Below, piece after piece: positions 1-64,000 of a stretch of 64,000 nt of DNA. Position numbers and translations under genes: made by a program. The DNA lies in contig OY725506.1 in assembly GCA_963281255.1 (NCBI GenBank), positions 477,001 through 541,000 of the forward strand, written 5' to 3'. The DNA comes from Aphrocallistes beatrix (lineage: Eukaryota; Porifera; Hexactinellida; Sceptrulophora; Aphrocallistidae). Below the pieces are notes generated by a model, which had not been told where the DNA came from, did not search any database, and saw only the letters and a program-made list of their open reading frames with translations. Each line of letters begins with the position of its first letter. The stretch's first letter is position 1.

Positions 1-26
1 TTTTCAGCTGTATCAGTCATAACAAC

Positions 27-1231
27 CTGGTTCTAGAGTGTTAGCGCTGGAAGATCCTGTCTCAGAGGAAGTGGACTGTTTACTGCTAGGTCTTTCTGAT
101 TCGTTGAATGTTTCCGAACAGCTGCTTTTCTGTCGTTTTGCTGGGTCGGGCTTCCCTTCCTAAACACAAACAATTCTCAGATTATAACAACAACAACAAC
201 AACAACAACAATGTTGTTACAACAAACATACCTTTTCAATGAACTGATTTAAATCGAGGTAGAAGGGAAAAGTCATTCTAGATTTAAAGATAGTTATGAA
301 GTTATTTAAGAGAGAGTTCAAGTAGAACTCTATTTCAGGAATGGAGTAGGGACCTTACTTGTCGTTCAGTTTAATTCTGTGCATTGTTGTGTAATCGAAA
401 TCAAAGCGTTTGAGTTGAAGCGTGAGTAAGTAAGGAAATTTCGTAAACTTTAATCCCTAAACAACAACAACTTTGAAAATAAACAGAAATAAAGAAAATA
501 ATATTCCTAAAAAAGTTGAAAAATACAAAAGAACATCAAACGAGACACTGACTTAAATCAAAAGATTAACATCAAAGTTCATCTTCCATCAGTAGAAAAT
601 CATGATTAGAGAGAATAATGAGAATTCCAGGTTGAAAGGAATAATTATCAAAATGAAAGCTTCATCATTATACATTTATATTTGTTTCAGGTCATATTGC
701 GACAGAATAAGATCAGAGAACCTTTCAAAGTGATTAGTATAGAATAATTACGAGGTTTCCTACCATACAGCTAAGACGCGTCAAATTGAATGTGAATTAT
801 GTGAATGAGTTTTTGATAATTATAAACCTAGTATTCCGTATCAATACTTGTTTACTTCATTAGAAATACAATATGTATGATCCTGAAATTCTCATGAATC
901 TTACGAAGTTTAATAATCCAATTTGTTCAGGACATAGATAATTGAAAATATCATAAATATACAGAATAATGAAAATACGTACTCAAGAAAATATGAATAT
1001 AAAGTAAATATTTGCGATACTTCACACTTCTTGTTTATAAGATTTAGCTTCCATACTTTCAGGGAATTCAGTAGTGTGAGAGTTGGAATCACCTTTCTTA
1101 CTCGTAACAGTGATGGAGCAGAGGTGGGAAGGATATGAAAGTTGTTTCTTGGATTTCTGTTGTGTGATTTGCAAAGAATAAACCGGCGGCTTCAAGGAGG
1201 GATAATAACGAGTGTCTCTGTTCCTAGATCG

Positions 1232-1289
<58 letters not shown>

Positions 1290-4200
1290 CTACTTCTCCT
1301 AGGTTGTGCTGGTAAGAATTGGTAACAGAAACAAGCCAGAAATCCCATTAAGATTGAAGTTAAAATTTTCCTTCTGTCATCCATATTGTAGCAGATAAGC
1401 ATAATGATGACACAGAGGAACAAGAGAATTGCCGTAGTGATGAAACACGTGAAAAAAACTTGAAGAAAAATAGGCAGGATAGAGGTATCAAAATAATTTG
1501 CACATGAAAATGAGAACTCGTCTAGGATGTCCCCACAATTCGGAGAGGTTGGATGGATGGTTGGAGCTGATAAGACCAAGTCAAGCCAACAAGCAAAGAA
1601 GATTAAAACTCTCATTGAAATGCGATTGATTCAATTATTATATTACAAACTGAGTTATTGTCTTATATAGAGCCGGTGTACACCAATTACTATTGTTATG
1701 ACTGACTAGTTAGAACCACACAGATCATCCATCATGTTACAGCGTATAGAAAGCATAATGCAAAACAATGAGACGAAGCTAGTACAGAATCACTACAAAA
1801 TCACTACACTGAAATTTGAGATAATTATCAGCTGATACGGATATTCAAATGAACATCTGAGTTAAATTTTTGTCACTTTCAAGCTATTAGTTAATCCGTG
1901 GATTATATAATTATTATATAATTACAGTAGAACTCGGTTAGTACGTACTAATTTCTCTGAACCAAAATTCATTTATTATATAGATTCCTATGTAATATCA
2001 ACTCGGTTAGTACGTACTTACGGATAGTACGTACTTTTTTCCGCTTCCCGGAGGGGTACGTACTAACCGAGTTCTACTGTATTTATAATAATTATATAAT
2101 AATTATATAATAATTATATAATAATCATATAATTATTATATAATTATTATATAATAATAGCTTCCAACTGGTGACATGGGGTTTTCAGGGGTGTAGATTT
2201 CGAATATCATATTTTCGAGTAAATTTGATAATTAATTTGTTTAATTTTGTTTACTTTTGTTTACATTAGATACATAAAGTAAACAAATACAAAAAGAGGC
2301 TAGAGACTGGCTTTCAACGGTTGACATAGGATTTTCAGGGGTGTAGATTTCGAATATCATATTTTCGAAGCTATATGAGAAATTATTTATTAAATTTTGT
2401 TTACAATATTTATATAAAGTAACCAAACTCCCAAAATAAGCGATTGATAAACTCCAGGCGCCCGCAGAGAGACTCTGCGGACACAAAGTGTCTGCAAGCC
2501 GCGGAGCGCAAGCAAGCGAAGCGTGCTTGTGAAAGTAAAATATGTAGTTTATATTAACCATATACTAAATTTGGACTCATGCACTCTTCCCTCCTATGCT
2601 GGGTAATCCACTGTTTCAGGGGGATTACATATGAGCCTACTGACTATAAGTGTGCTACCCTCTGACTTTCTGTATAATTCAGGTTAAAACTATTGGTTTA
2701 GTTAGATACAAAACAAAGTAGAGGAATGTGATACTAACCTTGTGTGCATCACACTTCTTTCCACAATTCTCGCACTGATACTAAATATAGAACAAACAGT
2801 AAAACACAAGAGTTTGAGTGGAAAAGAAAAGAAGTGGGAATTGAACCTGATTTTCCTCGTCCAATGTTTCTGGTTCTATAAACGCTTCAAGTGCTTCTTC
2901 CTACCAAAAAACGAAAAAATAAATAACTAAAGCCAACATAGATAAGACAGTAAAGGATCTAATTATTAATTTCTCAAGAGAGTAAATACAGAGTTCGATA
3001 AATTCCTTTACACTGTATATAATGATTAGATTATACCAGTGGTTCCATGGACCCCTTAATGGTCCACAGAAGATATCAGGGGGTCCACACAATATAGGAA
3101 TAATTGCAATAGGGAGTCTACAGTCAAAAAAGGTTGAAAATAGTTGTTTTTAGGAAATACAATTGTCCTTGCTTATTCTTGGTCTATTCTACACAACTCA
3201 CGCACCACAGACGAATAAGCAACGTTAGAGCCAAACGGTCTGATGACCAATGGGATATCTAGGAATGTGTCGTGTCTAGCAGACTCTTGTCTACATTCCA
3301 AGCACTTCACATAGTCCTTCATCTCCCCTTGGTAGAGGTGGTTGATGAGACAAGCCTAGAGAGGTGAACTAGCAGTTATAGAATGCACTAGGAAATAAAT
3401 GAATACTGTGTGAATGAAGAGCTTCAGTATAAATGATTGATAGCTAAGTTGACTAATTCATTGAAAGATGATGAAGAATTATGAATTATTCAAAATCTCA
3501 AACATTAGTGCAGATTTTATGCCCAAAAGTGGTTAAAAGGTTGCTCATGTTATATACCTCTAACATTGCTCAGGCCCTAAGCGAAATATCAAATATTTTT
3601 TCATTATTTTAATTTCAAATTTTGAGTAATTCATTGATAATTCATGAATTAGTCAACTTAGATTGATAGTATAGTTAACAGTTATATTTAACAGGGATAT
3701 CAAAATGGAGGGAATATTTGTTGGTTATTGACTTGAATACCACTGACCTGTTCCGTATTCTTAAAGTTAATCTCGAGAGCATCGAACATAACTCTACACA
3801 ACTCCTGTACATCATGTTGCTGCCAAGCTAGTAAACAAACAAAGTAAACATGAATGTTGTTGTTGTTGTTGTGTTTGAAAAGATCATTCATATTTGTTGA
3901 CATACTTGTTTAGATATGAATAATATGAACTATACCTTCATTTGTGTCCCACCCAAAGCTCCTTGTAATGTCAGTCGTTTCGACAGCTCTTTTATCAGAA
4001 GTCTAGCAAAGTATATTATCCAATCAAATGTCTCATACTTAAGTATAAATGTATTGGAACCTCCGTTCCATTATGATAACACAATTAGTGTGCTCAGCGA
4101 TGAAGCATTCCATTGCACCTTACCTGTAACTGTATAAACAACCTTTGCAGTTGGTATGGAATACATCTCTCCTTCCCATTCTCATTCTTGTTAAACCTCC

Positions 4201-7200
4201 ACCTAATAAACACAAACACAAACACAAACAAACAAACAAACGAATGAATCTCTAGAAAGGAGATGTTTATCTACCTGTAGAGAGCATTCCTGAACTCAGG
4301 AGACATGTACAGAGTCTGTAGGAGACTGTTGAGATAGCAAGTCATGGCTTGGTTCACGAGACCAACGAAACCTAAGAGAGATAGAAATAAGTTGAATCAA
4401 AGTACAGGTGACTCCGCTTAATCGGGACACTTTGTCCAGGGATATTTTGCCCGATTAAGCGGAGTTCCCAATTTACCGATGAAATTTATTATTAGCTTCT
4501 ATGTATGGGAACCATTCCGTTCCTGGAGACTTGTCTTAGTTAAGCGGAGTTGATTGTATATCAAATAATGAAGAAAAAACTGAAAATATAGGGAGGTGGC
4601 ATTTTTATCAATGAGATTTCTTCAAATTTGTCAGTCATTTGAGATACGTTATTATAAATTAAATTTTGATCGAAATAGAAAACGGATTTAGTGAATAGAA
4701 TTTTCCTTGCAAGAGCTAGAATAGTTTCTGCCGTCAAGTTTGCTAGTTTAATAAACTAGATCAGAGAGAGAGTCAGCGGATGTGTTCCTACCTGTCTCTG
4801 ACTGCTGGAGCTGATAGGAGTACCAGACAGTCCCTGGGGTGTAGGAGGGACGCATCCCGTCTGATGCAGGACTGTTCGTACTCCAGTTCTTGTTCCAAGT
4901 CACGTTAGTCAGCTGAACATTCTTCTGCTCATCATCCTGTTGGGGAGAAATTATCATTGGGGACCAATCAATTTGATTAACAAAATTATAACATTCCTTT
5001 GTACCAATATCGTAGTCAGGTTAGGATAAATGACAGAGATAACTCACATCTGATACAACTTGGGGCTGTCTGTCGTTCTTATCTCGAATGCAAATAACTT
5101 CTCTCTTCGTTTTAAATCCGAAATCGTAGAGAGAGGTCTTGTTGTCTATGTCTAGTTCCACCTCGTTGTCTTTCACTGAGCTGTCCTAGATAGTTACACA
5201 ACAACATAACAACAAATACAAACAAATATATATACATATACACAAGTAAACAAACTGGAATAATAAATATTATACAGTAATATTTTAGAAAATTTATTTA
5301 TTTCGTTTAAGTAGCTAATTTTAGTGGTTAAAACACAAATTTACATAAAATAAACAATTCCGAGATATAAATAACAACATTTGGATTGTAAACAAGTAAA
5401 GTTAACTAATTCAATTCGTGAAATCAATCTTAGATATCACGTTACACTCTCTAAAGACATTTTAAATACCACCCAACCCTCTTGTATATAAATGCCACAA
5501 AATATTACGTCACAAACTCATCTAGCAATCTAAGTGCATAACTAGAGTATCTAAGGTACATGCAGGTAAAACAGTTAGTTAGAACATTATGGTAACACAG
5601 TTAGTTAGAACATGATGGTAAAACAGTTAGTTAGAACATGGTGGTGACACAGTTAGTTAGAACATGGTGGTAACACAGTTAGTTAGAACATGATGGTATC
5701 ACAGTTAGTAGCTTATATCCATCGGATCAGAGTCCAATGGATTGACAGTGATTACAAAGTGGTCATAAGCTATTTTCTGGTCATCACCCACACATCCAGC
5801 GTACTTGTACTCGCTCCTTGCTTCGATCTCGAACCTCACCGCTTCCGAATGAAGAGGTTTGCACTCAAACACAGCTGTGCAGTTATATAGGCCTATTCCA
5901 CAGATAGTGTTGCTCTTGATGGAGTGTCCGCATTCAGGACAGCGGAGTTTGTGGATTTCTGAGTAGAGAAAGCATTCGTTATTCTCCTTTTTATAGAAAC
6001 CTTTCGAGTCGATGACGAATTCGTTGTAAGCCTTGCACCGAGGAGACGAACACTTCCCCATGAAGTTAAGACCGTCATCCACCGTTCTCCACGAAACCCC
6101 TCCAACCACCAGCTCCTTAACTCGGAAATTCTCCTTCTTTGTCATGTCCGCAAACCTAAAAATACCCATGTGCCCCCCTCTAATACGTGGCACCATATGG
6201 ATAGTGGCGTCCCTCTCGATCTTATAGTCGGACAAGGTAGTCGGGGAATCGTTTTCAGAGGTGCTCAAGTTGTGACTCCCGTAAATCAGGCGAAAAAACT
6301 CTGAACCGACCAAGGTTCGATGCGAGATTATCTCCATTAACTCGTTTACGGTCACAGAATCAAACTCTGTGAGGTTAACAGCCAAGTTGCGACCGTCTGG
6401 CTGCCTAACGAAGATTTGCACGGAGTTGCTTGTCATAGTTCAGTTCGAGGTAAAGTTTAGTTGCAGTGTTATATGGCAAAAGTTGAGATTTATATATATG
6501 CATAGATGTGCATACAGAAATATATTTTTAACTGTTTGAAAGATGGTAACATTATTCAGCAGAAAATCTTACCCCGTGGACAATTAGAAATTCTCCTCAA
6601 ATGCAAAACTTAAATTCTTGAAAAAGGAGAGAAAACCCTTTTTAAAAATTAGGTACTTTTTGTATAAAAACAAAATACAAAATTGAATCTTAGAAAAGTT
6701 CAAAATATAAAAATTGTTTCGTGTAAACAAATGAGAAAGTCATTTAGGAAAGAAGATAGTGCACAAATGATTCAAGAAGAATTCAGACACAACCAAGAGA
6801 ACTGTAAAATAATATTCACCACACCAACAATAATGAGCAAATGGAACGTAACGTCTAACAGAAGTGCAAAGGAAATATACGAATTTAATTGTTTGCACTT
6901 CATTGCATCACAGTACAGTTATTACACACTGAAGACTGATGCATGTGTCTATCACTGTCACGCACTGTGTTGGAATTGTAGATATTTAAACGAATCTGTG
7001 TTTAAGTTTAAACAACAAGTAAACGGGTTCAATAGGAACTATACGTATATAGAAGCTGATTTTTGTAGAAAGCTTGAATGGAAATATTTAATGAAACATT
7101 AACACCTCAGTATAAACATTTTAACATTCTAAGTTTACATCTCAAGTTGCACAATCGCACATATTGCCTTATTTTATCTACGGAGAATTAAAAATTAAAC

Positions 7201-10200
7201 TCGAAAACAAAACATAAATCCTTGAAAAATAGATTTTTTCAAAAATCGTTACCTTTTCATAAAAATGAAATACATAATTGGAACTATGATAAGTCTAAAA
7301 TTGTTGTATACTCAACCTACACGTGTAGTTCACGTTTCGCATTAACGTCACTTAGGTTTCAAGGGGAGCTATAGTTATTACTACAAGAAGACTCCTCAGA
7401 GAATTGTAATATAATATTACACGGACAGTTCACGAGGATCGCAATATATCCCCATTAGGGTTGGCTAATTAACCCACGCCCCGGGTTAAACCCGGGCTGG
7501 GCAAAACCCCCTTTTGTGGGTTAAACTGGGTTAAAGTGGGTTTTATTATAATGTATGTACTTGTAAATCTTAGCGATATCAATTGTTTGGATTGAAAATC
7601 CCTATACTGCAAGTATTATATTGAGATTCCGTAATGATGTTTTTAATAAGACCTCTGATGTACAAACATGGAATTTCTTAAAATGTACAACAATCTAATG
7701 TGCTTTCAAGAAACAAGGATACTACTGTTATATATGTAGAGCAGTTTGTCTTTTTTACCTACTCTAATCATAGCGGTTACTGCATGTATAATGGCTAGTT
7801 TTGTGGTGACCCAGTGATCCTGTTCAAAGCTATTTTTCTAAAAGTAGAAGGTCTAATGTGAGGCGCATAAATGCTTCTATCGAGCGGATATTTTCTAACT
7901 TTAGTTTAGTCCAGAACAAACTTCGAAATAGATTAGACTTAGAGAACCAGCAAAATTGATAACCTGTTATCGGGAATAGAGAGGTTCAGTGGAGTTTGAC
8001 TGGCGATTTGCTTTTCATTTGTTTTAGATTTTCAATGTAATAGATTTGATATGCAACTCTTAATAAATACGCTTATATAATTAATTATATCGTTGAATTT
8101 GAAAACAAAGACAGTGACTGGGAAAATCTGTTTCTGGAGAATAAAACCTGTTTTAACCCGGGTTAAATTCCAACCCTGATCCCCATTATAGGTAAAGTTG
8201 AAAAATATTTGTTGGGATAACTAATAATAAACACAAACATCACATCTAAACAAATATCTAGGTTCTAGAACTAAGCAAACTAACTAAACTTATCAATCAA
8301 TACAGAAGAACAAAATAACTTCTTGCAGCTATTTATAGTTTTTTAACGATTAGCATAATATACTCATATTTAATCTTATCCTTCTTACCTATGCAACCGG
8401 CGTATTGGTACTTATCCTTAGACACAATGTCGTAAGAAATCTCGTCTTTATCTTCTTGCTTGCATGTCACAGTCAGCTTACATTGATAAATCCCAACACC
8501 AATCACTTCTTTCTTGTTAAGTTTGACATTACACATGGGACATTCTAGCTTGCTAATCTCGAAATTGAGCATGCAATGACCACCAGTGGATTTATAGAAT
8601 CCTTTATTCACTAGTACAGTGTCGTTCAAAGCATCGCACCCAACTTGCTTACAAGTTCCAGTAAAACTCAGGCCTAAGCTCACTGCTCTCCATTGCGGAC
8701 CGCATTCAAACTCGATAGGTTTGAATTTGTCTTCCGAGGTGACGTCAGCGAATCTCAGTGGATTAAAACATGGACCTCCTCCTCCAAGTAATCTTGAAAC
8801 TATCACAATATTTGATCCCCTTTTAATACCATAATAACACAGAGTATGTTCGCTTTCCAATTCTTTTGATCCAAATAATAATCTCAGTCTTTCCACTTCG
8901 ACACCAGTCCTGGCTTGAATTATAGACTTTAGTTCTGAAACTTTAAAATCTTTAAATTTGGATGATCTAATTGGTATAGTAAGATCTTTTCCTCCAAAAC
9001 CTGATATATATATATCTTCCATTATTGTAAACAAACGCAACCGTTAATCGATATCAAAATATATTCTAATAAACTTATCCAAAAAAACTGTAATAAATTA
9101 CAATTATCTCAGTTGATCGTGCTTATATACGTACAGAGTCATTGAACTAAAGAATAGCTGTAAGCACTAGATTCTAGAACAGATCATTATCTACAATCAA
9201 GACGAGATGATGCAATATTTCCAGATTATATAACTAATTAGTTTCATGATAGCAGTAAGTTCAATTCTATGAAGAACAGCAAACACAAACAAATAACAGG
9301 AAACATAAACAAACACACAAACAGCAGTAAGCATCATTTATAAACATCAAATCGAATAAACACTTAAAGTGTTGATCAACAGACTGATAGTGCAGCTCCA
9401 TTATAACACCACACCACCATTAATTGTATAGAATGTGTCCGTGTACCGTATGGCAGTGGTTGGGATTAGGGGTAAATTACTACGTTGAGGGTAATTTCAG
9501 GTTTTCTGGGGTAACTAGACTCGTCAGGAATAAAATAGTGTTAACGTAACTTTAAAATGAGTGTTGCTAGTTTCAAATTACCACAATTAATATTATAATA
9601 ATAGTAACAAGTGACACCATTATACTAGCTATTATTAGAATTAGATTCAGGTTTAGTCAGGTTGTCTTGTATATAAACAAACTGCTTGGTTTTCCGTGTT
9701 TATCATTTGAATGGGGCATTAGTAAAATCTCATTCCTTCTAGATAATCATTAGTTCAAATAAATAGTAATTATCGCAACATCACAGTCTAGTCAATCTCG
9801 TACATGCCATCCGTCCCGTTTTGTCGTGATGTCCCAACCTTGTTTGTTCATATATCCATGTATTCATTAAGCAGAAGTTTCTATTAATACTATTTGATTG
9901 GTGGAATATTAGGAACTGAGAATAGTGTTCTATTTCGAGGAGCTCAATAGTAAGATGTTAAGTATTGAAGGTTTGACTCATAATGATTTAGTTTAATACA
10001 TGTAAGGGTCCTATAGAATAAAAACAAACAAGAAAATACAAATATACAAATTTACAAGCATAAAAGTATTGGAGCTACGAGGATACAGAAAATAAGAATT
10101 AAGTATAAAGTTGTGTTCAAGATATAACAATCAAACTTGCTAACTAATGCCTAACAAATAGTGTAAAGAAAGAAGAGAGAAAATGAACTTAGGTTAGCTC

Positions 10201-13200
10201 TGTGGCACTAACAGTCTTACACTCCACTATTCTACTATTACTAGGTCCACGTCTTTTGAAGATAAGTCTTCCAGTGGCTTAACAATCAGTTTGATGTATT
10301 CATATTCAATCTTATCTTTCTCTTTATAGCATCCTGCATATTCCATCTTATCTCCTGCTACAATTTCGTAAGAGATCTTATCTTTTCCTTCCTGCTTACA
10401 CTGTACATTAAGTCTACATTTATAAATGCCAAGACCTGTTACGTTCTTCTTAGCGAGAAATGATTTACACATGGGACATTGTAATTCTGTTATCTCACTG
10501 TTGAGAAGGCACAAGCCATTATATGAGTCATAAAACTCTTTCATTACCCAGACATTGTTATTATAAGCTACGCAAGAAGGTTTCTTGCAGATTCCTACAA
10601 AATTTAACCCTCGAGTTATTATACGCCATTGCGGAGCATCTTTCGATAATTCCAAAGTTTTGAATTTATCTTTGGAAGTAATGTCAACAAATTTCAGCGG
10701 GAGAAGACCGGTACCTCCAGAAATCGCAAGCGTAAGCGTAATATTCGAATTATTTTGAATATCGTAATCCTTGAATGCCATACTCTTCCCATCTCGTACA
10801 TCGTATAACTCTCGACCATTATAGATCAACCTCTGCTCTCCTACATTAATAACAGATTTTTTCTGAATGATATTCTTAAGTTCTGAAATTTTGGTCCCTG
10901 AAAAAGTAGCTGATTGGAGTTTAATAGTATAAATGCTATCGCCAATCCCTTTTACAAATAAATTATTTAATTCAGATTCCATTTTACCAAACAATAGATT
11001 CACAAGAAATATCACAAAATTTGAGTGAGATACAATCAAATATATCTCTCTACATATATATCGTGTAAGTTATTCACAAATGCATATTGGTAACATGACC
11101 TGAAGATGACCATATATGTACATATTAAATAACAGTATTAAAACACGAGCCTTGGACGCTTCGCAGTTTACAATACGTGTGGATACTTTATACACATTGT
11201 TGAATTGTGCAGATAACTTCATCTATTTGCCATTAAGTATTCTATTAATAACTCATTCCTAAAATTAATGCAAGTCAATAAGCAAACCTTATGTAATATA
11301 TTTGTGTAATTAATCCTTTATAATTACAGTAATTTTTTGGGTTTAAACCCGGTACTCCTCGTCTTGTCTCTAGATTGCAATCGCACCATTTCAATTTCTG
11401 TGTCGATAGTATTTCTCGAGGATAAAATTATTACTTCCACTCAATTAAATTAGTCGATGATACAATTTAACATAATTGCCTAGGTATAGAAGTCAACTTT
11501 TATTATTTCGTCTACCTAAACACACTTAAACTTATTTGAAAATTTAATCGGTTTCAATTAATAAAGTGTTTGGATAATCAAGGTTGTACTATCCTTATTC
11601 CACTTATCCGGGAATAATTTCCCACTGTGTTGCTATAATGATGCTTGCAGGGTAAATACAGAAGACGTCTGAATACACACAGTGAACCCTCGCTTATCCG
11701 AACACAATGCTGAATGAAGCAGATCTTTGTTCATACAATATCGTTGTATTCATTAAGCAGAGGTTCTCATTAATACTAATTGATCGGAATATTAGATATT
11801 AAGAATAATATAAAATAGTGTTCACTATTTCGAGGTGTTCACTAACAAAGTATTGGAGGTTTGACTTTAGTTTGATTTAGTTTAATACATGTAAGGGTCC
11901 TATAGGTAAAAACACACAAGAAAATACAAAACTACAAAACTACAAATCCACAAGCGTACAAAAATAGGATCTACGAGGACACAGAAAATAAATGAGCTAA
12001 GAATTAAGAATGAAGTTTTAGGTCAAGATATAACAACCTCTATTATTAACTAAACTATAATCAAAAGGGAAAATAAACATACATTATGAAACGAAGTGTT
12101 ACTTTTGAGACAAGGTAGTACTATATGAACTTAGGTTAGTTGCGTGCGACTAGACTGCACTACACTAATCCAATTGTATTAGGTCCACGTCTTTTGAAGA
12201 CAAGTTTTCCAAAGGTTTGACAATCAGTTTGATGTATTCATATTCAATCTTATCTTCCTCTTTCAAACACCCTGCATACTCATACTCCATCTTATCTCCT
12301 GCTACAATTTCGTAAGAGATCTCATCTTTTCCTTCCTGCTTAGACTCTACCTGAACTCTACACTGATAAATGCCGATACCAAACACATTCTTCTTAGCGA
12401 GAGCTGATTCACACATGGGACATTTCAGTTTTGTGATCTCAATGTTGAGAATGCAGTAGCCATTTTCTGATTCATATAATCCTTTCATTACCCAGACATC
12501 ATTATTACAAGCTACACAGAAAGGGTTTTCGCAGATTCCCAAAAAATTTAACCCTGGAGTTATTATACGCCATTCCGGGGCATCTTCGGATAATTCCTTT
12601 GTTTTGAATTTATCTTTGGAAGTAATGTCAGCAAATTTCAGCGGTAGAAAACCACCTCCACGAAGTACAGAGGTCAGCGTAATAATTGAATCATTTTGAA
12701 TATTGTAATCCTTGAATGTCATATACTTACCATCTCGTACCTCATACAATTCTGGACCCCTGTAAATCAACCTCTGCTCTCCTACATTAATACCGGATTT
12801 TTTCTGAATGATATCCTTAAGCTCCAATATTTTGGTCGCCGAAAAATTAGCTGGTTGGAGTTTAATAGTATAATGCTTACCGTCAATTCCATTCACAAAT
12901 AAATTATTTAATTTAGCTTCCATTTGATCAAACAATATACGTGTATTCACAAATCACAGAAATATCACCGAATTCGAGTAAGCGAGATGCAACAAATATA
13001 TGCACCTACCGACATATGGGTTATTTAGAAACGCATAATGGCACATGCAAGTCATATATCTGCGTAATGCAACATAAAGTTATCATAAACCATCTTATTA
13101 TCTAATCTAAATCAGAGAGAAGTGACTTTTATCAAATATCAGAATGTTCTCTATGTTAATCAAGCAAGTTCATATAATAATAATAAATGAAGTTATATCT

Positions 13201-16200
13201 AACTATGAATACAAGCACTAATTAGACATTAACAGCACAATCTACATACATATATACGGTCAACATAAACAATGATAAGCTCAGCACCAGTCTAATCACA
13301 GTGGTTAGTTGCCAATTCAAGCCTTAATCAGCGCCACTGATTCAGTTGGTAAAGTTTAAACCGAACCATTTTTCAAAAGTGGTTCGGTTGGTTAGTTAAA
13401 AACCGCACCACTTCTAAAACCGTGGCATCAGTGCTGTTGATAAGAAGTCAGTACAGATATGACGAGAATAATTCTCACAGAGAGGTTATATTCACAAGTG
13501 TAGCTATTTTAAATGAATCAATTGCATAAACTTAATTAAAAGTAGTTTGCGTATTTTATTGATTGATGTTTACTCTACATTAATATCTCTAAACACGGTC
13601 TTATATATTGTTGTTATTTGAGATCGGTTACCTCATTATTTAGTTTCAACATCCTTGGACAATGGATATATTCCTTTAAGTACCCAGAAGTTCTGTGTAT
13701 TTTAAGATGAATGTTTTGAGTTATAAGGAATAAATTAAGCGTGTTTTCTCAGATTTTCGCAATAATTTAGCCTGAAAAGTGTTCACTGATAATTTCTGAT
13801 ATCATTGTACTCTGGCAGTTTTGGGATTGCTAGTGCAATAAAATTTCAAAAAAACTCGTCCTACATGTAATACTTTTTTTCTTGAGGATAATATAAGCCA
13901 ACCTCCAACCAAAGATAAAGAATAGCATTGCACACAAACAATGAGTATAGAATCCTAGCTCTAACTCAACTCTACAAAACTAAGCACTAACTAACTCAAT
14001 AAATGTACTAACCTATCTAGTACCTAACCTAACACAAAGGAGATTATTCCTTAGCTCAATCGTTCAAGATTTCATAACGGGTTAACAGTGAGCCGGATGT
14101 ACTTATAAGAAATCTTCTCATCATCACCAGAGCCACAGGCACACTTGAAATCGTCTCTTGATTCCACCTCAAAGTCGATTTTTTCTCTCCCAGTCGGGAG
14201 ACACTCAACCCTCAGTTTACAGTTGTAGTAGCCAAATCCATTCACTGCGTCCTCTTCGATTTTAATTGAGCACATGGGGCATTCGAGATTGTTCATCTCA
14301 TAACTGAAATCACATAGTCCCTTAGTTGGTTCAAAAAAACCTTTCTGCATCCATACGTTTTTTTTGCATGCCACACAACCTTCGTTCTTACAAACTCCCT
14401 CAAAATTCAAGCCTGGAACAACAAACCTCCAAGCGGGTGCGTATTTTGAAAATTTGATTGTTTTAAACTTATCTTCAGAAGTAATATCTGCACATTTGAC
14501 TAGCGCCATACCGGGAATTTTTAAAACACTGGTACCATCACCTCCTTCTAACCCAACCATTACCTCAATTGTGGAATGGTCTCCAATGCCATAATCTTTC
14601 AATGTCATTGATTTGCCATTACGCTCATCACACAAAAACGTTGCGAATTTTAAAATTTGTCTCTCAGAATCAATACCAGTTCTTTTCTCTATCAGTTGCC
14701 TAAGTTCGGAGATTAAAGCATCAGGTTTGATGAGAATCGTTTCAGTTTTTCCGCTCAAAGCATTCACAAACAAAGTATTAAATCCGCTCATTTGAAATAT
14801 AATATGAACTCAGATGAATTAATAACGAAAAACTTGTGTATCAGAAGAAGTCACACTTCATATATACTTGAACGTACATAGTTACTAGTTATATGAGCCT
14901 AATAAATCACGAGTGTCTAATGGTATTTTCTCGTCTTAATTTACACCATTTCCACAAAGATTGTGGATATACAAACTAAGGTATTTGCATATAATATAAT
15001 ACAGAGGTACTATATATAGTAGTAAATGGGTTTAACAAGAGGGCGATCAAGTATAAACATTACACAATAATTTGGGGCACAATTTTCGATACTTTACTAA
15101 GTTCATTTGTTAATAACCCACGGTCAAAGGTCTGTTGCATGAAAAAATGCCCCCCCCGTGAAAAAATGCCCCCACCATGGATATTCATGTAATATGGGGG
15201 GGGGCAAAATTTCATGGAGTTAGCGTGAAAAATTGCCCCCCCGTGAAAAAATGCCCCCCACCATGGATATTCTAAAGTATGCCAATGCTTATACAAAACA
15301 TTTTGAATGCTATTTGGCTTCTATTCGTTTACTAAAGCACTGTAAATCAACAAACTAGTCGTGTGAAGTAATAACAATGACTTTCATAAATGTATCGTAT
15401 ATAAATAGTATCAGCAATATTTAGTGTTAAACTCAAGAATATCCATGGTGGGGGGCATTTTTTCATGGGGGGGCAATTTTTCACGCTAACTCCATGAAAT
15501 TTTGCCCCCCCCATATTACATAAATATCCATGGTGGGGGCATTTTTTCACGGGGGGGGCATTTTTTCATGCAACAGGTCTCAACTTTGTAGTAGAACTGG
15601 AAAAGACCTAGCCGCAAGAGAAATTTTTAAAAGTAAAGGTGACTTAACACTTTGGTCTCGATTATTTCTTCCTTTTTGAGCAGAGATTGAGCGGAGTTCC
15701 CAATTAACCGATGGAATGTAGTATTAACTTCTATGTAAGGGAACAATACGGTACCTGGAGACTTGTCCCAATGAAGCGGAGTTGACTATACGTATGTACT
15801 AATCAAATCTTGTCAATGATCGCATAATGTATGAGATGGGAGATACAAAATCCGTTAATACATAGAGACATGTATAGTTGAGTTCTATGTATTTTAGTTT
15901 ATCAGAGAGAATGATTGTGAGAATGCTATTAATAGGTGGAATTCTCACACTTTCAAACCCACACTAACTAAGAAAATAATAAAATTTAAGCTCTTTATCA
16001 ATTATATTTTGCAGTTACTTTGGAGCAAAGTTGAAACAGATTGAACCGAATATCAGTATCCATGAATAGTTCCCTAACCGAATACGAATGCTGATACACT
16101 CGGGTATTTGATAAATCTTACAGAGGGGCTGAAGTCAGGGTATTATACAGCAATTTCAAACCCTAAATTTTAATAATGACTCCACTTAAAGGGTCTGTTT

Positions 16201-18573
16201 ATCGGGTCATTTTGGCAGGACCGGAATAGCTCTCACACAAAGAGGTTAATAAACAATATTTTTGGTTAACAGGGTTCTCCGCTTAATCGGGGCAAATGTC
16301 CTCTGACCGATGTGACCCTATTAAGCGGAGTCGACAGTATGCCTAAATCGATAATACCATTATAGTCATCCAATTATCTAGGAGTACGAGACGCTCCTTT
16401 AGGCGTATGATTTTAAGCCCGAAAGCGTTTAGGAGCGTTTTAGAATATTACACAATTTATCTTATATTACAATGTTATTTATCGATTTAGACGTATGAAA
16501 ATATATTTATTTTAGACCAGGAGCGATTATCTGGAGGGCTGTATAATACCCTGATTATAATAGAGGGTAAATTGAGTATTATTCTGGATTTTTACGCTCC
16601 TGGAGCGCGAGACGTTCCTTTAGGCGTAAGATTTTAATTCTCAAAGTGTTTGAGAATTAAAATCTTACGCCTAAAGGAACGTCTCGCGCTCCTAGACAAT
16701 ACCTCGAAATAATCTTTAATGTAAGACTGTCAATTGTTATATAACTGTATGCTGATCTATTTTACAGATACTGGCTGTATCTGATAGGTCAATTAGTTAG
16801 AAAAATATGTTGTCACCAAGTTTGAAACTTTGTACCGGATAAAGTATGCATGAATATTCCATCACCGAATACGAATACTGATAGTATTCAGTTCCCAACC
16901 GAACATCAAATGTTTGCAAAATAGTATTTGACCTAACCGAATATTGAACTACTCGGTTGCAACCTCGCTTTATACATTTATTTATAACTACAGTACACAC
17001 TCGATAGTCCGAACACTTAAAATACTATGTATATTATGATTCGCCTCTATGCTTTAAATAAACTTTATAATATTATACAGTCGACTCCGCTTAATAGGGT
17101 CACTATTTAATGGGGTCAACCGCTTAATCGGGCCACTTTTGGCAGGACCGGAATAGCTCTCACACATAGAAGCTAATACAAAATATTTTCGGTTAATAGG
17201 GTTCTCCGCCTAATCGGGGCAAAATGTCCTCTGACCAATGTGACCCTATTAAGCGGAGTCAACTGTATCCATCAATAAGATTGAGAAACCTCATTAAATA
17301 AGCAATCTTAGCGAAATAATATCCTTAACATTCTAACAATACAAATTTATTATAATTAATTCCCTATTGAATTAGTGTTATTTCACTAATCGGAACAAAT
17401 TCACTAATCCGAACGATTTTTCGATCATTGGAACAGAGCTGTTCGGATTAGTGAGGGAGTACTGTGTTAATAAAAATGTCAGTCAACAGACTGTTTGAGT
17501 CAAAACGCCTCGAAGCCATAAATAAATTTGTTCAAGATACTCCTCCCATCGTGTTATATGGACTTGAACATAAACCGAAGAGTATAGTGTAATAATCGTT
17601 ATATGCATTCCAACCGTCCTATTTAGTAGTTATGAATTATTAATGGGTATTTTTAGCCCGAATTATCAGGAAATCCTGAAAAAAACGCGGAAATTATTCT
17701 TAAAATCAGTTAAAACTCTCACTTATCTAAACGTCAAATTAACATTTACTAAATGTATTAGAAAAAGTTTTCTTAATAAATACCGAATAAACCAAGGATA
17801 ACAAAAGTGCAAATCAAACATTTAAATTATATTAAGTAAACCCAACCAATTAAACCAATACAGAATCGATGGAATAGTGTTATATTTATAACTTGTGTTG
17901 ACATAACATCAACATTTGTTTGTTGTCATAATATGATAGAGCACATCAATAATAATAAAATAGTGTTGTAAGAACTAACCTTTCTATCCCAGACCAGAGT
18001 GAATGTTCCCATCTTGTACTTGACCTGCTGTCCCACCAGTTTGTGTAGGTCGTTGATGGTATAGGAGACTGATAGGTTTATTATCTGCTTCTGCTGACTC
18101 TTGCAATCTGTTTCATCCTTCACCACAATCTGGCATGTAGTCTGATTTAGCTCACTCGATGTGTCTGCATGAGCGACAACTGGAAAATTTGAGCTTCCTA
18201 GGACAACAAGAGATAAAGAAAGGATGGATGGATGAATGGATGGATGGATGGATGGATGGATGGATGGATGAATGGATGGATGGATGGATGGATGGATGGA
18301 TGGATGGATGGATGGATGGATGGATGGATGGATGGATGGATGGATGGATGGATGGATGGATGGATGGATGGATGGATGGATGGATGGATGGATGGATGGA
18401 TGGATGGATGGATGGATGGATGGATGGATGGATGGATGGATGGATGGATGGACGGTTGGATGGATGGATGAAAAAGCCTTACCATCAGTAGAAGAGTGCT
18501 GTGTGTTATCAGGAGTTGAATTCTCCCCCGTAGGAGAAGAATTGGAATCTGCTAGATCGATTAGATCTGACAT
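27..18573 (-). CDS. USP47: USP47-like ubiquitin-specific protease, 5' part (14 exons, continues beyond left edge)
   Basis: Cysteine protease that removes ubiquitin from substrates. Exons in transcript order: 18573-18483, 18197-17980, 5185-5048, 4936-4792, 4371-4275, 4202-4124, 4002-3936, 3827-3748, 3355-3206, 2900-2847, 2780-2739, 456-359, 277-232, 159-27. All phases join, giving 479 codons plus one base. Seen: an N-terminal ubiquitin-like region ending [11 protein letters not shown] (human long isoform has NGTFDLVWGNG); the Cys box [20 protein letters not shown] in the exon at 4275-4371; [18 protein letters not shown] at 3748-3827; CLEC and CENCGKKC zinc-type Cys pairs; [10 protein letters not shown]-like [14 protein letters not shown] at 359-456. 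The His box and C-terminal Ubl domains lie outside the window. The intron 5186-17979 (12.8 kb) is exceptional and carries five nested genes. Family assignment is firm; the last exon's donor (GTTGTT) is weak, and without splicing there an in-frame TGA follows at once. Confidence 0.9.
1022..1615 (-). CDS. Small single-pass membrane protein with poly-Gln tract, nested in a USP47 intron
   Basis: A 197-residue uninterrupted frame inside the USP47 intron 457-2738, on the same strand. I do not recognise the family. Visible: a signal-peptide-like N terminus ([17 protein letters not shown]), a short outer segment with two Cys ([13 protein letters not shown]), a strongly hydrophobic segment around residues 48-76, then a basic cytosolic side with a run of about 18 Gln (CAA repeats, 1232-1286) and a Ser/Lys/Tyr-rich tail. 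This suggests a type I membrane protein with a disordered tail. A TATATAAG box lies about 45 bp upstream of the ATG (plus coordinates near 1657-1666), which supports a gene of its own rather than a chance frame. The Gln run is an uninterrupted trinucleotide repeat and so probably length-variable. Confidence 0.55.
1925..2079. mobile_element. Palindromic MITE, Tigger/pogo-like, in USP47 intron
   Basis: The ends are inverted copies of CAGTAGAACTCGGTTAGTAC flanked by TA on both sides. There is no coding capacity. The same family occurs at 44075-44228. The CAGTAGAACTCG... terminus and TA target duplication are typical of Tigger/pogo-derived MITEs. Confidence 0.75.
2090..2155. repeat. AT-only low-complexity tract
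   Basis: Alternating runs of TTATATAATAA type, made almost wholly of A and T, next to the MITE and before the tandem repeat. It is self-complementary and may be unstable. No function is visible. Confidence 0.8.
2167..2550 (-). repeat. Two-copy tandem repeat plus GC-rich dispersed repeat
   Basis: Two direct copies of a unit of about 150 bp, each holding GGGTGTAGATTTCGAATATC (2188 and 2338 areas), are followed by a GC-rich block (about 2455-2545) with AAGCAAGCGAAGCGTGCTTG. The GC-rich block recurs at 31660-31740, 43600-43680 and 61130-61215. It produces a spurious Ser/Ala/Arg-rich frame that is not a gene. Confidence 0.7.
3036..3147. mobile_element. hAT-type MITE fragment (AGTGGTTCC...GGTTGAAAA family)
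   Basis: Starts CAGTGGTTCCATGGACCCC and ends near AAAGGTTGAAAATAG, in the USP47 intron 2901-3205. It is the same family as 27630-27780 and 37193-37334; the last has a clean 8-bp target duplication. Confidence 0.6.
4405..4556. mobile_element. Tigger/pogo-like MITE (GACTCCGCTTAATCGGG family)
   Basis: Lies in the USP47 intron between the Cys-box exon and the preceding exon. The left end CAGGTGACTCCGCTTAATCG and the inverted right end carry flanking TA. Other copies: 15680-15793, 16177-16337, 17078-17265, 36636-36799, 45469-45628. Confidence 0.75.
5569..5708. repeat. Minisatellite, about 26-bp unit x 5
   Basis: Five copies of a unit centred on CAGTTAGTTAGAACATGRTG, with slight variation. The array runs into the 3' end of the first nested Ubl gene, and the stop codon of that gene lies in the last partial unit. 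Confidence 0.9.
5705..6436 (-). CDS. Ubiquitin-like domain / Cys-rich fusion protein, paralogue 1
   Basis: 243 residues, single exon. Residues 6-88 read as a ubiquitin fold ending MVPRIRGG, very like the LVLRLRGG end of ubiquitin. Residues 93-235 form a second domain shared with four neighbouring paralogues: [26 protein letters not shown]-x4-C (CSSPRC), [21 protein letters not shown]. The paired Cys suggest a zinc site. The layout recalls ubiquitin-ribosomal protein fusions, where a protease cuts after Gly-Gly, but the second domain is one I cannot name. The start is a true ATG with TATATAAA about 55 bp upstream (6489-6500). It sits in the 12.8 kb USP47 intron, same strand. Cleavage and function are inference. 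Confidence 0.75.
   Translation of the reverse strand: MTSNSVQIFVRQPDGRNLAVNLTEFDSVTVNELMEIISHRTLVGSEFFRLIYGSHNLSTSENDSPTTLSDYKIERDATIHMVPRIRGGHMGIFRFADMTKKENFRVKELVVGGVSWRTVDDGLNFMGKCSSPRCKAYNEFVIDSKGFYKKENNECFLYSEIHKLRCPECGHSIKSNTICGIGLYNCTAVFECKPLHSEAVRFEIEARSEYKYAGCVGDDQKIAYDHFVITVNPLDSDPMDISY
6437..7455. other. Intron stretch between Ubl paralogues 1 and 2
   Basis: Holds the paralogue 1 promoter (TATA near 6490), an unplaced frame at 6683-7102 (listed separately) and two diverged direct repeats of about 100 bp (about 6590-6690 and 7185-7290; TTGAAAAA...ATACAAAATTG type) flanking that frame. Nothing else recognised. Confidence 0.5.
6683..7102 (+). CDS. Unclassified 139-codon frame, doubtful
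   Basis: Uninterrupted frame on the strand opposite to its neighbours, about 250 bp upstream of Ubl paralogue 1. No family recognised. The product would be basic, with a C-x3-C-x3-C-x2-C cluster late on ([12 protein letters not shown]) and no signal peptide or membrane segment. The frame is flanked by two diverged direct repeats, so it may be cargo of an old repeat. In DNA this AT-rich a chance frame of this length is unlikely but not excluded. No splice or promoter evidence was found. Confidence 0.22.
   Translation: MNLRKVQNIKIVSCKQMRKSFRKEDSAQMIQEEFRHNQENCKIIFTTPTIMSKWNVTSNRSAKEIYEFNCLHFIASQYSYYTLKTDACVYHCHALCWNCRYLNESVFKFKQQVNGFNRNYTYIEADFCRKLEWKYLMKH
7456..8178 (+). mobile_element. hAT-type transposon remnant with 8-bp target duplication
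   Basis: Ends TAGGGTTGG and CCAACCCTG are inverted copies with one mismatch, flanked by the 8-bp direct repeat ATCCCCAT (7448-7455 and 8179-8186). Sub-terminal GGGTTAAACCCGGG motifs are also mirrored. Near 7855-7960, plus strand, translation gives [20 protein letters not shown], the hAT C-terminal dimerisation motif (A-S-x-E-R-x-F-S). The rest of the transposase is lost, so this is a deletion derivative. Confidence 0.85.
8333..9022 (-). CDS. Ubiquitin-like domain / Cys-rich fusion protein, paralogue 2
   Basis: 229 residues from the ATG at 9022; the frame is open further upstream but has only a TTG there. The Ubl fold ends VSRLLGG (about residues 75-81). The second domain has [26 protein letters not shown]-x4-C (CKQVGC), KGFY, CPMC, GVGIYQC and YQYAGC. 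A TATATAAG box lies about 100 bp upstream (near 9125). It belongs to the five-gene same-strand array inside the USP47 intron. The pattern of invariant Cys (C-x4-C, then C-x2-C about 45 residues on) suggests metal binding. Function unknown; possibly an unconventional ubiquitin-like modifier or antiviral/stress effector (inference). Confidence 0.75.
   Translation of the reverse strand: MEDIYISGFGGKDLTIPIRSSKFKDFKVSELKSIIQARTGVEVERLRLLFGSKELESEHTLCYYGIKRGSNIVIVSRLLGGGGPCFNPLRFADVTSEDKFKPIEFECGPQWRAVSLGLSFTGTCKQVGCDALNDTVLVNKGFYKSTGGHCMLNFEISKLECPMCNVKLNKKEVIGVGIYQCKLTVTCKQEDKDEISYDIVSKDKYQYAGCIGKKDKIKYEYIMLIVKKL
9041..10226. other. Intron stretch between Ubl paralogues 2 and 3
   Basis: Contains the TATA box of paralogue 2 and, at about 9850-10200, the 3' flank of paralogue 3, which is recognisably duplicated at 11760-12130 downstream of paralogue 4 (shared TTTAATACATGTAAGGGTCC). 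No gene seen. Confidence 0.6.
10227..10982 (-). CDS. Ubiquitin-like domain / Cys-rich fusion protein, paralogue 3
   Basis: 251 residues from the ATG at 10982 ([10 protein letters not shown]); 19 more codons are open upstream but begin with TTG. Paralogue 4 has the equivalent start [10 protein letters not shown]. Ubl fold, then LAISGG in place of the Arg-rich LRGG end, so if the Gly-Gly is a cleavage site its flank has drifted. Second domain: [30 protein letters not shown]-x4-C (CKKPSC), CPMC, GLGIYKC, MEYAGC, then a longer acidic tail ([11 protein letters not shown]) shared only with paralogue 4. Closest relative of paralogue 4 in protein and 3' flank, so this pair is the youngest duplication of the array. 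Confidence 0.75.
   Translation of the reverse strand: MESELNNLFVKGIGDSIYTIKLQSATFSGTKISELKNIIQKKSVINVGEQRLIYNGRELYDVRDGKSMAFKDYDIQNNSNITLTLAISGGTGLLPLKFVDITSKDKFKTLELSKDAPQWRIITRGLNFVGICKKPSCVAYNNNVWVMKEFYDSYNGLCLLNSEITELQCPMCKSFLAKKNVTGLGIYKCRLNVQCKQEGKDKISYEIVAGDKMEYAGCYKEKDKIEYEYIKLIVKPLEDLSSKDVDLVIVE
11040..12164. other. Intron stretch between Ubl paralogues 3 and 4
   Basis: 11690-11760 shows one end of a Tigger-like MITE (CCCTCGCTTATCCGAACAC). About 11760-12130 is the duplicated 3' flank shared with paralogue 3. The rest is AT-rich and unrecognised. Confidence 0.5.
12165..12923 (-). CDS. Ubiquitin-like domain / Cys-rich fusion protein, paralogue 4
   Basis: 252 residues from the ATG at 12923; the nine codons upstream start with GTG. 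The Ubl fold ends TSVLRGGG, close to the ubiquitin LRGG. Second domain: [30 protein letters not shown]-x4-C (CENPFC), CPMC, GIGIYQC, YEYAGC, and the acidic tail [11 protein letters not shown]. The Cys in the VQC position of paralogue 3 is replaced here by Ser (VESKQEG), so that Cys is not part of an essential metal site, while C-x4-C and C-x2-C are kept. Same strand and array as the other four. Confidence 0.75.
   Translation of the reverse strand: MEAKLNNLFVNGIDGKHYTIKLQPANFSATKILELKDIIQKKSGINVGEQRLIYRGPELYEVRDGKYMTFKDYNIQNDSIITLTSVLRGGGFLPLKFADITSKDKFKTKELSEDAPEWRIITPGLNFLGICENPFCVACNNDVWVMKGLYESENGYCILNIEITKLKCPMCESALAKKNVFGIGIYQCRVQVESKQEGKDEISYEIVAGDKMEYEYAGCLKEEDKIEYEYIKLIVKPLENLSSKDVDLIQLD
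12924..14071. other. Intron stretch between Ubl paralogues 4 and 5
   Basis: Carries a possible short MITE at about 13325-13440 (CCGAACCA/TGGTTCGG and ...CCACTGAT/ATCAGTG pairs). Otherwise AT-rich DNA with no gene seen. Confidence 0.4.
14072..14791 (-). CDS. Ubiquitin-like domain / Cys-rich fusion protein, paralogue 5
   Basis: 239 residues, true ATG start ([15 protein letters not shown]), first of the array in transcription order. Ubl fold ending MVGLEGG, so the Gly-Gly is kept but not the preceding Arg. A linker of about 15 residues longer than in the others leads into [30 protein letters not shown]-x4-C (CKNEGC), KGFF, CPMC, GFGYYNC, and [13 protein letters not shown] in place of YxYAGC. 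It is the most diverged of the set. A TATATA-rich stretch lies near 14859. Probably the same biochemical class as its neighbours; the substrate or partner is unknown. Confidence 0.75.
   Translation of the reverse strand: MSGFNTLFVNALSGKTETILIKPDALISELRQLIEKRTGIDSERQILKFATFLCDERNGKSMTLKDYGIGDHSTIEVMVGLEGGDGTSVLKIPGMALVKCADITSEDKFKTIKFSKYAPAWRFVVPGLNFEGVCKNEGCVACKKNVWMQKGFFEPTKGLCDFSYEMNNLECPMCSIKIEEDAVNGFGYYNCKLRVECLPTGREKIDFEVESRDDFKCACGSGDDEKISYKYIRLTVNPL
15130..15577. repeat. Long inverted repeat (foldback) with G/C homopolymers
   Basis: Outer ends CTGTTGCATGAAAAAATG and its reverse complement CATTTTTTCATGCAACAG. The arms of about 140 bp contain CCACCATGGATATTC and GGCAAAATTTCATGGAG with runs of 7-9 C or G, separated by about 160 bp of unique DNA. 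Transcribed as part of the USP47 intron it would fold into a long hairpin. Confidence 0.85.
15680..15793. mobile_element. Tigger/pogo-like MITE, partial copy
   Basis: Contains GAGCGGAGTTCCCAATTAAC and ends AAGCGGAGTTGACTATA. Same family as 4405-4556; the left end is degraded. Confidence 0.6.
16177..16337. mobile_element. Tigger/pogo-like MITE
   Basis: GACTCCACTTAAAGGG at the left and AAGCGGAGTCGACAG then TA at the right; inner TTCTCCGCTTAATCGGGGC as in 17078-17265 and 45469-45628. Confidence 0.65.
16602..16692. repeat. Near-perfect palindrome, 44-bp arms with 3-bp spacer
   Basis: Arm 16602-16645 is the exact reverse complement of 16649-16692 around the spacer GTG. The arm includes GAGCGCGAGACGTTCC and TAGGCGTAAGATTTTAATTC. 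A diverged single arm lies at 16380-16440, and a related flank (TATCGATTTA...CGTATGAAAAT) recurs at 48840-48910, so this is part of a dispersed element. Confidence 0.9.
17078..17265. mobile_element. Tigger/pogo-like MITE
   Basis: Ends CAGTCGACTCCGCTTAATAG and its inverted copy (GGAGTCAACTG), flanked by TA. The best-preserved member of the family in the window. Confidence 0.8.
18222..18466. repeat. Tetranucleotide microsatellite (GGAT)n, about 60 units
   Basis: Almost pure GGAT on the plus strand with a few GAAT/GGAC variants, lying wholly in the first USP47 intron (18198-18482). It generates long spurious frames on both strands (WMDG and SIHP repeats) that are not proteins. Confidence 0.95.
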
Positions 18574-18992
18574 ATCATCGTCTGATAGAGATAGCTAATA
18601 TAGAGTGAATGTATGCCCAAATATCATTAATTCTCACATTCATCCCACATTGAATAAGTACATAGGTGAATTCAATAAGAATTTAATATCTTGGGACCAG
18701 AAATAAATTCAAAATTCGTTTCTTTCTTAGTATCAGAAAAAAGGATTACCTCTATACACAGACCTATACGTTATATGTCCTAATATTAGGTTGGATCTCA
18801 TTTTCAAAATCATTAACTTTAAGGAATTTCAATACCTCTTGGGTACTCCTCCAATCCCCCTTTAGAAAAAATAGCCCCCTAGTGCCATTGAGTATAAATA
18901 TAGATCTGAAAATATTCAAAATCAAATTATAAATAAACAGAACGAGCAATCATATAATAAAACTTATAGTTAAGCAGTTGACCAATGAGCTG
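18574..18992. other. USP47 upstream region / downstream of selenoprotein S
   Basis: 420 bp between the USP47 start codon and the selenoprotein S 3' end. Both genes run on the minus strand, so this stretch must hold the end of the selenoprotein S transcript and the USP47 5' UTR and promoter. No clear TATA box or polyadenylation signal was identified. Confidence 0.4.
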
Positions 18993-19054
18993 CGCGTATC
19001 AGATCAGTGAGTACTCGCTCCACAGTTTAGAGCACACACGTCATAACATACGCG
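18993..19054 (-). promoter_or_regulatory. Candidate SECIS element of selenoprotein S
   Basis: On the minus strand the lower stem CGCGTAT pairs with ATACGCG. Above it are ATGA on the 5' side and TGAT on the 3' side (SECIS core quartet), an upper stem GTGTGT/ACTCAC and GCTC/GAGC, and an apical loop with AAA 12 nt after ATGA. This is the standard eukaryotic SECIS plan and spacing. It starts about 27 nt after the TAG stop. Found by eye, not by folding software. Confidence 0.75.
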
Positions 19055-19081
19055 AATTGTAAAACCTGAAACCACTTCACA

Positions 19082-19510
19082 CTACCCTCAACCTCCCCCT
19101 CCACCCCCTATCGGTCCCTTCTTAGGGGGACGGTATGAACTGCCCCCTCCTCCTCCTCCCAGCGGTAAATATTTATTGGGGTGACTAAACGCATTTCGCT
19201 CTGATTTCGTCTTATGCTTATTCTCTGTTCGGTTTGTTTCGATTTGTTTCTCTCGAACGGATTGCTGTGCGGCGAATTCTTCTGCGGCTACGGAATAGCT
19301 TTCTTGTAGTTTCTGTCTCTGTGATAACATCGATTCATATACGGCGTTCAGTTTGGAATTGTCCCTCTCATAAAGTCCGTCCGTGTCTGGGCTATTCTGA
19401 GAGGATCTACGAGCTAGTCGGGACCAGATCAGGTAGACTAGGCCTATTCCCACCAAAAGTAGAATAGCGTTTGATTGGGCAAAAGCGATAACTGACGAGA
19501 TAACCTCCAT
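19082..19510 (-). CDS. SELENOS: Selenoprotein S (VIMP) with UGA-encoded selenocysteine
   Basis: ER membrane protein that links p97/VCP to Derlins in ER-associated degradation. The frame from the ATG at 19510 is open for 140 codons to a TGA at 19090-19088, which is followed by GGG and TAG. The end therefore reads GGGGG-Sec-Gly-stop, as in vertebrate SelS (...GGUG). A protein of 142 residues would result. Seen: short N terminus, a membrane helix at about 12-29, a Gln/Glu/Lys-rich helical region at about 45-95, then YLPLGGGGGGSSYRPPKKGP, matching the Pro/Gly-rich SelS tail. Human SelS is 189 residues; this one lacks part of the N terminus and coiled coil. Plain ORF callers stop at the TGA. A SECIS candidate follows at 19054-18993. 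Confidence 0.88.
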
Positions 19511-21983
19511 CAGCTAACTGCTAACACAAACAAACAAACAAACAAACAGTAAGAAAGTATGGACTATCTTCACTCTAGATAAGGTATGGATAACATACAT
19601 GCTATGCTGACTTGAGCCGTATAAAAGCGGGACGCGGTATTGAATTTCGCGGGACATGGCGGAACCAATAGAAAATTATTAATCATAGAATACAAAACAG
19701 CGGGATAAAATAGAGAAATTTCGGGTAAAATCGGGACACTCGAGAAAATTAGCTCAACAAAAGGGTGAAAAAAGCGGGACGTCTCGCCAAAAACGGGACA
19801 GTTAGCATGTATGGATAACAATGACACTACCCGGACAAAAGTATCCGAACACCACAAAGTTTTCAATACAAATACGTCGAACAAAAGTGGGTTTATTTAT
19901 ATGGACTCAAATTGTTAGAAAACTCACATTGTATTTCAAATTCGTTAGCTACATATTCTAAATTCTCATTTTTGAGAGCTTCAATGCAATTACTAATTCC
20001 CAAGTTTAGAAATATCAACTTTGATTCCTGAAGGACTTGTATCCCTAGTCACTGCCAGTATTCTGATCAATGCACAGGAATGACAAAATCCTGAAAACGG
20101 GAAACCTAGAAACTAACAAATCAAACATCATAAGGAGTTCTAATATTCTGAAGTTTTGGAATGAGTTAATTTTAGAAGTAAAGGTTGATTCTATAATTAG
20201 AAAGCATTGACCTGTGTTTGGTTCAATACCTGATTATCACACCTCTGTTTACGTTGAAACAAACATTACAAAGCTTTATGATCGGAGCTACTGTGACAAA
20301 CGATAAAATTAGAAAAATAGTTCTGGACTAAGGATGCACTCTGTTTACGAGATAAGCTAACAAACAACTAACTCTATACAGTAGAACCTCATTAATACTA
20401 ACACCAGGGAACTGTAGAAATATGTTCGTATTATCCAGTATTCGTATCAACCGTAAATATTCCGCTTTCGTTAACTAAAATCAGTGTTTCATACAGGATT
20501 TGCAGCAAGGGTGGAAATCTGGGATATCTAAATACCCAAGCGTGACAGGTACTAAATCATATCTCTTCATTTTATTTCTAGGGGGGTACATGAATGAGCA
20601 GGAGGGCAAGTACTCCATATCACCCCCTGTTTGAAACTCTGATAATATGAAGAGCATCGAAGATGGGGAACCTTGATTATCTCTAATGTTTATATTTTGT
20701 GTATACTATCATAGAATGTTGAACGTGCATGGTCTTATCGCTAACTACTACGGAAGTTTGCTGTATATTTCTAAAATTAAGACAATAAAAATATATTTTT
20801 ACTGGTTACAGGTTTCTTATTACTTTTATTTTCAGAAATTGGCGCCTATGAGAATCTATTTTTATATCCAATAAGTCTATCAATTCTCATTTGTTCTTTC
20901 AAGGAATGCTTCAAGATGTAACTTAGTATAGTTTGAATGGAAATGTTAACGTAACGTGTGCAATGCTTTTGATAGAACGGCTGCAAATGAAATACTTTCT
21001 ATTTATAGATTATACCCCACACTTTTTTTCACCGCCAAAAATTATTTAACGTAAATGAGTAAGAACTTTCCTAGTCTAAAGCGGGTTTTAATTCAAGTGA
21101 AATTTGGATTTGGCGATACAAACATTGTCTCTCTTTGATTAACTATTCCAGTTTCATCCCAATTAAGTGCACATATTTCAATTTACAGATGAATCAGTTT
21201 TTCATTCACTTTTATGCTCATTTAATATTTGTTAACTACGAGTATTCACTAAACAGTAATTGTCACAATTATTCCCAAATTCAGCAGTAAAGTAACTCAG
21301 TAGAACAGAACTTTATTCAGAACTCAGACAAAATACACAATTCAAGTTCAAGCTAGCATCTCTATCTCTAGAAGATAGAGTGGAGAGTAGAGTGGTGTGT
21401 TATAGGAGGAGTAGGGGTGAGTTGTAGAGGTGTGAAGATAGGAAGAGGTGAGAAGAGTAATTGAGCAGTTGCTGACACCTAGAGAAGTAGGACAGGTTAG
21501 GATGCATTGCATTCTACCATTCATGAATGAATGACACACGAAACTTAAGCCTGATGATTGATTGGTTCTCAGGAACCAATCAATTTCAATCCCAAATAGT
21601 CACTTCGATTGGATGCATTGTATAATGCATAGTCATGTATCTGTACAATAATAAAATAATCAAACTTCATTGGTTAGTACAATTTGTCACCTTTCTCGGC
21701 GAGGTGTGAAAATTCCGTTTTGATATTCGAACTCATTCCTGGACTGATTCTTATTTACCTGCATGTCAAATTTCATGATTCTAGCACTTCTCAATTCCAC
21801 AAACAATTCGCACAAACAAACAAAGTCATTTTGATATTAATATTTTATACCAATTTGATTGACTATCGTATTTCCCTGAATAATCGCCCGACGCTTCTTC
21901 TTTTCGTGCGCATGAAAACCCCGGCGATTATTTGGGAAATACAGTTTTACGTAATTAAATTCAGAACTAATACTCACCTTCAA
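19511..21983. other. First unit of the segmental duplication: 3' flank of NLR copy 1
   Basis: From about 19558 on it matches 29530-32263. It carries a 214-bp MITE absent from the other unit (19596-19809), a degraded Tigger-like end at 20379 (CAGTAGAACCTCATTAATAC) and the inferred last untranslated exon of the NLR transcript on the minus strand (acceptor CTCTAG near 21480, AATAAA near 21310). A stop codon lies just before a donor (GTGAGT) at 21972-21977. No other gene seen. Confidence 0.6.
19596..19809. mobile_element. MITE of the CATGCTA/CGGGACA family
   Basis: Flanked by the direct repeat TATGGATAACA (19585-19595 and 19810-19820). The ends are TACATGCTA and TAGCATG. The interior is rich in GCGGGAC motifs. 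The paralogous site in the second unit (near 29555) has no insert. Relatives: 44532-44694 and 48919-49107. Confidence 0.75.
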
Positions 21984-24900
21984 TTAGTCTTCCAATTCAA
22001 TCTGTATAGAACATTGTTCAGCTGACTGTTCGAGGAGTTCCAGCTGTTTCGGATCAGGTTTAGAAAGTTCAGATTTGGAAAGTTGGAGTTTTCTGATGTG
22101 TGGAGGTGTTAGGATTAGGTACTTGATCGGGAGACACGAGTCAGAACTGAGTTGGCAATCTTCAATCGCTAAACACCTAATGGCTGGATGGTAGTTTAGA
22201 CTGTGACATAGTACCAGCATTCCAGAGTCTCGTAATGGAGTGTCATAGAGTTTCAAGTAAACGAGTGACTTCATTTCTACTAAAGCTCTGTACCAGCAGC
22301 TCATATCATCAGGTGTGAAATCGCAATTGAACAGTTGTAACGATATCAAATAGGAACAGGTTGAAAACAAATCTAAGCAACTACTCCAGCTGTTGAACCT
22401 AATTCTGTTTAAATACCTTAAGCTGATCTCTCTCAGTGAAGTGGAATTCTCAGAAATTATTCGTATCAGAGAGTCTCGGTAGGATGGATTAGGAGATGAC
22501 GAGGAAAGAGAGAGTAGACAGAGGTATGTGATGGAACTGAGTCTAAGCAAGTATTGCAATGCTTCGTAGCTATCTCGTTTCGTCCACCAATAAAACTCTT
22601 TCAGCGAGGAGAGCGCTGATAGGTCAGATGTCACTGGGAGGAAATCGAGGAAGTCCATAATGTACAGTCCATTGAGTGGATTGTCTGTTATTAATTCATG
22701 AATAACCGACCAATCAGAATCTTTCGACTTGGGACTATAGTACAGATCGTGCAATGACGTAAATTGATTGGACAAGTTCAGTAGCATTGAATGGTTCATT
22801 GGAGATCGATCTAACTTCAAACTTCCAGTGAATTGGTTGTGTGAAGGGAACAGCAGCTGAGAATCGTTACAAACTGTCAGGTCGGAATCTGTGAAGTCAA
22901 TGCAAATTCTGGTGTCAGTAGGTAGAGTGGCAGAGGAGAGCAGTTCAGTGTAGGAAAGGATGGTGTCGAAGTCTTTCCTAACAAACTCTAGTGCTAGATA
23001 ATCGAGATGGCACGAGGAAAGTTGAGTAAGGAGAAAATGGAACTGTCCAGCGTTAACAAAATTGGAATCAATATATAGGACACGAAAGTCATGAACATAT
23101 TCCAATGACTGTGTGAAACAATGCCATTCATTCGGAGAGACAGTGGACCTGAAATATAGGTAGAGAGGGTGATGGAACTTCTCTTTGAAATGTGCGAAAT
23201 GTTTAGGAATGGAATCTGAACAGTTTATTTCGCTAATAACGGTGCATAATAGGAGGAATGACTGAGTAAATTCCTTCCAACCTGAAATGTCAATTATTTC
23301 TGACTCAAAGCACAGCTTATGAATCACGGGCACATCAGAGAATGACATCGGTTTAGGGAGTGTGTGTCTGCAGAGAATAGGCGTCAAGCGACCGGCGTTA
23401 TGTTTCAAGATGCCACTCACAAACCTAATCACCATCTTGTACATGGACAGGTATTGGACAGAGGAAGTTATGTAGCGGAAAATAAAACATTGGTTCGTCC
23501 AGGAGTTGGCACAAATTGAATAGGCGGCCATGAACTCTTGTATTGTGAGGTGTTGAAAAGTCCACACCTTCACACGATTACCGTAACGACCCATTTTCAT
23601 ATGTGCCTGCATCAGACCGAGACGCTCGCTGTTCACTTTCGTGTCTCCGATCTTTAATAGAATGCTTTTATCGGAGTTGAGATCTCGATCAAAAATGCCC
23701 TTGTTTGCTTCCTTCCCGATGGCACGAATACATTTCTTGATTCCTGGGTGGAATTTGGAGAAATCACAGACTTTGCTGTGCTCCTTTAGGCCCATACGGG
23801 ATAACTGGCGCCTAATCATGTACACAATCAGCTGGGTGTAAATATGGGAAAGCGTGAAAGTCAGGATAGACTCGGACTCGTTGAATAGAGCGGTGAACAA
23901 GCTCGCATTCACTGGGATCAGAGAAAGCTGTTCGATTTCTTCATGCCGATACAACATTTCGTTAACGTCGTTCAACTTGGGAACGGTTTCAATGCGCTTT
24001 TCGAAATACAGGTCTCGGTTTTGTGGAGAGAAACCGAGAACCTGGAAATGTGCGTCCACACGGAATTGGGACTTCTCCTGAAGTTCGGACCACGCGTAAG
24101 GTCGGCTGGTTACGAGGACAGTGCTCAGCGGGAGGATGCGTCGCTTAAGCAAACAGTTCAATAGAGTCTCGTCGAATGGCACATCCCTTACAAACTCGTC
24201 GGCTCCGTCGAGGATAATCAGAAGTCCCTCTCCGTCCGATTTCACCAGCTGCTCAGAGAGGGGTTCGCTCCACTTCGCACCTGAAAACATGCTCAGTGAC
24301 AGCCAACACACGATGAAGTCGCTATCAACGATGTTCCCCGCTTCGTGTCTTGCCTCCTCGAGTTTGTGCCATTCAGGACTCCGGCACGGGATGGAGATAA
24401 CGTACCGGAAGTTAGTCAGTGTGCTGGTGCCGTACATGTACGCGAAATGCTTACAGAGAAAACTCTTGCCGCTTCCTGGACTGCCAATCAGACACCAGAG
24501 TTCATGACGGGAGGAGTCAAAAGTGGTCACTATCGAATCAAAGTCCACCACCTCGACCGATTTCTGGGCTACCTGACTGTGGATATTTCGGAGGAATTCA
24601 ATCTCTTCACAGCCGCTCTCTGCCCCTACTCTCTTCTCGGGACTCTCCACCTTGATCACGGTCAGGGGAATGTAGACGGATTCTATGGGGACGGGATCTT
24701 GATCGAGGATAACACTCACGTCCTTATTCTGAGTTCGGATGAACTCTCTCAAGCTCAACTGCCACACTACTAGCTCTGCCTTGTCATCACGGTCTATTTC
24801 TTCCAGGATTTGCTGGCGAAATTTCCCGCTACTCAAATTTTGGAATGTTGCTATATAACTGCGGACCTGGTTTGCTAGATCGTTCCGTTTCACGATTTCG

Positions 24901-25358
24901 AGGTCTTCGCAGAGATCCACCATGTTAGAGGTGATGACTCTGTTCTCAATGCATTGTTTTAACATGGACTTTGGTCCTGTATCGGAGTCAGTGTTAGCTA
25001 GCAGCATCCATTCTCGTGAGGCTATTCCCTGTGTTAACAGTTGGACAAACGTTTTCATGGATTTCGTTTCTTCTTTGTGCACTCTTTGCCTGTGACTCGG
25101 GTCGGACAGCCATTCTAGCTTCCTGGCTGTGTGAAGGATACTCCCACCGACACCTTGTAACGCTAAATCGAACGTGGAAGGATCGAATTGGTCCCATTCT
25201 TTCAGTGCATAGAGGAACTTAATGGGATCGTTTTTAGTTTCTTGTGCGATTCGTGCTGGTACTTCGATTGCGTTTTGAAGTTTAACGATGGTTTGAGGTG
25301 TCAATAATGGCTCAAGTTCTACGAACACTTTTATTTCGTTCTTTCTTTCGTCAGACAT
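21984..25358 (-). CDS. NLR-type protein, copy 1: death-fold-like x2, NACHT, LRR
   Basis: 1124 residues in one coding exon. Residues about 1-85 and 100-180 resemble two death-fold (DED/CARD-like) domains (second: NMVDLCEDLEIVKRNDLANQ). NACHT ATPase: Walker A IGSPGSGKSF (291-300), Walker B LLIILDGADE (379-388), sensor LVTSRP (415-420). A winged-helix-like region follows, with TFQHLTIQEFMAAY, then leucine-rich repeats from about 740 to the end. This is the plan of an intracellular pattern receptor that oligomerises on ATP binding and recruits partners by the death fold. The ATG sits 6 nt after a CTCTAG acceptor, so a 5' UTR intron is likely; another donor follows the stop. Near-identical paralogue at 32264-35653. 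Confidence 0.85.
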   Translation of the reverse strand: MSDERKNEIKVFVELEPLLTPQTIVKLQNAIEVPARIAQETKNDPIKFLYALKEWDQFDPSTFDLALQGVGGSILHTARKLEWLSDPSHRQRVHKEETKSMKTFVQLLTQGIASREWMLLANTDSDTGPKSMLKQCIENRVITSNMVDLCEDLEIVKRNDLANQVRSYIATFQNLSSGKFRQQILEEIDRDDKAELVVWQLSLREFIRTQNKDVSVILDQDPVPIESVYIPLTVIKVESPEKRVGAESGCEEIEFLRNIHSQVAQKSVEVVDFDSIVTTFDSSRHELWCLIGSPGSGKSFLCKHFAYMYGTSTLTNFRYVISIPCRSPEWHKLEEARHEAGNIVDSDFIVCWLSLSMFSGAKWSEPLSEQLVKSDGEGLLIILDGADEFVRDVPFDETLLNCLLKRRILPLSTVLVTSRPYAWSELQEKSQFRVDAHFQVLGFSPQNRDLYFEKRIETVPKLNDVNEMLYRHEEIEQLSLIPVNASLFTALFNESESILTFTLSHIYTQLIVYMIRRQLSRMGLKEHSKVCDFSKFHPGIKKCIRAIGKEANKGIFDRDLNSDKSILLKIGDTKVNSERLGLMQAHMKMGRYGNRVKVWTFQHLTIQEFMAAYSICANSWTNQCFIFRYITSSVQYLSMYKMVIRFVSGILKHNAGRLTPILCRHTLPKPMSFSDVPVIHKLCFESEIIDISGWKEFTQSFLLLCTVISEINCSDSIPKHFAHFKEKFHHPLYLYFRSTVSPNEWHCFTQSLEYVHDFRVLYIDSNFVNAGQFHFLLTQLSSCHLDYLALEFVRKDFDTILSYTELLSSATLPTDTRICIDFTDSDLTVCNDSQLLFPSHNQFTGSLKLDRSPMNHSMLLNLSNQFTSLHDLYYSPKSKDSDWSVIHELITDNPLNGLYIMDFLDFLPVTSDLSALSSLKEFYWWTKRDSYEALQYLLRLSSITYLCLLSLSSSSPNPSYRDSLIRIISENSTSLREISLRYLNRIRFNSWSSCLDLFSTCSYLISLQLFNCDFTPDDMSCWYRALVEMKSLVYLKLYDTPLRDSGMLVLCHSLNYHPAIRCLAIEDCQLSSDSCLPIKYLILTPPHIRKLQLSKSELSKPDPKQLELLEQSAEQCSIQIELED

Positions 25359-26096
25359 TTTGATCTAGAGTAATGAAATGATACTAAGTACAGTCATAGC
25401 CTACTATATATAAGGCCTAAGAGTAACTTAACCAGGGATGCGGTAGAAGATGGATGAAGAAATACATGAGCTGCCTTAAATCATTAACAAAGCACAATAG
25501 AGCTTAGGAATGTATTACCAGCATATATGAATATGGTGTCAAAGCACCCATATCCGTTGTTAAAATTTAGATTAGTCATCAAATGATTGTGCAACAGGTT
25601 ATATTTGGGTCAAATTTAGTGATTTTCAGAGGCCGTTTAAGGGAACTTCTAAGTGTTTTTAGTATAAGGTTTTTCGCATAGAACTGAGAAGTGAATGTGT
25701 TAATACTAAAAATTTGGAATTTTTCATGGAATGTTCTTACATTCCAGTGTAGCTATGGAAACGTGTTTTGGTCAGTTGGGGCTATATCTTGAAAACAGCG
25801 ATAGCAAGACATTCAAATATAATCCCATTTGATAGCAAATAGGCTACTTCCTATTAAGCTATAATACAATTTCTGTGTCTAAATTAAATGGTTTACGAGA
25901 TATTCGACAAATTACCAAATGTGGCCAATATGATAAATTGTCTAATAACTCGTAAATTATTGAATTAAGACATAGAAATTGTATTATAGCTTAATAGGAA
26001 GTAGCCTATTTGCTATCAAATGGCCGCCAGCGCGCAGCGCAAGTTAGCAAAGTGCGCTTTTCATTATAATATTCCTATTTACTAGTATTGATAGTA
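25359..26096. other. 5' UTR intron of NLR copy 1, proximal part
   Basis: Begins with the minus-strand acceptor CTCTAG directly before ATCAAAATG. Sequence shared with copy 2 stops at this splice site and resumes near 26063. It holds a palindrome (25828-26022) and a short GC-rich fragment (26018-26060, CCAGCGCGCAGCGCAAG) of the dispersed repeat. Confidence 0.6.
25828..26022. repeat. Imperfect inverted repeat, about 65-bp arms
   Basis: CATTTGATAGCAAATAGGC ... AATTTCTGTGTCTAA on the left mirrors AGACATAGAAATTG ... GCCTATTTGCTATCAAATG on the right, with a loop of about 65 bp. Absent from the copy 2 intron. Probably a MITE. Confidence 0.8.
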
Positions 26097-27436
26097 CAGG
26101 GGCATTCAATAAATACTAATCACGAAATATATTTCAATGAAAGAGTATTACAAACCCAGTCAACTCAATGCAATTATATACAACCATATTTTAACTCTAT
26201 AACAAAACTTAGAGGGAGTTGATTACTCCATTATTTCTCGAGTTTCAGTGATTTTAGATATCTACATTTTGGACTATCATACTATTTTGCATGGCTTCTT
26301 GTCCTAATTACTCTGAAATTGAGCAACGGACGTATGTCAAATTTCGCACTATCCTCGAAATCCCTCCAAAGTCTATTTATGAGGAGCTGGCAATGATATG
26401 TGGAGAAGATTCTCTATCATATTCAACTGTCAGAAGATGGGTAAACCTGTTCAGGGAAGGCAGGGCCTCTGTCCAAGACGCCCCTCGTCCTGGAGCACCA
26501 AAACTGGCGACCAACAGTGACAAATTGAGTGAGGTAAAGGAATACGTCGACTCTTTCCCCCATTCTTCGGTTGAGGACGTAGCTAACAATGTTGGCATTT
26601 CAACGGGAAGTGCACACACGATTCTGAAGTCGGAGTTGGAACTGAGGAAGGTCCAAGTGCGATGGGTACCGCATTGCCTGACTTCTCCACAAAAGGCCGC
26701 TAGACTCGAAATGGCCAAGGAAAACCTCACAATCTATGAATGGTGTGACCCAAGACGTTTATTAGAGATAGTAACAGGGGATGAAACTTAGATACAATTC
26801 AAGCCACCGATCAGAAAACAAGATGGCAGGGTATGGCTGAAAAAAGGAGAGGTACCCCCAGCTGTTTGTGTGTCCGACTTTCGTGCCCCGAAGGTCTTAT
26901 ACTGCATATTTTTCGATGGGCTAGGGCCTGTAGTCCAGATCCCTGTTCCCAAAGGCCAAACACTTACTGGACAATTCTACGCTGATGTTGTGTTACCTGA
27001 AGTTGAGAAATCGTACCTTAAGCGTCGTCCAAAGACTGGAACACGTGGTCTCAAAATTTTGCATGATAATGCCAGACCACATAAAACTTTGGCTGTCAAG
27101 CAAAAAATTAAAGATATGGGTATGCACGAAGTCCTGCACCCACCTTACTCCCCTGATATAGCCCCATGTGACTTCTGGCTGTTCAGAAAACTCAAAGATC
27201 ACCTCTCTGGACGCGAATTTGAAGATCGGCTCAGCCTTGGTCGGGCAATTTTCCAATACCTCGAAGTCATACCCAAGGATGAGTATAGGATGACGTTTGA
27301 AAATTGGATTAAAAGGCTAAATTCTGTTGTAAAGTATAAAGGAGATTACTTTGAACATTCTTAGTAAAAATCATCCAATTTACACAATTATTTTTTGTTT
27401 TGGTGGGGTGTGATTAGTATTTATTGAATGCCCCTG
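26097..27436 (+). mobile_element. Mariner element, 1340 bp, with 27-bp perfect TIRs and TA target duplication
   Basis: Terminal inverted repeats 26097-26123 and 27410-27436 (CAGGGGCATTCAATAAATAC...) are identical and flanked by TA. The encoded transposase is broken by one stop. The paralogous position in the second duplication unit (about 36995) is an empty TA site. Confidence 0.95.
26291..27364 (+). pseudogene. Mariner transposase, one in-frame amber codon
   Basis: DDE transposase of the mariner DD34D class. Frame 26291-27364 is 357 codons plus stop, interrupted only by TAG at 26789-26791. An N-terminal paired-type helix-turn-helix region (LSYSTVRRWVNLFREGRASV) is followed by the catalytic motifs IVTGDET, HDNARPH and SPDIAPCDFWLF, with 34 residues between the second and third Asp. 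The stop falls just after GDET, where mariners have Trp (TGG), so a single G-to-A change would explain it. Everything else, including both TIRs, looks intact: a very recently silenced copy. It lies antisense in the inferred 5' UTR intron of NLR copy 1. Confidence 0.9.
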
Positions 27437-27448
27437 TATGTAACTTAC

Positions 27449-28478
27449 TTGACGTATCTCGAGATGCGAATAGTCAGTTGGAATGTGTGCGCTGATCAAT
27501 GATAAACTCAATCTAAATATAGAAGAAATGGATAAATTTAACAATAAAGTAAGGCATGAGTTTCTCAATACTATGGATAAAGTTTAAAATAGAATTTAAC
27601 TAATAAACTAGAGAATAACTAACTGTATAAAGTGGTTCCCAACCTGGTGTCTAGGGACCCCTTAGTGGTCCACAGAAGATATCAGGGCAACACGAAAACT
27701 GTATTACGGTTATAGGAGGGTGACAGAATATAGGAAAATTGTTATAAGGGATCTACAGCCAAGAAAGGTTGAAAACCGCTGCTCTAGAAAATGCTGAACC
27801 TTTCTATTCTGGTGGTAAATGAGGTGAAAATTAATTAGCGATCTGGCTACTATTCCAGGATAATACGGTTCCGGTATATACTGAGAATTATCATAGATAA
27901 ATTAATCATATTTTAACACCTTCGATATAAATTCGTACTTAAGAGAGAAACTAGAACTCAACGGTTAATTTAGGATATTCCACCATGCAAATGTCAAATT
28001 TCACGCTTAGAAAGCTATTCTATCAATATTTCTCGAAATTTTGAAATAGTTACTTTTTCAATCTCCCTAGTCCCTCATTAAATCCCGAAGTTTACATGAG
28101 ATTTCTATTTATAGATTGAATCTTCGATATTATCGACTACTATCGTCTATTTTTAGAGTCTATAGACGAATATTTTCAACATTTCAGGTTAATTTTAGCG
28201 GTTTTGCATAATTTCTCTATAATTTAGCTTAAAAAGTGGTTAGTAGTGAATATGCTTAAGAGTATTACTAAGCACATCAAATCCTGTTTACTTAAAATTA
28301 TAATTAAAAAGAATGAACTCACTTGCTTCGTGTTTAAATCGTAGAATTATCTGTGAAATCTTTTGGATAAATCGTATTTGCGTTTTGCGAAAAGGCTCGA
28401 TTGATTGTGAAATCGTTTCGAAGTCTCGAAAGGTTTGTGAGATTGTGTCTCGAAAAGTCTCGAATATTTTCAATGTTG
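27449..28478 (-). promoter_or_regulatory. Inferred 5' UTR exons of NLR copy 1
   Basis: On the minus strand a candidate exon 27512-27449 has acceptor TATATTTAG and donor GTAAGTT; another, 28478-28323, has acceptor GCAATACAG and donor GTGAGTTC. Both signals are conserved in the second unit (near 37007-37070 and 38860-39016). The intron 27448-25365 would contain the mariner. This comes from splice motifs and conservation only; no transcript evidence. Confidence 0.35.
27630..27780. mobile_element. hAT-type MITE, copy in first duplication unit
   Basis: AGTGGTTCCCAACCTGGTG ... GGTTGAAAACCGCTG then CTCTAGAA. Orthologous to 37193-37334 in the other unit; the left flank is rearranged here. Confidence 0.7.
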
Positions 28479-28737
28479 CTGTATTGCAGGTTTGAAGATA
28501 GTGATACAGTCTATTTCTCTATTTATCTAAGCCAGATGGCTGTGATGAGAGTTCAATGAGATTAGTAAAGGAGTGATTTAGGAATTAACTAGGTTTACAG
28601 GTCAATGGTTCTAATGCAGATTCCTCATCAAGTCATAACCACTAGCTAGTCTCATGTTTCCAAGAAGATTATTGCTTTGATAAGAATTCTAGAATTTTCT
28701 AATCAGCTAAGGAATCTTTGTACCACGTGGATGTAGT
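28262..28737. repeat. Conserved end block of duplication unit 1
   Basis: About 98% identical by eye to 38799-39276, far better conserved than the DNA just inside it. Homology between the units stops after GAATCTTTGTACCACG. Contains one inferred 5' UTR exon of the NLR gene. Confidence 0.7.
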
Positions 28738-29529
28738 GACATCAGACCTGGGACACATTATTAATTAAACCCCCTCACAACCTCGAATATCCAATAAACC
28801 ACATTCTATTTGGAGCTTGTCGTTATCGTTACGGGCTGATTTGGTTAATAGGAAATGATTTTCCTGTCTGTAACTCTGACACTGATTGGTGCTCATTGCA
28901 TCTATCTGTGAAGTGGACTCTCTACCGTCATTAGCAGTTGCATTGAGAACTTCGTTGACGCGTTTTGTTCGTTATTGCAGTGAAAGGCAACTTCTGGAAG
29001 AATGTCGGACAAGATTCCTTGGGGAACTGAGATCTAGAGTTAGCATCTGTCCACCTGCTTGAACAGCTGTGCATCTCTACCAGACCATCCTCTTGGGTGG
29101 TAAGGGGAGGAGTGGCGTTTTTCAATTCCCACCACTTGCACAGATTTCTGACTTACACACGATGAACTCAAAGGACTGGCTAAAAGTGGTCGTCACGTAC
29201 ACGTGGCTGCTGTTACTGACATCTTGATTATTTTCCGCAAGGCTAGTCAGTTGAGTAAATATACCATAACAAACACAAACGATGATATGCGCATGCGCAC
29301 TCGACTTTTCAATACCTCTGCTCTTGGCTCAATTTGCCTCTAACTGGATGTTTCCATCTGTGTGTCCCACTCTAATCAGCTCAACTGAACGGGTCCTGTC
29401 TATCGGGCTTCCAATAGCCACAGAAACAAGTCAGCATTAATGTTGTGTGTAAAATGCACAGAGGGAAGGTTCCAATTGAAAAAAAAGTCGCCCAGACATT
29501 CATCTTGAGAGTATGCTTCACAGTCCGGA
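28738..29529 (-). other. Unique spacer between duplication units, possible coding exons
   Basis: Not repeated elsewhere in the window. The minus strand has short frames with coding character: about 29515-29400 (DCEAYSQDECLGDFFFNW...), 29390-29330 (RSVELIRVGHTDGNIQLEAN), 29230-29160 (SNSSHVYVTTTFSQSFEF) and 29130-28985 (SCSSRWTDANSRSQFPK). Several end near GT donors. They may be exons of an extracellular protein gene or relics of one cut by the duplication. I could not join them into one model. Confidence 0.3.
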
Positions 29530-32263
29530 CGATGGACTGTCATCACTCTAGATAAGGTATCGATAACAATGACACTACACAGACACAAGTATCTGAATAC
29601 CACAAAGTTTTCCATACAAAACGTCGAATAAAAGTGGGTCTATTTAGTATATTATGCAATATGGACTCAAATTGTTAGAATACTCACATTGTATTTCAAA
29701 TTCGTTAGCTACATATTCTAAATTCTCATTTTTGAGAGCTTCAATGCAATTACTAATTCCCAAGTTTAGAAATATCAACTTTGATTCCTGAAGGACTTGT
29801 ATCCCTAGTCACTGCCAGTATTCTGATCAATGCACAGGAATGACAAAATCCTGAAAACGGGAAACCTAGAAACTAACAAATCAAACATCATAAGGAGTTC
29901 TAATATTCTGAAGTTTTGGAATGAGTTAATTTTAGAAGTAAAGGTTGATTCTATAATTGGAAAGCATTGACTTGTGTTTGGTTCAATACCTGATAATCAC
30001 ACCTCTATTTACGTTGAAACAAATATTGCAAAGCTTTATGATTGGAGTCTACTGTGACAACGATAAAATTAGAAAAATAGTTCTGGAATAAGGATACACT
30101 CTGTTTACGAGATAAGCTAATAAATAACTCTATACAGTAGAACCTCAATAATACTAACACCAGGGAACTGTAGAAATTTGTTCGTATCAACCAGAGTTAT
30201 TTATATGCATTTTACTCCGTAGGGGATTAAAACAATGTTCTATTATCCGTGTTCGTATTAAAGAGATTATACTGTATATACATATGTACTATATCAATTA
30301 TTCTAATCTATGTGAAGCACACTAGACTTCTTGGTCCTACTCCTTGCTAGCTCACTTTTGTTTAAACTCTTCAATCCCTCCAGTCTCTATATTGATTGTT
30401 AATAACACTTTTACCCCGCAAATCCTTCATGTCACTATTCCGCTTTCCTTAGCTATAATCAGTGTTTCATACAGGATTTGCAGCAAGGGTGGAAATCTGG
30501 GATATCTAAATGTTTAAGGGTGATAAGTACTAAATCATATCTCTTCTAGGGTGGTAAATGCTCCCTATCACCTTCTGTAAGAAACTCCGAAAATATGAAG
30601 AGCATCGATGATGGAGGAACCAGAATTATCTCTAATGTATTTAGCGTATACGTACTATTGTAGAATGTTGAATATACATGTGCTATTGCAACCTACTATG
30701 GAAGTTTACTGTCTATTCCTAAATTAAGACTTTAAAAATATCTTTACTGGTTACCTCTAGATTTCTTATTACTTCTACTTTTCAGAAATTGGCGCCTATG
30801 AGAGTGTAGAATCTATTTTATAGCTAATAAGTCTATCAGTTCTGATTTTCAGAATTGTTAGGAATTTTGTAGATGAATTCACCTAATTTGGATAAGATAT
30901 ACAATTACGCCGCTGATAGAGAATAAATAAGTTACTAATATCTAAGTGTAACTTACAATAGTTTGAATGGAAATGTTAGTATAACATGCCCAATGTTTTG
31001 TCATAACAATTGCAAATGAAATACTGGGGTACCTTTTTTTCTCATTGATTGACTATTCCAGTTTCATCCCAATTACTTTACGTGCACAGATTTCTATCTA
31101 CAGATGAATCAGTTTTTCATTCACTTTTATGCTCATTTAATATTTGTTAACTACGAGTATTCACTAAACAGTAATTGTCACAATTATTCCCAAATTCAGC
31201 AGTAAAGTAACTCAGTAGAACAGAACTTTATTCAGAACTCAGACAAAATACACAATTCAAGTTCAAGCTAGCATCACTATCTCTAGAAGATAGAGTGGAG
31301 AGTAGAGTGGTGTGTTATAGGAGGAGTAGGGGTGAGTTGTAGAGGTGTGAAGATAGGAAGAGGTGAGAAAGAGTAATTGAGCAGTTGCTGACACCTAGAG
31401 AAGTAGAACAGGTTAGGATGCATTGCATTATACATTCATGAATGAATGACACACGAAACTTAAGCCTGATGATTGAATGGTTCTCAGGAACCAATCAGTT
31501 TCAATCCCGAATAATCAAATTCCATGATGAGTCGACATTTTCATCTGAGGTCAGAACTTAGTGGAGCCATAGACAAAATACTCCCACATGTCAAAAAAAA
31601 CCCAGCTTTCTGCGCCTGGCAGTTTCTTCAATCAGTTCGTTACATATTATATATATACAAGCGCGCTTCGCTTGCTTGCGCTGCGCGGCTGGCGGACACT
31701 TTCTGTCCGCCGGAGGCACTCTTTAGGCGCCTGGAGTCACATTGAATAATTATAAGGGTAATAACATCCCTAAATACGTCTGTCCTACTATTATAATCGA
31801 TATCGCACGAAAAATCACCAAATTTGTCAATTTTTTAAATTCTGATGTGTAATGATGACGCGTCATAACAGAGTGATGAGTCATCCTTTTTTGATGATAG
31901 TTGTATCATATGTGAGATATATTAATACACATTCTCTTAAAATTTCAGCCTTCTATTACTTAAAATGACTGAGTTATGGTCGAAAAACTGAAATTGCTAA
32001 TTATAAAAAGGGTGACAATGACGTCATAATTCCATGATGAGTCGACATTTTCGTCTGAGCTCAGAGCATAGTGGAACCATAGCCAAAAGACTCCCACATG
32101 CCAAAATCAGCTTTCTGTGCCTGGCAGTTTCTTCAATCAATTCGTTACAGACAAGCGAAGCGTGCTTATGTATAATATTTTAAAGTAAATTTATAAAAAA
32201 TTGATTGACCTGCCATATTTACATAGACTCAAAATTAAATACTCACCCTACCCTCAATGAGTG
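29530..32263. other. Second unit of the duplication: 3' flank of NLR copy 2
   Basis: Collinear with 19558-21983 but lacking the MITE at 19596 and with a GC-rich dispersed repeat inserted (31513-32170). The inferred last untranslated NLR exon near 31380-31220 is kept, including AATAAA. A Tigger-like end lies at 30134. No further gene seen. Confidence 0.6.
31513..32170 (+). mobile_element. GC-rich dispersed repeat with internal tandem duplication
   Basis: Order: block X (CCATGATGAGTCGACATTTT ... CAATTCGTTACA), GC-rich block Y (CAAGCGCGCTTCGCTTGC ... GTCACATTG), block Z (ATGATGACG ... GTGACAATGACGTCAT), then X again. Copies at 43347-43690 (inverted), 61129-61690 and a fragment at 2455-2545. It is absent from the matching place in unit 1. 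Terminal CGAGTTTTAATAGTAAGGAT at other copies hints at a Helitron/Helentron-like non-autonomous element; this class call is inference. Confidence 0.7.
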
Positions 32264-35200
32264 TTAGTCGTTCCAGTCAATCTGGATAGAACATTGTTCA
32301 GCTGACTGTTCGAGGAGTTCCAGCTGTTTCGGATCAGGATCAGAAAGTTCGGATTTAGAAAGTTCCAGAATTCTGATGTGTGGAGGTGTCAGGATGAGGT
32401 ACTTGATCGGGAGACACGAGTTAGAACTGAGTTCGCACTTTTCAATCCGTATATACATAATGGCTGGATGGTAGTTCAGACTGTGACATAGTACCAGCAT
32501 TCCAGAGTCTCGAACTGGAGTGTTATAGAGTGTCAAGAAAATGAGTGACTTCATTTCTGTTAAAGCTCTGTACCAGCAGCTCATATCATCAGGTGGGAAT
32601 TTACAATGGAACAGGTGGAACGACATCAAGTTGGAACAGGTTGAAACCAAATCTAAGCAACTACTCCAGCTGTTGAACCCAATTCTGTTTAAAGCGATTA
32701 AACTGATCTCTCTCAGTGAAGTAGAATTATCAGAGATTAGTCGTATGATCGAGTGCGAGAAGGATGGATTAGGGGGAAATAGGTAGGAATCAGATAATAC
32801 AGAGGATAGACTGAGGAATGTGATGGAACTGAGTTGATGCAAGTATTGCAATGTTTCGTAGCAATCTTGTTTCGTATACCAAAAAAACTCTTTCAGGGAA
32901 GAAAGCACTGATAGGCTGTCAGCCGTAATTGGGAGGTAACCGTATAAGTCCATAATGTACAATCCATTTAGCGGATGGTCTCTTATTAGTTGATAAATTA
33001 ATGACCAATCGGAATCATTTGACTTGGGTTCATAGTACAAATTATGTAAATATGTAAATTGGTTGGTTAAGTTCAGTAACATTGAATGGTTCATTGGAGA
33101 TTCATATAACATCAAACTTCCAGTGAATTGATTGTTTGAAGGGAACAGCAGCTGAGAATCGTTACAAGCTGTCAGGTCGCACAATGAGAAGTCAATACTA
33201 ATTCTGGTGTCAGTAGGTAGAGTGGCAGAGGAGAGCGGTTCAGTGTAGGAAAGGATGGTGTCGAGATCTACATCAAAAAACGATAGTGCTAGATAATCGA
33301 GATGGCACGAGGAAAGTGGAGTTAGGAGAGAATGGAACTGTCCAGCGTTAACAAAATTGGAATCAATATATAGGACACGAAAGTCATGAACATATTCCAA
33401 TGACTGTGTGAAACAATGCCATTCATTCGGAGAGACAGTGGACCTGAAATATAGGTAGAGAGGGTGATGGAACTTCTCTTTGAAATGTGCGAAATGTTTA
33501 GGAATGGAATCTGAACAGTTTATTTCGCTAATAACGGTGCATAATAGGAGGAATGACTGAGTAAATTCCTTCCAACCTGAAATGTCAATTATTTCTGACT
33601 CAAAGCACAGCTTATGAATCACGGGCACATCAGAGAATGACATCGGTTTAGGGAGTGTGTGTCTGCAGAGAATAGGCGTCAAGCGACCGGCGTTATGTTT
33701 CAAGATGCCACTCACAAACCTAATCACCATCTTGTACATGGACAGGTATTGGACAGAGGAAGTTATGTAGCGGAAAATAAAACATTGGTTCGTCCAGGAG
33801 TTGGCACAAATTGAATAGGCGGCCATGAACTCTTGTATTGTGAGGTGTTGAAAAGTCCACACCTTCACACGATTACCGTAACGACCCATTTTCATATGTG
33901 CCTGCATCAGACCGAGACGCTCGCTGTTCACTTTCGTGTCTCCGATCTTTAATAGAATGCTTTTATCGGAGTTGAGATCTCGATCAAAAATGCCCTTGTT
34001 TGCTTCCTTCCCGATGGCACGAATACATTTCTTGATTCCTGGGTGGAATTTGGAGAAATCACAGACTTTGCTGTGCTCCTTTAGGCCCATACGGGATAAC
34101 TGGCGCCTAATCATGTACACAATCAGCTGGGTGTAAATATGGGAAAGCGTGAAAGTCAGGATAGACTCGGACTCGTTGAATAGAGCGGTGAACAAGCTCG
34201 CATTCACTGGGATCAGAGAAAGCTGTTCGATTTCTTCATGCCGATACAACATTTCGTTAACGTCGTTCAACTTGGGAACGGTTTCAATGCGCTTTTCGAA
34301 ATACAGGTCTCGGTTTTGTGGAGAGAAACCGAGAACCTGGAAATGTGCGTCCACACGGAATTGGGACTTCTCCTGAAGTTCGGACCACGCGTAAGGTCGG
34401 CTGGTTACGAGGACAGTGCTCAGCGGGAGGATGCGTCGCTTAAGCAAACAGTTCAATAGAGTCTCGTCGAATGGCACATCCCTTACAAACTCGTCGGCTC
34501 CGTCGAGGATAATCAGAAGTCCCTCTCCGTCCGATTTCACCAGCTGCTCAGAGAGGGGTTCGCTCCACTTCGCACCTGAAAACATGCTCAGTGACAGCCA
34601 ACACACGATGAAGTCGCTATCAACGATGTTCCCCGCTTCGTGTCTTGCCTCCTCGAGTTTGTGCCATTCAGGACTCCGGCACGGGATGGAGATAACGTAC
34701 CGGAAGTTAGTCAGTGTGCTGGTGCCGTACATGTACGCGAAATGCTTACAGAGAAAACTCTTGCCGCTTCCTGGACTGCCAATCAGACACCAGAGTTCAT
34801 GACGGGAGGAGTCAAAAGTGGTCACTATCGAATCAAAGTCCACCACCTCGACCGATTTCTGGGCTACCTGACTGTGGATATTTCGGAGGAATTCAATCTC
34901 TTCACAGCCGCTCTCTGCCCCTACTCTCTTCTCGGGACTCTCCACCTTGATCACGGTCAGGGGAATGTAGACGGATTCTATGGGGACGGGATCTTGATCG
35001 AGGATAACACTCACGTCCTTATTCTGAGTTCGGATGAACTCTCTCAAGCTCAACTGCCACACTACTAGCTCTGCCTTGTCATCACGGTCTATTTCTTCCA
35101 GGATTTGCTGGCGAAATTTCCCGCTACTCAAATTTTGGAATGTTGCTATATAACTGCGGACCTGGTTTGCTAGATCGTTCCGTTTCACGATTTCGAGGTC

Positions 35201-35653
35201 TTCGCAGAGATCCACCATGTTAGAGGTGATGACTCTGTTCTCAATGCATTGTTTTAACATGGACTTTGGTGCTGATTCGGAGCTAGTACGAGCTAGCAGC
35301 ATCCATTCTCGTGAGGCTATTCCCTGTGTTAACAGTTGGACAAACGTTTTCACGGATTTCGTTTCTTCTTTGTGCGATCTTTGCCTGTGACTCGGGTCGG
35401 ACAGCCATTCTAGCTTCCTGGCTGTGTGAAGGATACTCCCACCGACACCTTGTAACGCTAAATCGAACGTGGAAGGATCGAATTGGTCCCATTTTTTCAG
35501 TGCATAGAGGAACTTAATGGGATCGTTTTTAGTTTCTTGTGCGATTCGTGCTGGTACTTCGATTGCGTTTTGAAGTTTAACGATGGTTTGAGGTGTCAAT
35601 AATGGCTCAAGTTCTACGAACACTTTCATTTCTTTCTTTCTTTCGTCAGACAT
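32264..35653 (-). CDS. NLR-type protein, copy 2: death-fold-like x2, NACHT, LRR
   Basis: 1129 residues in one coding exon, paralogue of 21984-25358. The N-terminal death-fold-like regions, Walker A (GSPGSGKS), Walker B (LLIILDGADE) and NACHT-associated regions are the same. Residues from about 131 to 765 appear identical to copy 1, with identical peptides in several overlapping frames, so the DNA is identical too. The LRR part from about 766 on differs at many residues (for example LALSFFDVDLDT against LALEFVRKDFDT) and carries small indels that account for the five extra residues. Start context ATCAAAATG after a CTAG acceptor as in copy 1. Probably a functional receptor with different ligand specificity (inference). 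Confidence 0.85.
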   Translation of the reverse strand: MSDERKKEMKVFVELEPLLTPQTIVKLQNAIEVPARIAQETKNDPIKFLYALKKWDQFDPSTFDLALQGVGGSILHTARKLEWLSDPSHRQRSHKEETKSVKTFVQLLTQGIASREWMLLARTSSESAPKSMLKQCIENRVITSNMVDLCEDLEIVKRNDLANQVRSYIATFQNLSSGKFRQQILEEIDRDDKAELVVWQLSLREFIRTQNKDVSVILDQDPVPIESVYIPLTVIKVESPEKRVGAESGCEEIEFLRNIHSQVAQKSVEVVDFDSIVTTFDSSRHELWCLIGSPGSGKSFLCKHFAYMYGTSTLTNFRYVISIPCRSPEWHKLEEARHEAGNIVDSDFIVCWLSLSMFSGAKWSEPLSEQLVKSDGEGLLIILDGADEFVRDVPFDETLLNCLLKRRILPLSTVLVTSRPYAWSELQEKSQFRVDAHFQVLGFSPQNRDLYFEKRIETVPKLNDVNEMLYRHEEIEQLSLIPVNASLFTALFNESESILTFTLSHIYTQLIVYMIRRQLSRMGLKEHSKVCDFSKFHPGIKKCIRAIGKEANKGIFDRDLNSDKSILLKIGDTKVNSERLGLMQAHMKMGRYGNRVKVWTFQHLTIQEFMAAYSICANSWTNQCFIFRYITSSVQYLSMYKMVIRFVSGILKHNAGRLTPILCRHTLPKPMSFSDVPVIHKLCFESEIIDISGWKEFTQSFLLLCTVISEINCSDSIPKHFAHFKEKFHHPLYLYFRSTVSPNEWHCFTQSLEYVHDFRVLYIDSNFVNAGQFHSLLTPLSSCHLDYLALSFFDVDLDTILSYTEPLSSATLPTDTRISIDFSLCDLTACNDSQLLFPSNNQFTGSLMLYESPMNHSMLLNLTNQFTYLHNLYYEPKSNDSDWSLIYQLIRDHPLNGLYIMDLYGYLPITADSLSVLSSLKEFFWYTKQDCYETLQYLHQLSSITFLSLSSVLSDSYLFPPNPSFSHSIIRLISDNSTSLREISLIALNRIGFNSWSSCLDLVSTCSNLMSFHLFHCKFPPDDMSCWYRALTEMKSLIFLTLYNTPVRDSGMLVLCHSLNYHPAIMYIRIEKCELSSNSCLPIKYLILTPPHIRILELSKSELSDPDPKQLELLEQSAEQCSIQIDWND

Positions 35654-35860
35654 TTTGATCTAGATGAATTTAAATGACAATATTAAATATTCGATAAATT
35701 CATACTAGTACTCCTAGGATTTCATTTGTTCAACTCTTATTGAGGAAAGTACCTGTGGGATGGACGGAGTGCTACGTCTACTGTTTAGTACACATTATTC
35801 TGTGAGGTCTAAAGGCTTACGATTCTTCTAAACTAAGCTGCTATTCGAACATATGATATA

Positions 35861-36633
35861 CAGGGTGTCAATTAAGTTCTGTTACAAGCTTCATTAGGTA
35901 TAAAATTTATTATACTCAAACGATCTTAGTTATTATGGTCCTTAGAGATTGTAATTCGAATATTTTCAATGATTTTAAAAGATTTTTCGATACTATGACT
36001 TAGAAATGTGTTTTGTATGGTGAGTTTTGAGAAAAAAAAATGTGTCTTGGCTCGCAGCGAAAATCGTGAATCAGGGCCCACTGCTTTTCAAGTTATCTTC
36101 CCAGAGTCTTCAAATTATAGGAAAAATTAGCTCACACATTTTCCTCGAACACTCTAAATTTGTAGAGATATAAGATGTTTAGATCAGTGCATTTTGAAGA
36201 CCATTTGGATCAGATTTTTTTGTGATGTGAAAAAAAGTGCCATTTTGGGGAATTTTGCAAAATGTACTTAATTTGAACTGCGACTGAATAGCTTTTTCTC
36301 GTTTCTGATAACGAATTCAGTGGATTTATGAAATATTTTTATGGCAAATGAAAGGTCTCTGGTGCTAAATCGTCATGGGACATCGATTATGAAGACATTC
36401 TTTACAGAAGCAGTGGGCCCTGATTCGCGATTTTCGCTGCGAGCCAGGACACATTTTTTTTTCTCAAAACTCACCATACAAAACACATTTCTAAGTCATA
36501 GTATCGAAAAATCTTTTAAAATCATTGAAAATATTCGAATTACAATCTCTAAGGACCATAATAACTAAGATCGTTTGAGTACAAGAAATTTTATACCTAA
36601 TGAAGCTTGTAGCAGAACTTAATTGACACCCTG
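35861..36633. mobile_element. Foldback element, 773 bp, about 230-bp inverted arms
   Basis: Begins CAGGGTGTCAATTAAGTTCT and ends with its reverse complement; TA flanks both sides. The arms run to about GTGAATCAGGGCCCACTGC and its mirror; the centre of about 300 bp is unique and non-coding. Mariner/Tc1-type ends suggest a non-autonomous mariner relative. It sits in the inferred 5' UTR intron of NLR copy 2. Confidence 0.9.
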
Positions 36634-36635
36634 TA

Positions 36636-36799
36636 CAGCTGACTCCACTGAATTGGGACAATTCGGAACAGTTGCAGGAACAGAATAGTTCCTATTTATG
36701 GAAGCTAACACTAAGTTCCATTGGTTAATTGGGAACTCTCCTTGATCGGGACAATATATAGAGATCCAATCTGTCCCAATTAAGCGGAGTCAACGGATG
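36636..36799. mobile_element. Tigger/pogo-like MITE sharing its TA with the foldback element
   Basis: CAGCTGACTCCACTGAATTG at the left and AAGCGGAGTCAACGG at the right. Same family as 4405-4556. Confidence 0.65.
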
Positions 36800-37192
36800 T
36801 ACGACAATTATTAAGATTTAATGAGGCAGGAATTTATTCGCTACTCTATTAGTGCGAAAATAACTTGAAGCGTTGAACGGGAAAAGTTACAAAAGACTTT
36901 AAAAGGAGTACAATACTTCAATTCCGAAAGAAATACCTAGCCTTAAGTTAGCAATATGTCATTAAAATATTCCTATTTACTAGTAGTAGTATTGATAGTA
37001 TGAAACTTACTTGACGTATCTCGAGATGTGAATAGTCAGTTGGAATGTGTGAGCTGATCAATGATAAGCTCAATCTAAATATAGAAGAAATGGATAAATT
37101 TAACAGTAAAGTTAGGAATAAGTCTCTCAGTACTATAGATAAAGTTTAAAAATAGAATTTAACTAATAAACTGGAGAATTATTCACTCTAGA

Positions 37193-37334
37193 ACAGTAGT
37201 TCCCAACCTGGTGTCCATGGACCCCTTAGTAGTCTAAACGATTCGCAATTTTGCATTACGGTTAATAGAAGGGTGACAGAATATAGGAAAATTGCTATAA
37301 GGGATCTACAGCCACGAAAGGTTGAACACCGCTG
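37193..37334. mobile_element. hAT-type MITE with 8-bp target duplication CTCTAGAA
   Basis: Ends CAGTAGTTCCCAACC and GGTTGAACACCGCTG, inverted with mismatches. Direct repeats CTCTAGAA at 37185-37192 and 37335-37342. Confidence 0.85.
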
Positions 37335-39276
37335 CTCTAGAATATGCTGAACCTTTATATTCTGATGGTAAATGAGGTGAAAATTAATTATTGATCTAGC
37401 TACTATTCCAGGATAATACGGTTCCTGTATATACTGAGAATTACCACAGATAAATTAATCATATTTTAACACCTTCGATATAAATCCGTACTTAAGAGAG
37501 AACTAGAACTCAACGGTTAATTTAGGCTATTCCACCATGCAGATGCTAAATTTCAGGTTTAGAAAGCGTAGAAAGAATTTCTATTCAAGTTTTAAAATTT
37601 AAACTAAAACCCCCGAAACTAAAATATTCTTAAAAAGTTCGTTGACAAAATCATCCAGAATACTCCATAAAAAGTAAAAACCTTCGTTAATAATTTCCGA
37701 AGATTACTGGATATTTTTGAACGAATATTTTGAACATTTCAGTTAAATTAAGCGGGGTTTTCATAATTTCGCCATAATTTGACCTAAAAAGTGTTCAGTG
37801 GCATTCTGTAACGATCATTTCGCTTCTAAATATAGAGTAGAAATGACGTAACACATTCCTGATAAAATGGAGCTGCACGATCGATCTGCTGACCAACATT
37901 TTATAATTCAAGGATTTTAAATTCTCTGTTTCGACGATTTATCTATATTTTTGAATGTGTAGATGCTGAATATTATATTTCGAAGCATCAAAAAAATTGA
38001 CTGTGTTATATTTATGCTCTAGCAACGCTCTAACGCTCTAAATGATTTGATTATTTTTGTTTATAATCGATTCATGAAACAAACAAATTAAATAAACTTC
38101 GTTTAAGCGAACTCAAATTAATATATCTAAGTTAGGCATCAAAGTAATTAAGCTAGAACCAAGGATGCTAGAGAATATTATAATTGTCTATGCACCAGTA
38201 ACATGCCACATCTCTGTGTTATAGTGTCATATCTAGTTCAGTCATATCTATGGTGTAGTGTTGTGTTACAAGACCATGGGATCAGGTGTGAAGTGTCCTT
38301 TTTGGGGTCAAAAGTGGTCATAAATGTCCAAAATTAAACGAATAAAATTCAGCGAAAATAAAAGTATTTCGACAAATGTGTATAATTAGAATGGCGGAAA
38401 ATTGGCCGCGGAAATTGGCCGCGGAAAATGGTCGTGGAAATTTCGTCGCTAGGAAATAAAATTCACTTTCATCGGTTTCAAACTGAAAATGCTCACTTTC
38501 ACACTGTTCTCCTAACGTTTCCGACATAAAATGCCTACTTTTGTGCTCAATTTAATTTTCAAACATCTCTGATATTCCCCCGCGACGAATTTTCCTCGCG
38601 ACCAAATTTCCCCGCGACTATCTTTCCGTCAACGGTGTAATTGCCTCATGAGTATATAAATAAAAATATCTAAAGCCAAATACCAACAAGATCGAAATGG
38701 AATTTCAAAAATTATTTATATATATTAATTATTGTCATCAGAACTTCGATCATAAATAAAATTTAAGTATTCTTCACGTAAATTCGCGTAAGACTGCGAG
38801 TATTACTAAGCACATCAAATCCTATTTACTTAAAATTATAATTAAAAAGAATGAACTCACTTGCTTCGTGTTTGAATCGTAGAATTATCTGTGAAATCTT
38901 TTGGATAAATCGTATTTGCGTTTTGCGAAAAGGCTCGATTGATTGTCAAATTGTTTCGAAGTCTCGAAAGGTTTGTGAGATTGTGTCTCGAAAAGTCTCG
39001 AATATTTTCAATGTTGCTGTATTGCAGGTTTGAAGATAGTGATGAAGTCTATTTCTCTATTTATCTAAGCCAGATGGCTGTGATGAGAGTTCAGTGAGAT
39101 TAGTAAAGGAGTGATTTAGGAATTAATTAGGTTTACAGGTCAATGGTTCTAATGCAGATTCCTCATCAAGTCATAACCACTAGCTAGTCTCATGTTTCCA
39201 AGAAGATTATTGCTTTGATAAGAATTCTAGAATGTTCTAATCAGCTAAGGAATCTTTGTACCACGAGGATGTGAGT

Positions 39277-41569
39277 GTAGTATTAAATCCAGAATTCTTT
39301 CATAGAACTGAAGTACATAAGACAAGGAATTACTATTAGAATGGAATTGTGACGAAGTACCTTGCCCCTCCGAAGTAGTCTCCCCCAGGATATATTATAC
39401 ATTACTTCGAAGTTATTTGCCCCCGGGATACTTTACTTCGGAGGGGCAAGTTACTTTGGGGCCTAGAATCCTGACCCAAAGGCGTAGGGAGGAGGGGTCA
39501 AGGGGGCAGCTGTCCCCCTGACTCGATAAAGTCTGAATATTATTTAGTAAATAATAAAATAATTGGTGAGAGGGGAGTGTCATCGGAGGTAATTTGTATT
39601 TCGAGAACCTCAAAATTAGATAAGTATGTATGCCCAAATGTGGAACAAATTGTTGTTAGCTTCCAGTCGCTTTGCCATTGGACCCCAAAGGGGGCTTACA
39701 GCATCCCCAGACTCCCAACTGGTTAATATGCCCTTCCTCATACAAAATTCATGGCTATACCCATGTACTGACTAAATATACTAACTATAAAAAAATAGGC
39801 ATAATATTTTTAGTCTATGGGCTATCTTCAAACCCAGGACTCGGGCCTCTTTCCACGGGTTCTGTGCTTATTGTCTACCTGAGGAGTACCCCCCCCCCCA
39901 TAGGCGTCGTAACCCACCCGGTTACCCGGCAATTGCCGGGCGGCCCAGAGTGAATGCCGGGTACTACCCGGTAGGCCGGGTGCTACCCGGTAAATGACCG
40001 GTACTACCCGGTAAAAAGCTTAGTGCTATTATGTACTGGTAATTGGCTGTTACTAATTCCTCATGTAGATCAAGGGTTCACGGCCCATTTGGCTGCCGGT
40101 AACGCTGGATCAGCTGAAGATACGGCCCGATTAACTGACTGAACGGCCCTGGATTATTGTGGCCGGGCAGTCCAAGGGTAGGAAATAAAGTTTACGACGC
40201 CTATGCCCCCCCCCTCCTCCCACTCCTACCAGTGGTGTTCTGCTAAAAATAGAAGTGGGGGGGAGGAGGCTCCAACTTGATAGCAAAACCCTGGTGATGA
40301 AGTTATAACGATATTTATAGGTTTGAATCAAGAACTAAGTATAGTATAGATTCATGCTTTTTTTAGACAAATAATCATCGATAAAATAGTTTTTCTTCTT
40401 GATTAAAGCTATGCTATAAGAATAATATTGAAATGTGAAGTATATTTAGGTTTTAAAAACATTAGATTGATGTAAGCTTTACAAAATTGAGAAATAATCC
40501 CAAAGTAGATCAGGAGTATTGTAACTGAATGGAGCCCCCACACACCACAGCTCCTACTCCCATGCCATGGCTACGCAACTCTACTGGGTATGAAAAAACA
40601 CTGACAAATGTACCACAAGAAATGTCCAGCTATCACAAAATAATTGTATGGATATACCTAATTTACGGAATATCCAATTCCGGATATTATAAATGCCTAA
40701 TTTACGGAATATTCCGTAAAATAGAAATTTAAAATTCCGTTCCATTCCATTCCGTAAATTAGGCATGTCCTAATTCTATAGACTGTGCTAAGGTTAGAAG
40801 AGCACAGAGTTGATAAAGATTCTTTGAATCAATATTCATTTCAGAATATTATCATTCATTAGAGTCGTGGACGTCATATCAGGTGGAGATACGTGGCTTA
40901 AAGGGAGGCAATAGTAACCACCACTACATCATGTATAGTTGCTCAACAGCATTCCACAACTTGTTCATGACCATAATAGACATTGATTATTCTAACTGAA
41001 ACGAGATCGAATTTCTAACTTTATTGAATCATAAATGTCGCTGAAAACGACCAAATAATTAAATGATTTGGACATTTCTAACATCCCTTCTAGTATCCAG
41101 GGAGGAGATTACGTGATTACGTACAGTCCTATAATGATACGTGTATATAATTAGGTCGAGTTATGTACATTTGAGGACCTTTATCATAAATGATTTTTGA
41201 GATATAAAGGGTAACTATTTGGGTGAGGGCATGAAAAAAATTAATATTCTTGAAATTCTACCCCAGCCCCTCGGACCAACAAGTCCCCATCGAATGATCC
41301 AAGTTCCCCTTATCCCCCCAACCTCCTATGTAACGTATCTCTGCCATTCCTCAAATGAAATACTCCCCTACGATGGCAGAAAGCATCCCTGTTCTGTATC
41401 AATATTATCATTCCTTTGAGGCATCAGAAGACTTAGATTTTATACAAATTCACCCAAACTTGAAACCTATTCTAAGCTGTCTTTGTACTTATTCCGATAA
41501 CTTTACTGTCTTTATTACGAACATAAACAAGGAATTTTCAGAGGTAGCAAATATTGTTTTGTGAATTAG
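39277..41569. other. Intergenic region upstream of SorCS-like gene
   Basis: No gene recognised. It holds an inverted repeat at about 39355-39455 (TTGCCCCTCCGAAGTA and its mirror), CCGGG-rich repeat DNA (39900-40140), a dispersed repeat also found at 45953-46270 (40215-40545, GTTCTGCTAAAAATAGAAGT), and a short inverted repeat at 40655-40768 (CCTAATTTACGGAATAT and its mirror). Short frames here lack family features. Confidence 0.6.
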
Positions 41570-44500
41570 ATGTATCAACGAGTTTCTCTCCTGTTTGTGT
41601 TTCTGCTAACAATTGCCTTACACGCGAAAGTTTTGGAATTGTCGCCGAATGAGAAACACGTGGTAGAGAGGAAATACCCATCCGGAGACGTGGAGGGGAG
41701 TCGAGATGGAATAGTGAGTTGGTGTAGGATATTTTGTATTCGATAAAGTGGCGTTAATGGTAGATTCAGTGTTGAGTCGGGAATATTCCTGATTTATTTG
41801 AAATACCACAGAAAGAGTGAAGTAATTAAACCTACGCATTGTGTATATGTTGTGATGATGTCTGTAGTAGAATATAATAATAAGATACTGACTCAAAAGT
41901 TTGTTATTTTATCTCGAGACAACAGGAAAAGATAGGAAAGGTCTGGTTACAATATCTCCCACCTAGATCCATTACTGTCTATGCATCTAAATTTAGACAT
42001 CGGTAGTGAATCAGTTTAGCTCACAGACACCAAAATACCACACTTTACGTTTTGTCCAGTTCTCTTTTCCTTGTGTGGTACCAACCCTGATCTACTTGTT
42101 CTATTTTAAGCTACTATCCTTGTACAGTCAGGGTCGCTTATTATGAACACCTTGGGGACCAAAAAGTATGTTCATAATAGAGAGATTTCGTATTAAGCGA
42201 ACTCGACCTAATACAAATCCTATGGAACCTGTTGAATTGGGACCAGAGTTTGTTCTCAATAAACGAATGTTCATAATAAGCGAACCTGACTATAATACGT
42301 ATATATGCCTATTTCCATTTTAGGAGCGGGATCGAATTAGGCGGGACATCTCGTCAGAACTGAGTCACACGCACACTACTCTGACAGGAGACGCGCACAA
42401 ATTCGCTGCGATTCATTGGTCAGGCCTGAAAGAGAGTAGCGTCATCTTCATTCACACCTATGACGTATCATCTGCTGACTCAGTAAGTCCTTAGCTAAAC
42501 CTGATTGGCCCAATTCACGAATTATGATTGGTTATTCAATACTGTCATAACTGGACCTTTTTCATCCATTTATGAGATCTTAAAAAATTCAAATCCAACT
42601 GTATAGTCCAGACTGCTATCAATAATCTAGAAATTCTCCCCGAAATTGAGCTAAAATTTCTATAATTTCCCACTACAGGGTTTATTTTAATGGAGTGAGG
42701 GAGTGTTTCCCTAAAATTTCCTCATTCCTCAGTTATAGAGGTATATTTCTATGTGAGTGACAAACTTTATCTCTTACACTCCTACTAACAGATGTATCCC
42801 AACTCATTCTGCTTGTAGGGTTGTACTAATTATTTTCTCAGTAGGTTATTCCACTTATGTCCTACTCCGTTAATGTTAATTCTATCGTGGATACTTGGAA
42901 CAGAATATGCTCTGACTTCAGTTCATACCTAACTTCCGCTCCTATTTATAGCGGATAGAGTCTAGCAGCATCTGGCGGAGTGAGAACTACGGCGCTTCAT
43001 TCACCAATCAAATCTCTCTCTTCGACTCCAACGCGACTATCAGCAGTTTCTCCTACTCAGACGTAGACGTGAAGTCAATCGTTCTCACCGATCTGACCAA
43101 TGGAGTTCTCTATGTAAGCAGGGATGAAGGGGAGACTTATGAACGAGTCGGGACTCAAGTTGGGTTTTCCTGGCTGGACTATTTTCCCGGGAGTAACACG
43201 GTCTTAGCGGCCTACGATAGCTCTGGCAGAACGCTGTGGGGGTCTGTGGACGGAGGAGGCTCCTGGTTCAAGATGAGAGACGGAGTCTACAAGTACGCGT
43301 TCGGAGATACGAGTGAGTTGAAATTGTGGTTAAATATAAAAATATAAAATAAATCCTTACTATTAAAACTCGATTAATGTATATATATACATATATCTGT
43401 AACGAATTGATTGAAGAACTGCCAGGCACAGAAAGCTGATTTTTGGCATGTGGGGGTCTTTTGGCTATGGCTCCACTAAGTTCTGAGCTCAGACGAAAAT
43501 GTCGACTCATCATGGAATTATGACGTCATTGTCACCTTTTTATAATTACAAATTTCAGTTTTTCGACTATAACTCAGCCATTTTAGGTGATAGAAGGTCC
43601 CCAGGTGCCCAAAGGGCGCCTCCGACGGACACAAAGTGTCCGCCAGCCGCGAAGCGCGCTTGTGTTAGTATTATACGGCGTTCAAGATTTAAAAATGGAA
43701 TCGAATTTAAATCTATTTCTATTTTAGGCAACAGTATCTCCATGATGTACGTAATAACTCAAGATCAGCTCCTTTACACCATCGCTATAGACCCGAGCAG
43801 TTCGAAACAACCTAAGCTAACAGACAGTGAACTAGGAGAGATCTCACTCTCTCGCCTGGAGAAAGTTGGAGATTATTTGTTTGTGGAGAAGCAGGTTGAT
43901 ACTGAAGTACAGCTGTGGATTTCACACAAGAAATCTGCATTCCATAGAGGCCATTTCGCAACTGAGGCCTACACCAGCCAGCAAGTGTACCACATTACTT
44001 CAGTGCATGAGAAGCAGATCCTAGTCATACTCACTCGCTGTAAGCTGATCTATTAATAGAACATAATGATACTACAGTAGAACTCGGATAAGACTTCTGG
44101 AAGGAATTATTAGTACGTACTAACCGAGTTTGTAGTACATAGAAATCTATATTATAGATGGATTTTGGGTCAGTAAGTGCGTACTAAACTGAAGTACGTA
44201 TTATCCGAGTACGTACCGAGTTCTACTGTACAATTATCCCAGACATGCACATATGTATGTAATAGTGTAGATCTGAGGATCTGGGATTCAGTATCATAAT
44301 ATATGCGCCTTTTTATATATCGTTTTTTTCTACTTTTTTAAGCTGAGTGCTAAATTGTAGAGAATAGCTGCGAATCCATTGTTTTCTTAATAGTTAAAAC
44401 TTAAAATAAATTGATATTTATAACTCGACGTTAACAGCTTAAACAATAAGAGATTTCTGACTGAATACTATGTATCATTGAATATGAGTAAGCTCAATTA

Positions 44501-47500
44501 TTTATTAATAATCTTAACAACTATTCTCATTCATGCCAACTGTTCCGTTTTTGGCGGGACATCCCGCTTTCATTCTTCTATTGAGCTAATTTTAATCAGT
44601 GTCCCGTTTATATGCGAAATTTCCCATTATGTCCCACTTTTTTGGATTCGTTATATAATATTTTTCTATTTTTATCGTGGCTCAAGTGGACATGAATGTT
44701 TCCATACCAAACCGTTCTATTTATACCTACACCCACAGCTGGTAACGGAGTGCAAGGAGACCTCTTCCTCTCGGATGAGACAGGCACCTTCTACACTCTC
44801 TCCCTGGAAACTGTGGTCACCATCTCATCGGGTGACTTCAGTCTCTCTGACGTGTATGTGGTCAGTGGGATGAATGGGACTTTGGTGGCTAATGTGGTGG
44901 ATGGTGCAGATGTCGTGACAATGATTTCGTATGACAGTGGAGCTGAGTGGTCGAAACTCCCCAGTGCTGCCACTGATTGTTACCCACCCTCTTGCTCCCT
45001 CAACCTCCTCATGTCCATCTCTGCTTACATTAACGGAGTACAGACTGCTCTATTCTCCAAGTGAGTGAGCTACTCTCTACCCACACATGCCTTATGTGTA
45101 TTGTGGTAACTAAGAAGACACGGGTATTCAGTAACTTAATAGCACGAGAAGTTAGCTAACTTTATTTTAATAATTTGTCAGGTCTTCGGCCGTGGGGATA
45201 CTCCTCGCCCAGGGAACAGACGGGACAACTGTTCCGTTTCAGACCGCATCCGCCGGAATAGGCCTCTACGTCAGCAGGGACGGGGGGCAGCAGTGGACCC
45301 GCACGCAGGAGGGAACCTGGCTGGTAACATTCGCAGACTTTGCAGGAGTGATAGCAGCTGTTCCCGACTTCAGATCTCCTCGGGTTACAGAACTCTCCTA
45401 CTCATTCGATGAAGGCGGAACCTGGAATAGCTATACCTTCTCCCAAGACGAGGTAAGCCCTGTGAATACAGTCGACTTAATAGGACCACCGCTTAATCGG
45501 GAAACTTTGGCAGGACCGGAATAGCTCTCACACGTAGAAGCTAATACAAATTATTTTCGGTTAATAGGGTTCTCCGCTTAATCGGGGCAGAATGTCCTCT
45601 GACCGATGTGGTCCTATTAAGTTGACTGTATTTATCATGACATAGATACTATTATGATTTTTCTCGCGGTGTTTAAGAGTATAGCGATTTAATGAATGCA
45701 GTTAATAAGTGTATTCGTGCACAGAAAGTTAAGAGTTGTTTCCGTCTTGAAATGCTCTCTTTTTCTCCATCAAATTCTTCAGACAGCCAATCACAACGTT
45801 AGCTGCCCTCTTTTCCTGCTGGACTTCTCTCTGCCAAGCTCTGAAGTCCTGAATCACTTCGTTGTTCCTCGCTACGTATCCTCTCCAGGCGGACTGTATT
45901 ATCACGGCCGCTTCGTGGCTTGTCAGTCTAGAAAAGCGAACTTATGAACAGGGGTGTTCTGCTAAAAATAGAAGTGGGGGGGGGGGGGGGGGGGGGGGGC
46001 TCCAATATTAATGGTCAAAACCCTGGTGACCAAGTTTTAACGATATTTAACTGGTTTGGATCAAGAACTAAGTTTGGCGTATAGATTCGTGCATTTCTGC
46101 TTTTTTAGAAAAATAGTTTTTCTTCTTGATTAGAGCTATGTTATAAGAATTATATTGAAATGTGAAGTATATTTAAGTTTAAAAACATTAGATTGATATA
46201 AGTTTCATAAAATTGAGTAAATAATCCCAAAGTAGATCAGGAGAATTATAACTGAATGGAGCCCTAAACACTGCTTATGAGCTATATCGATGGGGAACTA
46301 TCCATAGTACTATAAATAGAACACGCTCTAGATAAAACTTGATTTAATAGATAGTTTTCCCCAAAAATCCTGTTTTCTTTTCCACTCACTCAACCAAGGC
46401 TGGATTCGGTTAACCGGCTAACCGTCGTCAATCACGGTTAACGGTTAAGAAAATCTTGGATCTGTTAGCCGATCTGCTTTATTTTGTAAATATTTAGACT
46501 AATTTCATTGTTTTTCGTTGGAGATTCATGAATATTACTTCTAAAATTTTGATATTACAATATTATTTCTATTTTTCTAACCAAATAATATATGTCGAGA
46601 CCACTGAAAATTGTAAATTTTTCAATATCAGGTTAAATATTAGTCGACAAATCCATATTTATACTAATTAATATTGACATCGGTTTACCGGTTAACCGCC
46701 CTGGAGGAAACCAAAATAACCGAGCCCGAATATCGGTTAACCAACCCCAGCCCTGACCCAACTTACCGAGCAGACAATGGTAATTCCTTCCTAGGCGTTT
46801 CTTTCCATATTTTCTGTACGAACGGAATGTCCCAAAGAGCTTCCAGGCTACCTCTCTCTAGCGCGAACTCAGGGTTGTGCTTGTAGAGGTAGAGCACAAT
46901 GAAGTCCAGCGGGTTGAACACTTCCTGGTAGGGAGAGTGAAGAGCTGCGGTTAGCATCTTCTCCATCGCCTCTTCCACCAGGGCAGTTACGCCGGAAGAG
47001 GCCAGGTACTCACTGGCACCTTGTTTCCCAGGAGCTCTACTCGCCATCCTCTCTAGCTCACAGCTGTGTATATATACTGATATTATTAGAAATATTTCAA
47101 CAGTAATTTAGGGATTTAGAGGGGAAGATCTTGGTGTAAAATTTCACCACGATTTCTAGGAGTTACACCAGGATTCATATTTTTGGTAGTAAAGTTGATA
47201 TTTTTCGATGTCTCAACCTTGAAAAAATTGTCGAATTTAAGAATCGTAATAAACCCTAGAGGGTGACTTAGGGACACAAACTCTCCACAGTATGGAAGTA
47301 TGGCAAATATTTCAAAATAAAGTGGCATCCAATAAACAATTGAGGAATGACGTAGCATTTCTACTATCAAAGATAGTTGATAATTGTGTCAGGTATAATA
47401 GGTCTGTTTCTTCTCAGGTGACTATCGGCGGACTTCTTACAGAACCAGGAGAAGCTACTCTGGTGGATATACTGTTCGCTTATGACGGCCAGAACAGGAA

Positions 47501-50500
47501 CTCAGAGTGGGAGATAGTAACGGTGAATTATTCCAACATTCTCTCCACTCCCTGTCAACAATCTGACTACGAGGATTGGTCCCCGTACAATGCTAGAGTC
47601 GGGAGGGACTGTCTGTTAGGTAGGTTGGAGTGTCCGGTTTTAACCCTGGATGGCTTAGGGGCTTTTCTATTTATAGTAATAAACCCCAATTTTATGGCTT
47701 CCCCGCCCAAAATGGCTTCAACCGGAAATGACGCGACACATTCCAGGGCAACGGATGTTATAAACTTAAAACCCACCAATGACATGGGATTCATCCTATT
47801 TATAGCTTAGACCCCGCATTTCCAAGGTTTCCCCGCCCAAAAAAAGCTTAAACCGGAAATGAGTTAGCAAAATCCATAGTCCATTAATTGAGTATTGAAC
47901 ATTCAGAATCGATGCACCGCTCTTCTAGGAAGTTTTTGATAAACTAATTTAACGAAATCTTTTCAAAAGTTGCGGTTTCGGAATGAGAAACAGATCTAGA
48001 ATAGAATTCTATCCCAAAATAAGAAATTCGATCTCTACACCAATTGCGCATACCTTACCTTCCTCATTGTCACCACTTGGCTCTTGTCCAATCCATGAAT
48101 GTATTTGATCCCTAGTCTTTATTTAATGAGGAATGAGTGGGGTACTGTCATGATCTTGGTTTAGTAATACCATTGGACAGTTCACACTTGTTAGAATATT
48201 ATACCTAATACGAAGGAATAGCATTATGTAATACATTCCGTTTAAAATCCTTTAAAATGAGTGAGACATATCCATGGTTTGCTATTAAACATCCATTTAT
48301 TAACTGTAACTTCTACCACAATTGTATTGTATAATGAGAATCGGTACGTATAGGATCAACTGTCACTTGGCAGAGAAAGAAACCTAGCCAACTCTGCTAC
48401 AACGGTCCTAGCTTCAACCGCATAGTCAAGACTTCCATCTGTCAGTGCGCGATAGAGGATTATGAGTGTGACTGGGGCTATAAACATCCGAGAATAGACA
48501 GCCAATCATGTCTGTTAGACTCGAAGCAACCTTTCAACAGATATGCACAAGAATGCTCGGAAGGAGTGGCTAACTTTAGCTACACGCAAGGATTCAGGAA
48601 GATTGCAGGAGATGTGTGTGTCGATGGAGAGTCGAGTTTGTATGAGCCTATAGTCAAGCCGTGCACTGAAACGAAAGACTTCACCTTCTCTACTGACCTG
48701 AAGGATTCTTATGTTGAAATTGGACAAACGGTTACTTTCACTGTAAGTTGAAAGTTGGCGCATTAAAATGCATGAAAGGGATTATCTAAGGGAAAACTTG
48801 GAATATTACCTAATTTATCCTATAATAGTATAATGTTATTTATCGATTTAGCCGTATGAAAATTTATGGTTTTGAGATTAGGAGTGTCTCTCTGGAGGAC
48901 TATATAATGTCCTGCATACATGCAAACCGTATTTGGCGGTACATCCTGCCTTTTTCACTCTCCTATTGAGCTAATGTTAGCGAGTGTCCCGTTTTTTCAT
49001 GAAATTTCCCTATAAGATTCATGTATAATACTTTTCTTTTGCGTCCCGCTATGTCCCTCGAAATTCACCATCACGTCCCACTTTTATAACGGTCCAAGTT
49101 GGTATGTATGATTCACATCTAAAAGTCGTTTGCCTAGATTCCTAACATTTCATTTGTCTAATATACACCATAGATACCTGAAAATAAAACGTTCTTTCGT
49201 TGTCGATATTTAATAGCTCAGGGTGTAACTCAGCTTAATCACGGTGTAACCACCGAAAAAATATTAACCAAATATTGCCCACGCTGCAGCGGCCGACCCA
49301 AATCGTGGTGTAACTCAAAAATTCGTTGTGTAATTTTTACACCATGATCGCCCTTAAAAAACCCTGTTAAATAGCTATATCTTGTTTAGTTGCAAGTTGC
49401 CAATGGAATATCTTATGAGAGTTACTACTGGGAGTTTGGGGATATGCACGAGGGGGATTTCCCTGGACTTTCAGTCAATCATTCCTACTCAGTCGCCGGT
49501 AGACAGAATGTGACTGTCTTCAGTCCCGATCGTAGATATTCTGAGAGTGAATATATTATTGCTGTCAATCTCATACACGATGCAATATTCTCTTACTCGT
49601 ACGGAATACAGGTAAGTAATTTGTTTTGTTTACTTCACACGTGATTAGAATATATGTTCAGTTCTTTCGAATCAACATCTGTTTACTAAACATTTTACAC
49701 AACTGTTGATTCAACACACATAGATTTAACTGAACAAATCCATGGTATGTGTAGTAGAATAAGTTACTCGAATTCAAAGGTAATTTCTATACTTAGGTTG
49801 GAGCTAATACAGTTTTCAACGCATTCCTGCTAACAGAATCCAATGCCGTGGTGGACAATGAAGACGATTCTCCTATGTTTTTCGGCTACAGTCATTTCTC
49901 CGTGTGGTACAATGACACGGGGTTTGTTAGAGCCAGCGACGAGTTGACTCAACAATTCATTTTCGAACACATTTTTCTTTCTCCTGGCAAATTCTCCATG
50001 AAAGTCAAAGTTTCAGGTATTGATAAATCTCAAATTTAATGTTATCGTTGGCAAGTGTATGTTCTGAACCATAAATTGCCTAGAAACATAATTCTGGTTT
50101 GTCTATTATCCGAGAAATATTTTGTAATTTGACTTATAATGTGTGTTTACCGAAAAGGCTGCATATGCAGGAGATGTGGAGATTGCTTTATTGTGGTTGG
50201 ATCAAAGCATTTTTGCAATGTCACCAATTATGCATAACTTAACAGGGCTACAAGATATTTTTTTGCTATCGAAACGAATTGCAGTTTGTTTACAAAATTG
50301 AATAATTCACTAACACGTGTTCTGGCCTGGTATCTTACAGTGGCCTGTAAATGCTATCAAAATGTTGTTTATAACCAATCATTCTCAGAACGAGATTGCA
50401 TTCCAAGATAATATTTGCATTTGCATAACTTACCTCAACTCGAATAAATAAAATTTTATTCTAAGCGGAAAGAAAAATACTTTAGAACCCTCTTTGGTTG

Positions 50501-51281
50501 GTAGGGAGAGTATTCGAGTATACATGGCATGTGGAATTCCTAGAATCTCAATATATGATCAACTTCCTCTGTTTCGTATGAATAAATACTTTATATTTTA
50601 GGTCCTTTGAACAGTATTACAGAGGAATTTCAAATCACAGTGTATGAGAAGGTGTTTGTTTTGGAGTTGAATTTCTCACAAATATTCAACATTAGTGAAC
50701 CCCAGTCCCCCAAACTCTGGCTCGCTCAAGTAGCCGTAGTTCTAACAGACAAGCTTAACGAACTTAAAATCATTTCCTCGAATCCTGAGATTAACATTCA
50801 ACCCAACTCTAACATTGTCTACGTCACTCTCAATGCTAGCGACTCTACCGTAGACTTCAATGCTTTATTGCACACGATTCAAACTAACATTGACCAAGGC
50901 CTAATTGCAATTAGTCTGGCTAAATTTCACGCAAGCGTAATTTCAGTGCGTGACGTCACAGATTTGATAGGGGTAGAAGTTAATGATACTTCTGGGGCGT
51001 ACATAGGCGCTATTGTATTCTTGGTTCTAATAATACTATCACTAGCATTCCTTCTCACACTCTCCGTTGTCATAATCGCGTTGATGACGAAACTATGTAA
51101 GCAAACTAACACACAGTCAAGACAGGGACCGAATAACCGTGTGTATATGCACCTACAGGACAATAGCGGTGAGATGGAACCTTTAGCTGTCGAATCAGAT
51201 GACGACCATCTCCTACCAGCTGGTCCAGATCCAGAGCTAAGGAGTGAAGGACAGCAGTCCGACCCTCCAGTTGAAACCTAG
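41570..51281 (+). CDS. SorCS/sortilin-like VPS10-domain receptor, 11 exons, 1093 residues
   Basis: Type I sorting receptor that moves ligands between Golgi, surface and endosomes. Exons: 41570-41713, 42324-42482, 42952-43312, 43728-44039, 44739-45060, 45182-45452, 47418-47619, 48354-48742, 49390-49611, 49797-50016, 50602-51281; total 3282 nt, all phases consistent. Signal peptide (LLFVFLLTIALHA); VPS10 propeller with Asp-boxes (SRDEGETY, SVDGGGSW, SYDSGAEW, SRDGGQQW, SFDEGGTW); Cys-rich module starting VTVNYSNILSTPC through exon 8; PKD repeat in exon 9 (YYWEFGD ... NHSYSVAG) and a second-like one in exon 10; membrane helix at about 1001-1029; cytosolic tail with YMHL and DDHLL sorting motifs. 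The PKD plus juxtamembrane domain make it SorCS-like rather than sortilin. No furin RxxR pro-site confirmed. Confidence 0.9.
41714..42951 (+). other. SorCS introns 1 and 2
   Basis: Intron 1 (41714-42323) contains a MITE at 42125-42292. Intron 2 (42483-42951) is AT-rich with nothing recognised. Exon 2 lies between them. Confidence 0.6.
42125..42292. mobile_element. TA-flanked MITE (GTCGCTTATTATGAAC family)
   Basis: CAGTCAGGGTCGCTTATTAT at the left and ATAATAAGCGAACCTGACTA at the right, flanked by TA. In SorCS intron 1. Confidence 0.8.
43347..43690 (-). mobile_element. GC-rich dispersed repeat, inverted copy, in SorCS intron 3
   Basis: Reverse orientation of the unit at 31513-32170 and 61129-61690: begins ATCCTTACTATTAAAACTCG, passes through CGTAACGAATTGATTGAAG and GTCGACTCATCATGG, and ends AAGCGCGCTTGTG. 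It fills most of the intron 43313-43727. Confidence 0.75.
44075..44228. mobile_element. Tigger/pogo-like MITE in SorCS intron 4
   Basis: CAGTAGAACTCGGATAAGAC at the left and CCGAGTTCTACTG at the right, flanked by TA. Same family as 1925-2079. Confidence 0.8.
44532..44694. mobile_element. MITE of the CATGC/CGGGACA family in SorCS intron 4
   Basis: CATGCCAACTGTTCCG ... CTCAAGTGGACATG with internal GGCGGGACATCCCGC. Relative of 19596-19809. Confidence 0.6.
45469..45628. mobile_element. Tigger/pogo-like MITE in SorCS intron 6
   Basis: CAGTCGACTTAATAGGACC at the left and TCCTATTAAGTTGACTG at the right, flanked by TA. It starts only about 16 bp after the exon 6 donor. Confidence 0.75.
45729..47047 (-). 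CDS. IQCK: IQCK-like IQ-motif protein, nested antisense in SorCS intron 6
   Basis: Two exons: 47047-46767 and 45927-45729, donor GTAAGT and acceptor CTAG, phase consistent, 159 residues. Exon 1: SEYLASSGVTALVEEAMEKM, NPLDFIVLYLYKHNP, WDIPFVQKIWKE; exon 2: EAAVIIQSAWRGYVARNNEV, an IQ calmodulin-binding motif, then IQDFRAWQREVQQEK. The order and spacing match the C-terminal half of human IQCK (YLETF..., LTEWLYNQNP, SIPFVEERL, AALYIQSFWRA, IQELRQWQKKL). The human N-terminal half is missing here, so this is a shorter form or an unseen upstream exon exists. The intron 45928-46766 holds two repeats, including a long G run. Cilia-related role is known for few family members; function here is inferred. 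Confidence 0.8.
45953..46270. repeat. Dispersed repeat with about 24-bp poly-G tract
   Basis: Shares GTTCTGCTAAAAATAGAAGT and the following 300 bp with 40215-40545; here the G run is expanded to more than 20. Lies in the IQCK-like intron. Confidence 0.75.
46400..46760. mobile_element. GGTTAACC-type inverted-repeat element
   Basis: GGCTGGATTCGGTTAACCGG near the left and GGTTAACCAACCCCAGCC near the right are inverted relatives. The interior is AT-rich and non-coding. Resembles the hAT-like element at 7456-8178 in end structure, but no clean target duplication was found. Confidence 0.5.
47620..48353. other. SorCS intron 7 with dispersed repeat
   Basis: Two diverged copies of TTTCCCCGCCCAAAA...CCGGAAATGA-type sequence at about 47640-47870, a family also present at 55318-55622. 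The remainder is unrecognised. Confidence 0.6.
48743..49389. other. SorCS intron 8 with MITE
   Basis: 48840-48910 resembles the flank of the palindrome at 16480-16560. 48919-49107 is a CATGC/CGGGACA-family MITE. 49200-49370 has repeated GGTGTAAC motifs of unknown origin. Confidence 0.55.
50017..50601. other. SorCS intron 10
   Basis: AT-rich, no frame, repeat or transposon end recognised. Confidence 0.5.
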
Positions 51282-51450
51282 GATGTGCCTATTACTTTCA
51301 GTGATTATGATTTCTAATACTTTTCCCTCCCTTTCATTTGATGTTATAAAAATACAATGAATTGTATGCTGGTGTTATAAAGGATTGTTATTTCGGTAAA
51401 ATATTTTTACAAACAATGTATTTAAGGGATATAATCATTAAGAGTCTTGC

Positions 51451-52014
51451 TTAGTCTTTCGCATCCATTTTTAGAGCTCTTTGGGAATGAAATTTCACTT
51501 TCATTTCAAGATTTATTTTCTGATTCACGAGTTCGCGACACCATGGGAGGTCTTCCGTCCACACTTCAGTGTTCCCCGGGTCTAAGTGTAAGCACTTTTC
51601 AAAGTTTTTCAGAGCTAATTCCACTTCTCCTTTCCCTAGCTGTGCTCTTCCAAGGGTCTGGTACGCCGTACTCCACAGAGGAGATAGTCTCACACTCGTG
51701 TGAGCAGCTCTAATGGCAGGGAAAACCTGATTCATGGATAATAGAACCTGAGCTTTCATCTCGAAGATGGAACTGTCGCTTGAAGAAAGTAGAGTTGCTT
51801 CATCGAAGCTTTTTAACGCTGATTCCATATTCCCAATTTCTGCTTGTAAAATCCCTTCTTTTTTATGTTTTTCTATCAATTCAGAATTGTCGTTTGTATT
51901 TCTCGGTCGTTTAGGTTTGGATTCTTCTTCTGAAGAGGAAGAGTCACTCTCTCTGAAAACTGTTGAAATATTCTCCTTTTTGTAATGGGATTTATCTCCA
52001 AGAGAGAATTTCAT
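51451..52014 (-). CDS. TTC33: TTC33-like tetratricopeptide repeat protein
   Basis: 187 residues, single exon. After a Ser/Glu-rich stretch (SDSSSSEEE) and a basic KPKRPR likely nuclear signal come three TPR-type helical pairs at about 45-147: KKEGILQAEIGNMESALKSF, IFEMKAQVLLSMNQVFPAIR, TAYQTLGRAQLGKGEVELAL. Human TTC33 has YEMKSQVLMSLHEMFPAVHAA, WQTLGRAQLGLGE and EIWKEDLSWAR at the same places (here EVWTEDLPWCR). The human C-terminal third is missing, so this is a short form. The TPR fold binds peptides; the specific role of TTC33 is poorly known. It runs tail-to-tail with the SorCS-like gene, 169 bp apart. Confidence 0.88.
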   Translation of the reverse strand: MKFSLGDKSHYKKENISTVFRESDSSSSEEESKPKRPRNTNDNSELIEKHKKEGILQAEIGNMESALKSFDEATLLSSSDSSIFEMKAQVLLSMNQVFPAIRAAHTSVRLSPLWSTAYQTLGRAQLGKGEVELALKNFEKCLHLDPGNTEVWTEDLPWCRELVNQKINLEMKVKFHSQRALKMDAKD

Positions 52015-53032
52015 TCGTAAATATAATAAATTTTGTCTTTAGCTGAGAAGGACAAATAGTTAATGATGACTAGTGTTACATAAATCAAATTTAATTATTC
52101 AATTTAACTATTCAAAATAAAATGGATCATTGTTAAGATGAGCTAAGAAAATGCGTGTGCTCATAATTTAATAGTAAAAATGATAATTTATGCAAATCCT
52201 TGTGGTGTGCTATGAATAATCAGATTAGAGTGTAACCAGACTGGCGAGTGGTTGGAGATAAGTGGAATTATTATTCAGACAACACTTAGGATCTCTCCAA
52301 ACACAGACATCTCCCAACGTGCATCATGGAGTCTGTTGAAGGGATGTCCATGATTATATTACAGAGAAATCATCCTAGGAGAAGAGATGTTTTATGGCAT
52401 GGACGGCGTATTTCGCCTGTCTTCTCGTTCCTGGAAAATCTCTTGGAATTGCACCATCATATATTCCTTAAATGGTAGAGATGCTAGAAATGAACGTATT
52501 ACGAAACAGTTATAGCTGTATAATATCAAAATAAGTAAATGAGATCTCAACTGCTAATACGGCATTCAATTATGTTGATTTCAAATTTCAGAAAGTTCTT
52601 GTATAAATATTCCATGATGCATATATCACTATTCCCACCCGTCTACGTATTGTATACAACATAGTTGAGTTCAATATTTGTGCATACAACAAAATTCAAA
52701 GTTCAGTTCTTATCAATCCTAAATCATCCTAAAAACAACATACAATAATTGTATTATCATCTAATGTTGTTGAGTCTCTAAGTTGGACAACAGGATCTTA
52801 AATTCTGCAATTATAAAGTGCAAATGGAGTGCAACCACTAATCAGTACACTATTAATGAAGTGGAAGACAATGTTGTTGTAGAATATAGGAGTAGAGCTT
52901 GTTTTTAAATAATGTTGATTCAGTCAGTGTTAAATAGATGCAGATCAGTGTAATTTATTAAATTTTATATAAACAAGTTTAAAACACTATAAACACAAAT
53001 CTTCTTTAAACGCAACTCTGAATTCGATCAAA
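52015..53032. promoter_or_regulatory. Divergent intergenic region between TTC33 and RING/B-box protein 1
   Basis: About 1 kb between two outward-facing start codons. A TTTATATAAAC box at about 52963-52973 lies 60 bp before the ATG of the plus-strand gene. No TATA box was clear on the TTC33 side. No gene or repeat recognised. Confidence 0.5.
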
Positions 53033-55057
53033 ATGGCACAGCAGTTTCCAGATTATTATTGCATGAAATGTTTGAAATGTAGCGATATTCTGCAGGACCC
53101 AGTTATCCTGCCTTGTCTGCACACGTTCTGCAGACATTGTGTGACCAATCAGATCGAGTGTCCGGATAAAAACTGTAAGGAGAAAATCCCCAAAGAGACG
53201 AACAGTCTTCCAGAAAGTCCGGTTTTTCATAACATTATTGAATCTTACAACCACATTCTCAACGTCGTCCAGAATTCAGACGGAGATTTGAAGTGTAATG
53301 ACTGCATGGATGATCCACCCAAAAACGCAGTTTTCTTCTGCCTCGAATGCAAAGAGTTGATGTGTCGTAGCGATTTCGATGCGCATAACAGAGGTATGAG
53401 AGTGAAAAAGCACTCGCAAATTCGTGTGCCAGACGGAGAAAACCTGGAAGATTTGGTTATTAAGCCTATCTTCCCTGTATTCATGTGTCAGGTCCATGAG
53501 AAAGAAGCTCTATACGTTTGTAAAAAGGATGAACAGTTCATTTGCAGTGATTGCAGGAAGGGGGATCACGAAGGCCACCAGATTCGGGATCTCGACTATT
53601 TCGCCGGAGATGTTAAGGACGATTTGGCGAAAGATATTTCAAAAATGACTCGGGGGAAAGAGAACGAGATGAAATTCAAGAATTATTGTGAACAGAAACT
53701 AACGGCGATGTCTAATGATGAGGAGACTTTGTTAAAACGAATCGAGGTGGAATATAATTCTAAAATCAAAGCTTTAGAAAATCACAGAGACAACCTTCTA
53801 GAGCAAGTGAAAAAACTCTCGAAGCAGAATCAAGATTTCATGAGAGACCTCATGGTGAGGCAAGAAGGACTCATCGACAAACTCAACAATTTTAAGAAAC
53901 TCACTCAGCCCTATTTATACGACTACCCGGTAACGTACCTTCTAGAGGTGGCTACTCCAATCAGAGATCGGATTAAACAGCTGGAACGAGAGTTACATCC
54001 AGACGAGTCTATCGAACCGAAAGAAATTCGGTTTGTAATCGGGAAACTTGGTGAGATTACTTGTAACCCCGAAGAATACGGGTCCATTGGTATCTCTGGC
54101 CGTGGGTCTCTCTCTTTCAGTCGACCTCCTCGCGTCTTGTCCGATCAGTCTCAAGAGAACTCAATGAAACCGCGATCTCTTGCAGTGAACGAGAAAGGAC
54201 AAATCTTCATTCTCAGCACACCAATAGGCACAACTAACAGATACTGCTTCGATTCTTTCTTCTCGTACAACCTCGGCAACAAACCTCTGAGAAAAAGAAC
54301 CAACAAAGATACGAACACGGCCTGCGTACGATTCTCTGGGGAATGCAACATGGCCATCTCCAGGAAAGGTAAAATCGCTATTTCTGACGTATCAGAATCG
54401 AGCATATACATTTTCAGCATCGACTTCACATTCATTACAGTTATTCAAGGGGAATACGGGAGCTCAGATATGACCGAATCCATCACAATAACGTTCTCAC
54501 AAAATGAAGAATTAATCATGGCGAGTGGACATAACTCTCTTGTGACAATATTCAACGCTGATATCCAAACGCGGAAATTGGACTCCAGCTTCTATATCGA
54601 ACAAACAGGCAACGAACTGAACCCAAATCTACCCAGTAGGGCGAACCCTATCGTGAACATGGCAGTCAACTCCTCCAACCACATCTTCCTGCTGTTACAG
54701 TACGATCCATGGTTCGTGATATGCGACTTTAAAGGAAAGGAAATCACCGAAACAGAATACCAGCCGTTAACCGAATTAATTGAAGAAGTTTACAAGCCTA
54801 AATCTAAAATTAGAAAAATCTACTCCAGATACGACACCCCATTGCTGAGAGAAAAAGCTCTAATATACATCGACACTTCAGACAATATATACATTTACTA
54901 CAAAGGAACATTCGGGATATATAACAGCAGTCATAAGGAGTCCACCACATATCCAGCTACAGACATTGAGGAGCCGTTATCAATGGCGTGTGATGACCTC
55001 AGCAATGTGTATTTCTGTACAAACTCACTCAACGCCGTCGTATATGGTTCTACATGA
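53033..55057 (+). CDS. RING / double B-box / coiled-coil (TRIM-like) protein 1
   Basis: 674 residues, single exon; likely an E3 ubiquitin ligase. The RING (residues 13-48) reads C-x2-C-x11-C-x-H-x2-C-x2-C-x6-C-x4-C; the last pair (CPDKNC) is two residues wider than the usual CPxC. Zinc B-box-like modules at about 86-131 (CNDC ... CLECKELMC ... H) and 149-188 (CQVHEKEALYVCKKDEQFIC ... H). A charged coiled coil at about 200-300 contains RIEVEYNSKIKALENHRDNL. The C-terminal 300 residues alternate beta-type strands with NHIFLLLQYDPW, DNIYIYYKGTFG and SNVYFCTN, like a degenerate NHL-type propeller. Overall a TRIM2/3/TRIM71-like plan, family not exact. TATA box at about 52967. Confidence 0.85.
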   Translation: MAQQFPDYYCMKCLKCSDILQDPVILPCLHTFCRHCVTNQIECPDKNCKEKIPKETNSLPESPVFHNIIESYNHILNVVQNSDGDLKCNDCMDDPPKNAVFFCLECKELMCRSDFDAHNRGMRVKKHSQIRVPDGENLEDLVIKPIFPVFMCQVHEKEALYVCKKDEQFICSDCRKGDHEGHQIRDLDYFAGDVKDDLAKDISKMTRGKENEMKFKNYCEQKLTAMSNDEETLLKRIEVEYNSKIKALENHRDNLLEQVKKLSKQNQDFMRDLMVRQEGLIDKLNNFKKLTQPYLYDYPVTYLLEVATPIRDRIKQLERELHPDESIEPKEIRFVIGKLGEITCNPEEYGSIGISGRGSLSFSRPPRVLSDQSQENSMKPRSLAVNEKGQIFILSTPIGTTNRYCFDSFFSYNLGNKPLRKRTNKDTNTACVRFSGECNMAISRKGKIAISDVSESSIYIFSIDFTFITVIQGEYGSSDMTESITITFSQNEELIMASGHNSLVTIFNADIQTRKLDSSFYIEQTGNELNPNLPSRANPIVNMAVNSSNHIFLLLQYDPWFVICDFKGKEITETEYQPLTELIEEVYKPKSKIRKIYSRYDTPLLREKALIYIDTSDNIYIYYKGTFGIYNSSHKESTTYPATDIEEPLSMACDDLSNVYFCTNSLNAVVYGST

Positions 55058-57921
55058 AGTGGATGGTTAAGAACGTGTTCTGTTTTTAGAATTTCTTTAG
55101 GATGCATGCGCCTATATCTTATATTGGCTTTTATATACCGCATATTAGGTATGGCAGTTAGAAACAAACTTGCATTGTAATACTAATAAACTGATAACAT
55201 AATATTCTAATTTTAGTTCGCTAATAATAGTAACATGCACACTCAGCTTATCTGGTGCTCTGAATTAAATTGTATTTATCTTGTTTTGACGCCATAAGAC
55301 TATTAATGCAACTTTTACCTGGGGTCTTTTCTATTTATAGTCTGAACCAGGGGTTTATCTAGGTGCTCTGTCGGCACTTTTAGGTGCCAGCCTGTTATCG
55401 TACGAGGAGCCAAGGTGCTTGCAGTGTGATTCGATTTTGGTCGCGGGTTGCTATCACCCCTGGAATTACGAGATAAACCATTGTTTGGGTGCCAGATAAC
55501 TTTTATCACCTCCAAAAAAGTGCCGGATTGGAAAATCCTAGATAAACCCATGGTCTGAACCCCAAATTTATATGGCTTCCCCGCCCAAAATGGCTTAAAC
55601 AGGAAATGACGCAACACATTCCTGGTATAGGCGAGGTTAATAACGAAAATGAAATTTCATTTTGCTCCTAGTGGTCATCAAACTTTTACAAGCATACCCC
55701 CAGACTGTTTTTGAACTTTCTGTGTACCCACAACAGTTAACTCATGCAATTATTAATAATATTTGAGGTATAAAATTTTGAGAGCTGGCGTATTAGCATT
55801 CATATAATCTATTATAAGACAAGTTTATTCGTTTACCAGTAAGATAAACAACCAACAAATCATAATAACAAACGCGGTACCAAAATTCCGAGTTTTCTTA
55901 GAAATTGAAATATTTATTCTACACTATTTAATGCCGTCATACAATACACATATTAATTTTGGATATACATGTGCCTCCTTTTGGTGAGCAAAAGTCGTAA
56001 TGTTGCAAATGCCGTGTCGGTGTTCTACCACAATTTAAGATGTGCATCACACAATATGCCATATTTAGTTATTGCAGTTCCATAATTCTCTGAGTAAAGT
56101 TTGCTAGTTTCTGTGATTAAAAGAATCATTAAAGATCTTCCTACGTGCTGCGTATCACAATTATTTGTTATTACATTTGCTTCAACATGATATAACGCTA
56201 TGACTTTACCTAGCTACTTTCTTCCTGATGAAAGGATTATACTATTCTTAGGACGTAATGACTCTATACTATTCTTACATTTCATCTGCACGTGTGTGTT
56301 GTTAGGTTTGTACTTAACTCCTCCGTCTGATAGATATACTGTTCATAGTGGTCACGCCCTTTGTTAAGCTAGCACAATTACTCTGCTACAATCCTAGACT
56401 AAGCAAGTAGAGTATTCTTATCAAATTTCTAGGTAAATTCCTTACTTCTTTATGTGTAACTAGGTTAAGGTATTGATTTGGTACTTAATTCTAGACTTTT
56501 TAGCCAATAATTTTTTACAAATTTCAGTCAGGTTATTTTTAGGGTATTTTTACACATCATCGCCACTGTAAGTTCTACTCAGCATTGATAAGCTTCATGA
56601 TCTAAAAATAGAAAATAAACAAAAATTAAAATAGTCCCTACAGTTCACTTTCAAAGAAATTGGATGGAAATGCTATCACAATCATATAATTCGGAATAAT
56701 ATATTCTTATCAAAGATATAATGTACAAGCTAAAATATATTTCGGTTACTTAGGTTCATGAGTAACTAGGTGTTAATGGAACTAAGAGTAGCATCGTATG
56801 CGCCCAGCCTTGATAAAGAATTGGCGAACCGAATATATATTTCACAAATAATCGTAATCTTATCAGGAAGTAGACTTTGAATTACAACACAGTTTAGTTA
56901 GGTCGGAAGTTTATTAAAAAAATAATTCCGAATTCTCTAGATAACAACTTATGTTTGAACCTCCAACATATTTGATAGTTATGTCCATTGGTGGATCTTG
57001 GGAGAGGGTGAGGGGGAGCAAATCCCCAAAATTTGTGTCTACCCTCCCTCCCTAAATGTTTATAAATGAAATAGAGTTTGCAATTACTAATTCGAGGAAT
57101 TTTGCGGGGATAATCTGCTAGATATTATGTGGATTTCCAACTATTAGCTATGCAGAGTAGACCAATGCATAATTAACACTTAATTTAGTTGCTAGGATGA
57201 ACTTGTGGATAAGATTCTGAGACGAGATCATTCATAGATAACACAAAGTTTAAAAAATGCACCGCAAACAGGATGAAGTTGAGGGTAATTCAATCAGTTT
57301 TAACAAAAAATGTTCTCTGATAGCAGTGAACAGATAGTGGAAACCAAGAGGAAGTGTCTATTAATCAAAACCTGTGTATAATCACGGTTAGAAGCTGTTA
57401 CATGTTAGATTTATTTGCAGAGTATCACTATGATATTCCTGTTGACGGCGGTTCAGATTTCCCTTTTGAAAGCCACTAAATTCGATAATATACACGCAAC
57501 TGTGTATGTATGTGTTTATGCTATAATGAAGTGTCCATATTAAATATAATATCCTAATTCAAGGACTAACCTCTTGTTAAACTCATGTTAATCTATTGAG
57601 TAAGGTGATACGGTGACTAGCTGCCATGGTAGATAATCACATATGGAGTAACCAATGTATTTTAGAATATCGAATTGACAAATCAACCTCTTTGATGTAG
57701 ACTCTACTGCTGACTCTCAAATGTAATAATGAGTGCAAGGTTAACCTAGAGCTATTTGATGTTGAATCGTCTCCATAAATCCCTCCCTTACGTCTGGTTA
57801 TGTTCATAAAGTACTCTTATAGTCAGATGGCACTACACTACTAGTTGTATGTACTAGAGACTATATCTTCTATAAAAGCAATGGTGTAGTTACATTTGGA
57901 TATTATATACAATATTCTGAA
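55058..57921. other. Intergenic region between the two RING/B-box genes
   Basis: 55318-55622 is a dispersed repeat with a MITE nested in it (55349-55553). The remaining 2.3 kb is AT-rich with no gene or repeat recognised. A TATAAAAG box at about 57871 precedes the next gene. Confidence 0.6.
55349..55553. mobile_element. 205-bp hAT-type MITE with 8-bp duplication TCTGAACC
   Basis: Ends GGGTTTATCTAGG and CCTAGATAAACCC. Direct repeats TCTGAACC at 55341-55348 and 55554-55561. It interrupts an older repeat (55318-55622) whose uninterrupted relative is at 47640-47770. Confidence 0.85.
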
Positions 57922-60243
57922 ATGGCTGCAGATATAGTGAATACATTCGGGTTGTCCAGTGAATCAGTTGATTTTGACCCAAAACCTAAACTAAAACGTA
58001 CAGAATCGGTCCCACAGAACTTATTTTGCCCGCAATGTCATGATCATTTCAAAAATCCAAAAATCCTTCCTTGCCTCCACTTCTTCTGCGAGGATTGTGT
58101 TCACAATCACATGTTCAAAGATAACCAAATAACTTGCATTACGTGCCACGAAACAACACCAAATGCGACCAAAATAAGCGATTTGATGACTCACTATCCA
58201 ATGGCCGACCTGATTCAACTCAAACATCTGCGTGAAAAGGTAAGGAAGAATCACGTCGTGCACTGTATGAACTGCTCATTCGGTGATGCGAATAAAGCAG
58301 AAGGGAAATTCTACTGCTGTGACTGCAAGGAGATAATGTGCCTTCATGATAAAGTCGCCCACAACAAATACAAGCAAAATCACCGTTCAATAACGATTGA
58401 AGAGTTCATGAATGAAGAAATACTCGATCGTCTTCTCTCTGACATATCTACTATGAAATGCAAAAAACACAACAGACAAGATATAAAGTATTATTGCGTT
58501 GAATGTGAGCAACATATTTGCGACGATTGCGAATTTGAGGAACATAATACACACAAAAAGACCTTTTTGAAAGCGGCGCTAAACCTTTTCTCCGATAGCG
58601 TGGACAAGAAAATGGAAGGACTGAATAATCCTGGAAAGGAAATGTTCGAAGAAGTGGAAGAAATGGAAAAGAATATGAGCTTAGTGACTAGTCGGCAAAA
58701 GGAAACCATAGAGAAAATTCATAAACATTTTGACGAAATAAATCAAAATATTGAAGAACGCAGAAATGAATTGATAAGCGGTGTAAACGTTTGGTACTCA
58801 AATCTAAGGTCTGAAGTTTCTTCATCCTTAAGAAAGCAAAAAGAGCTAGCTCAAAAAATAAATACATTGGGAGATTTTGTAACAGGATATAGAGACTTCC
58901 CCAACAATTACAAGGTCGAACTCACTTCAATAATAACAAAAAGATTCAACCATCTTTCCTTCCAGCTACCAAAGGTTCCATTGAAGCTAAAAATGATCAA
59001 TTATGAAAAAGGCGCAGATAACGAGTTTAAAATTGATAACATCGGTTTTCTCAAGTACGAAAGCAAAACAAACTTTGGTACATCCATAAAACAAATAACC
59101 AAAGAAGAGTTAGTGCCTAAAAATGTGAACCATATTGAAAAGAAGGACAACCAACTTAAAATGCATGACATACAGGGAATAGCGGCAGGTTTTCATACAG
59201 ATCTCTACCTCTTCACTTCTGAATGTTCAGACAAGGAAGACACCAACCATTTTGTGAAGGATAATTTACAAATCCTGGATGCTAACTGTAACGTAACGCA
59301 AACTACAATGTCGAATTCCATGTTGAAAGCCCCAACACAGATTCTGATCGGGAAGGAGAATCAGATTTACATCCTAGAGGCTGAGCAGAAACATATCATA
59401 GTCCGTGACAAATCTTTCCACCGGACTATTCGTACCATCACCGCTGATGATTCAAGTGAAATTTCAGATCCAACTAGCATTGCCCTGACGTCATCATTCG
59501 ATTTGGTAGTGCATAACAAGCGAACGAACGAATTGATTATTTTGAAAAGCGAAGATTTCTCAATTCAAAAGCAACTGCAACTGAAAACCCCGATAAAACG
59601 TAAAGAATCTCCAATCTTAGTCCGCACTGATAGCAGAATCAAGTCCGGGGGAGCTGGGAAGCAGCAGAAGTTGAACGTCCCAGAGAAGGAATGCAGGAGT
59701 CCGATAAAGTCGATGACAGGTTCGATCACCATCGCCGTTAATTCGAAGGATCACATTTACGTCGCCAGCGAGGATCGAGCTGTGGCCACGATCTACAACC
59801 TCGAAGGAACGGAAATAGGGGAGATAAACTTCCAAGAACGCATGAAGAATCTCGAAGAGAAAGAGGCAATCGAACGGAAACCGAGTAACCCAGAACAAGA
59901 CCCGAGAGAGAGACAAACAAGGAAACCAAGCACCCTCCCCAACAAAAACCCTCCACCGAGTCTAAATAAGAGAATGTCCACCATTAAACCGGTCACCGTT
60001 AGGGTTCCCAGTCCCACAAACTTACCCGCCAATTCTACTGCTTCGAAAACCCTTATAAACATCGATTCGCTGGACAACATCTACGTGTACCAGAAAAATT
60101 TTATTTTCATGTTCGATCCGCAACACAAGTGCATTGCCTCAGCTAAGATCGGACCCGTGATCGATCCCATTTCCATTCATGCCAACACGCTAGGGCATGT
60201 CTACGTAATGTCTGAGAAAGGGGGACTTCATGTCTTCAATTGA
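57922..60243 (+). CDS. RING / double B-box / coiled-coil (TRIM-like) protein 2
   Basis: 773 residues, single exon; likely E3 ubiquitin ligase and distant paralogue of the gene at 53033. RING at about 36-80: CPQC ... CLHFFCEDC ... CITC, with the normal C-x2-C end. B-box modules at about 115-160 (CMNCSFGD ... CCDCKEIMCLHDKVAH) and 180-215 (CKKHNRQDIKYYCVECEQHI ... CEFEEH). A Lys/Glu-rich coiled coil at about 225-320 is followed by propeller-like segments (ENQIYILEAEQ, DHIYVASEDRA, DNIYVYQKNFI, GHVYVMSEKGG) broken by a basic Pro/Ser-rich linker at about 640-710. TATAAAAG about 50 bp upstream. Same orientation as its paralogue, 2.9 kb apart, so a tandem pair. Confidence 0.85.
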   Translation: MAADIVNTFGLSSESVDFDPKPKLKRTESVPQNLFCPQCHDHFKNPKILPCLHFFCEDCVHNHMFKDNQITCITCHETTPNATKISDLMTHYPMADLIQLKHLREKVRKNHVVHCMNCSFGDANKAEGKFYCCDCKEIMCLHDKVAHNKYKQNHRSITIEEFMNEEILDRLLSDISTMKCKKHNRQDIKYYCVECEQHICDDCEFEEHNTHKKTFLKAALNLFSDSVDKKMEGLNNPGKEMFEEVEEMEKNMSLVTSRQKETIEKIHKHFDEINQNIEERRNELISGVNVWYSNLRSEVSSSLRKQKELAQKINTLGDFVTGYRDFPNNYKVELTSIITKRFNHLSFQLPKVPLKLKMINYEKGADNEFKIDNIGFLKYESKTNFGTSIKQITKEELVPKNVNHIEKKDNQLKMHDIQGIAAGFHTDLYLFTSECSDKEDTNHFVKDNLQILDANCNVTQTTMSNSMLKAPTQILIGKENQIYILEAEQKHIIVRDKSFHRTIRTITADDSSEISDPTSIALTSSFDLVVHNKRTNELIILKSEDFSIQKQLQLKTPIKRKESPILVRTDSRIKSGGAGKQQKLNVPEKECRSPIKSMTGSITIAVNSKDHIYVASEDRAVATIYNLEGTEIGEINFQERMKNLEEKEAIERKPSNPEQDPRERQTRKPSTLPNKNPPPSLNKRMSTIKPVTVRVPSPTNLPANSTASKTLINIDSLDNIYVYQKNFIFMFDPQHKCIASAKIGPVIDPISIHANTLGHVYVMSEKGGLHVFN

Positions 60244-60695
60244 GTTACTTTGTCCATGATATAATTTCGTAGATTGTCCCCTTTCATTTTATTTTTAGCT
60301 AGGGTGTACTACTTTTGTATATTTGTATTTTCAGTATTTGATCGGAATAAATTTCTTGTTAAAATGATTTTTAATTTAAGTTTGCATGACTTTTAGAAGA
60401 TCATGGTGGAAAGGTTAAAATTTAATTTAATTCCGGAGAACATTTTGTTCATATATAGTGATACGTCTACCAATTTTCTAAGAAAATATAATCTAACAAA
60501 TTAAGTTGGAAACATTAACAGAAAGACGTAAAAAGGAACCGGAAATTAATTATAAGAATTGATGCAACACAATGAATCCTTAATCTTCCAAATGATGATG
60601 ACTCTTGTTGAGTAGATCGAAAAGATTCATCCTATTTTCTCAATTCAGAACTTCTACAGAGGTAACTCTTAGTTTATTTTGTACATAGTAATCTC
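60244..60695. other. 3' flank of RING/B-box gene 2
   Basis: AT-rich; AATAAA near 60347 is a plausible polyadenylation signal about 105 bp after the stop. Nothing else recognised. Confidence 0.5.
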
Positions 60696-61785
60696 TAGGG
60701 ATCGACCGGGAATCCCGGTTAATTCCCGGTTTTGCCGAGATTTGGCTATTTTGCCGGAATCCCGGTTATTGCCGGGATCGCCTAAATTTACCGGGATCTA
60801 GCCGGGAATTTAAAAACCTTTATGTAGTGGAACTCAGAATGAATTAATATTCTAATCATGTAATTTATGGTTAAACGTATTTATTATACACTATAGACAT
60901 TAACATTAATGTATTTCAGAATTCTGGACACCCCGCTATTCCGAATTCCGACCATTCTTTTAGGACGAAACCCTACCTAAGGCTACCTTTAACCTCAGAA
61001 ATACGGTCAATTCATAACATCAATAGTTTAAACTCCAATTTAGTAGTAATTCATCCTATTTAGTACCTTCAAATAGTTCCCAATAATTGATGAACTTTAT
61101 ATTGTGGCGTTTAGATTATCATACTAGTACAAGCGCGCTTCGCTTGCTTGCGCTGCGCGGCTGGCGGACACTTTGTGTCTGCCGGAGGCTCCCTTCGGTC
61201 GCCTGGGGTCACATTGGTTAATTATAAGGGAGATAACATCTTTAAATAAGTCCATCTTAGTGTTAAAATCGATTTCACTCGAAAAAATCACCAAATTTGT
61301 CAATTTTAAAATCTTTGATGCGTAATGATGACGTCATAACAAAGTGATGAGTCATCATTTTTTGATGAAAGTCGCATCATATGTGAGATATGTTAGTATA
61401 CAGATTCTATTAAAATTTCAGCCTTCTATCTCCTATAATGGCTGAGTTATGCCCGAATAACTGTGTTGCTTAACTTTTTTTTTAAAAAATGTGACAATGA
61501 CGTCATAATTCCATGATGAGTCGACATTTTGCTCTGAACTCAGAACTTACTGGAGCCATAGCCAAAAGACTCCCACATGCCAAAAATCAGCTTTCTGCGC
61601 CTGGCAGTTTCTTCAATCAATTCGTTACAGATATATATATATATATATACACACACATTAATCGAGTTTTAATAGTAAGGATATAATTGTTTATTACGTA
61701 CGTTTATGTACTAATCCCGGCAAAAAATCTGACAATCCCGGCAAAATCCCGTCCCGGCAGAAAATCTTATCCCGGTCGATCACTA
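60696..61785. mobile_element. hAT-type element with a second repeat nested inside
   Basis: Ends TAGGGATCGACCGGGA and TCCCGGTCGATCACTA; direct repeats GTAATCTC at 60688-60695 and 61786-61793. Sub-terminal CCCGGTTAATTCCCGG-like motifs recur at both ends. No transposase remains. The GC-rich repeat at 61129-61690 was inserted later. Confidence 0.85.
61129..61690 (+). mobile_element. GC-rich dispersed repeat (nested copy)
   Basis: Complete-looking copy: ACAAGCGCGCTTCGCTTGC, then the ATGATGACGTCATAAC region, the CCATGATGAGTCGACATTTT region, a TA/CA microsatellite and the end CGAGTTTTAATAGTAAGGAT. Compared with 31513-32170 it has one block X instead of two. Confidence 0.75.
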
Positions 61786-61793
61786 GTAATCTC

Positions 61794-64000
61794 TATAATT
61801 AGTCTGAGACGATTCGAATACTTTTCCTAGTTCTAACACGATTGTATAGTACTTTGGACCTTAGATTATAACCTACTGTTCTTTTTGGCGCCTAGAACAT
61901 AGATTATAACCTAGATTATAACCTACTGTACTGTTTGGCGCCTAGTCCTAGTTGTCTGCTCTGTCACATTCCTGATTCTATCTCGCATCTCCTAGGCCCT
62001 AGATGCTCTCTCAGTACATTGGAATGTGATATTGTAAATCAAGTACATTTATGTACAGTACATACAGCATAAGTATCTGAGTAGTCGACTACGGAGTTTA
62101 TCCTACTAACAATTAGGTTACGCCATAATCAGGATACATTCTTTTCCATCTCGCTTGACGTACATTCTTGACGCAGTTTATACTGAAACCGCCTCATAAC
62201 GTTTGCTGATGTTTTGTTATAATAAATCGCTCATAATGTTGATAGATTTCAGTCATTACAATTAAGCACTCTGCGCAAGGAAAATAAACACTATTAAGTC
62301 GAGGATGTGGTTTAGTGAAATTGCAATACCAGAATTGCGTGTTTAGGATTTAAATGTAAACATCACACTATGGTGTGAAATAGGATAGTTTTAGAATGAG
62401 TTAGAGGAATAAGCAAATATATATTTAGAAGTTTAAACATATGAAGATGTTAAATGAGATTTATCCGTAGTACAATATATTGTAGAAACTAAGGTTTGCT
62501 AGCTCTATAGAATTTAGGCATAAAGGTTTGTAGTGACCTTTCGTAAGTCGAATTATCTTGTCTATCGTACGAATATTCTGAATACCTTTAGGAATGTTTA
62601 AAAAATTTACTTAGTATTTTTAAATATTATATAATAATCACAAAATGTACAACACTGTGCGCAAATTACACATCGAAAATATTTGTTGAATAATAATGAT
62701 TGGTTATAAAGGTTCATCGGGACAACAGCATTGGAGCATTGCTATTTGGAGCCGACTGTATATAACAAATTATCTGTCTTGATTATATTGGAAGTCTTGC
62801 TGAAACAAATTTACCATTAACAGTGGCTTAATTATGCTCCAATGGAGTAGTAGCACCTTCTATCTAATTGGATTTTATCTATTCTAACATGTTGTTGATG
62901 GGGAAAGTTAATAAATCTGTTCAATTTGACTACCAGCTCAAATCATCAACCAAAACAATCTCAAATCGAATTAACTTTAATTTAATTAAAAAAATCCCCC
63001 AGCGTGAGTTAACAATGTAATAATTAATTGTTTACCCAAACATGCATGTAAAAGCATACTATGTAAGCACGCGTTACCGCCATGTGTCGTGTTGGAATAT
63101 GGGAATCTCTGTTTACAAGAAGTTAAGTGGGCTTAACTCCACAAACAGGAATATCGTTTGAAAATAGATGACTAGACTCTCTGTATCTTCCATTTTTATA
63201 TATACAGTTCTCACTAAGTTCTCACTATAATCATTACGCATGAATTGAAAATTAATTGAGCAATCAAGTCACAATTTGCCGTCAAAACAAGTACTTTGTC
63301 AACAATAAAATTTGATTAGAAACGTGTTTACCACTGAAATAGCGTTTCAGTTGTTTACTCCTCCTATCTTCCAGCAAGCTGAGTCAAAGTTTAGTGCTAA
63401 GTTTTTAGTTCTAAGTTAATCGAATCAGAGAAAGATTTTTCGACTAAGTTAATTAATTTAAAGATAAAACTAAACTTCCTAAACAATGAGTAACGGTCAA
63501 GAGATGTAGATAAACCAGTTCAACAATGTAATACGTCTGAACTAACTCACATCAAGGGATGGATAAACACAAGTCTAGTAATCTACTTAACGATAAAGTT
63601 ATTATCCTGAAATATCCCACAAGGACATTTAACTAACTTGCGTCAGATCTGAGATAAGAATGTTATCGGACCTTCCTTCGTCTCATTACTTAATAGATTT
63701 CAGACCTACGCACATACATATCAAAATCAATTGAAACTGGGGTTATCTTTCTTCGTAAAATGTATATTCTGATTGCTAACCAACTAGTTCCACTCTTAAA
63801 TATCTCAGATTGATAAATCATTTATATTACGTTTCTGGCGGAGTGTGTGGGTTAAAACTCATACGAGTGCTAGATGCAGTCTTTAGTATCATGAACTTTA
63901 GGCTACGTAGAGAGAATTGATATTATTCTGTAGTGAGTTATGGAACTTGATAGAGTATGTGATGCCTCGTTTTCCACGTCAATCCTTATCTAGAAACTGA
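61794..64000. other. Right-hand end of window, no gene recognised
   Basis: AT-rich. 61860-61950 has a short tandem duplication (ATTATAACCTACTGT ... TTTGGCGCCTAG twice). No long frame, transposon end or RNA gene was recognised in the last 2 kb. Confidence 0.5.

Follow-up and report, generated by a model that had tools for sequence, protein, structure and literature searches.

The 64,000-nucleotide stretch of the Aphrocallistes beatrix genome analysed here (the window) carries five genes on its minus strand, each coding for a ubiquitin-like domain (Ubl) that ends in Gly-Gly and continues into a Cys-rich domain. The reading that we consider probable is a local tandem array of cleavable Ubl-Gly-Gly/Cys-rich precursor genes inside an intron of USP47, a bystander deubiquitinase gene. 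The Ubl-GG-Cys family, rather than its nesting, seems to be the real find; it appears to be little described, and its two parts seem to evolve separately. In the proposed mechanism each gene would encode a Ubl ending in Gly-Gly, fused head-to-tail with a probably zinc-ribbon-like Cys-rich domain. A host deubiquitinase or Ubl protease would cut behind the Gly-Gly, freeing the Ubl and the Cys-rich domain (payload), and the latter would then do gene-specific work. The array would have expanded by DNA-level tandem duplication within the intron, with USP47 as a bystander. We infer cleavage, zinc binding, action of the payload in free form and neutral nesting.

The host gene lies on the minus strand of the window. 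Its 14 exons, from 18573 to 27, give a single 479-codon open frame when spliced; this model starts exon 1 at its ATG and uses a guessed donor, close to the window edge, for the last exon. AG acceptors are found at exons 2 to 14. The exon at 17980..18197, which is preceded by an exon at 18573-18483, ends in VWDRK with a complete codon and is followed by the donor GTTAGT. It is in frame with the exon at 5048..5185 (acceptor ATCTAG, donor GTGAGT), after which comes the exon at 4936-4792. The intron between them (5186..17979, minus strand, 12,794 bp) sits between complete codons, and in this gene model the exons on both sides of the array share one frame. An earlier note on this DNA had placed USP47 exons at these two positions with a 12.8 kb intron between them, and the in-frame splice model bears this out. 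Two separate host genes were rejected because a single frame runs through all 14 exons. Eleven of the 13 introns in view measure 66 to 420 bp, one 2,282 bp and one 12,794 bp, in agreement with the earlier description of the other introns as mostly under 0.5 kb and at most 2.3 kb long. The joined host protein finds USP47 as its top PDB match (E 2.8e-104), with USP7 second, and matches the Pfam family PF00443 (UCH) with an E value of 2.6e-43. It contains QAMTCYLNS, which surrounds the residue taken to be the catalytic Cys. With its UCH domain, its best PDB match and its in-frame N-terminal exons, the host resembles an ordinary USP47 orthologue save for the long intron; its later exons lie beyond the window. 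A second close USP47 copy was rejected, as the genome search found none and the top-scoring match elsewhere was 41% identical. The 285-bp USP47 intron holds a long run of a 4-base repeat (window positions approximately 18222-18470) that reads as Ile-His-Pro-Ser repeats. A further nested frame (1025..1615, minus strand, 197 aa) lies inside the 2,282-bp intron. By eye it has a signal-peptide-like start and membrane stretches, and the genome search gave no paralogue of it.

The five nested genes are all single-exon, open and on the minus strand, as the earlier note had described them. In the order of transcription they are located at 14072..14791 (Ubl ending LEGG, 239 aa), 12165..12923 (LRGG, 252 aa), 10227..10982 (ISGG, 251 aa, the tandem partner of the preceding gene), 8333..9022 (LLGG, 229 aa) and 5705..6436 (IRGG, 243 aa). 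The note had also claimed a ubiquitin fold with a terminal Gly-Gly. The ubiquitin family PF00240 is matched in 5/5, above the cut-off in four; the 5705 gene scores 22.6 bits against a cut-off of 25.4. The Ubl part of a predicted model of a nested protein has a pLDDT of 70 to 93 per 10-residue block. Alignment of the five proteins gives 40 invariant residues, including the Gly-Gly and six Cys. The residue after the Gly-Gly varies (D, G, T, G, H), and the linker behind it differs in length. The closest pair, 10227/12165, has a dN/dS of 0.40; the remaining nine have a nearly saturated pS (0.69-0.88) and a pN of 0.33-0.50. The nested genes look like constrained protein genes, since the frames are open and pN is lower than pS. 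A reading of the five as silent, functionless duplicates is the least probable of those weighed here: all five are open, amino acid changes are fewer than synonymous ones, and neither the six Cys nor the Gly-Gly varies.

All 17 rows chosen for the Cys-rich domain share an invariant C-x4-C pair, a CPxC motif and one further Cys. In a wider set of 31 rows, from which one further frame missed by the cutting motif was left out, the first Cys pair is missing from the 4217/4218 rows on contig C12 and displaced in one C4 row. The earlier note could not assign this domain, and it still has no convincing relative in Pfam or the PDB. No Pfam family at E values up to 1 matched more than one of the 17 payload members (best E 0.0072). 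The 17-sequence payload profile gave 18 PDB matches at E values up to 5 (best E 0.063), mostly over a short stretch around CPxC. A profile search and structure prediction had been proposed for this domain; the former yielded no convincing relative and the latter gave models too poor to judge a fold (mean pLDDT 54.8 for the whole protein and 39.5 for the Cys domain). The domain is probably zinc-ribbon-like in its Cys pattern, a reading that rests on Cys spacing because the predicted models are poor. Pattern searches of viral contigs (453 and 1 matches) and of prokaryote contigs (91 matches) gave none that was confirmed, which says nothing about eukaryotes. Some fungi and protists presumably have unannotated proteins in which ubiquitin units precede a comparable G-C-x4-C ... 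CPxC domain. In a literature search in which subscription journals were thinly covered, no paper was recognised as describing a Ubl-GG-Cys family.

Two window payloads were used as queries against the assembly (100.5 Mb, 28 contigs) and gave 46 and 40 matches at E values up to 0.01, window genes included. The domain has nine main places, on contigs C20 (the window), C3, C4, C12, C14, C15, C2, C10 and C18; a weak C7 match with stops was left out of this count. Four architectures were found. Ubl-GG-Cys was read in 14 frames, and the Cys domain stands alone in C3 and in three C4 genes. It follows a different N-terminal stretch in C4, C14 and C12, and it forms arrays in long frames at C2:733375-745099 (up to 1,294 aa), C18:41274-45086 and C10:4851828-4853550 (496 and 624 aa). 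The array frames include ones of 1,272, 1,294, 807, 1,271, 624 and 496 aa, and the 1,271-aa frame on C18 has ten domain copies by motif. No Ubl was found in the parts of the C2, C18 and C10 array frames that were read. The C18 array frame is 62% G+C, compared with 38-41% in its flanks; the C2 and C10 stretches are 42% and 41% G+C. One C4 frame of 399 aa consists of a Cys protein, a Ubl tail with ISGG and a second Cys domain.

The Gly-Gly is conserved well beyond the window. It is found in all 14 full Ubl-Cys frames read genome-wide, the window's included. In a set of nine Ubls, in which C4 and C14 are represented once each, pairs are 11 to 83% identical, and a single Leu and the two Gly are the only residues that never vary across the 81 ungapped columns. 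Their identity as Ubls is independent of the Gly-Gly because PF00240 matches 9/9 at an E value of 9.3e-5 or better (seven above the cut-off, with the 5705 gene and the C12 Ubl just under it). Many Ubl-domain proteins are not processed. The fusion might thus never be cut, the Ubl serving as a permanent docking domain and the Gly-Gly as a flexible hinge, as the variable length of the linker behind it would allow. A hinge, however, would need no fixed Gly pair in nine Ubls that share one other invariant column, and in C4 and C14 both a break in DNA identity and the starts of standalone genes fall at the Gly-Gly position. We regard a permanent fusion as a doubtful alternative. The retention of the Gly-Gly, the identity break and the standalone starts together point to cleavable precursors like FUBI-eS30.

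The identity break was found in two sister clusters, C4:6065107-6072993 (four genes) and C14:3696542-3701916 (three genes), whose Ubl-Gly-Gly cassettes are homogenised. The DNA from the ATG to the Gly-Gly is 96-100% identical within C4 and within C14. For the C4 pair 6065/6071, 240 of 249 bases are identical over this stretch, compared with 20 of 54 at 7-60 bases behind the Gly-Gly and 11 of 50 before the ATG. At 7-30 bases behind the Gly-Gly, 2 to 11 of 24 bases are identical in eight of the nine pairs within clusters; only C4 6065/6066, a recent pair, departs from this (24/24 there and 25/30 further on). These base comparisons are ungapped and linker lengths differ, so part of the fall is misalignment. 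Gapped alignment before the ATG gave a few short shared pieces. Codon-aligned pS values, which are free of the misalignment, are 0.015-0.046 (C4) and 0.030-0.089 (C14) for the Ubl within clusters and 0.249-0.826 (C4) and 0.627-0.758 (C14) for the payload, which is near saturation in eight of the nine pairs. Between C4 and C14, pS is 0.150-0.228 for the Ubl vs 0.564-0.904 for the payload. It was concluded that the Ubl-Gly-Gly stretch evolves separately in the two sister clusters. Except for 6065/6066, the payloads are about as distant within as between clusters while the Ubls are cluster-specific, which is the usual mark of gene conversion; in C4 and C14 the conversion looks as if it were confined to the leader. 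With the C4 cassette as a DNA query, the seven known copies and no others were found.

The three C4 genes without a Ubl begin with ATG-GCT at the position of the second Gly. The standalone starts read M-A-(C/S)-G-Q-S-T-G, and a Ubl relative reads G-G-A-S-R-Q-T-T-G there. Aligned in this way, the payload cut from a fusion would share its N-terminal Ala with a standalone protein trimmed of its Met. It is conceivable that the C4 genes share one leader by splicing: each of the three standalone frames has its own ATG, but two of them are preceded by TAGG, a possible acceptor. A tentative and more far-reaching reading, which we hold to be possible though not the likely one, is that in this sponge lineage the Ubl-Gly-Gly cassette is a detachable leader, copied or converted among genes as a unit that ends at the cleavage site, while the zinc-type payloads diversify and also occur leaderless or as ten-domain proteins. 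The window array shows no homogenisation of this kind. Nine of its pairs have pS values of 0.61-0.98 for the Ubl and 0.72-0.84 for the payload, and the tenth has 0.30 and 0.29, respectively; in all ten, the pN of the Ubl exceeds that of the payload. The argument for separate modules therefore comes from the sister clusters and reaches the window genes by homology only.

The earlier note had further suggested that USP47 could be linked to the processing of the nested proteins or regulated with them. USP-family enzymes are able to cut linear Ubl fusions (PMC8354635), USP47 cleaves di-ubiquitins (PMC10516900), and the array is situated in the USP47 gene. That such enzymes cut behind Gly-Gly is sound in principle, as reported for USP36 on FUBI-eS30 (PMC8354635); nothing favours USP47 among the USPs. 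In an exon-by-exon UCH search, no match enclosed any of the other eight places of the domain, and sponges commonly have nested genes (PMC10282587). The nearest UCH match is approximately 26 kb away for C10 and approximately 180 kb for C2, and for the others it is farther or none is listed on the contig; the genome has at least 61 UCH matches, counted exon by exon. For three of these eight, the open frames in the flanks (5 kb on each side of C14, 3 kb on each side of C12 and C15) were inspected by eye and no gene was recognised on both sides, a reading that could miss a spliced host with long introns. Nothing but position speaks for the functional link: one of nine domain places is in a USP gene, and nesting is ordinary. 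We consider it improbable that USP47 is a dedicated processing enzyme of the nested proteins or co-regulated with them. Two further clusters were noted in these genome searches. Approximately 30 kb at C15:555014-584647 is full of diverged polyubiquitin-like frames (67 of 150 scored ubiquitin matches), and the 37 kb at C17:3630818-3668145 holds a tandem cluster of USP-type genes, with 13 large UCH matches plus two fragmentary ones.

For Aphrocallistes vastus, 2,432 nested genes (12.4%) are reported (PMC10282587). The table of the same paper gives 3,358 for Amphimedon, 83 for Oopsacas and 0 for Ephydatia, and low counts in some genomes are attributed there to the annotation method. Chance nesting is a sufficient explanation of the position of the array because 12.4% of the genes are nested in a glass sponge (PMC10282587). 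The paper also describes non-syntenic A. vastus genes as often single-exon and in tandem, for example the AIG1 family, like the array found here, and compact genes with nested tandem families of single-exon genes, as in the present genome, fit its account. The word "ubiquitin" does not occur in its main text, and the Ubl-GG-Cys family is undescribed there under that word.

With USP47 taken as a bystander, the array itself shows how it may have grown. Self-blastn showed a tandemly repeated unit within 9843..13041, with one copy at 9843-11090 and another at 11726-13041. These units, which carry the 10227 and 12165 genes, are 76% identical across 1.34 kb, non-coding flanks included, and this identity indicates tandem duplication at the DNA level. 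The start-to-start steps of the array are 2,628, 1,894, 1,938 and 1,907 bp. The 2.6-kb step, between the 8333 and 5705 genes, contains a dispersed repeat of approximately 0.7 kb (7454..8167) with at least 39 other genomic copies of approximately 0.6-0.7 kb and 84-90% identity, a lower bound from scoring 40 of 274 candidates. When 32 domain rows were placed in a tree, a branch separated the five window genes from the rest (75/77, 72% of 200 bootstrap trees), which gives their grouping modest support. The array accounts for most, not all, of the length of the intron, because 3.7 kb lies outside it, of which approximately 1.2 kb is covered by internal repeats in self-comparison; inverted and direct repeats are found upstream of the array within the intron (15132..17276). 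It is plausible that the long intron has grown around the array.

Further along the window, two closely similar NACHT proteins are encoded on the minus strand approximately 10 kb apart (21987-25361 and 32267-35656), with a transposase-like gene in two frames, named by eye, between them (26258-27364). Two open frames on the plus strand (52976-55054 and 57826-60240) have RING-like and B-box matches and are TRIM-like. On contig C28, comparison of COX1 with a mammalian COX1 placed 11 of 12 TGA codons at Trp columns. Of 36 ATA codons, 17 were at Ile and two at Met; the 12 AGA codons were at Ser (five), Gly (three), Ala (three) and Asn (one), with none at Arg; and four of five AAA codons were at Lys. 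We take this codon set to fit glass sponges.

The closest known systems are the ribosomal fusions Ub-eS31 (S27a), Ub-eL40 and FUBI-eS30, the last of which USP36 cleaves at the diglycine (PMC8354635). The window genes likewise have an N-terminal Ubl, a Gly-Gly and a small payload joined head-to-tail, and the full-length window-protein profile aligns across the junction into S27a. Homology of the payload to S27a was rejected, as the match arises with the full-length profile and is gone with the payload alone. In contrast to the ribosomal fusions, the payload profile by itself finds no ribosomal protein (no ribosomal chain is among its 18 PDB matches at E values up to 5), and the payload is multi-copy and diverging and also occurs alone, in arrays and behind other N-terminal stretches. 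We regard the family as a variant form of the Ubl-Gly-Gly fusion precursors, one whose payload could not be assigned.

These results point to a conserved Cys-rich domain with no convincing Pfam or PDB match, present in a multi-gene family with four architectures. The identity break at the Gly-Gly in the sister clusters is a natural experiment on the divergence of modifier and payload. If the cassette is indeed a detachable leader, the cell would release a single constant modifier along with many variable payloads. Such a pairing of constant and variable parts could be of use in defence, and the array in USP47 would then represent an older branch in which homogenisation has ended. The family offers a way into the question of whether animals make cleavable Ubl precursors besides the ribosomal ones.
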